This document shows, piece by piece, positions 1-64,000 of a stretch of DNA of 64,000 bases (position 1 is its first letter; each line of letters begins with the position of its first letter). The notes under the pieces are model-generated. The model was not told where the DNA came from, made no database searches, and saw only the letters and a program-made list of their open reading frames with translations. Position numbers and translations under genes: made by a program. The DNA is from Lathyrus oleraceus (taxonomy: Eukaryota > Streptophyta > Magnoliopsida > Fabales > Fabaceae): contig NC_066585.1 in assembly GCF_024323335.1 (NCBI RefSeq), positions 84,308,614-84,372,613 of the forward strand, written 5' to 3'.

Positions 1-539
1 GACCAAAAATATTTATAAAAAAAATAGTTCACACACTATGAGAAGATACATAATCTTTGATCTTTAATTTATTTTTACTCATCTTGAATCTTGAATTGAC
101 TTGGGCGTTGGAGTGATAACCGGGAAGGTCCACCCCGCGACGCCGTAAAGGAGATCAGATCCATTGTTCAAATTTAACATGTATCCAATTCTCATCATCT
201 ATGGTTCCTTTGTGAAGCTGGAACATCCATTTTTGGTTCTTGAACAAAACAATTTCCAATGTTTTGTAGTTATATGCATTCAAAATAAACCTGATATATG
301 TATCCAAGCTATGTCAACCCCTCAATTTATCAGTCAAATTCACATCAACTCATTATTTTTTACAAGATATGAAGTCCATGAAGATGATTAGTTTGGCTAG
401 TCAAGTGAATTGATTGTACTAATTGATGAGTAATTCCAAACCTACGCAAGTACCCGACCTACCTTTTCTTCATAAAGATGTAAACTATATTAATAGTATA
501 TTTTCACGCCATTCCCCAAACTTCTATAAGGAATTTTAG
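1..539. other. Unassigned left edge
   Basis: No open frame that I recognise. Bases 60-160 contain a stretch (TGACTTGGGCGTTGGAGTG, then a C/G-rich block) that resembles the U5 end of some plant LTR elements, but no partner repeat lies in the window and no boundary can be set. The rest is AT-rich and probably belongs to the decayed copia element that becomes recognisable from about position 540. Confidence 0.3.
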
Positions 540-2182
540 ATTAGGGCATCTCTCCAATCATAGATTATATGATATGAAAAAAAAATTATCCCTCTATTAC
601 AATTGGCAATAAATATGTTTGTGACATTTGTTACTTTGCCAAACAAAAGAAGAATGCATAAAATGTTAGTTTGTCTCATGCTACTTCTAAATTTTCTCTT
701 TTACATTTTGATATGTGGGGACCAATACCCACTCCTTCTATTCATGGACATCAGTATTTTTTAACCATTATGGATGACTTTAGTCGATTTACATGAATTA
801 TACTAATGAAAGCAAAATCTAAAGTAGCTATGCATGTTCAAAATTTTGATAACATGATTGAAAATCAACACAAAGCCACTACTTAGATCATTAGGACCCT
901 AACTTACAATCTTTCAATGTGTTCGGTTGTCTTTCCTTTGCATCAACCTTACAATATCACAGATCTAAACTTGACTCAGGAGCTAGAAAAATCGCTTTAT
1001 TGGGATACATGACAGGTTATAAAGGATTTTCCCTCTTAGATTTACATACAAATGAAATGTTCATTTCTAGAAATGTAACTTTTCATGAACACAATATTCC
1101 ATTCCCATCAAAAGATACAAATACCAATAGTAATTAGAAAATGCATCCTTACCACCTAAACACTGAGAATAAATCTTATTCATAAACCATACCCAATTAT
1201 TCCCATAAAACTCATACAAAGCATATTCTTACACATCAACCACCTAAGACACATACACATGTACCATTATCTACTCCTATAGACCACCATCTTGATAATG
1301 ATAAACCTCAACCAGAGCCAATCATTATGTATTAGTCAACCCAGTCACATAAACCTACATCATCATCCACACCTACTGACCAACATCTTGATTATTATGA
1401 TGACACTAACCCATAATTACTCCCTAGTACTTAACCCATCAGAACTAAAAATCCATTTACATACATCAAATATCATATTCGCAATGCATTCACTAATACA
1501 CCTAATCACTCATCTTTAGGTGCAACTTATCCTCTCTATCTCTCTCTCACACAAACATACACACATACTCTCTCTCTCTCTCTCTATCTCTCCCTCTCTC
1601 TCTCTCGCACGCGCGCATGCACACACACATACACACATTTCATGTCTTATTCTCAGTTATCACCATTACATTGACACTATGTCATGTCTCTTGATTATTT
1701 AACTAAACCAAAATCATTAACTGAGGTAGATAAATATGAATGCTGGAAGGAGGAAATGAAAATTGAGATTACTACCAGTGAGAGATCATATACTTGGGAG
1801 ATTGTGTACTTTCCACCAAAATTAAACCTATAGGTTGTATATGAATATTCAAGATAAAATTTCACGTAGATGTCTCTATGGAAAGATTAAAGGTTATGCT
1901 AGTAGCTAAAGGCTACAATCAAATTGAAGGGATGGATTAGTTTGACACATGTTCACTCGTGGTCATACGATAGTCAGATTGGTTATAACTCTTACCTCAA
2001 TTCACAAATGGCACACACATCAACTAGATGTCAATATTGTATTCATGTACGGTGAGCTTCAAGAATATGTGTACACAATAATCCCTCCTGGAATCAAAAC
2101 TACAAAACCAAACCAAGTATGCAAATCTCAAGAAATCACTATATGGACTTAAGCAATCATGTAGAAAGTGGGATGAAAAGTC
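540..2182 (+). pseudogene. Copia-A polyprotein remnant, first part (GAG-pre-integrase, integrase, start of RT)
   Basis: Broken reading frames of an old Ty1/copia polyprotein. The pre-integrase zinc region reads CDICYFAKQKK near 617-650. The integrase core begins HFDMWGPIPT near 706 and continues to YFLTIMDDFSRF. A piece is missing near 860-895, after which an integrase C-terminal segment (FGCLSFAST ... ALLGYMTGYKGFSLLDL) runs from 919 to 1137. The start of RT is visible from about 1740 to 2177 (LVAKGYNQIEG, then SLYGLKQSCRKW). Many stops and frameshifts show it is dead. The RT is interrupted exactly at 2183 by copia-1, and the same RT resumes at 9713. This is an old insertion by the state of decay. 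Confidence 0.8.
1536..1640. repeat. TC/CA-rich microsatellite
   Basis: A run of CT repeats (about 1569-1609) followed by alternating purine-pyrimidine GCGCGCATGCACACACACA. It lies inside the decayed copia-A polyprotein between the integrase and RT remnants, where it replaces coding sequence. Confidence 0.85.
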
Positions 2183-3465
2183 TGAAGGAGAATTGCCATC
2201 CAAGGCGCAACGGAATTTAAAAATTCTCCATTTAATGATCCTTACGAATAGGCATGATCAGTGATAGAATCGTTACCTCTTGTGGCGATCACGAACGTTG
2301 AACGATGACAACGTCTCTACTCAGTCCACACGAATGGATTCCTTCAATCTCAGTGCTAGCTGCTACGAATGAAGGCTTTGAGTGAGAGAGAGAGAGGGAA
2401 ACGAAATTCCAATTAGAGTGACAATGCTTCTACCCAAGGGTTCTATTTATAGAACCACTTGTGTGGGCTTCAAGCTAAAAAGCCCACTTAAGTGTACTTT
2501 GGCCCATATCTTATAATATGCCCAAAATCACTTAAGCGTGTGGTACCTTACCATATTTCGTATTCCACTTAAGTGCACCGTACCTTACGATGTTCCTTAG
2601 TTACTCTATCTCTCATCAATCCGTCCTTTGTGTGTGACCCTATAGGTTTTCACGGCGTTGGCAATTATATTAAATCACGTATTTAACATAATAAACAGTG
2701 AGCGGTATCTAGCAACACATCACTGCTACCCAAGACACGAAAATGTCATGTGATCTGACAAGTCCTTCTGTGATAATAATTATGTGTATAATTACCCTTT
2801 TGCCCTTATGTCTATATTGAACACAAGGTATAGACCGTGTCATCCTTGTCCAGTTCAATATTGGGCCCATAGACATTTATTCTGTTACGCAGGATGGGCA
2901 AATTCCATCTAGGACACTCATGTCCCTCAGCATGCTTTGTGGAGTATCCATCAACTGTCTTTATGGTTATCCAGTTACGGACAACGTTGGATCAGCAATA
3001 AAGCACTCGACTCTACATCTAGGGTCCACAGTGGTTTCAGGTCGAAGAGTGGTATACACCATTATCACCATGAGAATAACTTATGACACTTTGCATAACT
3101 TTCTATATAGTATTCTCATAGCGGGTCAATCCGGTATAAATATTACTCTTAATATTCATACCTATGTTTAAGACTTGATAACTCCTTATCCATGATCCAT
3201 GAGATGTGATCATCAGTCTACAAACATAATAGTCTTCATGCTTTAATGTTCTCCCACTTCACAATAAAGCTCGACTACGAATACTTTAAGAATAGTGTCC
3301 TTATGTTTAATGTGATCTCATGATTAAGTCATACTTCATACATTAAACTGACTAGCTATTCTAGGGACTTTATTAAACAAACATAATAAAGAAAAAGCCT
3401 TTTATTATTAATAAATAATTCGATACAAGTACCAAAAGTGTTGGCCTCTAGGGCTTACACCAACA
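2183..3465 (-). repeat. Copia-1 3' LTR (1283 bp)
   Basis: Direct repeat of 8429-9707. Read on the - strand it begins TGTTGGTGTAAGCC and ends TCCTTCA. It holds three CACTTAAGTG-type palindromes near 2485-2580 and a TATA box at 2443-2451. Compared with copia-2 it lacks a block of about 28 bp next to a GCGAT repeat and one CACTTAAGTG repeat unit. Confidence 0.96.
2443..2451 (-). promoter_or_regulatory. TATA box of copia-1 3' LTR, inside an inverted repeat
   Basis: TATAAATAG on the - strand, embedded in the perfect inverted repeat GGTTCTA...TAGAACC (2439-2456). Copies lie at 8687-8695 (copia-1 5' LTR), 50339-50347 and 57228-57236 (copia-2). Downstream in the direction of transcription comes a CT-rich tract, usual for a plant 5' leader. 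Promoter activity is inferred. Confidence 0.65.
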
Positions 3466-3475
3466 ATCTCCCACT
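3466..3475 (-). promoter_or_regulatory. Polypurine tract of copia-1
   Basis: On the - strand, GTGGGAGAT directly abuts the LTR start TGTTGG. This is the expected plus-strand primer site. The same sequence abuts the copia-2 3' LTR at 51394. Confidence 0.85.
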
Positions 3476-3479
3476 AGCA

Positions 3480-4261
3480 CTAGAGCCAACCAGGCATACC
3501 CCTAATGCCCATTGATCTAGTATGGCCATCATGCTTCTGCTGCGCAAGAGGCTTTGTCAGTGGGTCAACAATATTGTCAAGTGTTGGTACTCTACATATT
3601 TTCACATCTCCTCTATCTATTATCTCTCGTATGAGATGATAACGCCTAAGTACGTGTTTGGATCGTTGGTGAGATCTAGGCTCCTTAGCTTGTGCGATAG
3701 CAGCATTGTTATCATAATAGAGACCAATGGGATCCACAATGCCAGGAACTATGCCAAGTTCACTAAGGAACCTTTGATCCAAACAACTTCCTTTGCTGCA
3801 CTTGAGGCAGCAATATACTCGGCCTCGGTTGTAGAATCAACAACTATATCTTGCTCTGAACTTTTCTAGCTCACATCGCCACCATTTAAGCAAAAAAACA
3901 CATAACCATTGGAATCATGCATATTAAAGCGTCTCAGCACTTTGTCTATGTATGTACTCTGAATTAGGCCAAGCAGTTTTGTGATCTATCTCTATAGATT
4001 CTGATTCCTAATATATATAGGTTGTTTCACCTAGTTCCTTCATAGAAAAACATTTCCCCAACCAAGACTTTACTCGTTGCAAGGTAGGGACATCGTTTCC
4101 AATGAGGAATATGTCATCTACATATAATACCAGGAAAACGATCATGCTCCCACTAACCTTCTTTTAGACACAAGGCTCATCTTTGTTTTTGATGAATCCA
4201 TGAGTAATACATCACCTTGATCAGATATCCATATATCTCAGGTAGGTGACGTATCCTGCCT
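3480..4261 (-). pseudogene. Copia-1 RT/RNase H remnant with two deletions
   Basis: The end of the polyprotein, RNase H in 3480-3900 (ELGIVPGIVDPIGLYYDNNAAIAQA ... ILRRYHLIREI-like region), corresponds to 51408-51827 in copia-2. The RT palm YVDD segment survives near 4085-4140. Against copia-2, two blocks are missing. One of about 347 bp joins at 3911/3912. One of 528 bp joins at 4196-4201 on the 6-bp microhomology ATCCAT. Most of RT fingers and palm and part of RNase H are therefore lost, so this copy cannot make reverse transcriptase. Confidence 0.85.
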
Positions 4262-5403
4262 GACCTACGCTGGTCTTGTTCTACTTGAGCAGGTTGCTCT
4301 TACACAACTATTTGTGTTTCCTGCTCTTATTCATCCATAGGTGTATCAATGCCTTGTGATTCTTGAATTTCTTCAAGCTCTACTTTCCTCCCACTGATTC
4401 CTTTGAAAATGAAATCCTTTTCTAGGAAAACTCCAGTTCGAGCGACAAACACTTTGCCCTCAAAAGGATTGTAGAAGTAATACCCTCTTGTTTCTTTAGG
4501 ATATCCCACAAATAAGCATTTGTCAGATTTGGGCTCAAGCTTATTTGAAATCTGTCGTTTCACATAAACTTTGCAACCCCAAATCTTCATGTAAGACATA
4601 TGTGGTTTCTTACCACTCCATATCTCATATGGTGTCTTCTCAACCTTTTTGGATGGAACACAGTTAAGTGTGTAAGCTGTTGTCAATAGTGCATGTCCCC
4701 AAAAGGAGTTTGGAAGATCGGCGTGACTCATCATGGATCGGACCATGTCTAACAGGGTTCTATTTCTTCTCTCAGATACACCATTCCATTGGGGTGTTCC
4801 AGGAGGAGTGAGTTGGGATAGGATCCCACACTCTTTCAGATGGTCATCAAACTCTAGGCTTAAATATTCACCACCTCGATTTGATCGAAGAGTTATAATA
4901 TTCTTACCTAGTTGATTTTGTACTTCATTCTTGAATTCCTTGAACTTTTCAAAGGACTCTGATTTGTGTTTCATTAAATACACATAACCATATCTACTGA
5001 AATCATCAGTAAATGTGATGAAGTACTGAAAACTTCCTCTGGCTGGTATGTTCAGTGGTCCACATACATCAGTATGTATGAGGGCCAAAAGATCATTAGC
5101 TCTTTCACCTTTTTCCTGTGAATGGAGACTTTGTCATCTTTCCAATTAAACAAGATCTGCATGTCTCATATGATTCATAATCAAAAGAGTCCAAGAGTCA
5201 ATCTTTATGGAGTTTGGAAATGCGTTTCTCATTTATGTGGCCTAATCGACAATGCCAAAGGTAAGTTGGATTTAACTCATTAGGTTTCATCCTTTTAGTA
5301 TTAATGTTATAAATAGGCATTTCAAGATCAAGGACATGTAGTTCATTGTTCATTTATGCAGTAGCATAGAATATATCATTCAAATAAATTGAGCAACAAT
5401 TGT
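4262..5403 (-). pseudogene. Copia-1 integrase remnant
   Basis: The main open stretch is 4327-5088. It shows the core start LIHTDVCGPLNIP, FITFTDDFSRYGYVYLM, the second catalytic region TLRSNRGGEYLS (with N where the family has D, so a catalytic residue is changed), NGVSERRNRTLLDMVRSMM with the third catalytic Glu, and the C-terminal copia box KIWGCKVYVKRQISNKLEPKSDKCLFVGYP. Upstream, 5090-5403 encodes the pre-integrase zinc finger (LWHCRLGHINEKRISKLHKD) with stops. A one-base gain near 5109 shifts the frame relative to copia-2. Confidence 0.88.
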
Positions 5404-6563
5404 TCTTTATTATAAATGAAAACCAAACTTGTCCAAAAAGGAAACGAATATAATATTCCTGCTAATTGCAGATACATAATAACAGTTCTCTAACTGAATT
5501 ATTAAACCACTAGGTAAAGTCAATACATAAGTTCCTACGGCTAAAGCAACAACCTTTGCTCCATTGCCAACTCGTAGGTCGACTTCACCTTTTGCCAAAT
5601 CTCTACTCCTTTTTAGTCCCTGCATATTTATATAAATGTGAGAACCGCATCCAATATCTAATACCCATGATGCAGAAGTAGATAAATTAACTTCAATAAC
5701 AAAAATACCTGAAGTTGAAGTCTCTACTCCATTCTTCTTATCTTCCAGGTACTTTGGGCAGTTTCTCTTCCAGTGTCCGATCTTACCGCAATGGAAGCAG
5801 GTGCCTTCTTTTGCTATGCCTCCACTAGGCTTTAAAGCAGCAACAGTGGGTTTGGGTTTGGCAACTTCCTTGCCTTTCCCTTTATCACCCTGCTTGGTGG
5901 GCCTTTTGTTCTGTCCCTTTCCATTTCCGATCATCAGAATGGACTTCCCTTTTGACTTCAAATTTTACTCAGCAGTTCTTAACATTGCTAGCAGTTCAGG
6001 AAGAGATTTGTCCATATCAATCATATTGAAATTTAGGAAAAATTGACTGAATCCATCTGGCAACGATTGCAAGATTAAGTCAGTCGCAAGTTCCTTTCCG
6101 AGGGGAAAACCTAATCTCTCAAGGTTTTCCACATACCCAATCATCTTAAGCACATGGGGACCTACAGGGGCTCCCTCAGTTAACTTGCCTTGAAAAAAGG
6201 GCTTTTGAAACTTCAAACCTCTCATGCCTTGCTTGCTCTTGATAGAGCATTTTAAGGTGTTCGATCATATCGAACGCTGCCATGTTCTCATGTTGCTTTT
6301 GTAATTCTGAGTTCATGGTAGCTAGCATGAGACAAGCAGTTTCATTGGCATCATCGACATGCTTCTTATAAGCATCTCTTTCTGCCTTAGGTGCAGAACT
6401 AGGAGGTTCCTCTTCAGGAACAGGTTTCTCCAAGACATACAGCTTTTTATCATGTTTGAGGACTATCCTCAGGTTTCGGTGTCAATCCAAAAAATTTGTC
6501 CCAGACAATTTCTCCTTGTCAAGGATTGATCGCAAGATGTTGTTAGAGGTGTTTGTTGTCATG
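5404..6563 (-). pseudogene. Copia-1 gag and protease remnant
   Basis: The start codon is probably at 6563 (MTTNTSNNILRSILDKEKLSG). A TGA at 6482-6484 replaces the tryptophan of the FLDWHRN motif kept in copia-2. An extra T in a T-run near 6195 shifts the frame, and a stop interrupts at 5965. The gag core (MLATMNSELQKQHENMAAFDMIEHLK) and the CCHC knuckle CFHCGKIGHWKRNC (about 5755-5800) are clear. The protease region reads WVLDIGCGSHI near 5650, with Ile where the family has Thr in the D-T-G triad, so the protease site is also damaged. Confidence 0.88.
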
Positions 6564-6889
6564 GTAATCTACATAAGGATTAATGAATATATAAGTATCA
6601 TTGACATATTTAATTAGGCCTTTAATTAAATATGCTCCCACTATTTTACTCAAAACAAATGACCCTCATCATTTGATTCGGAAAATCCTGTTGGAAGATT
6701 TTCTAGTGGGTCGAGATCCGTATTTCACTTCGTTCTAAGTCCGCGTAGGCGGATTACACAAAACTAGGTTATTTAGGTAGGAACTCCTTCCAGTTGTATC
6801 TCATACAACTCTCGAAAATTTCAGTTGGGTGAATAACTCCTTATTCCAATCCATCATATGGATCATTCCCAACTCTTGCTTCTAAACAT

Positions 6890-7220
6890 ATATAATATTA
6901 TTATAATTAAGTTTGACCCATTGTTTTAGCAGTTGGATATTACAATTATCCCATCGCACCTTACCAATATAGAAAATGCACCTCGCGTAGGCGAAACCTA
7001 CATTGTCTGATACTAGTCTTGATGAGTGCTAAAACTTGAAAAGCAAACACATATAATATTATTATAATTTGTTTAGTTAAGTTTGACCCATTGTTTTAAC
7101 AGTTGGATATTACAATTATCCCATCGCACCTTACTAATATAGAACATGCACCTCGCGTAGGCGAAACCTACATTATCCGATACTAGTCTTGATGAGTGTT
7201 AAAACTTGGAAAGCATAAAC
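6890..7220. repeat. 161-bp tandem duplication in copia-1 leader
   Basis: Two diverged copies, 6890-7050 and 7051-7220. Each runs from ATATAATATTATTATAATT through TTTGACCCATTG and CGCGTAGGCGAAACCTAC to AGTCTTGATGAGTG. The corresponding copia-2 region (about 55690-55858) has one copy only, so the duplication is specific to copia-1 or its recent parents. Confidence 0.9.
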
Positions 7221-7745
7221 TTGATATTTAATTTGAGGGAATTGCAATTTTTGATCTCACCGGCTTATTTATCATATAAATCGTCTCTCGCATGCATCAA
7301 CATACATTCACATGCATCAACATACATACAGAAACAGTTATGGCCCCTAGCGCAGTTGTTCTCCCAAGCCAATGAGAGAACCTAAGCTAACCTAATAACG
7401 ATCTAAGCTTCCTCGAGCAAGATCTTCAAGGTTGTCCTCCTTTGGCACTGACTTCTTTGCTTTCTTCATGTCATTACATTACATAAAATAAACTCGTTTT
7501 ACATACGAGGGAGTGAGACAAGAAAAGAAGTTACATTGAGATATTAAAAGAGAGACACGACACGCAGGTCGTATTTTAAAACCCAAAACAAAATAAAGGA
7601 AAACTAAAGCCATAACCGATCACCACAAGACAATAATAAACACATTATTATTATTATCAATTTTAATTCTTTTAATCAATTAAAACCAAATTAAATCTCG
7701 ACGACCGATCACATTACGCAGAGTTAGCCGAACGGGTGAATTTTG

Positions 7746-8012
7746 CCTTGCGTTAACCGGTTAACCAAATGCGTTAACCGGTTAACACTGTTTGAAATAT
7801 GTTCAAAAATTGTTTTCTGCCTTGCGTTAACCGGTTAACCAAATGCGTTAACCGGTTAACACTGTTTGAAAATCTCTTGGAAAACTGTATTCTGTCTTGC
7901 GTTAACCGGTTAACCAAATGCGTTAACCGGTTAATACTGTTTGAAAAACTTAAAATTTTTATTTCGTATTGCGTTAACCGGTTAACCATATGCGTTAACC
8001 GGTTAACACTGT
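7746..8012. repeat. Array of eight GTTAACCGGTTAAC palindromes
   Basis: Four higher-order units of about 72-76 bp. Each has two copies of the perfect 14-bp palindrome GTTAACCGGTTAAC (one copy ends TTAAT), spaced by CCAAATGC-type linkers and followed by ACTGTTTGAAAA-type spacer. It sits in the leader about 400 bp from the primer site. In copia-2 the same position (about 56378-56412) has an unrelated stretch of some 40 bp instead. Confidence 0.95.
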
Positions 8013-8413
8013 TCCAAAAAGTGTTAAGAAAGCACAACTCTTGTGCAGTCACAACCCCAATCGCATAACTCTCTGACAACACAACCCTTGTGCCGTCACT
8101 AACCCTGATGCACCAATTTCAGACCGTCAAACACATCTCGATTGTTGATTCAATATGATTGATCAACACGTCATTGCTTCACCATACTAATGTCGGATCA
8201 AGAAGCAAACAACCATTGATCGCTCAAAGGAAAACAACCATTAAGTGTTTGAATGAACGACGAGAACACTATATCATATATAATGTATTTTGCATCATGA
8301 TTACTTATATCATATATATAACTCGATCGATCTCAATTTAATCTTTGATTCATTCTGTCTTTAATCGTATTAATACAGAAAATAAATAGTTATCAGATTC
8401 ATGGTTTCGTAAG

Positions 8414-8427
8414 TGGCTCTGATACCA
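8414..8427 (-). promoter_or_regulatory. Primer binding site of copia-1 (initiator Met tRNA)
   Basis: On the - strand TGGTATCAGAGCCA begins one base inside the 5' LTR end. It is complementary to the 3' end of plant initiator methionine tRNA, the usual primer of Ty1/copia elements. This fixes the element's orientation. Confidence 0.93.
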
Positions 8428-8428
8428 C

Positions 8429-9707
8429 TGAAGGAGAATTGCCATCCAAGGCGCAGCGGAATTTAAAAATTCTCCGTTTAGTGATCCTTACGAATGGGCA
8501 TGATCAGTGATAGAATCGTTACCTCTTGTGGCGATCACGAACGTCGAACGATGACAACGTCTCTACTCAGTCCACACGAACGGATTCCTTCAATCTCAGT
8601 GCTAGTTGCTACGAATGAAGGCATTGAGTGAGAGAGAGAGGGAAACGAAATTCCAATTAGAGTGACAATGCTTCTACCCAAGGGTTCTATTTATAGAACC
8701 ACTTGTGTGGGCTTCAAGCTAAAAAGCCCACTTAAGTGTATTTTGGCCCATATCTTATAATATGCCCAAAATCACTTAAGCGTGTGGCACCTTACCATAT
8801 TTCGTATTCCACTTAAGTGCACCGTACCTTACGATGTTCCTTAGTTACTCTATCTCTCATCAATCTGTCCTTTGTGTGTGACCCTATAGGTTTTCGCGAC
8901 GTTGACAATTATATTAAATCACGTATTTAACATAATAAACAGTGAGCAGTATCTAGCAACACATCACTGCTACCCAAGACACGAAAATGTCATGTGATCT
9001 GACAAGTCCTTCTGTGATAATAATTATGTGTATAATTACCCTTTTGCCCTTATGTCTATATTGAACACAAGGTATAGACCGTGTCATCCTTGTCCAGTTC
9101 AATATTGGGCCCATAGACATTTATCATGTTACGCAGGATGGGCAAATTCCATCTAGGACACTCATGTCCCTCAGCATGCTTTGTGGAGTACCCATCAACT
9201 GTCTTTATGGTTATCCAGTTACGGACAATGTTGGATCAGTAATAAAGCACTTGACTCTACATCTAGGATCCACAATGGTTTCAGGTCGAAGAGTGGTATA
9301 CACCATTATCACCATGAGAATAACTTATGACACTTTGCATAACTTTCTATATAGTATTCTCATAGCGGGTCAATCCGGTATAAATATTACTCTTAATATT
9401 CATACCTATGTTTAAGACTTGATAACTCCTTATCCATGATCCATGAGATGTGATCATCAGTCTACAAACATAATTCTTCATGCTTTAATGTTATCCCACT
9501 TCACAATAAAGCTCGACTACGAATACTTTAAGAATAGTGTCCTTATGTTTAATGTGATCTCATGATTAAGTCATACTTGATACATTAAACGGACTAGCTA
9601 TTCTAGGGACTTTATTAAACAAACATAATAAAGAAAAAACCTTTTATTATTAATAAATAATTCGATACAAGTACCAAAAGTATTGGCCTCTAGGGCTTAC
9701 ACCAACA
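8429..9707 (-). repeat. Copia-1 5' LTR (1279 bp)
   Basis: Partner of 2183-3465, followed by the target duplication AAGTC at 9708-9712. It has a TATA box at 8687-8695 within GGTTCTATTTATAGAACC, CACTTAAGTG-type palindromes around 8725-8822 and a GA microsatellite near 8629-8641. It would drive the - strand transcript of the element. Confidence 0.96.
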
Positions 9708-9712
9708 AAGTC

Positions 9713-10735
9713 GACTTCCACTATTATCATTTTCGATGATTTTATTCAAGCTAATGCATACCATTCATTATTCATCAAGAAAGACACCTAATCCCTCACC
9801 ATACTTATAATCTACGTAGATGACATCATCATTGTTGGTAATTATTTAGAGGAATTCGACAAGACCAAATCAGTTATGCACCATCAGTTTCAAATAAAAA
9901 ATCTTGACCAACTCAAATAATTTTTTTTATTAGAAGTAGTTAAAGGAAGTATTGTCTTGATCTCTTATCTAACTCAGATATACTTGGCTCATAACTTGTC
10001 AACACACCTGTAAATCCATCAATCAAACTATTCAATGATAACAATTCACCTTACATGGATATTTCAGGTTATAGAAGATTAAATGGGAACCTTATCTACT
10101 TAATAACCACCAGATCTGACATTAATTTTATCACACAAAAATTAAGCCAATTCCTCAACAAGTCATCAACCACTCATTTCAATGCTGCTACAAGAGTCTT
10201 TTGATACCTGAAATAAAATCCTGCTCAAGGCCTATCCTTTCCTCGCAAATCATTATTGCACATCACAGGGTTTTCTTATGTTTATTAGGCATGGTGCATT
10301 GAGACACTAAGATCCATATTCGGTCAATGTTTCTTCTTAGGTAAATCTCTGATTTCATGGTGCACCAAGAAACAATTGACAATGTCTAGGTCTTCTTTGG
10401 AAGTAGAATATTATGCATTAGATGCAACCACATGTGAACTATAATGGATTGTCTACTTGCTTGTAGATTTGAAGACCTCGCCAACTAAACCACCAACATT
10501 TTATTGTGATAACCTCGACACAATTCTTATATATATGCTAACCCCATATTTCATGAACAAACCAAACATCTTGAAATTCACTTACACCTTGTTTGTGAGA
10601 AGCTTCAAAATGGCATCTTAAAGCTCTTATCAGTTTATTCTAAAGACCGAGTGGAAGATTTCTTCACTAAACCTCTTCCTCCTCAAGGCTTACACATTCT
10701 ACTATCCAAGTTGGGCATGATTTCAATCTATCATC
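9713..10735 (+). pseudogene. Copia-A polyprotein remnant, second part (RT palm to RNase H)
   Basis: Continuation of the RT cut at 2182. YVDDIIIVGN lies near 9820-9850. Degraded RNase H follows (LSRSSLEVEYYALDATTCEL near 10385-10440, FYCDN near 10500), and the typical copia end is DRVEDFFTKPLPPQGLHILLSKLGM near 10650-10720. Several in-frame stops and shifts show it is inactive. Joining it with 540-2182 gives one copia pol in normal order, which confirms copia-1 as a later insertion. Confidence 0.85.
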
Positions 10736-11014
10736 CAACTTGTGGGGGATACCACACAATAATAATCAACTACTAGTTACAAGTTAGTTAGACATTAACT
10801 AACTTGATTTTAGCATCTTCCCAAATATAGGAAATAATTTGTTTCTTCATAGTGAAGCTTTAAAAATATGGAAAGTTAGGGTTAGGAGTTAATTAGTAAG
10901 AAATTGTCATTTATGATCATGTATAACATAGTTAGCGTAGTCTCTTACTCATGGACAAATAAGAGTTGTACTCTCTTTTCACATTAATGAATAATTTATG
11001 CCTTATCCATAATA
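10736..11014 (+). repeat. Candidate 3' LTR fragment of copia-A
   Basis: A purine tract (TTGTGGGGGATA, 10740-10751) follows the end of copia-A pol. The next 260 bases read like a short copia LTR: ACTAGTTACAAGTTAGTTAG, then GTTGTACTCTCTTTTCACATTAATGAATAA near the end. No matching 5' LTR lies in the window, so neither boundary is proven. The Athila element inserted at its right end (target duplication 11015-11019). Confidence 0.5.
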
Positions 11015-11019
11015 ATGTT

Positions 11020-12761
11020 TGGTCGCGACTTTATGAGTCTATCGGGGTACTAACTGCAAGCGCACAGTCTAATCGCGTAGTTTTAAAAGATATCGATCCC
11101 ACAGAAACTTAATGAATCGATCTACCGTTTTTCTAGGGTTACTGCGTAAAGCTAAGGCGGATGATACTTTAATGATTAGGGAAAAAAAATAAAACTAAAT
11201 TTGGATCTAGATAAAATATCAAATAATATGGATATTAGTATGTAGTTCGTCGTATTTGGGGAATCAAATCTTCGTTGGTCTTTTTCTTAATTTTAAAATA
11301 AGTCTTTTCAGTAGGCACTATTAATTAAAAGTCTTTTCCTCAAACTCTCGCTCTGTTGAATTAGACTATGACTTTATATTTTAACGTACGCTCTCACTAT
11401 TTCGTTAAGTCTAAAATCACTTTTGAAAATAATAGAATCTATAGAAACTCCTTTTGAGAAAATACTAACCGTTTAAACGCCCTCGTCTCAAACTCTCGCT
11501 CTGTTGACTTAGATTATATGATTAAACTTAAATGCTTAACTCTCGTCCTCACATTTAACTTTTAAAAATAATTTTTGAAAATAATTAGAATTTAATTAAC
11601 CTTAAAAATTGCTTTCGCCCTGATTTAAAGTTAATGTTCAATTTACACTATCCAATTAAAAACTCAAACTGTCGTTCTATTGATTTTAACTTCTTTATGT
11701 CTTTTACTCTCGTACAAAAACCTTGGTATTAACTTTGTAAATTGAGACCAGAAAAAGAGTGACTATATTCTGAAATAAATTTAAACCAACTCAATTTGGG
11801 TTCCTTTATTCCGCTTACTCTACATACCAATATCTAAATTAATTAGCCAGACATGATAAACATGCATAAACAATAATCATGCATAAATACGGCCATATCA
11901 AACAAACAACATATATAAACAGCGGAACAAAGCATATGTAAATTAAAACGATAAATCAATTAATTAATGAACCTGGAAAAATACTAGAAATCTGGATTTT
12001 ATCTCCTACGCTTCGATGCTCGAACACTCCACCACAAGTCGGTTGGATTTGTTCTTCACAATTCTCGATCAGATAGGAAAGTAAAAACAAGGAAATAAAA
12101 TACTATGATCTAACGTAAGGTTAGATCTAGTAAAAATTACACAATAGTTTCCGGTGTAGAAACTATCGTGAGAAAGTAAATTGTATGCTTCGGAAATTAA
12201 ACTAAAAGAAAAGAAGAAATAAATTGCTTGAAAAATTAGGATGCTGGCAAAATTGTACGGAGAAGAGAGAGCTTCAATTGGCTTTTGTGAGGTTTATTTA
12301 TATTAACCTCCCAAGATAACCGTCTCCTAGAATGTGTCTTCAGTATGGTTCAAAGCGTCTCCGAGTGCATGAGAGAATTTAGGGGAAACCGTCCACTCAG
12401 TCACGCACGTAAAGCCCAAAATATAGGAGTGGAATGTGTGACGTCCGTCACACTATGTGTTACGGTCATAACACTAGGTCTTAGGACGTGGCGATCGGCA
12501 CGTGCTTGTTGCGGTCGTGACAGCAATTTTTTTGTTCCAAACGTGGGCTGGGCTTTGGTGCTTCAACTTGCTACTTTTCCTAGAAAACATTCTTTTTGCA
12601 CCCCTTTTCTTTCTTTTTCACATGTGCTTTAAATAATGATACCTGAAATAAATAATAAGAAAATGCCGAGTAATATCGAATAATATAAAATAAATTGAAT
12701 CAAATAACGATATAATTTAATTAAATCAAGTCTAAAAATGTGATATAGTTTCATGTTATCA
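11020..12761 (-). repeat. Athila 3' LTR (1742 bp)
   Basis: Begins TGGTCGCGAC on the + strand and ends GTTATCA, so on the - strand it reads TGATAAC...CGACCA. In the first 330 bases aligned with 45786-47528 I count about six substitutions and one single-base gap. Within it lie the TATA box at 12295-12302 and TGACG-type palindromes at 12437-12530. A 95-codon open stretch on the other strand (12345-12632) repeats in the other LTR and is not a gene. Confidence 0.96.
12295..12302 (-). promoter_or_regulatory. TATA box of Athila LTR, inside an inverted repeat
   Basis: TATAAATA on the - strand, bracketed by GAGGTT (12289-12294) and AACCTC (12305-12310), which are perfect complements. The copy in the 5' LTR is at 47062-47069. 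Upstream in transcription sense (12437-12452) lies TGTGACGTCCGTCACA, a TGACG/CGTCA inverted repeat like the binding sites of plant TGA-type bZIP factors, followed by TTACGGTC and TGCGGTCGTGACA. Promoter role is inferred from position and motifs. Confidence 0.6.
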
Positions 12762-12799
12762 AACTCCCCCACACTTAGACTTTTGCTTGTCCTCAAGCA
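12762..12799 (-). promoter_or_regulatory. Athila polypurine tract and adjoining hairpin
   Basis: On the - strand AAGTGTGGGGGAGTT directly precedes the 3' LTR start TGATAAC. Just upstream is TGCTTGAGGACAAGCA (12784-12799), a 6-bp stem with a 4-base loop. I recall this combination as typical of plant Athila/Tat elements. It should prime plus-strand DNA synthesis. Confidence 0.85.
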
Positions 12800-13885
12800 A
12801 GAAACAATGTAGAAATCGATTTTTTTTTTAAATATTAGCCAGATGAAATTTCCAAACACACATCAGTTCGTAATAGGTTGCAAGTAAATCTCGTTAGAAA
12901 TAACCTGAGTTTAATCTTAACATCAAAAACTACCGTAACAACACTAAATAATCCCACCTTATGCAAACTAGTTCGAGTCATGCTATTATAGCTCAGCCTA
13001 GTTCTTTTACTCTTATTTCACCCGTTTTCATTCGAGTGAAATCACATTAAGCCCTTTATCTTTTCGCGCACATAGTGGAGTAACCGGTTAGCGATTCTGA
13101 TCCCCTTTTAGTTAGAAGTTCTGGTACATAAGTTGGATAACTTCTTTATTTAGTCTATTGCAAATTGCGGGGGATCGGACCTTAGTCCTCCCTACCAAGT
13201 TCAGCACCAGAAACCGCTGAACCAACTCACAATGGATCGTTCATACTATGGTTTTATAGGGTCTGCAACCTTTGGATTAAATGATCGAGTAAGGATCACC
13301 TAACTTAATTAGTGCGTTTCCTGATTTTTAATATGTTGTTTTGGGAATCATTCACTTGTATTCCTCGCTCTCCACGTAGTTTGCTATTAAGATGGTGCCG
13401 ACTTCTCGTATAAACTACTCGGGGTTACTATAAAACTAAAAGTTCAAGGAATTGGTATAATAGGTACTTAAACTGATCTAACATGCTGAGGTTTTTAGAG
13501 TGTTGGAGCGGTAATAATTTTGTCTTAATTTCACTCAAGTTTTATAAAATAAGCAACCTTTATACTTATTGAGTGTGTTGAATTTTGTTATGGCTCAAGA
13601 AAATTGAGGAGAATAGATAATAAAAATTTTCACACTAGGGACTTGACTTAAGAAAAAAAATTTATTATTGAAAGGGAAATAACATACTTGAAAGGGAAAT
13701 AAACATACTGATAGGAAATCTTAACATGAATGAAACAAAGTATAACATACTTGAAAGGGAAATAAACATACTGATAGGAAATCTTAACATGAATGAAACA
13801 AAGTTTCCCCCCCCTACACTTAAATAAAACATTGTCCCCAATGTTTAAAAAAAAAACGAAAAAAAGGGGAAAATGGTACCCAAAC
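12800..13885 (-). other. Athila 3' untranslated region
   Basis: About 1.1 kb between ORF-B and the purine tract, with no supported gene; open stretches are short. It contains a perfect 63-bp tandem duplication (13681-13806) and, right after the ORF-B stop, a second purine tract (GGGGACAATG then TAAGTGTAGGGGGGG on the - strand, about 13805-13845) resembling the true one at 12762. Confidence 0.75.
13681..13806. repeat. 63-bp perfect tandem duplication
   Basis: Unit 13681-13743 is repeated at 13744-13806 with differences only at the last bases, and a partial unit precedes it near 13669. The perfect match implies a recent slippage or recombination event within this element. Confidence 0.95.
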
Positions 13886-14983
13886 TCAATTCTGCTTGCG
13901 TCCTCTTGTTCTCGGACCCGGTGATCGTTCACGTTCTGCCAAGTCATCAAACCTGTTAAGCAAGTCAGTGAACCTCTGGTCGGTTATTGCATTCCTCTCT
14001 TGTTGTTGTTGTTGCATCTGGCGCATCAGTTGCATTACTTCGTTATTCTGCGCATGCATGGCATCAAGCCGTTGGTCTTGATGTTCAATAGCATCCATGA
14101 TGTCATCATTTGTTGCAGGCCTTCTTCTTCGACGATGTCGGGAGGATGGACCAGCTACATTATCGAAAGGATTATGTGGGACAGAATGTTGTTCAGGACC
14201 TTGATCACCTTGCTCCATTTCATCAAACTCGTCTGGGGGAGGGTTTGCTTGTGTAGGCATGGTAGGTTCGGGAGCATTCAAATCGTAGATGAATCTGTTA
14301 GGGTTAGTAACATCGGTGAGTGCAATGTTGGGCAAAATGACGCTTGGGATTTCTTGGTTATTCACCATAAGATAATAATTCCCGCCTACCCTATTTTTGA
14401 TTAAGCGGCAGGAGCGACAATAGCTGATATCCATAAACAGGGGTGGCAAAGATTGCAAATTCTGAAGTCGGTCCCCTAAATTTAAACCGAGTGCGATGGT
14501 GGTTATTAATCCTCCAATCACAAAAGGTTGATTGCCTCGAGCACAAAGGGTACGGATATGGTGAAGTAAGAAAGAGGCGGCGTTGACCCTTGTATTTGCT
14601 GAAAAGATGCAGTGTAGGAAGAATAATTCTTTCGCGTTAACTTTGCTGTTGTTGGCTCTTCCAAAGATGGTGTTTTGCAAAATACGGATAAAATACCGGA
14701 TAATGGGGTTGTGTATGTGTGAAGCAAGTAATGCATCCCAATTGGTGGTTACCACACCGGATATTTTTCCAAAAATTTCGAATGCGATCGTGTTCCACTA
14801 TGAGTTTGGAGGGATTCTTGGGTGGACGTCGTCTCCTTCAGGAAAACGTAGCATGACACTCAACTGTTCTTGAGATAGTGCATACTCAGTGTTGAACATA
14901 CGGAATTTTACGGCACCGGTTAAGTACTCGTCCTCACCGGTTGGAGTTGTGTATGAATAAGAGCTTAAAAACTCCAAGGTGAG
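13886..14983 (-). pseudogene. Athila ORF-B, main part (ORF-1-type protein), interrupted by Ogre
   Basis: Continues from 37679 on the far side of Ogre. Visible segments are LEFLSSYSYTTPTG, AVKFRMFNTEYAL, IHNPIIRYFIRILQNTIFGR, ELFFLHCIFSANTRVNAASFLL and FVIGGLITTIALGLNLG. Then follow an acidic, proline-rich stretch, a short basic run (RHRRRRRP), a Gln-rich segment and the end RTRGRKQN. The same ordered motifs occur in ORF-A, and the pattern matches the Arabidopsis Athila ORF-1 family (unknown function, sometimes called env-like). I see no signal peptide or clear membrane span. A TAG at 14798-14800 also interrupts it. Full length would have been about 440 codons. Confidence 0.8.
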
Positions 14984-16247
14984 TGTAACACCTCAAAATT
15001 TGCCCTCCTCTATTGGGACTAGCTTAACATATTGCATTTCATTTATAGGTCATTAGTCATTGCATATTTGCATATCATGTGGCTACATTGAGCAAGTCAT
15101 CCTCCTAGGTCTTGATCAGAAGATAAAGAGGTTGAGATTCAAGCTAAGGGTTTCATTGAACTGATCACTAATCATCTGAGGGTTGGTGCTTCAAATTAGG
15201 GTTTCTTGATTCCTCAAGGGGATTGAGCTTCATCTTAGTTGAAATGATACATCATCATCATCATCGTGGTTTTATCATCACCAAGAGATTCATAATGCTT
15301 CATCAGATTCCTTGGGATTAGGGTTTTGACCTCTGGTCAACCCTAATCATCTGAATTGTGCCAATCAGGGCTGGTCAAGGAGATGGGGTTTTCAATGGAT
15401 ATGGGGATCATCATATGATTATATTGAACTTATGAAAGCTAGGGTTTCATCATTGAGCTATTTCATCAGGAGTTTGAAGCTCAAGTTCATCTATGCATGG
15501 CCAGTTCATTTGTCAGTCAACAAAAGTCAACCACAAGTCAACTGATGGATTTGGAGGTGGGAGAGGGTTAGAGACACTTCATTCATGTCTAAACAAGTTT
15601 CATTTGACATTTCAAACATCAAGAATGAAGAAAATAAAGTCAGATGAAAACTTTCCAAAAATAGAAAGTGACTTGTAATTCAAAACTGCCAAAAATGGAA
15701 AGGTTTTCTCCTCAAAATTACATGTCCAAAAATGCTTCAAATGAAATGTTTTTCAACATGAAAGTTGTAGATCTTGCTCTCACCTTTCCAAAAAGTCCAA
15801 GAACATGAATTTCTCATGTGTGGTTGGCAAGTTATGATCAAATCATTGTCAAGAAAAGTTGAATTTCAAAGTTGGATAACTTTTGATTCAAATGGCCAAA
15901 TGGAGTGAGACCTTTTTGAGCAAATTTCTTTTGATGTACTTTATCCAATTCAAGCATTACATTTCATTAAAACTCATCACACAAAAAGTGCATTTTTCAA
16001 GTGAACCTATTTTGAAATTTGGAGGGAAAAAGGTGATTTTGAGAAATATGCATTGTTTTCACGTAATTCCACTTGCATTAGCTTACAAACATCATTTTAA
16101 ACTTGCTCCAAACTAGAAATTGCACTGTTACATTGATTTTCACAAGGAAGGGTGAATTGGCCAATTTGCCATTTAGCATGAAACTTGATTTTCACTTAAA
16201 CACTTGCATTAACACTAATTAGGATTAACAACATCATTAGCATCACA

Positions 16248-16254
16248 TATAAAG
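16248..16254 (+). promoter_or_regulatory. Possible TATA box of Ogre LTR
   Basis: TATAAAG in CATCACATATAAAGCC, followed 70-130 bases later by a pyrimidine-rich stretch (TTTTTCTCTCAACTTTCTTC). The copy in the 3' LTR is at 34001-34007. It is the best candidate I find in this long LTR, but no other promoter evidence is visible. Confidence 0.4.
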
Positions 16255-19182
16255 CCATAATCATAACTGTTTTCTGATTAACCATAACGGAATTGTGAAT
16301 TCTAGATCTAGATCCAAAACTTTTGCATTTTTCTCTCAACTTTCTTCATCAATTTTCTTCATTCTTTTTGCCTTGCCTTCGATCAATTCATCATCTACAT
16401 GCATATTGGAAGTGGATTGAAGCAAAATCTTGAAGAAATCAAGCAAAATCGTGGACTGTTACAAGAGTGTTCAACAATGGCAAATGGAGATTTCATCGTG
16501 TTCAAGCACTGTTGAGCTAAAGCCTTGCATTCATTCATCTTCCACATCATCATAGAACTTCTGTTTTGCACTTCCATGGCCTGAAACACGCGAATCAACT
16601 TCTGCCAATTCTTGAAGGTGGGTTTTCGACTTGATAATTCATGCAATTAATGGATGTGTTTGATAGATCTTGGAACATAGGTTAATCTGCACTTTGAATC
16701 GTTAATTTTCATCAAGTATTGAACAAGTTATGCTGATTGGAAGTTTCACATGTGAAAATGTTTTGGATCGATTCTCTTAAATTAGGAAGAATTAGGTTAA
16801 ATCAATGTGAGATTGTTGATGTACATTAGGAGATCTTTCCAATGATGTATGGTTTGTGAATTTTCGTGACAAAAAGTTCATGCGCTGGGTTTGGATGATG
16901 AACATATGATGAATGTTTGAAATTTTTTCCAGAAACCTTGTTAGATCCAGTTTTTCGCGTTTTGCATGGCTGTTGGTGTTAGTCATACTGTAGCGCGCCA
17001 GGATTTGAAATTGGCCTGGCTTCGATCCTCCACTAGAGCATTTCCACTTTTGCCTTTTCCATTTTTTCTTCATATATGCTATACATATTTCACCATGCCA
17101 TTTCATTTTTTTTTATTTTTTCTTCCATTCAAAATTCCATAACTCCTAAACCATTAATCCAATTAACATGATATTTTTTGTTCCAAGATCCTTGTAATCT
17201 CTACTATTTTTTGATTATTTTTGCAAAAATTGTGCACGTGTGGGTTGTGACATGGCCTAGGGTTTGTTCACATGTATTCTTTCATGCACCTTGCTTGATG
17301 TTTTGATCATGAAATGATGATTCCTGATCCAAAATTCTTGAAATTTTTCATGTGCAAACTAGAGACCTTAATGGACATTTTGGCTTTGAGTTTGTGATTT
17401 TATCATTCATGGTTTGTGAGATATGAGCTGTTGAATCTAGGTGTGACAATTTGTGTCACACCATTTCTTGTCCTACTTCCTGATTTTATTTGCCATGCCA
17501 TATGAACTTGAAATGAGCTGAATTTTTTCATGTTGAATCTTATGGATCTTAGGATGTCTTGTGAATTTTCCTGGAATTTTTGAATGCATTTCCTATTTGT
17601 TTGAGAATTTCTCCCCTGTTTGACCAATTGTGAACCTTTTGTGAGTCATGATCTCATATGTTTTGTGAAATTCTTGTGGTTTATTGGATGGACTTGAAAT
17701 TTGGCATGTGTATTGTAGACATCTTGAAGTTTGCCATGGTTTTGATTTCACTCATTTATCATGTTTGGTTTCTGTTTTATGATTGCTTGAAGTTGATGTA
17801 TGATTTAATGCCTTGTATGAGCTTGTTTGAGTATGCTTTGGCTTGATGAATTTAATTGACTTGCTTCCCTTTGTCCAAATGGCCTGAAATTTGGTGTGAT
17901 GATCCTTTAATGAGTGATGTTTATCCATGAATTTTTTGGGAATTTATTGAATTGTTTGTGAGTTAATTTGAATTGGATATTTCTGTTTGGTCCTATGAGG
18001 TTCTAAATTGCATGCTTGGCCTTCTATGCTTCATGAAATGATGTTGGTTGATGATATGAACATGAGACCAATTGGATTTGATTCTTATTTGATTGATCTT
18101 GATTTTTGATAATTTTCATGTTCTGTTTTGGATTATTGATCCCCCTTTGACCCTAGGCCATGTCCTAGTGGTTAGTGCTTAATGTTTGAGTTGTGTTTTC
18201 AGGATAAAAAGCATATGGCATGGAGGAATTAATTCACTTGGCTTAAGTTGTTTGTTTGATTGATGTTGATTAACATTAAGTTTGTTTTGTAGGTGGCTTC
18301 TAAGTCATTTGTGTTGAGCATTGGCTTATGCTTTGCTTGATGCATTGCTTGTGTACAGTTAACTGTTGACTTTTAGTTTGTCTGTTTGACTGTTTAAGCT
18401 GTGTACTGATTATGTTAGATTGATTTCAGGTACCTTAATTGCTATAGTTCATTTTGAACTTGCTTGGGCTGTTGCTTGGTTGTATAAACCATTTGAGGTA
18501 TAACATTTCTTCTCCATGTAGTCTGGAAGACCTGGCCTGTTATTGGGTCAGGCACCTGTCTGAAGTCCTCCTTAAGAGGCAATGCTTGTGCTTGTTTATT
18601 TTTGTCCCCAAGCAGGAAAAGACCTTTGATAAGGCAATTGGCAGATACAAGAGATGTGCAATCCATCTCCTGCTATTCAGTTGAGTCATCCCTCTGCTCA
18701 CACAACTGGTGTTGATGCATTGTGGATCCTAACCCAAGATCCTTGTACAGTTGTACAGTTGAGTCAGTGTCATAAGTGTAGAAGGGTTCCCACTTTCTGA
18801 ACCCACACTTCATTTGTCTAAAGCTCTCCCTGGCCAGGGATAAGAGCTGTGAGGCACACCCCTCACTTCCTATTTCATCTGCTTCACCCTAACTCTCAAT
18901 GTTAGGTTTAAGAGCTAACATCACCTGATACAGTTGGTTTGCTTTGGCAGCCTAACCCTTGTGTGAGCGCACCTTGTTTGGATATAGTGTGTGCTAATTG
19001 TGAATGTTTGCTTTGTTTTGATTATGCTTGCATGCTTTGCTTTGCCTGGTTAGGATTAGCTTGCTTCCTGAGCAAGTTAGATAGCAACCTTAACTTAGGG
19101 ATGATATGCATGATAACATCTAGGCTTGAGTCATAGTCTCCCTAGTTGTGTCTCCCTCTGTATCTGGTTAAGCTAGTCTTTT

Positions 19183-19603
19183 TCCCCTGTTAAGGGGAAC
19201 TACGTTGCCCTGATCCTCATACCAGATGAGGTACGTAGGCAGGAGGTCGTACGAGATCTCTCCGGGCACCCTTTTTCTTTTGTGTGTGTTTGCTTGACAG
19301 TTGCTAGACTCGAGTGCCAGACTCCTTAGTAACTTATTGTTTGTTATCCTTCTTGTGTGTGTTAGGAGACGGATGTAAGCCCAGCGATTGGCATTCTGTA
19401 TCCTATTGTTGTGTGCTTGGAGTCCGGTATAAGTCCATCAAGTGGCATCTGGTTTCCAGTGTGGGTTTGTTTGGTTCGAAAGCTGATGTAAGTCCAGGGA
19501 TTGGCGTTCGGGTTCCCTGTTTGCCTTTTTGTGTTTTGTTTGTTTCGACGTGCGTGAGTCGAACTACGGTAGCTCTGATTCTCATTCCAGATGAGATACG
19601 TAG
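19183..19603 (+). other. Repeated hairpin module in the distal Ogre LTR (candidate structured RNA)
   Basis: Five linked elements. First, TTCCCC/GGGGAA hairpin (19183-19200). Second, hairpin A1 (19201-19239): outer stem CTACGT/ACGTAG, inner stem CCTCAT/ATGAGG, loop ACCAG. Third, three diverged units of about 55 bp (about 19363-19405, 19418-19459, 19472-19515), each carrying GTAAGYCCA...TGGC-type sequence and closing GGA/TCC pairs. Fourth, hairpin A2 (19564-19603): outer CTACG/CGTAG, inner TCTCAT/ATGAGA, loop TCCAG. Between A1 and A2 one inner pair changes from C-G to T-A with pairing kept. The same structures recur in the 3' LTR (36937-37358). The region would be in the RNA leader. Function is unknown. 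Confidence 0.6.
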
Positions 19604-19920
19604 GCATAGGATGCGATATCCTAGCGAGCCCTCTCCCCTCTTCTCCCACCTGTGTTGTTTGTGTGTGTGATGTTTATTTTAGCAACCTTTTCCTATCTTT
19701 TAGAGCGTGGATCCCGTCGAGTACGACGGATGCGTAGGGGTGCTAATACCTTCCCTTCGCATAACTGACTCCCGATCCCATTCTCTTTGGTCGTGAGACC
19801 ATGTCTTTTCCAGGTTTACTTCGAGCGTTTCCTTTCCCTCCTTTGGGATAAATAACGCACGGTGGCGGCTCTGTGTTGTTTTGTTTTAGCCCGCCGGTTG
19901 TTTTTCGCGGATGCGACAGC

Positions 19921-19938
19921 TGGCGACTCTGTTGGGGA
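19921..19938 (+). promoter_or_regulatory. Ogre primer binding site (Arg tRNA type)
   Basis: TGGCGACTCTGTTGGGGA starts two bases after the LTR. TGGCGACTC is complementary to a tRNA 3' end of ...GAGTCGCCA, as reported for Ogre elements (arginine tRNA). Confidence 0.88.
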
Positions 19939-20974
19939 ATTGCGAAGTTGACCTATTGCTGGTCCATCTTCCCTAAGCAAGTCTCTCCTAGCATTTTAGG
20001 ATAGTTTAGGTTGCTTGTATTGCTTTATTTATTGCATTTATTATTCTGATTGTGTATATATTTGCATAAATATTTGCATGCATCATACTATCATGTTGTT
20101 GTTCTCTGTATAGGTGGTTCCTCTGTTTTGGGGTGGGTGTTCTGAGTGGGGCTAAAACCCAGGCCCGAGTATACACCTAGGATTAGTGTGGTCTCATGTT
20201 GCCTCCTTCATGTTAGGTCAACATGTGTTTGGCAACGTGATGTACCACAAGCCGGACGAGGTTCTTTTGAGGGAGCTTTTCCTTTGTGGAGTATCCACTT
20301 TGGTTGAGTTACTTCATCTGAGCTATTGACTTCGGTGACCGATCATTTCCCGGATCTTTGGTTTAGAGGATCTTAAGAGAGCTACAACGGCACACCCGAA
20401 AGAGCAAACCCGTTGAGTATCTTCGCCCGATTGTCGAGACTATTATCCGCCTTAGGATGACCTGATTAGAATTTACCTGTGAGGGGAGGGTGATTCTTAC
20501 AGATGCATGTTCAGATGGTGACTTTGATGGTGACTATTGGTTTCGTTGATCAGAGTCTTATTTATAAGTCGGATGTATCGACATTTCTTTCCGAGACGTC
20601 GGAGTGCTATCCGTGGTATTTATCAGTGGGGATCCATTTATTTCAGGATTCCCCGGGTCGATTCAGAGGATTGTGGTTATCTGCTCAGAGATTGTCTGAT
20701 GATGATGATGATGATGTATCTTTCAGTTCCGTTTATTTCGGAACCCTTGATTTGGATTTGTGGTTACAAATTCCTTCAGATGGTTGTGATCAGTTCAGAG
20801 ATCAGGGCTGTAACTCAGAACAACAGATGTTCAGATGACTCGGAGGATGACTATGCATTGCATTCATTCATCAGCATCATCACATTTTGCATTTACCTGC
20901 ATCTAACACATGTTTATCCATATGCAGGGACATTTTTGATCAAGATCCTGGTTGAGAGACTTCTTTGCTCAGAC
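19939..20974 (+). other. Ogre leader between primer site and ORF1
   Basis: About 1 kb with no supported gene. The ORF1 frame is open from 20537, but the part before 20975 does not look like protein and includes a GATGATGATG run (20698-20716). A splice-acceptor-like site TTTATCCATATGCAG ends at 20927, 48 bases before the chosen ORF1 start. Confidence 0.7.
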
Positions 20975-22717
20975 ATGAGGACCGGTTTGAAGGACGATGT
21001 TGTCTATAGCTTCTTTGACCCGGAGATCGGTGTGCTAAAGGAGATGATAGCATTGATTACGCCCGACCATGTGGGGATGTTCAGAGAGGCATACGGTAGT
21101 ATTCTGAAGATGGTTTTCAGACTCACTGACAGTGACAGAAGCGCCGTTCATACTCTTCTCCAGTTCTATGACCCGGGTTTGAGATGTTTTGTGTTCCCGG
21201 ATTACTTATTGGGGCCTCTGATGGAGGACTATGCTAGCATTTTGGGTATTCAGATCCGAGATCAGATTCCTTTCTGTGCCATTAGGGGAGAGCCTGACAT
21301 CCTTGGGATTTCTCGTGCTCTTTATTTGAGTCCGGAGATGATCAAGGAGGGTTTGAAGGAGAAAGGAAAATTACCGGGTTTTCATTTGAGTTTCTTGGAG
21401 GCCAAAGCCAAGGAATATGCTGCTGTGGGTAGTTGGAAGACGGTCTGTGCCCTGATTGCTGTGAGCATTTATGGGACCATCCTGTTTCCTAATCAGAAGA
21501 GCTTTGTGGACCATAATGCCCTCAGGTTGTTTTTGCAGAGGAACCCTATTCCTACTCTGATTGGAGATGTCTATTACTCGGTCCATAACAGGAACGAGAA
21601 GCGGCGTGGTGGTTTGATCCGATGTTATGCTCAGATGCTATTCAGATGGTTTATGGGGTATTTGCCTTCCCGGGGTGTTTTTGTTTTTCTTGATCCTACG
21701 GTCAAGTGGTCAGTCAGGTTGATGGGTTTGCGGGCCGCTGATATAGCTTGGACTCATAACGGTATGGCGGGACGAGATTTCATATGCAGTTGTGGGAGTC
21801 TTCCCAATGTGCCTCTTATAGGAGTTCAGGGTTGCATCAATTACAACCCGGTGCTTCTCAGGAGACAGATGGGGTTTGCTATGGAGGGTCCTCCTCTCGG
21901 ACGAGAAATCCAGGAGTCCTTCTACTTCCCGATTGAGGGCAATCAGGCCAAGTTGAGACAAGTGTTGGATGAGTGGCGTGACATTCAGAGGAAGGACAAA
22001 GTTTCTTATGGCAAGGTCAATAGCCGGTATTTTCCCCTATTTGATAATTGGCTTCGGAAGAGAATAGAGATCACACATCTACCATTTCCGGGAGGTGATC
22101 CTTGGTGTCCTATGATTGAGGGTCCACGTTCTTTTGTCAGTATGGAAGAATTCCTCGAGATGAAGAGAGCCAGAGATCAGTTGCAAGCAGAGAAAACCGA
22201 ATTGGAGATGAGTGTTGCTCGGATTCAGATGGCTAATCAGGAGATCAGAGTGAGGATGGAAGATCAGGATAAGCGACATGCCCTGGAAGCAAAGCGCTTT
22301 GAGATGGATACCACTTATTATGGCAAGGTTAGCCAAGCCTTAGAGTCGTCCACAAGGGAGCATGACATCACCAAAGAGAGATTGGCCAGAGCTTCGAAGG
22401 TCATTGAAGATGAGAAGAGGAGGCAAATCCTTGTGAGAGATCAGAGGGAAGACAGAGTTAGAATCCTCGTCGCTGAGTGGGAGGCAAAGCTGAAGATTAA
22501 GGAAGCAGAGAACGTGAAGATCATCGCTGAGCGAGATCATTGTATCGCCGAGAGAGATCATTACATTGCTGAGAGAGATCATTACTTTAGGCAGATGAAG
22601 ATTCACCAGAAGGAGGTGGGGAGATTACAACAGGAGAACACCGAGCTCAGGTTCGCCGCAGAGTTTGCAAAGATGGTTGATGATATAGGGCCTTCTGTGG
22701 GACCCTCGTCAGGCTAG
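20975..22717 (+). CDS. Ogre ORF1 protein (unknown function, DUF7745-like plus coiled coil)
   Basis: 580 codons, uninterrupted. ATG 20975 was chosen because conserved-looking sequence (MRTGLKDDVVYSFFDPEIG) begins there and the open frame upstream looks like leader. Residues about 55-365 resemble the plant DUF7745 region as I recall it: YDPGLRCFVFPDYLLGPLMEDY, LGIQIRDQIPF, ALIAVSIYGTILFP, FVDHNALRLFLQRNPIPTLIGDVYYSVH, CYAQMLFRWF. Residues about 388-565 are charged and heptad-rich, a likely coiled coil. They include three tandem 7-residue copies of IAERDHY encoded by a 21-bp repeat near 22522-22585. An extra ORF before gag is a defining trait of Ogre; its role is not known. It lies in a different frame from gag and is separated from it by 509 bases. 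Confidence 0.85.
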   Translation: MRTGLKDDVVYSFFDPEIGVLKEMIALITPDHVGMFREAYGSILKMVFRLTDSDRSAVHTLLQFYDPGLRCFVFPDYLLGPLMEDYASILGIQIRDQIPFCAIRGEPDILGISRALYLSPEMIKEGLKEKGKLPGFHLSFLEAKAKEYAAVGSWKTVCALIAVSIYGTILFPNQKSFVDHNALRLFLQRNPIPTLIGDVYYSVHNRNEKRRGGLIRCYAQMLFRWFMGYLPSRGVFVFLDPTVKWSVRLMGLRAADIAWTHNGMAGRDFICSCGSLPNVPLIGVQGCINYNPVLLRRQMGFAMEGPPLGREIQESFYFPIEGNQAKLRQVLDEWRDIQRKDKVSYGKVNSRYFPLFDNWLRKRIEITHLPFPGGDPWCPMIEGPRSFVSMEEFLEMKRARDQLQAEKTELEMSVARIQMANQEIRVRMEDQDKRHALEAKRFEMDTTYYGKVSQALESSTREHDITKERLARASKVIEDEKRRQILVRDQREDRVRILVAEWEAKLKIKEAENVKIIAERDHCIAERDHYIAERDHYFRQMKIHQKEVGRLQQENTELRFAAEFAKMVDDIGPSVGPSSG

Positions 22718-23226
22718 ACCTTTCTTTTGTGTGGATTACCGTCAGGCCTGTTGACGGAATTCATTTGCTTGTATTTCTTTCCCGATTTTGGAGATTTGTA
22801 TCAGCTTTGATGTATGACTATAGCACTCTTTGTGCATTTTGCTATGTGATTATTATGTTCATTCAGTGATCGATCTTCAAGCTTTATTTGCTTTACTGTA
22901 TGCACTCACACAGCACACACATGGTTGGGCGGTATTTTGCTAAATCATATGTCTCTGATCTGTATGATGAAATCAAATGCTGAATATCAGAATATTGCTG
23001 CCGGATTATTATATGTCTTGATGAAGCCAGGATCGAGAGATAAAGTGTTCCTCATGTGGATAAACACTGCATTCATGCATGATCATAATAACGTGTTTTT
23101 ATTTTGCAGGTATCAGTTCTAACGTGCTTGATTGTTTCAGGAATCATTGCTCGTGCTCGTAGAGTTGTACCTTTGCACTCAACACGCCCTCATAGATATT
23201 TCACCAGACGCAACACTCCTAGACTG
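22718..23226 (+). other. Spacer between Ogre ORF1 and gag
   Basis: No gene seen. Two splice-acceptor-like sites lie just before the gag start: TTTTTATTTTGCAG ending at 23109, and TTGATTGTTTCAG ending near 23141. The gag frame is open from 23104 without ATG until 23227. The spacer could be removed from a spliced transcript, which would explain how gag is translated downstream of ORF1. Confidence 0.5.
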
Positions 23227-26200
23227 ATGGATCTCCCTAACACAGATATTCTCGAGCTGAAGGATAAAATGAGCGAACTGATCAACATCATGCAAGGTTT
23301 TGCAGTTGGTCAGAAAGCTTTGGCTGACAAAGTTGAGAAGCTCGAGCGGGCTTCCGCTGCTAACAGTGGTGTTAACCTGGATGGTGTCTCCAACCAGGGG
23401 CTGGGTGGTTCTAGAGATGGTGGAAAAAGAACAACCGTGGGTGTAGTAAACAATGCTGGTGGTTTTGGTGCTGCCACAGGGGGTCAACCTGGTCCGATAG
23501 GTCAAAATATGAAGGATAGTCTGTTCCCGCCATTCTTCGGGGTTGATGATGACAAAGAGGAGGATCGAGAAGCTGATCAGTTTCCCATGCACAACGAACC
23601 GTTCGGTCAATACGGTGCCCAACCACAGAATAAAGAGATTCAGTTGCTGGCTGAAAAGATCAAAGCTTTGGAGAGCTATACCACTCCCGGGGTTGTCAAC
23701 ATGTCAAATATGGGGCTAGTTGAGGGGATTGTGATTCCACAGAAGTTCAAAGCGCCTGCGTTTGATAAATACAATGGGAGTTCCTGCCCCGAAACTCATC
23801 TTCAAGCATTTGTCCGCAAGATCTCTGCATACACTATGGACCAAAAGTTGTGGATGTACTTCTTCCAAGACAGTCTGTCTGGAGGATCCTTGGAATGGTA
23901 CACCAAGCTGAAATCTTTTGATGTTAAAAGTTGGCAGGATCTTGGCGATGCCTTCTTTAAACAGTATCAATTTAATGCTGACATGGCTCCTAGTCGTACC
24001 CAGCTGCAGGGTATGTCTCAGAAGTCAAGCGAGGGGTTTAAAGAATATGCGCAAAGATGGAGGGAGTTGGCTGCCAGAGTGCAACCTCCGTTGGTGGACA
24101 GAGAGATGTCTGATCTCTTTATGGGTACCCTGCAGGGGGCATTCGCCGAGAGGATGGTTGGTTGTCCGGTGACCAACTTCGCGGACATTGTCATGGCCGG
24201 TGAAAGGATAGAGAGTTGGCTGAAGCTCGGAAAGATTCAGGGCAATGCTTCGTCGTCTGGATCGAAGAAGCCCTTTGGTAATGGCCAAAGGAAGAAAGAG
24301 GGTGATACCAGTGCGGTGTACACTCAGAGAGGACCCAGTAGGGATCGTTACTATCAGCACAACGCCGCGGTAACTATTCCTGCTGATAATCAACTTGCAC
24401 AACAGCAACAGCAACAACCGCAACAACAAAGACAGCCATTTCAGCAGAGGCCGCAGAGGGCTGGATATCAAGTCAGGGGGAGGATGAATGATAGGCATTT
24501 TGATAGGCCGCCCGTGACTTATTCTTTCCTTCTGAAGAAGCTGAAAGACTTGGGGTTGGTACAGTTAAGAACTCTGGCACCTTTGAGACCTGATCAGAGG
24601 CCAGCCAGCTTTGATGAGAATGCAAAATGTGAATTCCATTCAGGTGCTCCTGGGCATACTGTTGAGGACTGCAAAGCTTTTAAGCACGTAGTCCAAGACC
24701 TGGTGGATTCGAAAGCTATCAACTTTGCTCCGTCTCCCAATGTTAATGCTAATCCCATGCCCGCGCATGGTCAAAGGGGGGTGAATGCTATCTCTGAGGA
24801 GAATAGAATCGGGCTGTTGTCTGTTGATCAACTGAAGACTCTGCTGGCTGAGGTCAAACAACAATTATTGTTAAATGGGGTATTTCCGGGCTGTGGTGAT
24901 GTTTGTGCTGCATGCATTGTGGCTCCTGAGGGATGTATACTGTTGAAGGAAACTGTCCAAAGGCTGATGGACGAGGGAAGTATTCGGTTTGAGAAGGCTG
25001 GTCAGGGGAAGGAAGAAGTCTCTACCATAACGATTTACTTCGACCCGGTTGATTTGTCAACTCTGACGGAGGCGGCTCCAGTTATCATCACGGTACCTGG
25101 AACAATTCCCTATGACAAAGATGATGCCGTGCCGTGGCATTATGGTGGGGAAGTGTACTGTAACGGGGAGAAGGTAGAGGATCAAGCTGCAGGTGAAACC
25201 ACCGTTTCAAAGGTGGATAATGCCGGACCTAGTGGTTTCACTCGCAATGGGAGACTGTTTGCTCCTGATGCGTTGAGGAGAGGAGAAGGAGAAAAAGAGA
25301 AAAAAGAAAAGGCTGAGGCTTTAGCCAGGGCAAAAGGAAAACAACAAGTGATTAATGATGGTACTCCCGTGGTGACACCGGCGCCTGGAGGGTCGGGGAG
25401 AGAACTTGATGATGATGCAGAAGAATTCTTAAGAATCATCAAGAAGTCTGAGTACAAGCTTGTGGACCATCTGCAGCAGACTCCTTCCAAGATATCGATT
25501 CTGTCGTTGTTGTTAAGCTCTGAGGGGCATAGAGAGGCTTTGATGAAGATTTTGAAGAAAGCCTATGTTCCTCAAGAGATAACAATTAATCAGTTGGAGA
25601 CGGTAGTGTCTAATGTGCATGCCAGTCATGGGCTGGGTTTTACCGACATGGATCTGACTGTGGATGGGAGGAATCACAACCGGGCTTTACACATCGCTAT
25701 GGAATGTAAAGGAGCCGTGCTTTCGCATGTGCTGGTTGATACCGGATCCTCTTTGAATGTGTTGCCGAAGAAGGCCTTGGCAAAGCTGAATTGTGAAGGG
25801 TTGATCCTGACGCCTACCGATCTGATAGTGCGGGCTTTTGATGGTTCAAAGCGGGCCGTGTTCGGAGAAGTTGAGCTTCCGGTGAAGATAGGCCCTGAGG
25901 TGTTTAAGTCGACTTTCTATGTCATGGATATTCAGCCGGCATACAGTTGCCTGTTGGGTCGCCCATGGATTCATGCTGCTGGGGCAGTGACCTCGACTTT
26001 GCACCAAAAGTTGAAATATATATGGGAAGGACAGGTTGTCACCATCTGCGGAGAGGAGGACATCTTTGTCAGCCACCTTTCATCTTTCAAGTATGTTGAG
26101 ATGGATGGTGAAATATGGGAGACACCGAGTCAAGCGTTTGAAACCGTTAAGGTGGAGAATGCTCTTTTTGCAAAAGAGGAGGAAAAACCGTCCATATCTT

Positions 26201-26520
26201 CGTACAAGCAGGCCGCCGAGGTGGTGAAGAATGGAGAAGCTCCTGGTTGGGGGAGGATGATGGACATCTCCGCCAAAAAAGACCGCTTCGGAGTGGGTTA
26301 TCGGCCAGACAAAGGCTCATCTGGACAAGGCAGAGGACGCCGTACGCCAGTCACATTCACCAGTGCCGGAATGCTAGATCCGGATCACATCTGCATGGTG
26401 GGTGACGAAGCTGATAGTGACTGCGAAATTGACAGATGGATAAAGCCGTGTGCACCAGGGATGGAAATCCAGAACTGGAAGACTGAAAAGATCATCACGG
26501 TCACTCTGCTCGAAGAGTAA
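23227..26520 (+). CDS. Ogre gag-protease polyprotein
   Basis: 1097 codons, intact. The start at 23227 (MDLPNTDILELKDKM) is the first good ATG in the frame. A short coiled coil comes first (KMSELINIMQGFAVGQKALADKVEKLE). The retrotransposon gag core is at about residues 180-310 (LWMYFFQDSLSGGSLEWYTKL, SWQDLGDAFFKQYQFN, FKEYAQRWRELAARV). A Gln-rich linker follows near residue 395. At about 468-490 there is a CEFHSGAPGHTVEDC motif, a C-x2-H-x4-H-x4-C variant in the place of the usual CCHC knuckle. The protease is near residue 838, with VDTGSSLNVLP and later LLGRPWIHAAGA. The protein would form the particle and process it. The stop at 26518-26520 lies at a likely splice donor, so the unspliced RNA makes gag-protease only. 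Confidence 0.9.
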   Translation: MDLPNTDILELKDKMSELINIMQGFAVGQKALADKVEKLERASAANSGVNLDGVSNQGLGGSRDGGKRTTVGVVNNAGGFGAATGGQPGPIGQNMKDSLFPPFFGVDDDKEEDREADQFPMHNEPFGQYGAQPQNKEIQLLAEKIKALESYTTPGVVNMSNMGLVEGIVIPQKFKAPAFDKYNGSSCPETHLQAFVRKISAYTMDQKLWMYFFQDSLSGGSLEWYTKLKSFDVKSWQDLGDAFFKQYQFNADMAPSRTQLQGMSQKSSEGFKEYAQRWRELAARVQPPLVDREMSDLFMGTLQGAFAERMVGCPVTNFADIVMAGERIESWLKLGKIQGNASSSGSKKPFGNGQRKKEGDTSAVYTQRGPSRDRYYQHNAAVTIPADNQLAQQQQQQPQQQRQPFQQRPQRAGYQVRGRMNDRHFDRPPVTYSFLLKKLKDLGLVQLRTLAPLRPDQRPASFDENAKCEFHSGAPGHTVEDCKAFKHVVQDLVDSKAINFAPSPNVNANPMPAHGQRGVNAISEENRIGLLSVDQLKTLLAEVKQQLLLNGVFPGCGDVCAACIVAPEGCILLKETVQRLMDEGSIRFEKAGQGKEEVSTITIYFDPVDLSTLTEAAPVIITVPGTIPYDKDDAVPWHYGGEVYCNGEKVEDQAAGETTVSKVDNAGPSGFTRNGRLFAPDALRRGEGEKEKKEKAEALARAKGKQQVINDGTPVVTPAPGGSGRELDDDAEEFLRIIKKSEYKLVDHLQQTPSKISILSLLLSSEGHREALMKILKKAYVPQEITINQLETVVSNVHASHGLGFTDMDLTVDGRNHNRALHIAMECKGAVLSHVLVDTGSSLNVLPKKALAKLNCEGLILTPTDLIVRAFDGSKRAVFGEVELPVKIGPEVFKSTFYVMDIQPAYSCLLGRPWIHAAGAVTSTLHQKLKYIWEGQVVTICGEEDIFVSHLSSFKYVEMDGEIWETPSQAFETVKVENALFAKEEEKPSISSYKQAAEVVKNGEAPGWGRMMDISAKKDRFGVGYRPDKGSSGQGRGRRTPVTFTSAGMLDPDHICMVGDEADSDCEIDRWIKPCAPGMEIQNWKTEKIITVTLLEE

Positions 26521-26783
26521 TAATTTTTGTTTCAATTTTATCTGCATGAAAGCCTTACGTGTTGCCCGACACGTAATGGTTCATTGTAAGGGCCACCTCA
26601 TGTTTCATTTTGCAAGTTTTGCATCATCAATAAATGGATGTTTTTCAGTTAAAAGCGGTGTTCCCTGTTTTTCATTTATTTTTACAGTTTAAAAATAAAA
26701 ACAAAATAAAAATGGCAATGTTTTCATTTTTCTTTTTGTCTCGTTCCGGTTCTAAAGCAATGCATGAATCCACATTCATGCAG
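26517..26783 (+). other. Probable Ogre intron between protease and RT (267 bp)
   Basis: Donor GTAATA at 26517 overlaps the gag-protease stop codon. The acceptor CACATTCATGCAG ends at 26783, after a pyrimidine-rich tract (TTTTTCTTTTTGTCTCGTTCC). Removing it keeps the reading phase: the upstream exon ends after codon position 2 and the downstream exon starts at position 3, so the stop disappears and the frame enters RT. Ogre elements are known to have a partly spliced intron at this place. The exact sites are my inference from consensus and phase. Confidence 0.7.
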
Positions 26784-28440
26784 ATGCGATTTCTCGCCGG
26801 ATCTCATTGATAACAATCCTGTTACACCCTCATATGACTTCGACAATCCAATCTATCATGCCGAAGAAGAAGGCGAAGAAGATTGTGAACTGCCAGGGGA
26901 ATTAGCCAGGTTGTTGAAACAAGAGGAGAAGGTGATTCAGCCGCATGAAGAGCAAATTGAAATTGTGAACTTGGGTACCGACGAGGTCAAGAAAGAGGTA
27001 AAAATCGGGGCTGCTTTGGAGGAAAGTGTTAAGAGCAGACTGGTAGCATTGTTGAAGGAGTATGTCGACATCTTTGCCTGGTCTTATCAAGATATGCCAG
27101 GTTTGGATACCGATATTGTTGTGCACAAGCTACCGTTGAGAGCAGATTGTCCTCCAGTGAAGCAGAAGTTGCGCAGAACTCGACCTGATATGGCGATGAA
27201 GATTAAAGAGGAGGTGCAGAAGCAATGGGATGCTGGTTTCCTTGCTGTCACTAATTATTCGCCTTGGGTCGCGAACATTGTGCCGGTGCCGAAGAAAGAT
27301 GGGAAAGTGAGAATGTGTGTAGACTACCGAGATCTGAACAGAGCTAGCCCGAAGGATGATTTTCCATTACCTCACATTGATGTGTTGGTAGACAATACAG
27401 CTCAATTCTCGGTGTTTTCCTTCATGGATGGCTTTTCTGGCTATAATCAAATCAAAATGTCGCCAGATGATATGGAGAAAACAACGTTCATCACACCGTG
27501 GGGCACTTTTTGTTACAAGGTGATGCCATTCGGTCTCAAGAACGCTGGTGCTACTTATCAGAGGGCCATGGTGACTTTGTTTCATGATATGATTCATCAT
27601 GAAATTGAATGCTATGTTGATGACATGATAGCAAAGTCCCAAACAGAAGAGGGGCATTTGGTAGATCTGGCCAAGTTGTTCGACCGGCTGAGACAGTTCA
27701 GACTGAGGTTGAATCCGAATAAGTGCACTTTCGGAGTGCGATCCGGTAAATTGCTGGGGTTTATTGTAAGTGAAAGAGGAATCGAGGTTGATCCTGCTAA
27801 AGTAAAAGCGATAAGAGAAATGCCTGAACCAAGAACAAAGAAGGAGGTTCGTGGTTTCTTAGGTAGATTGAACTACATTTCACGGTTCATATCTCACTTA
27901 ACAGCCACGTGTGAACCAATATTCAAGTTGTTAAGAAAAGATCAAACGGTCAGGTGGAATAATGATTGCCAAGTGGCATTTGAAAAGATAAAAGAGTATT
28001 TGCAGGAGCCTCCGATTCTGATGCCTCCTGTGGAGGGATGACCGTTAATTCTGTACTTGACGGTCCTCGAGGGGTCTATGGGGTGTGTATTGGGGCAGCA
28101 TGACGAGTCTGGTCGAAAAGAGCATGCCATATACTACCTTAGCAAAAAGTTTACCGACTGTGAAACAAGATATTCACTGCTCGAGAAAACTTGCTGTGCT
28201 TTGGTCTGGGCTGCTCGCCGACTGAGGCAGTACATGCTGGTTCATACCACTTTATTGATTTCCAAGATGGATCCAATCAAGTACATTTTTGAGAAGCCAG
28301 CATTGACCGGACGGGTTGCGAGGTGGCAAATGATTTTGATAGAATATGATATACAATATACCTCTCAGAAAGCGATCAAGGGGAGTGTATTGTCTGATTA
28401 CCTCGTCCAACAACCTATTGAGGATTATCAACCGATGAAT
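26784..28440 (+). pseudogene. Ogre reverse transcriptase and first RNase H
   Basis: Open from the acceptor to 28041, then a TGA (28039-28041) within GRPL-type sequence, then open again in the same frame. RT motifs in order: IFAWSYQDMPGLD, HKLPLRADCPPVKQKLRRTRPDM, YSPWVANIVPVPKKDGKVRMCVDYRDLN, SFMDGFSGYNQI, FGLKNAGATYQR, and the catalytic YVDDMIAKS near 27610-27640. The thumb region ends with FLGRLNYISRFI. The first RNase H follows (LGQHDESGRKEHAIYYLSKKFT, then CCALVWAARRLRQYM). In this lineage the first RNase H is degenerate and is backed by a second. Only the one stop breaks the segment, with no frameshift. Confidence 0.9.
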
Positions 28441-28494
28441 TTTGAATTCCCTGATGAGGACATCATGTTTCTCAAATCGAAAGATTGCGAGGAA

Positions 28495-29082
28495 CCAATC
28501 CCGGAGGAGGGGCCTGACCCTGAATCCGAATGGATTCTGATGTTTGATGGGGCCGTTAACGTGAATGGAAGCGGTGTTGGTGCTGTTTTGGTTACGCCGA
28601 AAGGATCCCACATTCCTTTTGTTGCCCGGCTAACATTTGAGTGCACCAACAACGTGGCTGAATACGAAGCTTGCATATTAGGGATTGAAGAGGCGATTGA
28701 TTTGAGGATCAAAAACCTTGTCATATATGGAGATTCAGCTCTGGTTGTGAATTAGGTTAACGGAAAATGGTATACGCATCAGTCTCATTTAATTCCATAC
28801 CGGGATTATACGAGGAGATTGTTGACGTTTTTCACCAAGATGGAGATGCATCATGTGCCTAGAGAGGAGAATCCTTTGGCAGATGCTTTGGCTACTCTGA
28901 TTGCCTTGATTAAGGTACAATGGTGGAATCAGTTCCCCAGTGTTGAGGTGGGACGTCTGGATAGACCGGCTTATGTGTTTGCTGTTGACACCGCGCCTAA
29001 TGATGAGAAGCCGTGGTATTACGATATCAAGCACTATCTAGAAACTCAAGAGTATCCTGAGGGAGCATCCAAGAAGGACTGA
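28495..29082 (+). pseudogene. Ogre second, archaeal-type RNase H
   Basis: Same frame as RT. It shows the four acidic positions of RNase H: MFDGAVN (Asp), AEYEA (Glu), YGDSAL (Asp) and ENPLADALATL (Asp). A second RNase H after the first is a mark of the Tat lineage to which Ogre belongs. It is broken by TAG at 28753-28755, right after the GDSALVVN motif, and by TGA at 29080-29082. The TAG sits where the family usually has glutamine, so a single C-to-T change would explain it. Confidence 0.85.
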
Positions 29083-30264
29083 AAGACTCTGCGGAGGTTG
29101 GCCATGGTGTTCTACTTGAATAAGGATGGGGTTCTGTACAAGAGAAATTTTGATTGGGTCTTGCTCAAATGTGTTGATGACAAAGAAGCAAGCCAATTGA
29201 TGAAAGAGGTTCATGAAGGATCGTTCGGTACCCATGCCAGTGGGAATGCAATGGTAAAGAAGCTGCTGAGAGCAGGTTATTACTGAATGACAATGGAGGC
29301 CCAATGTTTTAATTTCGTGTGGAAGTGTCATAAATGCCATATTTATGCTGACAAGGTGCACGTGCCTCCAAATCCATTGAGCTTAATGTCGTCTCCGTGG
29401 CCGTTCGCTATGTGGGGCATTGATATGATCGGAAAGATTGAGCCTACAGCTTCGAATGGGCACCGGTTCATATTAGTGGCTATCGATTACTTCACCAAGT
29501 GGGTGGAAGCAGCCTCTTACACGAACGTGACGAAGCAGGTCGTCGCCCGATTCCTCAAGAGAGACATCATTTGCAGATATGGGGTTCCCGAAAGAATCAT
29601 TACTGATAATGGTTCTAATTTGAATAACAAGATGATGGCAGAACTGTGCCGGGAATTCAAAATCGAGCATCACAATTCTTCTCCCTATCGTCCGAAGATG
29701 AATGGGGCGGTTGAGGCAGCCAATAAGAATATAAAGAAGATTGTGCAGAAGATGGTTGTGACCTATAAGGACTGGCATGAGATGTTGTCGTTTGCATTGC
29801 ATGGGTATCGAACGTCGGTGCGTACATCTACTGGGGCAACACCTTTCTCGTTGGTATATGGAATGGAAGCCGTGTTACCTGTTGAGGTTCAAATTCCCTC
29901 TTTGAGAGTCCTGATGGACGTGAAGTTGCAAGAGGCGGAATGGGTAAGAACCCGGTACGAAGAGTTGAGCCTGATAGAGGAAAAGAGGCTGACAGCCATT
30001 TGTCATGGGCAGTTATACCAGCAGCGAATGAAGCGTGCTTTCGACCGAAAGGTACGACCTCGGGTGTATCACGTAGGTGATATGGTGCTGAAGAGGATCC
30101 TTCCTCCTCAAAACGATCGAAGGGGCAAATGGACACCTAATTATGAAGGTCCATTCGTGGTCAAGAAGGTTTTCTCTGGCGGAGCCTTGTTGTTAACAAC
30201 CATGGATGGCGAAGATTTTCCATCCCCTGTGAATGCGGACGCAGTTAAAAAATACTTCGTATAA
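29083..30264 (+). pseudogene. Ogre integrase
   Basis: Same frame. The zinc-binding part is KEVHEGSFGTHASG followed by WKCHKCHIYAD, split by TGA at 29284-29286 where the family has tryptophan. The core shows WGIDMIGKIEP (first Asp), ERIITDNGSNLNNKMM (second Asp) and PKMNGAVEAANKNIKKI (Glu). Beyond it are HGYRTSVRTSTGATPFSLVYGMEAVLP and the C-terminal GPFVVKKVFSGGALLL. It ends at a normal TAA (30262-30264). All catalytic residues are present; only the one stop disables the zinc region. Confidence 0.9.
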
Positions 30265-31369
30265 AGAGACCCGCTGGACGAAAAGAATAAAATAGTCCAG
30301 GCAAAAATGGGCATCCCGGCGAACCAAAAAAACAGAAAGAAAAGGTTCGGGCAAAAATTAGGGATAAAATGAAAATTTGTACACCCGGCAAGTCGAAAAC
30401 CTGAAAAGGGCGGCTTGGGAAAAAAAGGGTATCCCGGTGGGCTGAAAACCCGAAAGGGCGGTCCAGGCAAAAGAGGGATTGAAACGAACAACTGCGTCTA
30501 GCATGATCGTTTGCGCTTTGGTTAAAGCATCATGGATAATACCCGACAGGGATCAATCAGAAACGTCTTGTTCAGAAGGCAGAAAGCACGGAGAGTCTGA
30601 GGACATAGGGGGTGTAACCGAGTTGGAACTCGATGAGATCACGGTTCCACATTGCCATTAGGATAGATTTTTCCTTTTGTGCGCAATTACCTCTTTTCAG
30701 GAATTGCTTCCTTTGTATTGCTCATTTGAGCCACACTTTTTCAATCAATAAAATGCACATTCAGTCAAATAATTTTGTTTTTGTTTTTCATTACCGCTTT
30801 GATTGCAAAAACATCCAATTGTTGTGATAAAGAATCTTGCATTTTAAGACATACAGGTCCCTTCCAATGCATGTATATAAGATTGAAGATTTGAAATCTT
30901 ATTCGGAAGGTTAGGTGACCCAAGTGTTGAAATCTTGACACGCCTGGGGCACGGTTTTATCTAACGATCTCTTTTGCAGGAGTTGTTAGATATGTTCGCT
31001 CACTTGTAGGGTATGGTGTGGAGGTTGTTGACAAAGCAATCCCCATGGAGTCCGATCAGGGACGAATGAGTAGAAAAACGATGAAAAGACGACGAGACGT
31101 ACGACGATCCTTGAGAATTAATCAAGAAGACTCTTCAAAGTCTGAAGATTGAAAAGTCTGTATAAGTCCCAGGAGGTTGCTCTCCGTCAAGTACGAAGTG
31201 GTCGGGGATACAAGGTGATGAATCAGAAAAGTCCAGACGAGTCGGGGAGTTCTCAAAGTTGGAAAGCAGACATTGGAGTTGGATATTGGATACCAAGGTT
31301 CGGCGAGTCGACGGGTGTTCGGTACCAGACTTTCCTCAACTCCCCAAGCAGAGTCGGAATGACTAATCC

Positions 31370-31880
31370 CCAGCAGATCCAAGGTCTGTGGCTTCCCTAG
31401 CAGGGTCAGGATGGTTATCCCCAGCAGGTTTTAGATCAATGCTTCCCCAGTCGCCAGGCCTGAAGGTTGCTATTTCCCAGCGGAAGTATCTGTGTGCGGT
31501 GGTGTCCCAAGCGGAGTCGGGATTTATATCTACAGGAAGTCAAGGACTGTTGTTATCCCCACATAGTGCGTTGGTGGTTTCCCCAGCAATGTCCCCAAGC
31601 GGATCAGGTGCAGAGGAGGTTTTCCCCAGCGAGGGTTGTCTTTTCTCAGCAGCAGTGCTATTCCCCAGCAGGGTGGAAGTCGGAGTGTTGACGAGTTCCT
31701 CAGCAGAGTGTCTCGAGCTCCCCAGAAGAGTCCCTTGAGGGGGATATCTTTTATACATTCATCATATAGAATAAGAATAAGAAGGAATAATCCCCAGCTA
31801 AACGCGAAGTGTTCGTTGGCTAGGGTCGAATAGAGAGTAGCCGGCTCAGGGCTTGTTATCCCCAGCATGGGTCGTTGGCA
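31370..31880 (+). repeat. CCCCAGCAG-type degenerate tandem array
   Basis: More than a dozen copies of TCCCCAGCAGG or close forms (TTCCCCAGCGA, CCCCAAGCGG), spaced about 25-50 bases apart, with intervening G-rich segments such as GTCAGGATGG. The spacing is irregular, so it is a degenerate array rather than a clean satellite. Confidence 0.85.
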
Positions 31881-31934
31881 CGCGTGCCGACTCACTTATC
31901 ACGGTTCCTTTTTGCCGATGCTGATAGGCATGAA

Positions 31935-32480
31935 GAGTTTTCCGGTATCTAGACCGAGATGGTATCCAGACCGAGATGGTAGTCAGACCAGTCTTCTGGT
32001 ATCCAGACCGAGGTGGCGTTCGGGCCAGTTGATGGGTATTCAGACCAGTTTTCCGGTGTCCAGACCGAGGTGGTATTCAGGCCAGTTTCCGATTTCCAGA
32101 TCGAAGAAGTTCTCAACAATCAGGACGAAGAACTTACGGCAGTCAGGCCAATTTTCCGATTTTCAGATCGAAGAAGTTTCCAACAATCATGTTGAAGTAC
32201 TTGTGGCATCCAGGCCAATCTTCCGGTGTTCAGACCGAGGCGGGTATTCAGACCGAAGCGGCAGTCAGGCCAATTTTCCGATTCTCAGGTCGAAGGAGCT
32301 TCCGAAGTTCAGATCGATGCAGCTTGTGGCACTCAGGCCAGTTTCCCGGTATCCAGACCGAAGTGGTGTTCAGACCAAAGAGGTGTTCAGACCGAAGTGG
32401 TGTTCAGGCCAATTCTCTCGGTGTTCAGACTGATATCAATTCTCTTATATTCCGATGTTCAGTATACAGACTGACGAGCG
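31935..32480 (+). repeat. CAGACCGAGGTGG-type tandem array
   Basis: Repeated blocks combine TCCAGACCGAGGTGG, ATTCAGGCCAG and TTTTCCGAT, with a basic period of 18-24 bases arranged in longer units of about 70-110 bases. Sub-blocks alternate CAGGCCA and CAGACC. The array is open in all three forward frames, giving long apparent ORFs that are not genes. Confidence 0.9.
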
Positions 32481-32739
32481 GCATTCAGGCCATGGTTCTT
32501 GTGTTACCGTTTATCCGGAAAAAATTCCTGTTTCGGTATTCAGGCCGGCTTTCTCCGTACCAGACGGGTTCTTCTTTAAGATTGTTTCTTTGCCGATTCT
32601 GACGGGCATTGTTAATTATTTTCCCATCATAGTGCAAATTGTTCGTCTGTTCTTGGTATTCAATCACTCTTCACCCTGATCATCTGAAAGTCGAGGCTAT
32701 TCATATCGACAGGTTCACAGTGGATTGAATAGGGGCAAC

Positions 32740-35700
32740 TGTAACACCTCAAAATTTGCCCTCCTCTATTGGGACTAGCTTAACATATTGCATTTCATTT
32801 GTAGGTCATTAGTCATTGCATATTTGCATATCATGTGGCTACATTGAGCAAGTCATCCTCCTAGGTCTTGATCAGAAGATAAAGAGGTTGAGATTCAAGC
32901 TGAGGGTTTCATTGAACTGATCACTAATCATCTGAGGGTTGGTGCTTCAAATTAGGGTTTCTTGATTCCTCAAGGGGATTGAGCTTCATCTTGGTTGAAA
33001 TGATACATCATCATCATCATGGTTTTATCATCACCAAGAGATTCATAATGCTTGATCAGATTCCTTGGGATTAGGGTTTTGACCTCTGGTCAACCCTAAT
33101 CATCTGAATTGTGCCAATCAGGGCTGGTCAAAGAGATGGGGTTTTCAATGGATATGGGGATCATCATATGATTATATTGAGCTTATGAAAGCTAGGGTTT
33201 CATCATTGAGCTATTTCATCAGGAGTTTGAAGCTCAAGTTCATCTATGCATGGCCAGTTCATCTGTCAGTCAACAAAAGTCAACCACAAGTCAACTGATG
33301 GATTTGGAGGTGGGAGAGGGTTAGAGACACTTCATTCATGTCCAAACAAGTTTCATTTGACATTTCAAACGTCAAGAATGAAGAAAATAAAGTCAGATGA
33401 AAACTTTCCAAAAATAGAAAGTGACTTGTAATTCAAAACTGCCAAAAATGGAAAGGTTTTCTCCTCAAAATTACATGTCCAAAAATGCTTCAAATGAAAT
33501 TTTGTTCAACATGAAAGTTGTAGATATTGCTCTCACCTTTCCAAAAAGTCCAAGAACATGAATTTATCATGTGTGGTTGGCAAGTTATGATCAAATCATT
33601 GTCAAGAAAAGTTGAATTTCAAAGTTGGATAACTTTTGATTCAAATGGCCAAATGGAGTGAGACCTTTTTGAGCAAATTTCTTTTGATGTCCTTTATCCA
33701 ATTCAAGCATTACATTTCATTAAAACTCATCACACAAAAAGTGCATTTTTCAAGTGAACCTATTTTGAAATTTGGAGGGAAAAAGGTGATTTTGAGAAAT
33801 ATGCATTGTTTTCACGTAATTCCACTTGCATTAGCTTACAAACATCATTTTAAACTTGCTCCAAACCAGAAATTGCACTGTTACATTGATTTTCACAAGG
33901 AAGGGTGAATTGGCCAATTTGCCATTTAACATGAAACTTGATTTTCACTTAAACACTTGCATTAACACTAATTAGGATTAACAACATCATTAGCATCACA
34001 TATAAAGCCATAATCATAACTGTTTTCTGATTAACCATAACAGAATTGTGAATTCTAGATCTAGATCCAAAACTTTTGCATTTTTCTCTCAACTTTCTTC
34101 ATCAATTTTCTTCATTCTTTTTGCCTTGCCTTCGATCAATTCATCATCTACATGCATATTGGAAGTGGATTGAAGCAAAATCTTGAAGAAATCAAGCAAA
34201 ATCGTGGATTGTTACAAGAGTGTTCAACAATGGCAAATGGAGATTTCATCGTGTTCAAGCACTGTTGAGCTAAAGCCTTGCATTCATTCATCTTCCACAT
34301 CATCATAGAACTTCTGTTTTGCACTTCCATGGCCTGAAACACGCAAATCAACTTCTGCCAATTCTTGAAGGTGAGTTTTCGACTTTGATAATTCATGCAA
34401 TTAATGGATGTGTTTGATAGATCTTGGAACATAGGTTAATCTGCACTTTGAATCGTTAATTTTCATCAAGTATTGAACAAGTTATGCTGATTGGAAGTTT
34501 CACATGTGAAAATATTTTGGATCGATTCTCTTAAATTAGGAAGAATTAGGTTAAATCAATGTGAGATTGTTGATGTACATTAGGAGATCTTTCCAATGAT
34601 GTATGGTTTGTGAATTTTCGTGACAAAAAGTTCATGCGCTGGGTTTGGATGATGAACATATGATGAATGTTTGAAATTTTTTCCAGAAACCTTGTTAGAT
34701 CCAGTTTTTCGCGTTTTGCATGGCTGTTGGTGTTAGTCACACTGTAGCGCGCCAGGATTTGAAATTGGTCTGGCTTCGATCCTCCACTAGAGCATTTCCA
34801 CTTTTGCCTTTTCCATTTTTTCTTCATATATGCTATACATATTTCACCATGCCATTTCATTTTTTTTTATTTTTTCTTCCATTCAAAATTCCATAACTCC
34901 TAAACCATTAATCCAATTGACATGATATTTTTTGTGCCAAGATCCTTGTAATCTCTACTATTTTTTGATTATTTTTGCAAAAATTGTGCACGTGTGGGTT
35001 ATGACATGGCCTAGGGTTTGTTCACATGTATTCTTTCATGCACCTTGCTTGTTGTTTTGATCATGAAATGATGATGCTTGATCCAAAATTCTTAAAATTT
35101 TGCATGTACAAACTAGAGACCTTAATGGACATTTTGGCTTTGAGTTTGTGATTTTATCATTCCTGGTTTGTGAGATATGAGCTGTTGAATCTAGGTGTGA
35201 CAATTTGTGTCACACCATTTCTTGTCCTACTTCCTGATTTTATTTGCCATGCCATATGAACTTGAAATGAGCTGAATTTCTGCATGTTGAATCTTCTGGA
35301 TGTTAGGATGTCATGTGAATATTCCTGGAATTTTTGAATGCATTTCCTATTTGTTTGAGAATTTCTCCCCTGTTTGACCAATTGTGAACCTTTTGTGAGT
35401 CATGATCTCATATGTTTTGTGAAATTCTTGTGATTTATTGGATGGACTTTAAATTTGGCATGTGTATTATAGACATCTTGAAGTTTGCCATGGTTTTGGT
35501 TTCACTCATTTATCATGTTTGGTTTCTGTTTTATGATTGCTTGAAGTTGATGCATGATTTAATGCCTTGTATGAGCTTGTTTGAGTATGCTTTGGCTTGA
35601 TGAATTTAATTGACTTGCTTCCCTTTATTAAAATGGCCTGAAATTTGGTGTGATGATCCTTTAGTGAGTTCTGTTTAGCCATGAATTTTTTGGGAATTTA

Positions 35701-37673
35701 TTGAATTGTTTGTGAGTTGATTTGAATTGGATCTTTTTGTTTGGTCCTATGAGGTTCTAAATTGCATGCTTGGCCTTCTATGCTTCATGAAATGATGTTG
35801 GTTGATGATATGAACATGAGACCAATTGGATTTGATTCTTATTTGATTGATCTTGATTTTTGATAATTTTCATGTTCTGTTTTGGATTATTGATCCCCCT
35901 TTGACCCTAGGCCATGTCCTAGTGGTTAGTGCTTAATGTTTGAGTTATGTTTTCAGGACAAAAAGCATATGGCATGGAGGAATTAATTCACTTGGCTTGA
36001 GTTGTTTGTTTGATTGATGTTGATTAACATTAAGTTTGTTTTGTAGGTGGCTTCTAAGTCATTTGTGTTGAGCATTGGCTTATGCTTTGCTTGATGCATT
36101 GCTTGTGTACAGTTAACTGTTGACTTTTAGTTTGTCTGTTTGACTGTTTAAGCTGTGTAATGATTATGTTAGATTGATTTCAGGTACCTTAGTTGCTATA
36201 GTTCATTTTGAACTTGCTTGGGCTGTTGCTTGGTTGTATAAACCATTTGAGGTATAACATTTCTTCTCCATGTAGTCTGGAAGACCTGGCCTGTTATTGG
36301 GTCAGGCACCTGTCTGAAGTCCTCCTTAAGAGGCAATGCTTGTGCTTGTTTATTTTTGTCCCCAAGCAGGAAAAGACCTTTGATAAGGTAATTGGCAGAT
36401 ACAAGAGATGTGCAATCCATCTCCTGCTATTCAGTTGAGTCATCCCTCTGCTCACACAACTGGTGTTGATGCATTGTGGATCCTAACCCAAGATCCTTGT
36501 ACAGTTGTACAGTTGAGTCAGTGTCATAAGTGTAGAAGGGTTCCCACTTTCTGAACCCACACTTCATTTGTCTAAAGCTCTCCCTGGCCAGGGATAAGAG
36601 CTGTGAGGCACACCCCTCACTTCCTATTTCATCTGCTTCACCCTAACTCTCAATGTTAGGGTTAAGAGCTAACATCACCTGATACAGTTGGTTTGATTTG
36701 GCAGCCTAACCCTTGTGTGAGCCCACCTTGTCTGGATATAATGTGTGCTAATTGTGAATGTTTGCTTTGTTTTGATTATGCTTGCATGCTTTGCTTTGCC
36801 TGGTTAGGATTAGCTTGCTGCCTGAACAAGTTAGATAGCAACCTTAACTTAGGGATGATATGCATGATAACATCTAGGCTCGAGTCATAGTCTCCCTAGT
36901 TGTGTCTCCCTCTGTATCTGGTTAAGCTAGTCTTTCTCCCCTGTTAAGGGGAACTACGTTGCCCTGATCCTCATACCAGATGAGGTACGTAGGCAGGAGG
37001 TCGTACGAGATCTCTCCGGGCACCCTTTTTCTTTTGTGTGTGTTTGCTTGACAGTTGCTAGGCTCGAGTGCCAGACTCCTTAGTAACTTGTTGTTTGTTA
37101 TCCTTCTTGTGTGTGTTAGGAGACGGATGTAAGCCCAGCGATTGGCATTCCGTATCCTATTATTGTGTGCTTGGAGTCCGGTATAAGTCCATCAAGTGGC
37201 ATCTGGTTTCCAGTGTGGGTTTGTTTGGTTCGGAAGCTGATGTAAGTCCAGCGATTAGCATTCGGGTTCCCTGTTTGCCTTTTTGTGTTTTGTTTTGTTT
37301 CGGCGTGCGTGAGCCGAACTACGGTAGCTCTGATTCTCATTCCAGATGAGATACGTAGGCATAGGATGCGATATCCTAGCGAGCCCTCTCCCCTCTTCTC
37401 CCACCTGTGTTGTTTGTGTGTGTGATGTTTGTTTTAGCAACCTTTTCCTATCTTTTAGAGCGTGGATCCCGTCGAGTACGACAGATGCGTAGGGGTGCTA
37501 ATACCTTCCCTTCGCATAACCGACTCCCGATCCCATTCTCTTTGGTCGCGAGACCATGTCTTTTCCAGGTTTACTTCGAGCGTTTCCTTTCCCTCCTTTG
37601 GGATAAATAACGCACGGTGGCGGCTCTGTGTTGTTTTGTTTTAGCCCGCCGGTTGTTTTTCGCGGATGCGACA
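32740..37673 (+). repeat. Ogre 3' LTR (4934 bp)
   Basis: Near-identical partner of 14984-19918, with matching possible TATA (34001-34007) and hairpin module (36937-37358). Target duplication GTGAG follows at 37674-37678. Confidence 0.97.
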
Positions 37674-37678
37674 GTGAG

Positions 37679-37912
37679 TGATGGGCATGTTGGGTGATTT
37701 TGTATGCACAGAAAAGTTAAATCGGATAGCCTAAGCAGCCATTACACTCCTTGATGTAATCCCAATTCTTGTAAGCAATTGAAATCTGGGTATCTAGTAG
37801 ATGTGACACCGCGTTGCTGGAAACGAACAAACTGCTCCCGTTGATAGTTACTATCTTCAGTTTGGAAAATAATATTTCCAAATTGCATTTCTTGATGTTG
37901 GTTCTCCGCCAT
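37679..37912 (-). pseudogene. Athila ORF-B, N-terminal part
   Basis: Starts at the ATG complement 37910-37912 (MAENQHQEMQFGN). It contains QREQFVRFQQRGVTSTRYPDFNCLQELGLHQGVMAA, which lines up with QRQKFEELAEREMHPNFYADDCAMTVLGL in ORF-A. A stop at 37731-37733 interrupts it, and the Ogre insertion cuts it at the GTGAG duplication. The reading continues at 14983. Length, motif order and position after pol show that it is a second member of the same gene family as ORF-A in one element. Confidence 0.78.
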
Positions 37913-38340
37913 TTTGATTGGTAGGTAGAAAAAAAGGAGAAAGGAAGAGGGGATGAAATTTTTTGTATAGAATGGTTTTTGGGATGATGTGGTGTAGGAA
38001 GAAAAATGTGGTGAAGGTATTTAAAGAAAGAGTTTTGAAATAGGGAGGAGAAGTTGGTGAGAAAAAAAAATTAATGGGGATAAAGAGGTGAATTGAATGG
38101 GGGTAACGGTCATGACATGGTTACGAGGTAGCAATGTGTCACGTTCGTGACAGCATAACGGTCAAAAATATTTACGAGAAAGCAAGTTGTCACGTTCGTG
38201 ACAGCATGCGTGACGGGCGTCATGGGGGTGTTGCGACCGTGACAACATGCGTTACGCTCGTCACACCTCTGATCATGCAACGGTCAAAACGTTCGTCACG
38301 ATGCAGGGTGGCAGCATGCATTGGTTAAAATTCGTGACAA
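37913..38340 (-). promoter_or_regulatory. Promoter-like region upstream of ORF-B
   Basis: Read on the - strand: two perfect palindromes TGTCACGTTCGTGACA (38188-38203 and 38137-38152) and other TGACG/CGTCA motifs, then a TATA-like TTTAAATA (38018-38025), then about 100 bases rich in C, T and A without G runs (ACCACATTTTTCTTCC, CCCCTCTTCC, TTTCTCC), then the ORF-B ATG at 37912. The order and spacing are those of a plant core promoter and 5' leader. The palindromes resemble the TGTGACGTCCGTCACA motif of this element's own LTR. Activity is inferred. Confidence 0.45.
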
Positions 38341-38775
38341 GTTTTGTTTTATTATTATTATTATTATTTTATTTTTTTGAATTGCCATGACCATAAATAT
38401 CAATGCTACTTTGACTTTATAAATTGTGTCATGGATGCTACTTTACTACACCATAGAATATATATTTTTTCTCTAATAAGCAAAAATACAGGTGGTAGTA
38501 TATAATATTAGGAGTAGTGTATACTTGTACGTGATCAGAAATTTAGCATGTAAGTAGTAGGATACAATATATATCAGCATTGGTAATTTTAGACAGTGCA
38601 TAAATCAAAATGAAATTTAATTTAACCAATAATGTCAGTAGCTTCATAAAAATAAACATAATGTAATATTTGACTGAAGATAAAATAAAACATGCGAAAA
38701 AAATCCTAAGATTAAAAATATTGTCAAACGAAACTATAAATTTCCTAAGACTAAAACTAGTTAACTGCAATTCTT
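38341..38775. other. AT-rich spacer between ORF-A and ORF-B
   Basis: No gene. It starts with an ATT trinucleotide run (38349-38368) and continues AT-rich to the ORF-A stop. Nothing else is recognised. Confidence 0.6.
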
Positions 38776-40056
38776 CTAGCCACTTGTAGAATTTCTCGTC
38801 GGAGGAGCAAAGGAATTGACACGGTGTAGCAACTCGTGAAATTGATTTGTCATTCTACTCATGTGTTCCATAAATTCATGTCCCATCATAGTTAACTCTT
38901 CTCTAATGGCATCTTGTTCTGACATCAAAGCTTGAATAGCGGTATTATAATCAGTTTCGGGCATATGATGTCTAAAATCAAGTACTGCCGATTCTGCGGA
39001 CGGGATAGGATGAGGTGGAGAGGCAGCATCATGGTAACCAGTTGGTGTCTGCGGATCAGACTCAGCATTAGGAATCTGGTTGTCAAGAATCTCATAATCT
39101 TGGATGGTTTCAACAGATCTAACAGGAGAAGGCATTTCATCCAGGTTGTAGAGCCAATTATTTCGATTATGGACACTAGTCATCGGGCTAGGCATGGTGA
39201 ATAGGTAAAAAGCTTGGTTGTTAATTAATAGTTCAAACTCTTCAGGTCCAAGGTTTCCTATAAACATAGTGTTGAAAAGGAAATTTATATTCATAGGCTG
39301 AATACCGCAAAAAGGGTTCAAATCAAGCATGGGTTGGCGCAATCCAATAGCATTAGCAATCATAGTTATCAATCCCCCTATTTGAATCGGTGCACGGTCA
39401 TCTTGAATAAGGAGGTCAAAACTCGCCAACATATAAGTGGCACCATTCACTGGACGATTCTGGGAAGCACAAAATATTATGAAAAGTTCATCACGTGATA
39501 CTGTGGTAATGTTTGAACTTTTCCCAAAAAGAGTGTGTGCTAGGATCTTGTGGAAATAACGAAAAGCTGGGTTATGTATGTTTCCAGAAAGAAACTCATG
39601 TTCCTCAGGTTCGTCATTTCCCGTCAAAATTCCCCAAAAATGCTCAAGCTCTCGATATTCAAAGAGGTCCTCTTGGTTCATGGTGAATGTGTCAAAAGAA
39701 GTAGGCAACCCTAAGAGGTTAGTAAATTCTCTAATGTTATACTGATACTCCATATTGAACATCCTGAATTGAATGAAACCTCGGTTTATTCCTTTCCCAT
39801 GGTTCGATAAATAAATCAGGGAGCTAAGGAATTCTAGAGTTAGCCTCCGGTAAGTGACAAATTATCTCCGAATAGGAGTGGTTTCCCACCCTAATTGATT
39901 CAGCAGATATAGGACACTATCTCTTAGCCCAAGTACGGTCATTGCACAATCATCAGCATAAAAATTTGGGTGCATCTCTCTCTCAGCAAGTTCTTCAAAT
40001 TTTTGTCTCTGAACTCTCCCTCGGAAATTAATACCCATGTGATCAATATGTGCCAT
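38776..40056 (-). pseudogene. Athila ORF-A (ORF-1-type protein after pol)
   Basis: The start is probably the ATG at 40056 (MAHIDHMGINFRGR). TAA at 39862-39864 interrupts after ETTPIRR, and the frame is then open to 38776. Ordered motifs: YRRLTLEFLSSL, FIQFRMFNMEYQYNIREFTNLLGLP, LEHFWGILTG, NIHNPAFRYFHKILAHTLFGKSS, ELFIIFCASQNRPVNGATYML, IQIGGLITMIANAIGL. The C-terminal third is Pro/Ser/Asp-rich, then Met-rich with a probable coiled coil (EQDAIREELTMMGHEFMEHM). It matches the Athila ORF-1 family. No signal peptide or membrane span is evident, which speaks against calling it an envelope. Length about 426 codons. The single stop would come from one C-to-T change if the lost residue was Gln. Confidence 0.82.
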
Positions 40057-40069
40057 CAGGTCAGTGTTA

Positions 40070-40089
40070 ACTAAAGAAAAGAAAAACAA
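40070..40089 (-). promoter_or_regulatory. Splice-acceptor-like tract before ORF-A
   Basis: On the - strand TTTTTCTTTTCTTTAG ends at 40071, 15 bases before the ORF-A ATG at 40056. The tract is a good match to a plant 3' splice site. Splicing onto a downstream ORF is known for some plant retrotransposons; here it is inference. Confidence 0.45.
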
Positions 40090-40212
40090 GAACTTTAGTC
40101 AGGATTTGGCCAGATGCCGAAAGAAGAAAAGAAGAAAAATTTAATAAAATAAAGAAAATGAAGAATGAAAACTGAATAAAATCAAAAGAATAATCAAAGA
40201 AAAATAAAAATT

Positions 40213-40240
40213 TGTGGGTTGTCTCCCACGAAGCGCTTTG
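40213..40240 (-). other. Conserved-looking hairpin after Athila pol
   Basis: On the - strand AGCGCTTCGTGGGAGACAACCCAC, with stem GTGGG/CCCAC (40215-40219 and 40226-40230), lies about 70 bases after the integrase stop. I recall closely similar sequence (AGCGCTT...GGGAGGCAACCC) at this place in other plant Athila/Tat elements. It may act in RNA 3'-end formation or packaging, which is unproven. Confidence 0.5.
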
Positions 40241-40305
40241 TTTAATGTCGCAAGCTCGACAGAAAACTATTAAATGTTAATCTATTAATTTTAGAGACAA
40301 TACGT

Positions 40306-41345
40306 CTAAGTGCAGGACTTGCGGTCTTCATTGTTTTCAGCATAATGATAATGTTTTAGACGCTGCCCGTTTACGATAAATGATTCAATAGATTTTCCTT
40401 TAATTTCTACAACCCCACTAGAAAATACATTAGTGATTTTGAAAGGGCCAGACCACCTAGAGCGTAGTTTTCCTGGGAATAACTTAAGTCTAAAGTTAAA
40501 CAATAGGACTACATCGCCTTGTTTGAAAGTTTTCCTTGATATACGTTTATCATGCCATTTTTTCGTTCTTTCCTTGTAGATTTTAGCATTTTCGTATGCA
40601 TCTTGTCTAAGTTCCTCTAATTCGTTTATATCTAGAATTCGCTTTTCATCGGCGGCCTTATAGTTTAAATTTAAATTTTTAATAGCCCAATAGGCCTTAT
40701 GTTCTAACTCCACTGGGAGGTGACACAATTTACCATAAATAAGCTTAAATGGGGTTGTTCCTATGGGAGTTTTATAAGCGGTTCGATATGCCCATAAAGC
40801 TTCGGGTAATTTTGATGACCAGTCTTTCCTCGATGTAGCGACAGTTTTTTCCAATATCTGTTTAATTTCTCTATTAGACACTTCCACTTGTCCACTAGTT
40901 TGAGGATGGTAAGGTGTTGCTACTCGATGTTTTACACCATACTTAAACAATAATTTTTCGAGTATTTTAGATATGAAATGAGATCCCCCGTCACTGATGA
41001 CTATTCTTGGGACACCAAATCTTGGAAAGATTATATTCTTAAAGAGTTTAATTACTACTCGTATGTCGTTTGTTGGAGAAGCTATAGCCTCAATCCATTT
41101 TGATACGTAGTCAACTGCTACGAGTATGTACTTGTTACCAAAAGAAGGTGGAAAAGGTCCCATGAAATCTATTCCCCACACATCGAAAATTTCTACTTCC
41201 AAAATGCCTTTTTGTGGCATTTCGTCACGTCTAGATATGTTTCCTATGCGTTGACACCTATCGCATTTCTTGACAGCGGTATGTACATCCTTCCATATGT
41301 TTGGCCAATAAAGACCGGCTTGTAGGATTTTAGAGCAGGTTTTGG
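40306..41345 (-). pseudogene. Athila integrase
   Basis: Open from about 41382 down to 40306. The zinc-binding end is [11 protein letters not shown]. The core is [28 protein letters not shown] (first Asp), [13 protein letters not shown] (second Asp) and [22 protein letters not shown] (Glu), followed by [22 protein letters not shown] and the C-terminal [31 protein letters not shown]. This is the typical Athila integrase. The catalytic triad is present. The frame is separated from RNase H by a frameshift near 41340-41360, so no continuous pol exists. Confidence 0.9.
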
Positions 41346-42797
41346 ATGTACTGCATGTCCACCATAGGGAGCGGAATGACAATGTTGGATTATACTTTCT
41401 ACCTCTTCTTCAGGTATACAGCGACAAAAAATACCATCGGAGCCTCTTTTGAAAAGTAAAGGGTCGTCCCAGTAATAATGTTTTATGTCATGGAAGAATC
41501 GTTTCTTTTGTTGGTAGGATAAATCAAGTGGAACCATTCCGGCGGCTAAATAATTGACAAAATCAGCGTACCATGGTGTAACGCATACAACCAAGGTGGT
41601 CTCTACCTGTTTGTCAGCTCTATTTTCTTCCAAATTAGCTATACGTTTATCGTACGAGAAATCATCGTTGATCGATGTTCTTTCCGGTTCCAGGTTTTCG
41701 AGTCTAGAGAGGTGATCTGCTACTACGTTTTCAGTTCCTTTTTTATCTTTGATTTCCAAATCAAATTCTTGTAGCAACAAGATCCACCTTAGGAGTCTAG
41801 GTTTAGCGTCCTTTTTTGTTAAGAGGTACTTAATGGCAGCGTGATCAGTGTAAACGATTATTTTAGCTCCGACCAAGTAGGAACAAAATTTATCTAGTGC
41901 AAATACTACTGCTAAAAGTTCTTTCTCGGTCGTGGCGTAATTCATTTACGCTTCATCTAGAGTTCTACTCGCATAATATATGACGTGAAGTTTTTTATCC
42001 TTTCGTTGTCCTAAAACAGCGCCTACGGCGTAGTCACTTGCGTCACACATTATTTCGAAAGGTCCATTCCAATCCGGGGTCTGCATTATGGGCGCGGAGA
42101 TCAATGCTTGTTTAAGTGTTTGAAATGCTTCTAAACATTTATTGTCGAAGATGAATTCAGCGTCTTTCATTAATAATTCGGTTAAAGGTTTAGTTATTTT
42201 AGAGAAATCTTTAATGAATCGTCGGTAAAAACCGGCATGTCCTAAGAAGCTTCGTATTTCCCTCACAGTTTTCGGAGGTTGAAGGTTTTCGATTACTTCT
42301 ATTTTGGATTTGTCTACTTCAATTCCTCTATTTGATATGATGTGTCCTAAAACAATTCCTTCTTGTACCATAAAGTGACATTTTTCCCAATTGAGTACTA
42401 GGTTTACTTTTACACATCGTTCTAGAACTCTTTCTAGGTTTTCAAGACATTCTTCGAAGCTTTGCCCGCATACGGAAAAGTCATCCATAAAGACTTCCAT
42501 GATGTTATCGAGAAAATCGGCGAATATTTCCATCATGCACCTTTGGAAAGTTGCAGGAGCATTGCACAAGCCAAACGACATTCGTCGATAAGCGAAGGTA
42601 CCAAAAGGACATGTGAACGTTGTCTTTTCTTGGTCATCAGGATGAATTGGTATTTGAAAGAACCCTGGGTAACCGTTCAGATAGCAGAAATGAGAATGCT
42701 TGGCTAGTCGTTCTAACATCTGGTCTATGAATGGTAAAGGAAAATGATCTTTTCGGGTTGCTTTGTTTAGCTTTCTATAATCAATGCACATTCTCCA
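41346..42797 (-). pseudogene. Athila reverse transcriptase and RNase H
   Basis: RT from 42791 (MCIDYRKLNKATRKDHFPLPFIDQMLERL), QIPIHPDDQEKTTFTCPFGTFAYRRM, FGLCNAPATFQRCMMEIF and catalytic FMDDFSV. RNase H has FEIMCDASDYAVGAVLGQRKDKKLHVIYYASRTLDEA, then a TAA at 41946-41948 where the family has Gln, then [24 protein letters not shown] and [33 protein letters not shown] at 42798-42800 separates RT from the protease frame. A frameshift near 41340-41360 ends this part. The enzyme sequence is otherwise well kept. Confidence 0.9.
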
Positions 42798-43913
42798 TCA
42801 CGATTCAATTCGTTTGGTTATAGTTTCTCCTTTTTCATTTTCGATCACTGTTATACCTCCTTTCTTTGGTACTACGTGTACAAGACTAACCCATTTGCTA
42901 TCGGATATAGGATATATGATACCTGCCTCTAATAACTTCGTTACTTCCTTCTTCACTACCTCACTCATGATTGGGTTTAGTCTCCTCTGATGTTCCCTAG
43001 AAGTCTTACAGTCTTCTTCTAGCATGATGCGGTGCATATAAATAGAAGGACTTATCCCTTTAAGATCGGTGATGTTGTATCCTAATGCGGTTGGACATTT
43101 TCTTAAGATATGTAGGAGTTTTTCGGTTTCGAGTTTTCCTAGGTCTGCATTGACTATTACTGGTCGTTCAAGTTCTAAGTCTAGGAATTCATATCTCAGA
43201 TTTTTGGGAAGTGTTTTCAGGTCGAGGGTTGGTTTCTTAAGGCATTGCGTAGGATCCGATGTTATTGCTAAACATTGGTTCAGTCTGTCTTCTACACGAT
43301 AGTCGGACAATTCGTCATTTTCGAATTCTGTTTCTTTTATGCATTCATCGATGATATCCATGAAGTAACATGTGTCTTCTATCGCAGGTGCTTTCAAAAA
43401 TTGGGAAAGAATAAACTCAATTTTCTCTTCTCCTACTTCGAAAGTGAGTCGTCCTCGTTTTACGTCTATGATAGCACCGGCAGTTGCTAAGAAGGGTCTT
43501 CCCAATATAATGGGGGTAACTTCATCTTCTCTTATGTCCATAATTATAAAATCGATGGGAATGTAGAATTGACCTATGCGTACGGGAACGTTTTCAAGAA
43601 TTCCTACGGGATATTTAACGGAACGATCTGCTAATTGCACAGACATTTTAGTTGGTCTTAATTCTCCCATTTCAAGTTTCTTGCATATGGACAAGGGCAT
43701 AACACTGATATCGGCTCCTAAATCGCATAAAGCTTTGTCTATGACAAATTTTCCTATATGACAGGGTATAGAAAAACTACCAGGATCTTTAAGTTTAGGA
43801 GGCATATTTTGGATTATTGCGCTACACTCAGCAGTGAGTGTAACAGTTTCGTTATCTTCAAGTTTCTTTTTATTAGATAAAATTTCTTTTAAGAACTTAG
43901 CATATGAGGGCAT
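42798..43913 (-). pseudogene. Athila protease and linker to RT
   Basis: 371 codons are open in this part. The protease shows the Athila form of the active-site box, CDLGADISVMPLSICKKL (D-L-G in place of D-T/S-G), and later PIILGRPFLATAGAIIDVKRGRLTFEVG. After it comes the linker with ITDLKGISPSIYMHRIMLEED and the first RT segment KWVSLVHVVPKKGGITVIENEKGETITK. It joins the gag frame upstream without a shift (PSYAKFLKEILSNKKKLED). It ends at a TGA just before the WRMCIDYRKLN motif. Confidence 0.88.
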
Positions 43914-45676
43914 TTGTGTAATAGCTTCTGTAAAAGGAATTGTGACGTTTAATTGTTTCAGTAGGTCAACAAATTTTTTAAATTGGCCCGCGTTTTTGGT
44001 TTTAATTAGCCTTTGAGGATAAGGGATAGGTGGTTTGTAAGGCGGTGGAGGTACATAAGGTTCCTTTTTTTCTACGGTTTCCTTATTACACTCTTCCTTT
44101 TCCTTAGGTTTACCTTCTTCCTCAGTTGACTTTTTAGAGTTTTGGTTCTCAATCCTTGGGTCAGATGGTCCTTCTACCTTTGTACCACTTCGTAATATAA
44201 TTGCATGAGCGTGGCCTTTCGGATTAGGTTGTGGCTGTCCAGGAAATGTACCAGTTGGGGCAGCAGTAGACGCTTGTTGTTAAGATACTTGCGAGATTTG
44301 TGTTTCAAGCATTTTGTTATGGGTAGCCAGGGCATCTACTTTACTTGCTAGTTGTTTAATCTGTTCGCTAGTGTGTACATTCTGGTTTAAGAACTCTTTA
44401 TTGGTTTGGTGTTGAGAAGCTATGAAGTTCTCCATCATGATTTCCAAGTTGGATTTCCTAGGAACGTTATTGTTAGGTGTAGATGGGGTCGGCTTTTGAT
44501 ATCCAGGTGGTACAGCTGGAGCTTGACTGGGAGCTTGACCTGGTGCGTATAAAGCGTTGTTACTTTTATACGAGAAATTAGGATGGTTCTTCCAGTTTGA
44601 GTTATAGGTATTCGAGTAAGGATTTCCTTGAGCATAGTTCACCTGATCTGTTTGATTCATGTTAGGAGTTGACAATTTGTAGGAGTGTGACCTTGAATTC
44701 CACAGACCTCGCAATTTTGAGTTACGGCAACCACGGTGGCTGGAGGTGATACATTTAAACTTTCAATTTTCTGGGCAAGAGCATCCACTTTTGCATTAAC
44801 ATGATCAAGGCTACTTATCTCGTACATGCCACCTTTTGTTTGAGGTTTTTCTACCACTGTTCGGTCGCTTCCCCACTGATAATGATTTTGAGCCATGCTC
44901 TCGATAAGTTGATAAGCGTCGGTGTAAGGTTTATCCATAAGCGCACCACCGACGGCGGCGTCTATTGTTAACCTTGTGTTGTACAAGAGACCATTGTAGA
45001 AGGTGTGAATTACTAACCAGTCCTCTAAACCATGGTCTGGGCAAAGTCTCATCATGTCCTTGTATCTTTCCCATGCTTCGAAAAGAGATTCGTTATCTTT
45101 TTGCTTAAATCCATTTATCTGGGCTCTCAACATAGCTGTTTTGCTTGGAGGAAAATATCGGGCAAGAAAGACTTTCTTCAACTCATTCCATGTGGTGACT
45201 GAGTTGGAAGGAAGAGACTGAAGCCATCTTCTAGCTTTATCTCTTAACGAGAAAGGAAAGAGACGAAGTCAAATTGCCTCTGAAGTGACACCATTAGCTT
45301 TAACAGTGTCAGCGTATTGGACAAATACGGATAAATGAAGGTTTGGATCCTCGGTAGGATTTCCAGAAAATTGATTCTGTTGCACTGCCTGCAACAGCGA
45401 AGGTTTAAGTTCGAAGTTGTTCGCTTCGATTGCGGGTGGAGCAATACTCGAATGCGGCTCATCCTACGATGGAGCAGCGTAATCTCGAAGAGCACGAGCT
45501 GGTTCGGCCATCGCTGGTATCGTTAAAGGAAGGAGATTTTTGAGATCAGGAACTTCGATTGGAGGAAGATTGTTTCTAGCACGATACTCCCGAATTCGTC
45601 GTAATAATCGGAGATATCGTTCGACGTCTTTGATTTTTAAGTTGTACGGCTCACCTTGTGAGCGAGTGTGTGGCAT
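43914..45676 (-). pseudogene. Athila gag
   Basis: Starts at 45676 (MPHTRSQGEPYN). Stops are at 45464-45466 and near 45268-45270 (TGA in AIRLRLFPF-type sequence), a frameshift near 44665, and TAA at 44280-44282. The gag core reads LRLFPFSLRDKARRWLQSLPSNSVTTWNELKK-type sequence and VFLARYFPPSKTAMLRAQINGFKQKDNESLFEAWERYKDMM. The knuckle is CEVCGIQGHTPTNC near 44670-44715. The region NPKGHAHAIILRSG near 44190, before the protease, is typical of Athila gag-pol. Confidence 0.88.
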
Positions 45677-45762
45677 ACAAATCAACGAAAAAGGAAAAAA
45701 ATAAAAATTGCCTTAGTCTCTACAGCGTAACAGAAGAGTTACGATATCGACTAAATAAAAGT

Positions 45763-45780
45763 CCCCGGCAACGGCGCCAA
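45763..45780 (-). promoter_or_regulatory. Athila primer binding site (Asp tRNA type)
   Basis: On the - strand TGGCGCCGTTGCCGGGG starts about six bases after the 5' LTR. This sequence is the known Athila primer site, complementary to aspartate tRNA. It fixes the element's orientation. Confidence 0.92.
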
Positions 45781-45785
45781 AAACT

Positions 45786-47528
45786 TGGTCGCGACTTTAT
45801 GATTCTATCGGGGTACTAACTGCAAGCGCACAGTCTAATCGCGTAGTTTTAAAAGATATCGATCCCACAGGGACTTAATGAATCAATCTACCGTTTTTCT
45901 AGGGTTACTGCGTAAAGCTAAGGCGGATGATACTTTAATGATTAGGGGAAAAAAAATAAAACTAAATTTGGATCTAGATAAAATATCAAATAATATGGAT
46001 ATCAGTATGTAGTTCGTCGTATTTGGGGAATCAAATCTTCGTTGGTCTTTTTCTTAATTTTAAAATAAGTCTTTTCAGTAGACACTATTAATTAAAAGTC
46101 TTTTCCTCAAACTCTCGCTCTGTTGAATTAGACTATGACTTTATATTTTAACGTACGCTCTCACTATTTCGTTAAGTCTAAAATCACTTTTGAAAATAAT
46201 AGAATCTATAGAAACTCCTTTTGAGAAAATACTAACCGTTTAAACGCCCTCGTCTCAAACTCTCGCTCTGTTGACTTAGATTATATGATTAAACTTAAAT
46301 GCTTAACTCTCATCCTCACATTTAACTTTTAAAAATAATTTTTGAAAATAATTAGAATTTAATTAACCTTAAAAATTGTTTTCGCCCTGATTTAAAGTTA
46401 ATGTTCAATTTACACTGTCCAGTTAAAAACTCAAACCGTCGTTCTATTGATTTTAACTTCTTTATGTCTTTTACTCTCGTACAAAAACCTTGGCATTAAC
46501 TTTGTAAATTGAGACCAGAAAAAGAGTGACTATATTCTGAAATAAATTTAAACCAACTCAATTTGGGTTCCTTTATTCCGCTTACTCTACATACCAATAT
46601 CTAAATTAATTAGCCAGACATGATAAACATGCATAAACAATAATCATGCATAAATACGGCCATATCAAACAAACAACATATATAAACAGCGGAACAAAGC
46701 ATATGTAAATTAAAACAATAAATCAATTAATTAATGAACCTGGAAAAATACTAGAAATCTGGATTTTATCTCCTACGCTTCGATGCTCGAACACTCCACC
46801 ACAAGTCGGTTGGATTTGTTCTTCACAATTCTCGATCAGATAGGAAAGTAAAAACAAGGAAATAAAATACTATGATCTAACGTAAGGTTAGATCCAGTAA
46901 AAATTACACAATATTTTCCGGTGTAGAAACTATCGTGAGAAAGTAAATTGTATGCTTCGGAAATTAAACTAAAAGAAAAGAAGAAATAAATTGCTTGAAA
47001 CATTAGGATGCTGGCAAAATTGTACGGAGAAGAGAGAGCTTCAATTGGCTTTTGTGAGGTTTATTTATATTAACCTCCCAAGATAACCGTCTCCTAGAAT
47101 GTGTCTTCAGTATGGTTCAAAGCGTCTCCGAGTGCATGAGAGAATTTAGGGGAAACCGTCCACTCAGTCACGCACGTAAAGCCCAAAATATAGGAGTGGA
47201 ATGTGTGACGTCCGTCACACTATGTGTTACGGTCGTAACACTAGGTCTTAGGACGTGGCGATCGACACGTGCTTGTTGCGGTCGTGACAACAATTTTTTT
47301 GTTCCAAACGTGGGCTGGGCTTTGGTGCTTCAGCTTGCTGCTTTTCCTAGAAAACCTTCTTTTTGCACCCCTTTTCTTTCTTTTTCACATGTGCTTTAAA
47401 TAATGATACCTGAAATAAATAATAAGAAAATGCCGAGTAATATCGAATAATATAAAATAAATTGAATCAAATAACGATATAATTTAATTAAATCAAGTCT
47501 AAAAATGTGATATAGTTTCATGTTATCA
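45786..47528 (-). repeat. Athila 5' LTR (1743 bp)
   Basis: Partner of 11020-12761. TATA box at 47062-47069 inside GAGGTT/AACCTC. The target duplication ATGTT follows at 47529-47533. Confidence 0.96.
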
Positions 47529-47993
47529 ATGTTATGTACATTGTAGAGTAGTGTACTACCCCTCGCTGATGGTGTTGGGTGTGAATATGGAAGTAGAATA
47601 TGGTATATAAGGGGGGGGGGGGTGAATAAACCCAAATTAAAATTCATACTCCTTTTTACAAAATCATAGTGTTTTCAAAAACGAGTTGCGGGAAGAAGGT
47701 TTGATGTGAAAATGAAAATTATATTGTTTAAATATTGATCAAGTCAACACGGATCATTTCATAAATATTAAAGATTATAATGATGAAGCAATTGGTATGA
47801 ATTGATTCAATTGTGTAATGCACGATAAGTGTTTACACAATTATTCAATTGATAGAGTTCTAAATTTAATTCGCTTCAGATTATTAATCACAAGACTGAC
47901 TTAACTAGTTATCTAATTCCTATAAAACTTAATGCTTACGTGATAATTGAAAAACCAAAGCATGCAATCACTACGAATTTAAATGTAAGAGTA

Positions 47994-48125
<132 letters not shown>

Positions 48126-48871
48126 GACATCGAGATTTATAATGTCAGTGTTCGTTTTCGCTTTGCCTACGTGCACTCTTCAATGGTTTCCCATTGGAAC
48201 CTGCATAGTTCCTTGTTATTTGAAAAATATTTCCAAGAATTCATACAATCATAAATCCATAATATAACTGAGAAAATAAATCTCCTAATTTGGATCTTGA
48301 CTTGTATACAACAAACTTGTCAAACTCTTCCACGTAATCTTTACTCGAATATGTTTTTTGAATCTTCTAATAACACCAATTATGCTCCAAGCCTTTGTGT
48401 GTCGCTATCAACCCTTTGATCCTACCGATTCCTTTAATAGTGAAATTGTTAGAGTATCTAAGAAGAACTCCGCCTTATTTGTAGTCTTCCACACAGTCAC
48501 TGCTAAGTCAATCATGGAGAGACGAACCTACTTCTTTTCAATGGAATTTGTCATCACCATTGACAATCCCTCCATCTTTCTAGAAACTTGAAAATCTCAA
48601 CAAGATATCTAAGAACGATTAGTTTCAAGTATGCACCTCCTTCAATCAATCACAGAACTCTCGTTATCAAGATCTGAATTCAATTAAAGTTTGAAGATGC
48701 AAGAATTTCGTTGCAAGACTTTAAACACTCAAAACAAAGGAAATTGATTTTCACTAAAAATCACATTAAAAAATATGACTAGAATGATACATGTTATTAT
48801 GAGAAATGATGAAAAAAAAAGCTTTTATATGAGCTTGAGATTAAGCATACAAAATGGCTGAAAAAGTTAGT

Positions 48872-49180
48872 TAGATTCGAATCAAGAGCAATATATGATT
48901 TGAATCAAATGAGCAAGTGTAGTGGAATAAAAGGAGTAACAATTTTTTGAAAAACTTCCAGTTGATTTGAATCAGGCAAAGGGCGACTCGAATCAAATGT
49001 CGTGTGATTTGAATCATGTGTAAAAGTTGATTCGAAACAAATGATATAGATCTGACAATGAATTTTTTGAAAAAGAGACTGATTCGAATCATGTACAAAG
49101 TTTGATTCGAATCAAATCGAACAAAATATGTCACCAGTAAAATGATTTTGATCAAGTGAAAATTTTGATTTGAATCAAAT
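48872..49180. repeat. Cluster of TTTGATTCGAATCAAA-like palindromes
   Basis: About nine copies in 310 bases, either perfect (TTTGATTCGAATCAAA near 49112) or one or two bases off (TTGATTTGAATCAGG, GACTCGAATCAAATG, GTTGATTCGAAACAA). Spacing is irregular, about 15-60 bases. Intervening sequence is not repeated, so this is a motif cluster rather than a simple tandem array. Confidence 0.88.
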
Positions 49181-49504
49181 GACAGGGTTTCGGTTATGTC
49201 CAATTTGATCAGGATAAAAAAATACAGTGTAAAACTGAATCATTTGAATCAATCTTCTAAAATCTCAAATTTTCAAATTTTCAAATTTTCAAAATCAGTT
49301 TGAGATTTTACTTTGAATCAAACTTAAACAAAAAACACAAAAAAATTCATTCCACTAACATATGCCATTAATCAAATAACATCATGATCAAGATCAAATC
49401 TAACCAAAGTTTTATGCATGCTAAAAACGAATCTTTTCAAACTTGATTCTAAGAAGTGCAATCATGAAGGAGACTCAACTAATTGAAATAAAATCAAAGA
49501 TGAA

Positions 49505-50045
49505 AGTGATAAGACAAGCAATAAAATAATCGGATTGATTCTCCCACTGATTGAAGTAGGGATATGCAACTATAAATGGTTGGTTATCAGGCTTAGTCTG
49601 GCCTAATGAGATATTCATAATTTATAACCATCAGATGAGGGTAGAGATCTCTCAACGGACTAACTATAAAGAACAACTCAACCCATCATGAGTTGTTCAA
49701 TAGTAATGTCCAATATAACATTCATTTATTTAAATAACATGCAATAATCAAGATAAATAGTTGATTTATTATTCTATTTTAATTAATTAATTACTTAATT
49801 AAAGTTATTCATAATAATTCCAACAACTTAATCATACCTAATAACTTACTAACCTTATTCTTTGATTTACCTTTTATTACAATATCTAAGTACCTTTTCT
49901 ATAAAATTGTAAGCATGATATAGATATTTTGAAAGTATGTAGAAGGTTAATACTTATCATCTCTTATTCTAGGGCCATTATTAAAAACAATCATCTATTA
50001 TTGGCAACCTATTAAGGACATCATCTATATAAATAATGCAAGACC
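49505..50045. other. Unassigned AT-rich sequence left of copia-2
   Basis: Nothing gene-like. It ends at the target duplication AAAAG (50046-50050) of copia-2 and is presumably continuous with the sequence from 58285. Confidence 0.5.
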
Positions 50046-50050
50046 AAAAG

Positions 50051-51393
50051 TGAAGGAGAAGAGCAATCCAAAATGCAGCGGAATTTAAAAATTTCTCCTT
50101 TAGTGATCCTTACGAATGGGCATGATCATTGATAGAATCGTTACCTCTTGTGGCGATTAAAACCTTTGATGCAGATCTACGGAGCGATCACGAACATTGA
50201 ATGGTGACAACGTCTCTACTCAGTCCACACGAACGGATTCCTTCAATCTCAGTGCTAGCTGCTACGAATGAAGGCTTTGAGTGAGAGTGAGAGAGAGAAA
50301 CAAAATTACAACTGCTCTAATGCTTCTGCACAAGGGTTCTATTTATAGAACCACTTGTGTGGGCTGCAAGCTAAAAAGCCCACTTAAGTGTATGTGGCTC
50401 ATATCTTATAATATGCCAAAATCACTTAAGCGTGTGGTACCTTACCATATTTCGTATTCTACTTAAGTACACCGGACCTTACGATGTTCTACAATTCACT
50501 TAAGTGCACCGTACCTTACGGTGTTCCTTAGTTGCTCTATCTCTCATCAATCCGTCCTTTTGTGTGTGAACCTGTAGGTTTTCGCGGCATTGGCAATTAT
50601 ATTAAATTACGTATTTAACATAATAAACAGTGAGCGGTATCTAGCAACACATTACTGCTACCCAAGACATGAAAATGTCATGTGATCCGATAAATCCTTT
50701 TGTGATAATACTTATGTGTACAATTACCCTTTTGCCCTTATGTCTATACTGAACACAAGGCATAAACCGTGTCATCCTTGTCCAGTTCAATATTGGGCCC
50801 GTAGACATTTATTCTGTTACGCAAGATGGGAAAATTCCATCTAGGTCACTCATATCCCTCAGCATGCTTCGTGGAGTACCCATCAATTGTCTTTATGGTC
50901 ATCTAGTTACGGACAATGTTTGATCAGCAATAAGACACTCGACTCTACATCTAGGGTACATAGTGGTTTCAGGTCAAAGGGTGGTATACACCATTATCAC
51001 CATGAGAATAACTTATGAAACTTAGAATAACATTCTATATAGTATTCTCATAGCGGGTCAATCCAGTATAAATATTACTCTCAATATTCATACTTATGTT
51101 TAAGACTTGATAACTCCTTATCCATGATCCATGAGATGTGATCGTCAGTCTATATACATAATAGTCTTAATGCTTTAATGTTATCCCACTTCACAACAAA
51201 GCTCGACTATGGATACTTTAAGAATAGTGTCCTAATGTTTAATGGGATCTCATGATTAAGTCACACTTGATACATTAAACGGACTAGCTATTCTAGGGAC
51301 TTTATTAAACATAATAAAGAAAAAGCCTTTTATTATTAATAAGTAATTCGATACAAGTACCAAAAGTATTGACCTCTAGGGATTACACCAACA
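50051..51393 (-). repeat. Copia-2 3' LTR (1343 bp)
   Basis: About 60 bases longer than the copia-1 LTR. Most of this comes from a block TAAAACCTTTGATGCAGAT... flanked by GCGAT repeats (about 50155-50190) and an added CACTTAAGTG unit near 50480-50520. TATA box at 50339-50347. Confidence 0.95.
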
Positions 51394-51407
51394 ATCTCCC
51401 ACTAGCA

Positions 51408-52231
51408 CTAGAGCCAATTAGGTATACCCCTAATGCCCATAGATCTAGTATGGCCATCATGCTTCTGCTGCGCAAGAGGCTTTGTCAGTGGGTTAGCAAT
51501 ATTGTCAAGTGTAGGTACTATGCATATTTTCACATCTCCTCTATCTATTATCTCTCGAATGAGGTGATAACGCCTAAGTATGTGTTTGGATCGTTGGTGA
51601 GATCTAGGCTCCTTAGCTTGTGCGATAGCATCATTGTTATCACAATAGACACCAATGGGATCCATAATGCTAGGAACTATGCCAAGTTCACTAATGAACA
51701 TTTTGATCCAAACAACTTCCTTTGCTGCACTTGAGGTAACAATATACTCGGCCTCAGTTGTAGAATCAACAATTGTATCTTGCTTTGAACTTTTCCATCT
51801 CACAACGCCGCCATTTAAGCAAAACACATAACCAGATTGCGATCTAAAGTCATCCTTATCTTCTGGAAGCTAGAATCGGTGTATCCAATTATAGCATGCT
51901 CTTCCTGACCTCCATATATCAAGAATGAGTCCTTAGTCCTTCTCAAATACTTAAGGATATTCTTGACAGCTACTCAATGAGCATCACCGGGATCAGATTG
52001 GTACCTACTCGTTGCACTTAAAGCATACGAGACATCTGGTCGAGTACATAACATGGCATACATGATAGATCCTATTGCATATGCATATGGAATCTTATTC
52101 ATGCGATCCCTTTCTTCCTTAGTTGAAGGGGATTGTGTTTTTGATAGAAACAAGCCATGTTGCATAGGTATGAATCCTTTCTTGGAATCATGCATATTAA
52201 AGCGTCTCAGCACTTTGTCTATGTATGTACT
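51408..52231 (-). pseudogene. Copia-2 RNase H
   Basis: RNase H reads SALSATSRYQSDPGDAH, then a stop, VAVKNILKYLRRTKDSFLIYGG, GYTDSSFQ, a segment with stops, and LGIVPSIMDPIGVYCDNNDAIAQAKEPRSHQRSKHILRRYHLIREII with the conserved CDN box. It ends TLDNIANPLTKPLAQQKHDGHTRSMGIRG, the usual copia C-terminus (PLTK). The frame is broken by stops near 51974 and by shifts, so inactive. Confidence 0.88.
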
Positions 52232-53001
52232 CTAACTTAGGCCAAGCAATTTTTGTGATATATCTCTATATATCCTGATTCCTAATATATAGGCTGCTTC
52301 ACCTAGGTCCTTCATAGAAAAGCATTTCCCCAACCAAGACTTTACTTGTTGCAGGGTAGGGACATCGTTTCCAATGAGTAATATGTCATCTACATATAAT
52401 ACCAGGAAAATGATCATGCTCCCACTAACCTTCTTGTAGACACAAGGCTCATCTTCGTTCTTGATGAATCCATATTGTTTTACTATTTCATCAAAACGAA
52501 GATTCCAGCTTTTGGAAGCTTGCTTCAATCCATAGATTGATCTTTGTAACTTACATATCTTTTGGGCTTCTTCTGGTATGTCAAATCCTTCAGGTTGTGT
52601 CATGTACACATCCTCAAGAAGATTCCCATTAAGGAAAGCAGTTTTGACATCCATCTGCCATATTTCATAATCATGATATGCAGCGATAGCAAGTAAAATC
52701 TGAACAGATTTAAGCATTACAACTGGTGAAAAGGTTTCATCATAGTCAACCCTATGAATTTGTTTATATCCTTTTGCAACCAGTCTTGCCTTATAGGTAT
52801 GTACCCTACCATCCATGTCAGTCTTCTTTTTGAGAAGACCCACTTGCATCCTATAGAGTTAACTCCTGCAGGAGGCTTTACCAAGGTCCAAACATGGTTT
52901 GTGTACATGGAATCCATTTCAGATTTCATGGCTTCTAGCCATTTCTCACACTCGGGACAAGTTATGGCCTCTTGGTAGGTCACATTCTCATATTGATCCA
53001 T
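52232..53001 (-). pseudogene. Copia-2 reverse transcriptase
   Basis: Begins with MDQYENVTYQEAITCPECEKWLEAMKSEMDSMYTNHVWTLV (to about 52850). A frameshift near 52835-52845 lies in the CKWVFKKKTDMDG motif. The rest continues LVAKGYKQIHRVDYDETFSPVVMLKSVQ, QMDVKTAFLNGNLLEDVYMTQPEGF, SIYGLKQASKSWN and the catalytic LVLYVDDILLIGND. It ends at a stop at 52232 within LLGLS. This is the intact counterpart of the 528 bp missing from copia-1. Confidence 0.9.
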
Positions 53002-53960
53002 GAGTAATACATCACCTTGATCAGTTATGAGATATCCATATCTCTCAAGTAGGTGACATATCCTACTTGACCTACGCTGATCTTGTTCTACTTAAGCAGG
53101 TTGATCTTCCACAACTACTTGTGTTTCCTTCTCTAATTCCTCCATAGGTGTATCAATGCTTTGTAATTCTTGAATTTCTTAAAGCTCTACTTTCCTCCCA
53201 CTGATTCCTTTGGAAATAAAATCCTTTTCTAGGAAAACTCCAATTTGAGCGACAAACACTTTGCCCTTAGAAGGATTGTAGAAGTAATACCCTCTTGTTT
53301 CTTTAGGATACCCCACAAATAAGCATTTGTCAGATTTTGGCTCAAGCTTAGTTGAAATTTGTCGTTTCACATAAACTTCGCAACCCCAAATCTTCATGTA
53401 AGACCTATGTGGTTTCTTACCACTCTATATCTCATATGGTGTCTTCACAACCTTTTTGGATGGAACACGGTTAAGTGTGTAAGCTGTTGTCAATAGTGCA
53501 TGTCCCCAAAAGGATTTTAAAAGATCAGCGTGACTCATCATGGATCAGACCATGTCTAACAAGGTTCGATTTCTTCTCTCAGATACACTGTTCCATTGAG
53601 GTGTTCCAGGAGGAGTAAGTTGGGATAGGATCCCACACTCTTTCAGATGGTCATCAAACTCTAGGCTTAAATACTCACCACCTCGATCTGATCGAAGAGT
53701 TTTAATATTCTTACCTATTTGGTTTTGTACTTCATTCTTGAATTCCTTGAACTTTTCAAAGGACTTTGATTTGTGTTTCATTAAATACACATAACCATAT
53801 CTACTGAAATCATCAGTAAATGTGATGAAGTACTGAAAACCTCTTATGACTGGTATGTTCAGTGATCCACATACATCAGTATGTATGAGGGCCAAAAGAT
53901 CATTAGCTCTTTCACCTTTTCCTGTGAATGGAGACTTTGTCATGTTTCCAATTAAACAAA
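53002..53960 (-). pseudogene. Copia-2 integrase
   Basis: The core continues the gag frame through LIHTDVCGSLNIP, ITFTDDFSRYGYVYLMKHK, KTLRSDRGGEYLSLEFDDHLKECGI (catalytic Asp kept, unlike copia-1) and NSVSERRNRTLLDMV. TGA at 53545-53547 then interrupts. The C-terminal segment KIWGCEVYVKRQISTKLEPKSDKCLFVGYPKETRGYYF follows (53397-53179), then more stops. Confidence 0.88.
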
Positions 53961-55366
53961 ATTTGCATGTCTCATATGATTCATAATCAAAAGAGTCTAA
54001 GAATCCATCTTTATGGAGTTTGGAAATGCGTTTCTCATTTATGTGACCTAATCGACAATGCCAAAGGTAAGCTGGATTTAACTCATTAGGTTTCATCCTT
54101 TTAGTATTAATGTTATAAATAGGCATTTCAAGATCAAGGACATATAGTCCATTGTTCATTTGTGCAGTAGCATAGAATATATCATTCAAATAAATGGAGA
54201 AACAATTGTTCTTTATTATAAATGAAAAACCAAACTTGTCTAAATAAGAAACGGAAATAATATTCCTGCTAATTGCAGGTACATAATAACAGTTATCTAA
54301 CTGAATTATTAAACCACTAGGTAAAGTCAATACATAAGTTCCTACGGCTAAAGCAACAACCTTTGCTCCATTGCTAACTTGTAGGTTAACTTCACCTTTT
54401 GCCAAATCTCTACTCCTTTTTAGCCCATGCACACTGGTACCAATGTGAGAACCGCATCCAGTATCTAATACCCATGATGCAGAAGTAGATAAATTAATTT
54501 CAATAACAAAAATACCTGAAGTTGAAGTCTCTACTCCATTCTTTTTATCTTTCAGGTACTGTGGGCAGTTTCTCTTCCAGTGTCCGGTCTTACCGCAATG
54601 GAAGCAGGTGCCTTCCTTTGTTATGCCTCCACTAGGCTTCAAAGCAGGAGCAATGGGTTTGGGTTTGGCAACTTCCTTGCCTTTCCCTTTATCACCCTTC
54701 TTAGTGGGTCTTTTGTTCTGTCTCTTTCCATTTCCGATCATCATAATGGACTTCCCTTTTGACTTCAGATTCTGCTCAGCAGTTCTTAACATGGCTAGCA
54801 GTTCAGGAATTGATTTGTCCATATCATTTATATTGAAATTAAGGACAAATTGACTGAATCTATCTAGCAACGATTGCAAGATCAAATCAGTCGCAAGTTC
54901 CTTTCCGAGGGGAAGATCCAACCTCTCAAGGTTCTCCACATACCTAATCATCTTGAGCACATGGGGACCTACAGGGGCTCCCTCAGCTAACTTGCCTTGA
55001 AAAAGAGCTTTTGAAACTTCAAACCTTTCATGCCTTGTTTGCTCTTGATAGAGCATCTTCAGGTGTTCGATCATATCGAACGCTGCCATGTTCTCATGTT
55101 GCTTTTGCAACTCTGAGTTCATGGTAGCTAGCATGAGGCAAGCATTTTCATTGGTATCATCGACATGCTTATACGCATCTCTTTCTGCCTTAGGTGCAGA
55201 ACTAGGAGGTTTCTCTTCAGGAACAGGTTTCTCCAAGACATACATCTTTCTATCATGTTTGAGGATAATCCTCGGATTTCGGTGCCAATCCAAAAAATTT
55301 GTCCCAGACAATTTTTCCTTGTCAAGGATTTGATCGTAAAATATTGTTAGAGGTGTTTGTGGTCAT
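53961..55366 (-). pseudogene. Copia-2 gag and protease
   Basis: The start is probably at 55366 (MTTNTSNNILRS). An extra base near 55333 shifts the frame before LSGTNFLDWHRN. From 55311 to 53545 the frame is open for 588 codons, a large part of gag-protease-integrase. Gag: ENACLMLATMNSELQKQHENMAAFDMIEHL, ALFQGKLAEGAPVG. CCHC knuckle: CFHCGKTGHWKRNC near 54558-54600. Protease: SWVLDTGCGSHI with the D-T-G triad intact near 54460. Pre-integrase: AYLWHCRLGHINEKRISKLHKDGFLDSFDYESYETCKFC. Only the 5' frameshift separates this from a normal start. Confidence 0.88.
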
Positions 55367-56926
55367 GGTAATCTACATGAAAATAATGAAAATATAAGTA
55401 TCAATGACATATTTAATTAGGCCTTTAACTAAATATGCTCCCACTATTTTACTCAAAACAAATGACCCTCACCATTTGATTCGGAAAATCCCGTTGGAAG
55501 ATTTTCTAGTGGGTCGAGATCCACATTTCACTTTCTTTTAAGTCTGCATAGGCGGATTACACAAAACTAGGTTATATAGGTAGGAACTCCTTCCAATTGT
55601 ACCTAATACAACTCTCGAATATTTTAGTTGGGTGAATAACTCCTTATTCCATCCATCACATGGATCATTCCAACTCTTGCTTCTAAACATATATAATCTT
55701 ATTATAATTTGTTTAGTTAAGTTTGACCCATTGTTTTAGCAATTGGATATTACAATTATCCCATCGCACCTTACTAATATAGAATATGCACACCGCGTAG
55801 GCGAAACCTACATTATTCGATACAAGTCTTGATGAGTGCTAAAACTTGAAAAGCATAAACTTAATATTTAATTTGAGGGAATTTGCAATTATTCTGATCT
55901 CACCGACTTATTTATCATATAAATCGTCTCTCACATGCATCAACATACATTCACATGCATCAACATACATAATGAAACAATTATGGCCCCTAGCGCAATT
56001 GTTTTCCTAAGCCAATGAGAGAACCTAAGCTAACTTAATAATGATTTAAGCTTCTCCAAGCAAGATCTTCAAGGTTGTCCTCCTTTGACATTGTATTCTT
56101 CTCTTTCTTCATAACATTACATTACATAAAAGAAACTCGTTTTACATACGAGGGAGTGAGATGAGAAAAGAAGTTACATTAAGAGATTAAAAGAGAGGCA
56201 CGACACGCATGACGTATTTTAAAATCCCAAAACAAAATAAAGGAAAACTAAGGTCATAACCGATCACCACAAGACAATAATAATAAACACATTATTATTA
56301 TTAATTTAAATTATGTTAATTAATTAAAACCAAATTAAATTTCAGCGATCGATCACACTACGCAGAGTTAGACGGGGGTTTCGCTGCCCGGTCAATGGAC
56401 GATGGTTTCTTTAAAGCACAACTCTTGCGTAGTCATAACCCTAATCGCATAACTCTTTGACAACATAACCCTTGTGCCGTCATGCCCTAACGCACCAATT
56501 TCAGACCGTCAAACACACCTCGATTGTTAATTCAGTATGATTGATCAACACGTCATTGCTTCACCATACTAATGTCGGATCAAGAAGCAAATGACCATTG
56601 ATCGCTCAAAGGAAAACAACCATTAAATGTTTGAATGAACGAAACAGAAACAGTATATCATATATATCGTATTTTACATCAGGATTACTTATATCATATA
56701 TATAACTTGATCGATCTCAATTGCATAACCTATGGACGATCGATGTATCGCTGCTTCACCATACTAACGTCGAATTCCGAAGCATAATCAACATCAATCA
56801 TCCAAATCGTACACACATGATGCCAAATTTAATTACTCATTTATTCTTTGATTCATTCTGTCTTTTAATCGTATTAATACAGAAAATACATAAAATAAAA
56901 AGCTATCAGATGCATGGTTTCGTAAG
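55367..56926 (-). other. Copia-2 leader region
   Basis: Non-coding, matching the copia-1 leader but with one copy of the 161-bp unit (55690-55858). In place of the palindrome array there is a different stretch of about 40 bases (about 56372-56412). No gene seen. Confidence 0.8.
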
Positions 56927-56940
56927 TGGCTCTGATACCA
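56927..56940 (-). promoter_or_regulatory. Primer binding site of copia-2 (initiator Met tRNA)
   Basis: TGGTATCAGAGCCA on the - strand, one base from the 5' LTR, identical to that of copia-1. Confidence 0.93.
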
Positions 56941-56941
56941 C

Positions 56942-58279
56942 TGAAGGAGAATAACGATCTAAAACGTAGCAGAATTTAAAAATGTATCCTTTAGTGATCT
57001 TTACGAATGGGCATGATCAGTGATAGAATCGTTACCTCTTGTGGCGATTAAAACCTTTGATGTAGATCTACGGAGCGATCACGAACGTTGAATGGTGACA
57101 ACGCCTTTACTCAGTCCACACGAACAGATTCCTTCAATCTCAGTGTTAGCTGCTACGAGTGAAGGCTTTGAGTGAAAGAGAGAGAGAAACGAAATTACAA
57201 CTGCTCAGATGCTTCTGCACAAGGGTTCTATTTATATAACCACTTGTGTGGGCTGCAAGCTAAAAAACTCACTTAAGTGTATGTGACCCATATCTTATAA
57301 TATGCCAAAATCACTTAAGTGCGTGGTACCTTATCATATTTCATATTCTACTTAAGTACATTGTATCTTACGATGTTCTATAATTTACTTAAGTGCATCG
57401 TACCTTACGGTGTTTCTTAGTTACTCTATCTCTCATCAGTCCGTCCTTTTGTGTGTGACCTTGTAGGTTTTCGCGGCATTGGCAATTATATTAAATCACG
57501 TATTTAATATAATAACAGTGAGCGGTATCTAGCAACACATCACTGCTACCCAAGACACGAAAATATCATGTGATCTGACAAATCCTTTTGAGATAATACT
57601 TATGTGTACAATTACCCCTTTGCCCTTATGTCTATACTAAACACAAGGCATAGACCGTGTCATCCTTGTCCAGTTCAATATTGGGCTCGTAGACATTTAT
57701 ACTGTTACGCAAGATGGGCAAATTCCATCTAGGTCACTCATGTCCCTCAGCATGCTTCGTGGAGTACCCATCAATTGTCTTTATGGTCATCCAGTTACGG
57801 ACAATGTTTGATCAGTAATAAGGCACTCGACTCTACATCTAGGGTACATAGTGGTTTCAGGTCAAAGGATGGTATACACCATTATCACCATGAGAATAAC
57901 TTATGAAACTTAGCATAACATTCTATATAGTATTCTCATAGCGGGTCAATCTAGTATAAATATTACTCTAAATATTCATACTTATGTTTAAGATTTGATA
58001 ACTCCTTATCCATGATCCATGGGATGTGATCATCAGTCTATATACATAATAGTCTTAATGCTTTAATGTTATCCCAATTCACAACAAAGCTCGACTACGG
58101 ATACTTTAAGAATAATGTCCTTATGTTTAATGGGATCTCATGATTAAGTCACACTTGATACATTAAACGGACTAGCTATTCTAGGGACTATTAAACATAA
58201 TAAAGAAGAAACCTTTTATTATTAATAAATAATTCGATACAAGTACCAAAAGTATTGGATTCTAGGGCTTACACCAACA
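56942..58279 (-). repeat. Copia-2 5' LTR (1338 bp)
   Basis: Partner of 50051-51393, followed by AAAAG at 58280-58284. The TATA box at 57228-57236 is present, but here one arm of the surrounding inverted repeat is changed (TTTATATAACC). Confidence 0.95.
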
Positions 58280-58284
58280 AAAAG

Positions 58285-58689
58285 GATATCTCAATTTTTA
58301 AGCAATTAAGATAATCTATCCCTTGAAAAATATGGATAATCAAAACACCAAGAAAAAGTAGTTACTTATAATCATACATGTAGTGGAAGAAAATTGTTTC
58401 TCGTGTTTACTCTGAGACTTGACTGCAATCAATTTGGTGTGACTTTGTGTTGATTTTTGATCTAATGCTCCTTTTGATGAACATGACTACTTCAAGTTAT
58501 CGTCTATATGTGATCTTTCTGTGTTGTGGGGATTTTTATCGCTTATTTTTATTTTTGGGATTCAAGAGGGTTGAGGCCCAAACGAGAAACTACACAATTA
58601 CACTCCTCTCCTAGGAGGTTACCATGAGGTTAGCTACATAAAATTCATACACTTAATGAGGACACTCAAGAAAAAACTACCCTCTTGCG
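58285..58689. other. Unassigned sequence between copia-2 and the LINE remnant
   Basis: No gene or repeat recognised. It may be the 3' end of the LINE or host sequence. Confidence 0.4.
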
Positions 58690-60010
58690 CACTAGTAGCT
58701 CCCATTTTGGCAAGCCCGTCGACACAATTATTAACTTATCAATAGATATGGATCACCTGAGTCTCCATGTTACTAAACGTTCTCTTGATATTATTTTGCA
58801 AACTCTAAACCTGCTGAAAAAGCCCATTCTCCTTCCTAAGCAAATTGTAGATTTCCATATAATCAGTTTGAATCTTTACACGGTTGAACCCACTAGCCTA
58901 AGTCAGCAGCTTAAGACCTTCCCATACTCCCTATAATTCCGCAACAAACACATAATTCAACTATTCACCATTATTTTCCATAAGAACACCTCCACGACTG
59001 ACTCACCTAGAGGTTAGAACAACACGATCGGTGTTAAGGCCCACCCACCCATCCTCAGGTGAAATCCACTTGATCTACCTGACAACTCTAGGCCCGATCA
59101 TGCTTTTTATTGCCAAGGCTATGCTTTCCTTGTATTGCTTCCCCTGCACTAGTATGGTATTTAGTTGATTGTGAGGCATCACATAGTCTTTATTGTGAAG
59201 TCTTTGGTTGCGCCAATACCATGTCGTGTGGCATGCTGATTTGGTCCGTTGTTATTCCACGTGAAACCATTTCTAGCCTTTCCATATGATTCTTTTTATT
59301 TCTCTTATTTTTTTACCCAAACTTGGACGTTTCCACGCGTGTCTTTCCCATTGGCGCATTTGAAATTTCAATCACTTTCCTCTCCTGTTTAATATTTTGC
59401 GCCAAAAGCTCTCCATTTTGGTCCTCCGTGTTCATCACGTCCCAATATTTCCATCCTGTCAAGTTCCTCACTAAGCACTTGAAATATGGATCCCATGATT
59501 GTGGCTCTAGCATTTGCTTCACCCTTACTTGTCGACGCTCCTCCACTTCTCGCCGGAGCTCCTCCATGATCAAAGTCTGCTTTATTCCTTCTTGGTCGTC
59601 GATTTTTCTGCACCACCATCCATGGCACAACCTTTGACACCTCTGCTCCATGCTTTATTCCTTTAGTAGTTTTTTTTTCATTGATCAATCCTGAGTTGTG
59701 CTAGCTTTTTTTTCTTCCATAAACCCTTCAGTATAGTGGCCATATATACCATATGAGAGGCACACCAAGTGTAATACTTCAAACTCAACCTTATAGTGTA
59801 TGCCTTTTATCTCGAACATCGCTAACAATGGATTCGTCAAATCCACTTGGATACACATTCATGTGTACTTTCCTCTTTCCATAGACAAAGTGTTCTTATC
59901 CACCTTTATTGTTATCCACATGCAGTTTCCAATAAAAGATAGAACCCTATCATCATAGTGTTCTATCGGTAAGCCAAAGATCCTAACCCATACTGCAAGT
60001 TGTTCAATGG
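58690..60010 (-). pseudogene. LINE (L1-type) remnant: ORF1 and RNase H end of ORF2, RT missing
   Basis: On the - strand, 60010-59700 translates to a DUF4283-like ORF1 region: VRIFGLPIEHYDDRVLSFIGN, KVDKNTLSMERGKYT, stop, CIQVDLTNPLLAMFEIKGIHYKVEFEVLHLVC, with a degraded zinc knuckle. From 59690 to 59313 comes the ORF1 tail (PWMVVQKNRRPRRNK, GSIFQVLSEELDRME). From about 59260 to 58690 follows the RNase H typical of plant L1 ORF2: WISPEDGWVGLNTDRVVL, GGVLMENNGE, GVWEGLKLL, NRVKIQTDYMEIYNLL, NCVDGLAKMGA, with stops. The endonuclease and RT are absent, so a deletion of several kb joined the two ends. Old and inactive. Confidence 0.8.
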
Positions 60011-60548
60011 CATCACAATCTGGTGATCATATATTAGCCGTGGCCCTTCCATTAGCACAATCTGGTGATCCTCTTCACACAAGTGATCAAATATTAATCC
60101 GGCCTAAGATCCATAATATTAATGGATCCATAAAAGAGATAGGGTTCTCTTTTAATCTTTTAAGAATTTTTTTCAATGATAATTCTCCATAAAAAAAAAA
60201 TGATTACACTATAGAATAACTTTGCATCGAGTGCGTAAAAAGTTATAACATCATCAAGTGTCAGTGTTTAGGTTTTAGGTGCGAGGACACAATAGTTTTG
60301 TGTCGAGCACACAAAAAGTTACAATATCAATATTTAGGGTTTACATTATGTCGAGAAAGGAGTTTAATGGATATACTCAATGGTATCTACAAACTTAAAT
60401 ATGGTTGAATTAAATACTTTTGTTATAATAAAAATTAATTCTTATAGATAGATTGGATAAAAACTTTCTGAATTATCAATGAGACGTTAGTTTAATCAAA
60501 TTTGTTTTAATAGTTATACAAATAATTATTTGTGATTGTATAACAGTG

Positions 60549-60627
<79 letters not shown>

Positions 60628-61041
60628 CACTCATATAAAAAAAACTCTTGATTATTGAGATATTTACTAACCACGCAATTATGTAGAAATAAAAAATCAT
60701 TAATATATTTTGTAGAATAAATTTTTCTAAATATTATACAACTTCAAATCATGTTAGTTTAAATTTAATATGTTCTAATTTAAAATCCAATGAATTTGAG
60801 ATATTCACTAATCACACAAATATGTTCATATATAGTAAATCATTATAAAAATTCCTAAAAATATTTTTTTTTGTAAACATTATTACAGAATTTTCAACAA
60901 AATTATTAGCATCTAATGTAAGAAAGTTATTTATGAATTTTTCATTTCAGGCCTTGCCTTTTATTCTTCCACGTCACTGATCATGGGGGTTTCATGTCTT
61001 AAACTTGTGTTTTGCAACTAACTCTACTTCGTGGTCTCAAC
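60011..61041. other. AT-rich spacer with TA microsatellite
   Basis: No gene seen. Bases 60225-60345 contain two diverged copies of a 50-60-bp segment (GAGTGCGTAAAAAGTTATAAC and GAGCACACAAAAAGTTACAA). A (TA)n run of about 75 bases is at 60551-60625. Confidence 0.5.
60551..60625. repeat. (TA)n microsatellite
   Basis: About 37 TA units without interruption, giving a spurious IYIYIY open frame on the - strand. Confidence 0.97.
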
Positions 61042-62406
61042 TAGGGCTAGACAAAATATTTGAAACCGGATCAAACCGCCCTATCCATTAGGCCCGCATG
61101 TTTCTGGTTCGGGTGAACCGATTTTTCGGATTATCGGGTTAGTGGTTTCTGGTTTACATGGGTTTATCCGGGTCGGTTTGGATGGTTGGTTTGGGCCCTT
61201 AGAAAATCGAATCCGACCGGCCAATAATTTTATTCTGCATTATTATTTTATTATTGGGCTGGACTGGTGGAAATTGGACTCACTAGGCCTAAGACAAAAA
61301 GATAAAAAATACATCCTTCATTTGTTATTCATTCTCACATTTCTAGGATTTTCGAATTCAGATAAAAATACAACAACTCAACGCCGTTTGATTTCATGTT
61401 CAAGTTCTTGATGCCGCCGCACAACCACCACACCACCACTGTTTAAGATCATGTAAATTTCACTTCCTTTTCGTTGCTCTCTTTCTTCTTTTTCTTCTAT
61501 CTTTTCTTTCTCTATCTCTCTCTAACAACTTAAAACTTCCATTTCTATGTCACCTCCACAAAACTGAAATGGTAAAGTTTTGTTTGATTGCCACTTTCTA
61601 ATCCTATTTGAGGTATCAAGTTTGAAGGTCTAATGGCTAATATGCTCAATCATGATTCATTGTGATTGTGACTGACTTTTTTTCTTCTTCTTTCATATAG
61701 TGAGGTTTGAAGGTTTGAAGCTCCTATTTGAGGTATCAATTCTTTCATATAGCTGTCGCCACACACCACCACGCTACCACCTCGTGCATCACCGATCATG
61801 TAAGTTTCGTTTCATCGTCCTTGTTCTCTTTCTTATTCTCTCAATATTTCTCCGTCCCTTGGTATGTGGAGATTTTCAAGAAAAATAAGGATTTGGAGAT
61901 GTTTTTAACACTTATTTGGGTTGGTTAATGGCCATCAATATTTGTTCTTTGTCTCTCAAGCTCAATGACCGAGTTGTTTCAAAGATAACATTGAACAATA
62001 ATTTTGCACTTTTATTATAAACTTTAGTTATTGATATTATAAACTTTATATTATTATATGCAGGGAATAAATTTGAGTTATTGATATTGAACATTCTCTT
62101 GTGTTTGGTAATTGGAAAGCTTGGCTGCATAGTAAGCTTGTTGATTCTATTGGAAACATTCTGTTGAGGTTTGTAAATATTACTCAAGTAAATGTCGCCT
62201 GTTTTGTTATGTTTTACAACCTGAATTAGCTATCTTTCATTAAGTGGAAATCTTGTGAACAATTTATAAAAGGTGAACAACTCTGAAATTTGGTGTGAAT
62301 GATTTATAAAAAATTATGGATCAATTAACTTATTATGGAACAACTCTAAAATCTTGTTATATTTAGAACTTCTTTGATAATTCTAATATTTTTTTTATAT
62401 TGATAG

Positions 62407-62476
62407 ATGGAACATAGAGTTGAAGATGAAAACTTGCATGAAGTTGGAGTTGATAGCATACAAGTAGTTACTCAAG
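62407..62476 (+). CDS. Possible first coding exon of a hAT transposase gene
   Basis: ATG at 62407 directly follows a T-rich tract ending TTGATAG (acceptor-like). The exon encodes MEHRVEDENLHEVGVDSIQVVTQ and ends at CAAG/GTATT (donor-like) at 62476. It is too short to identify by sequence; the assignment depends on the hAT-like start at 61042. Confidence 0.25.
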
Positions 62477-62552
62477 GTATTAAAGTGTTTTTGAACAGTG
62501 TTAAATGGATGGGTGTTTTAAAAGTGACATGTGGATGTTGTTGTGATATATA

Positions 62553-62986
62553 GAAGTTGTTGTGTTTTCTTAATATTCTATTGTTAACTTTTTCTTAATT
62601 AGTTATCCAATAAATGAGTTACTTAATAAGTTATATATGGATTAGTTTTATTAATAAATTCTAATAACAACAACATATCTTGTTAATATTTTACTAAATG
62701 AATGAGTTAATTAATAATGTTTTCTTAATAAGTTGTCTATGACAACAATGTATTTTTAATAGTTTGAAATGGATAAGTGTTTTAACATAAATCAAATACA
62801 GTATGAAAATCAAGTGTTTTTTATAATTTGACAACAATGTATTTTTAATAGTTTGAAATGGATAAGTGTTTTAATGAAAATCAAGTTGTTGTGTTTTCTT
62901 AATATTTTACTGTTAATTTTTTCTTAATTAGTTATCCAATAAATGAGTTACTTAATAAGTGATATATGGATTAGTTTTATTAATAA
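62553..62986. repeat. Nested direct repeats before the CACTA element
   Basis: A segment of about 103 bases (GTTGTTGTGTTTTCTTAATATT to TTAGTTTTATTAATAA) occurs at about 62553-62655 and again at 62885-62986. Between them a 44-base segment (GACAACAATGTATTTTTAAT to GATAAGTGTTTTAA) is also duplicated (about 62741-62785 and 62830-62873). The CACTA element sits exactly at the end of the second long copy. Confidence 0.88.
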
Positions 62987-64000
62987 CACTACGCCAAATA
63001 AGGGAAAAGAGGGCGCTTATTTTGGCCTATAACAGCGCTTTTAAGCGCCCTCTAATTTGGCGCTGGCATAGGTAAAGACAGCGCTTTGTTTTCCTGGAGA
63101 AAGCGCTGTCTAAAGGCCCACATTATAGTGCGCTTTATGAAAAAAGCGCCCTCTGGAGTGGTCCATAAAGGGACACCTTAGAGGGCGCTTTCTGGAAAAA
63201 GCGCCCTCTAAAGTTGTCAATGTAAAGTGTTTAGAGGGCGCTTTCTGGAAAAAGCGTCCTCTAAAGTTGTCAATGTAAAGTGTTTAGAGGGCGCTTATTT
63301 TTTTAAAATAACTAACACTTTAGAGGGCGCTTTCTGCAGAAAGCGCCCTCTAAAGTTGTCAATGTAAAGTGTTTAGAGGGCGCTTTCTGGACAAAGCGCC
63401 CTCTAAAGTTCTCAATGTAAAGTGTTTAGAGGGCGCTTCCTACAGAAAGCGCCCTCTAAAGTGTTAGTTATTTTAAAAAAATTTGTTTGAAAAACAGTGG
63501 ATATTTAATTGGTAACCTGTTCGCATGCTGCAAAAGTGTAAAATTCATATTGATTTCATCCTTTAATCCAATGTTATACACCATTAATCCATTGATATAT
63601 ACAACATGAATCCATTTATATACAACATTAATCCTCCATATATACAACATTAATATATGATTCTTTGATCAACAATATACAACAACATATTCATGATTTA
63701 GTAAAAGTACAACAACAATATACAACATATATACAACAACAGCATACAACAACAACATTCCATACATATATGTACAATAATATACAACCTAGCTATATGA
63801 TTCTTTGATCAACAATGAATTGACACAATTCATCCTTCATTTCATCCAAATGAGCTCTTGAGTAAGATTTGTATTCCTCAAAGTACTACAATTAAGAGAA
63901 TAAAACATATTCATGATTTAGTAACAAATTAGATTAGTTATCCGATAATATTAAAATAAATCCTAAGTTATTATTCCATACCATTTTTGGGATGTCTATA
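62987..64000 (+). mobile_element. CACTA (En/Spm) transposon, one end only
   Basis: CACTACGCCAAATAAGGG at 62987 is a typical CACTA terminus. It is preceded by TAA, a possible 3-bp target duplication. Inside are subterminal repeats (63001-63470), as expected for transposase binding. The element continues beyond the window; the part seen (63471-64000) is non-coding with ACAACAATATACAAC-type repeats. Whether it is autonomous cannot be told. Confidence 0.88.
63001..63470. repeat. CACTA subterminal repeats with AGAGGGCGCTTT hairpins
   Basis: Five good copies of TTAGAGGGCGCTTTCTGG...AAAGCGCCCTCTAA (starting near 63179, 63231, 63321, 63373, 63425), each able to form a hairpin with a 12-13-bp stem. 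They are joined by AAGTTGTCAATGTAAAGTG, giving a period of 52 bases. More diverged forms (AGCGCTTTTAAGCGC, AGCGCTTTGTTTTCC) lie at 63007-63160. Bases 63300-63345 and 63436-63481 form a larger inverted repeat around two of the units (TTTTTTAAAATAACTAACAC on each side). Confidence 0.93.

What the first reader, a model, noticed from the sequence alone, without database searches (positions are those of the whole stretch)
37679..40056. One Athila element carries two diverged copies of its ORF-1-type gene
ORF-A (40056-38776) and ORF-B (37912-37679 continuing at 14983-13886) share the same ordered motifs: QR..F near the start, LEFLSS, FRMFN.EY, HNP..RYF..IL..T.FG, ELF, NGA/NAA and GGLIT. They differ at most positions and have unrelated C-terminal thirds. 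Athila elements normally have one such ORF. Two diverged copies in series suggest either an old duplication with division of labour or capture from a second Athila family.
Basis: partly seen in the sequence, partly recalled or inferred. Interest (0 to 1): 0.75.

Follow-up and report, generated by a model that had tools for sequence, protein, structure and literature searches.

The report
Retrotransposon with two diverged ORF-1 genes
A common pea jumping element of the Athila type carries, after its replication genes, two anciently diverged copies of an accessory gene; the first looks as if it is made by RNA splicing and the second as if it has its own promoter.

Summary
One pea (Lathyrus oleraceus) Athila element, with LTRs 98.7% identical and one shared 5-bp target duplication, carries two PF03078 genes in series after integrase. 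ORF-A and ORF-B are homologous over about 300 residues (28% identity; profile E 1e-56). Their C-terminal tails do not align, but models of relatives show a disordered linker and one long helix in both. In this copy both genes are broken; an Ogre-type insertion splits ORF-B.

It is not a one-copy accident: 18 of 20 further copies have ORF-A sequence upstream of ORF-B, as do a second family (~72% protein identity) and a deeper one. A and B form two fully supported clades, each with a Trifolium member. Other pea Athila families carry one ORF, about equally distant from A and B.

New here are upstream signals. ORF-A, like the single ORFs, has a splice-acceptor-like site just before its ATG. ORF-B has a TATA-like box 102-119 nt upstream and a G-poor leader in three families, with TGACG repeats further upstream in two. 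I infer an old duplication, A spliced and B from an internal promoter. No RNA evidence was available. Two ORFs after pol were already in print for Medicago Mtr60.

The parts
11020..47528 (-). Athila-type element, about 13.8 kb without the nested insertion
   Evidence: LTR pair, TSD AACAT, Asp-type PBS (tRNA label recalled); gag, RT, integrase domains
45786..47528 (-). 5' LTR
   Evidence: 98.7% identical to the 3' LTR over 1745 columns; ends TG..CA read
11020..12761 (-). 3' LTR
40306..41409 (-). integrase piece of pol
   Evidence: PF00665 61.0 bits, PF17921 25.6 bits
40071..40093 (-). splice-acceptor-like pyrimidine tract and AG, 14 nt before the ORF-A ATG
   Evidence: same place in 17 of 17 anchored copies
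38776..40056 (-). ORF-A, PF03078; one in-frame stop at 39862-39864 in this copy
38211..38298 (-). stretch with 4 TGACG/CGTCA words upstream of ORF-B
   Evidence: P 0.007 in shuffles of the spacer; 5 such words in family 2, P 0.0005
38018..38025 (-). TATA-like TTTAAATA, its first base 113 nt before the ORF-B ATG
   Evidence: recurs in family 2 (102 nt) and T2 (115 nt)
37913..38017 (-). G-free leader before the ORF-B ATG
   Evidence: 0 G in the last 120 nt of the spacer; copies
37679..37912 (-). ORF-B, 5' part; in-frame stop at 37742-37744
   Evidence: no Pfam hit alone
13886..14983 (-). ORF-B, 3' part beyond the nested element; stop at 14798-14800
   Evidence: PF03078 20.5 and 37.8 bits in two pieces
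14984..37673 (+). nested Ogre-like element that splits ORF-B
   Evidence: 4.9-kb LTRs 98.2% identical, TSD GTGAG; gag, RT, integrase and DUF7745 domains

Best explanation
A lineage of pea (and probably other temperate-legume) Athila retrotransposons has carried two paralogous PF03078 genes in series between integrase and the 3' LTR since before its present families diverged. SHOWN: the pair, its constancy in the sampled copies, the depth of the A/B split, purifying selection on the C-terminal part of ORF-A between two families, and the recurring upstream signals. INFERRED: the second gene arose by duplication; ORF-A is made from a spliced subgenomic mRNA (acceptor just before its ATG), as the single ORF of sister families appears to be; ORF-B is transcribed from its own internal Pol II promoter in the spacer (TGACG repeats, TATA-like box, start about 30 nt downstream, G-poor leader). 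SPECULATIVE (about 25%): the products are soluble oligomerising accessory proteins, B with an Arg-rich nuclear or RNA-binding patch and A acidic, sharing an RNA-handling or regulatory role rather than acting as membrane envelopes.
For: Pair in series in 18 of 20 further copies, in family 2 and in T2; A and B clades 100/100 and 100/99; pair-bearing integrase clade 99/96; omega 0.25 over 171 codons of ORF-A between families; within-family dN/dS A 0.63, B 0.49, INT 0.39. Acceptor-like AG 14 nt before the ORF-A ATG in 17 of 17 anchored copies and acceptor-like sites near the ATG in T2-A and 8 of 8 C-type ORFs printed. TATA-like box 103-119 nt before the ORF-B ATG in 19 of 20 copies, 113 in the window, 102 in family 2, 115 in T2; nearest AG upstream of the ORF-B ATG 184-367 nt away in 19 of 19 anchored copies; families 1 and 2 share box, downstream block and TGACG stretch (local score 65, shuffle maximum 29).
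Against: No transcript data. TATA-like words are common in AT-rich DNA: the T2 position match has a chance of 0.021 in shuffles, and a TATA-like word somewhere in 230 nt has 0.24. Family 2 has a CAG just before the ORF-B ATG that could be a splice acceptor. The 5' part of the spacer is also conserved between families 1 and 2 (57 against shuffle maximum 44). T2's upstream stretch has other repeats. The A/B/C tree has no outside root and several long branches. Copies were ranked by ORF-B similarity, which lowers B's dN and favours copies with ORF-B.
Confidence: 0.5

Rival explanations
1. Ancient capture: recombination between two Athila lineages, each with one ORF, put both ORFs into one element, which then radiated.
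For: Arabidopsis Athila families have swapped env regions by recombination (PMC2410132, passages). A, B and the single C-type ORFs are about equally distant (24-36%).
Against: In the three pair-bearing families A and B stay in their own clades, so capture, if any, was a single old event. No single-ORF element with an A- or B-type ORF was recognised among the loci read, but few families were sampled.
Confidence: 0.25
2. The pair is ancestral, and the single-ORF (C-type) families lost one copy.
For: The unrooted three-clade tree allows it.
Against: C-type ORFs score highest against PF03078 (about 100 bits; 53 for the window's ORF-A main piece), which fits C as nearest the ancestral form; Arabidopsis canonical elements are tabulated with one env ORF (PMC2410132, passages).
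Confidence: 0.12
3. ORF-B has no promoter of its own; it is expressed by splicing to a distant acceptor, by reinitiation or by ribosome entry through the unstructured G-poor leader, or (family 2) by splicing to the CAG before its ATG.
For: CAG 1 nt before the ATG in family 2; a G-poor leader also suits ribosome scanning or entry.
Against: No AG within 184 nt upstream of the ATG in 19 of 19 anchored family-1 copies, and 247 nt in T2; the box position recurs in three families. Not exclusive of the duplication.
Confidence: 0.35
4. Chimera or nesting artefact of this copy only.
For: The region is heavily nested.
Against: One TSD and matching LTRs; the pair in 18 of 20 other copies and two more families.
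Confidence: 0.01

Closest known systems
Mtr60, Athila-clade family of Medicago truncatula (PMC2533021, passages read)
   Same: Athila clade, tRNA-Asp PBS, 12.5 kb, two ORFs of over 500 bp after pol
Single-ORF Athila elements (Arabidopsis Athila; pea C-type families seen here)
   Same: PF03078 ORF between integrase and 3' LTR; in C-type a splice-acceptor-like site before its ATG
   Different: One ORF instead of two; in 5 of 5 C-type copies followed, no second such ORF in the next 3.6 kb
Pea Cyclops elements (named in PMC4093653; details recalled)
   Same: Giant Athila-clade retrotransposon of pea with an ORF at the env position
   Different: Identity with the window's family or with C-type was not tested: no named sequence held
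Maize Grande gene23 (PMC7264820 passage, PMC11963269 reference title)
   Same: Accessory gene between pol and 3' LTR with its own promoter
   Different: Antisense, and its protein kinship to PF03078 was not examined
Foamy virus internal promoter (recalled)
   Same: Sense internal promoter for 3' accessory genes in a retroelement
   Different: Unrelated proteins and lineage; analogy only

Membership tests
Athila lineage (Ty3/gypsy) | gag, RT, integrase in Ty3/gypsy order | tested here: met
   Retrotrans_gag, RVT_1, RNase H, rve in order along the minus strand; protease only below its cut-offs
Athila lineage (Ty3/gypsy) | 5-bp TSD and PBS for tRNA-Asp | tested here: met
   TSD AACAT; PBS right after the 5' LTR. 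The Asp assignment is recalled; Mtr60's is printed as tRNA-Asp
Athila lineage (Ty3/gypsy) | placement by RT/INT phylogeny with named Athila references | not tested
   No named reference elements held; only an INT tree with the nested Ogre as outgroup
Athila lineage (Ty3/gypsy) | PF03078 ORF between pol and 3' LTR (16% of Athila elements in PMC6317226, passage) | tested here: met
   Two of them
PF03078 ATHILA ORF-1 | score above the Pfam cut-off | tested here: met
   ORF-A 53.4 bits; ORF-B 37.8 bits from its 3' piece; cut-off 20.2
Retroviral envelope | signal peptide and membrane segment | tested here: not met
   Crude hydropathy only: highest 19-residue mean 1.18-1.57 in 12 A/B-type proteins; dedicated predictors not run
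Single-ORF Athila organisation | one ORF after pol | tested here: not met
   Two in series
Internal-promoter accessory gene | capped transcripts starting in the spacer | not testable with these tools
   Sequence signals only

The most novel reading that the evidence does not exclude
A plant Ty3/gypsy lineage runs a two-step gene programme like complex retroviruses: a duplicated accessory gene in which copy A is made from spliced genomic RNA and copy B from an internal sense promoter with TGACG (bZIP/as-1-like, label recalled) repeats, so that B can be made without transcription from the LTR, for example under stress, and act on the element's own RNA or regulation.
Probability: 0.3. Interest if true: 0.72.

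Novelty: new variant of a known kind. Interest (0 to 1): 0.55.

Why it matters
What the 3' ORFs of Athila and other plant 'endogenous retroviruses' do is an open question. A lineage that kept two diverged copies, with signs of different expression, gives a natural comparison: which residues each copy keeps, and whether one copy works before or apart from the LTR. If the internal promoter is real, silencing the LTR alone would not fully switch such elements off. The families are numerous in pea: the loose first look with the window's ORF-B piece gave 20,524 candidates, of which 130 were scored.

Full report
WHAT IS THERE. An Athila-type element runs on the minus strand from 47528 to 11020. Its LTRs (1742-1743 bp) are 98.7% identical, the TSD is AACAT, and an Asp-type PBS (label recalled) follows the 5' LTR. 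Inside it an Ogre-like element (14984-37673, 4.9-kb LTRs 98.2% identical, TSD GTGAG) has inserted into ORF-B. Without that insert the element measures about 13.8 kb (arithmetic from these coordinates).

THE TWO ORFS. ORF-A (40056-38776) and ORF-B (37912-37679 and 14983-13886) both belong to PF03078. They are homologous over residues 4-309 of the A profile's first sequence (BLASTP 28%, E 8e-28; hhalign E 9.8e-57). AlphaFold models of one A relative (P0005, mean pLDDT 79.4) and one B relative (P0033, 80.2) list nearly the same elements in the same order, then a disordered linker and one long helix. Foldseek found no match at E <= 0.001 for the A model. In the window both genes are broken: ORF-A by one stop, ORF-B by two stops and the insertion. 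Open copies of both exist elsewhere in the genome.

FAMILY-WIDE. Twenty further ORF-B copies, those ranked directly below the window's own among 130 scored of 20,524 candidates, were fetched with flanks. ORF-A sequence lies upstream in 18 of 20 (both ends of it in 17; one has only its last 142 residues) and is absent in two. Integrase is upstream in 17 of 20 and the LTR downstream in 17 of 20. Because copies were ranked by similarity of ORF-B, this is not a random sample.

OTHER FAMILIES. P0009 (A-type) and P0038 (B-type), about 72% identical to the window family's proteins, are consecutive annotated genes by number. DNA upstream of P0038's gene shows the end of an A ORF (99% to P0009), a 700-nt spacer and the B start (L066). 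A PF03078 search scored 92 places of 19,918 candidates. Of the 30 given as loci, one (L034, with its upstream neighbour L064) holds INT 77%, A-like 40-54% and B-like about 38-40% to the nearest queries ('T2'). The other 29 carry a single ORF ('C-type') that matches the seven A- and B-type queries at 24-36%, with integrase pieces (53-70%) upstream in 25 of 29. In 5 of these 29, followed further, no second such ORF lies in the next 3.6 kb; the other 24 were not followed.

TREES. A 53-row protein tree gives A (22 rows, 100/100) and B (24 rows, 100/99) as clades, with six C rows beside one long row, P0052 (96/89). Left out beforehand: 13 named rows (near-duplicates, partial proteins and one RNase H protein), rows under 250 aa, and all but six C-type frames. 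Trifolium has a row in A (P0055) and one at the base of B (P0049); Vicia villosa has a B row (names). The A/B split is therefore older than these families. The tool warned that several long branches meet, so deep joins are unsure, and the root is unknown. In an integrase tree with the Ogre as outgroup, the window's family and T2 form a clade (99/96) beside C-type (92/88, not starred); family 2 is not in that tree.

SELECTION. Within the family dN/dS is 0.63 (A, 18 copies), 0.49 (B, 20) and 0.39 (INT, 17). Relative to opportunity, variants shared by 2-3 copies change amino acids less often than singletons: A 0.73 against 0.91, B 0.61 against 0.82, INT 0.39 against 0.67. For variants in four or more copies B gives 0.45 and INT 0.79 (3 variants only); numbers are small, and stop codons among shared A variants are not depleted (1.94). 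Between families, 171 codons of ORF-A's C-terminal part give omega 0.25 at dS 0.64. For B this was not possible. Published omegas for Arabidopsis Athila env lie at about 0.2-0.3 (PMC2410132, passages).

EXPRESSION SIGNALS. Before ORF-A stands a pyrimidine tract and AG, 14 nt before the ATG, at the same place in 17 of 17 anchored copies. T2-A and the 8 of 8 C-type ORFs printed also have an acceptor-like site near the ATG. Before ORF-B there is instead T[TA]TAAATA in 19 of 20 copies and the window; L021 could not be anchored (it counts to the end of the ATG, so distances to its A are 103-119 nt; window 113). Family 2 has TATAAAT at 102 nt and T2 TATAAAA at 115 nt. In 20,000 shuffles of the T2 leader 2.1% had such a word at 106-122 nt and 24% somewhere in 230 nt. 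The leader is poor in G: the G-free run before the ATG is 29-226 nt in 19 anchored copies (at least 149 nt in 15 of 19) and 214 nt in T2; the nearest upstream AG lies 184-367 nt away in 19 of 19, and 247 nt in T2. The longest G-free run in 2000 shuffles of the window's spacer was 83. Family 2 differs: 2 G in the last 120 nt and a CAG just before the ATG. Families 1 and 2 share the box, a TTTCTTCCTACA-CAC block about 30 nt after it, and a TGACG-rich stretch upstream (P 0.007 and 0.0005); the last 330 nt align at 65 against a shuffle maximum of 29, the 5' part at 57 against 44. T2's upstream stretch carries other repeats.

HOW IT MOST LIKELY WORKS. Shown: two conserved, anciently diverged genes in a fixed order, with different upstream signals. 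Inferred: A from a spliced subgenomic RNA, B from an internal promoter. Speculative: soluble oligomerising proteins. Six of six B-type proteins scanned have basic runs of 3-7 K/R (one of six A-type); the six A-type proteins have net charge -5 to -37, the B-type -3 to -5; none shows a membrane segment by this scan.

LITERATURE. Two ORFs after pol in an Athila family of Medicago (Mtr60) are in print (PMC2533021, passages), so the two-ORF layout itself is not new. That the two are paralogues with separate expression signals was not seen in the passages read of PMC2533021, PMC6317226, PMC7264820, PMC11728184, PMC2410132, PMC4093653, PMC11963269, PMC11410651, PMC3276544, PMC2669250 and PMC1142308, nor in the listings of searches. 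Most subscription papers, including the Cyclops and Calypso originals, were not seen.

Noticed in passing
window 20537-22717 (+): The nested Ogre-like element has an ORF upstream of gag with a full-length DUF7745 domain (PF24924, 312.9 bits).
   Followed up: partly
window 2182-9708 and 50051-58280: Two related elements with copia-like ORFs flank the Athila; their LTR pairs are 97.5% and 93.8% identical.
   Followed up: no
window 63119-63491: Tandem, self-complementary repeat of about 53 bp with GAGGGCGC/GCGCCCTC palindromes.
   Followed up: no
window 47934-48134 and 60466-60670: Long (TA)n runs, one followed by (GA)n, just outside the Athila and further right.
   Followed up: no
LTR pairs 11020/45786 and 14984/32740: The nested Ogre's LTRs are slightly more diverged (1.8%) than those of the Athila it sits in (1.3%), which may be sampling error or differing rates.
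   Followed up: no
L029-L058: Abundant single-ORF Athila families in pea, in two integrase subgroups, with ORFs of about 424-433 aa starting MPPKR or MSPKR in most open copies.
   Followed up: partly
P0030 (annotated pea protein): An annotated protein with an RNase H domain matches 15% of ORF-A at 88% identity, apparently a chimeric gene model or fusion.
   Followed up: no
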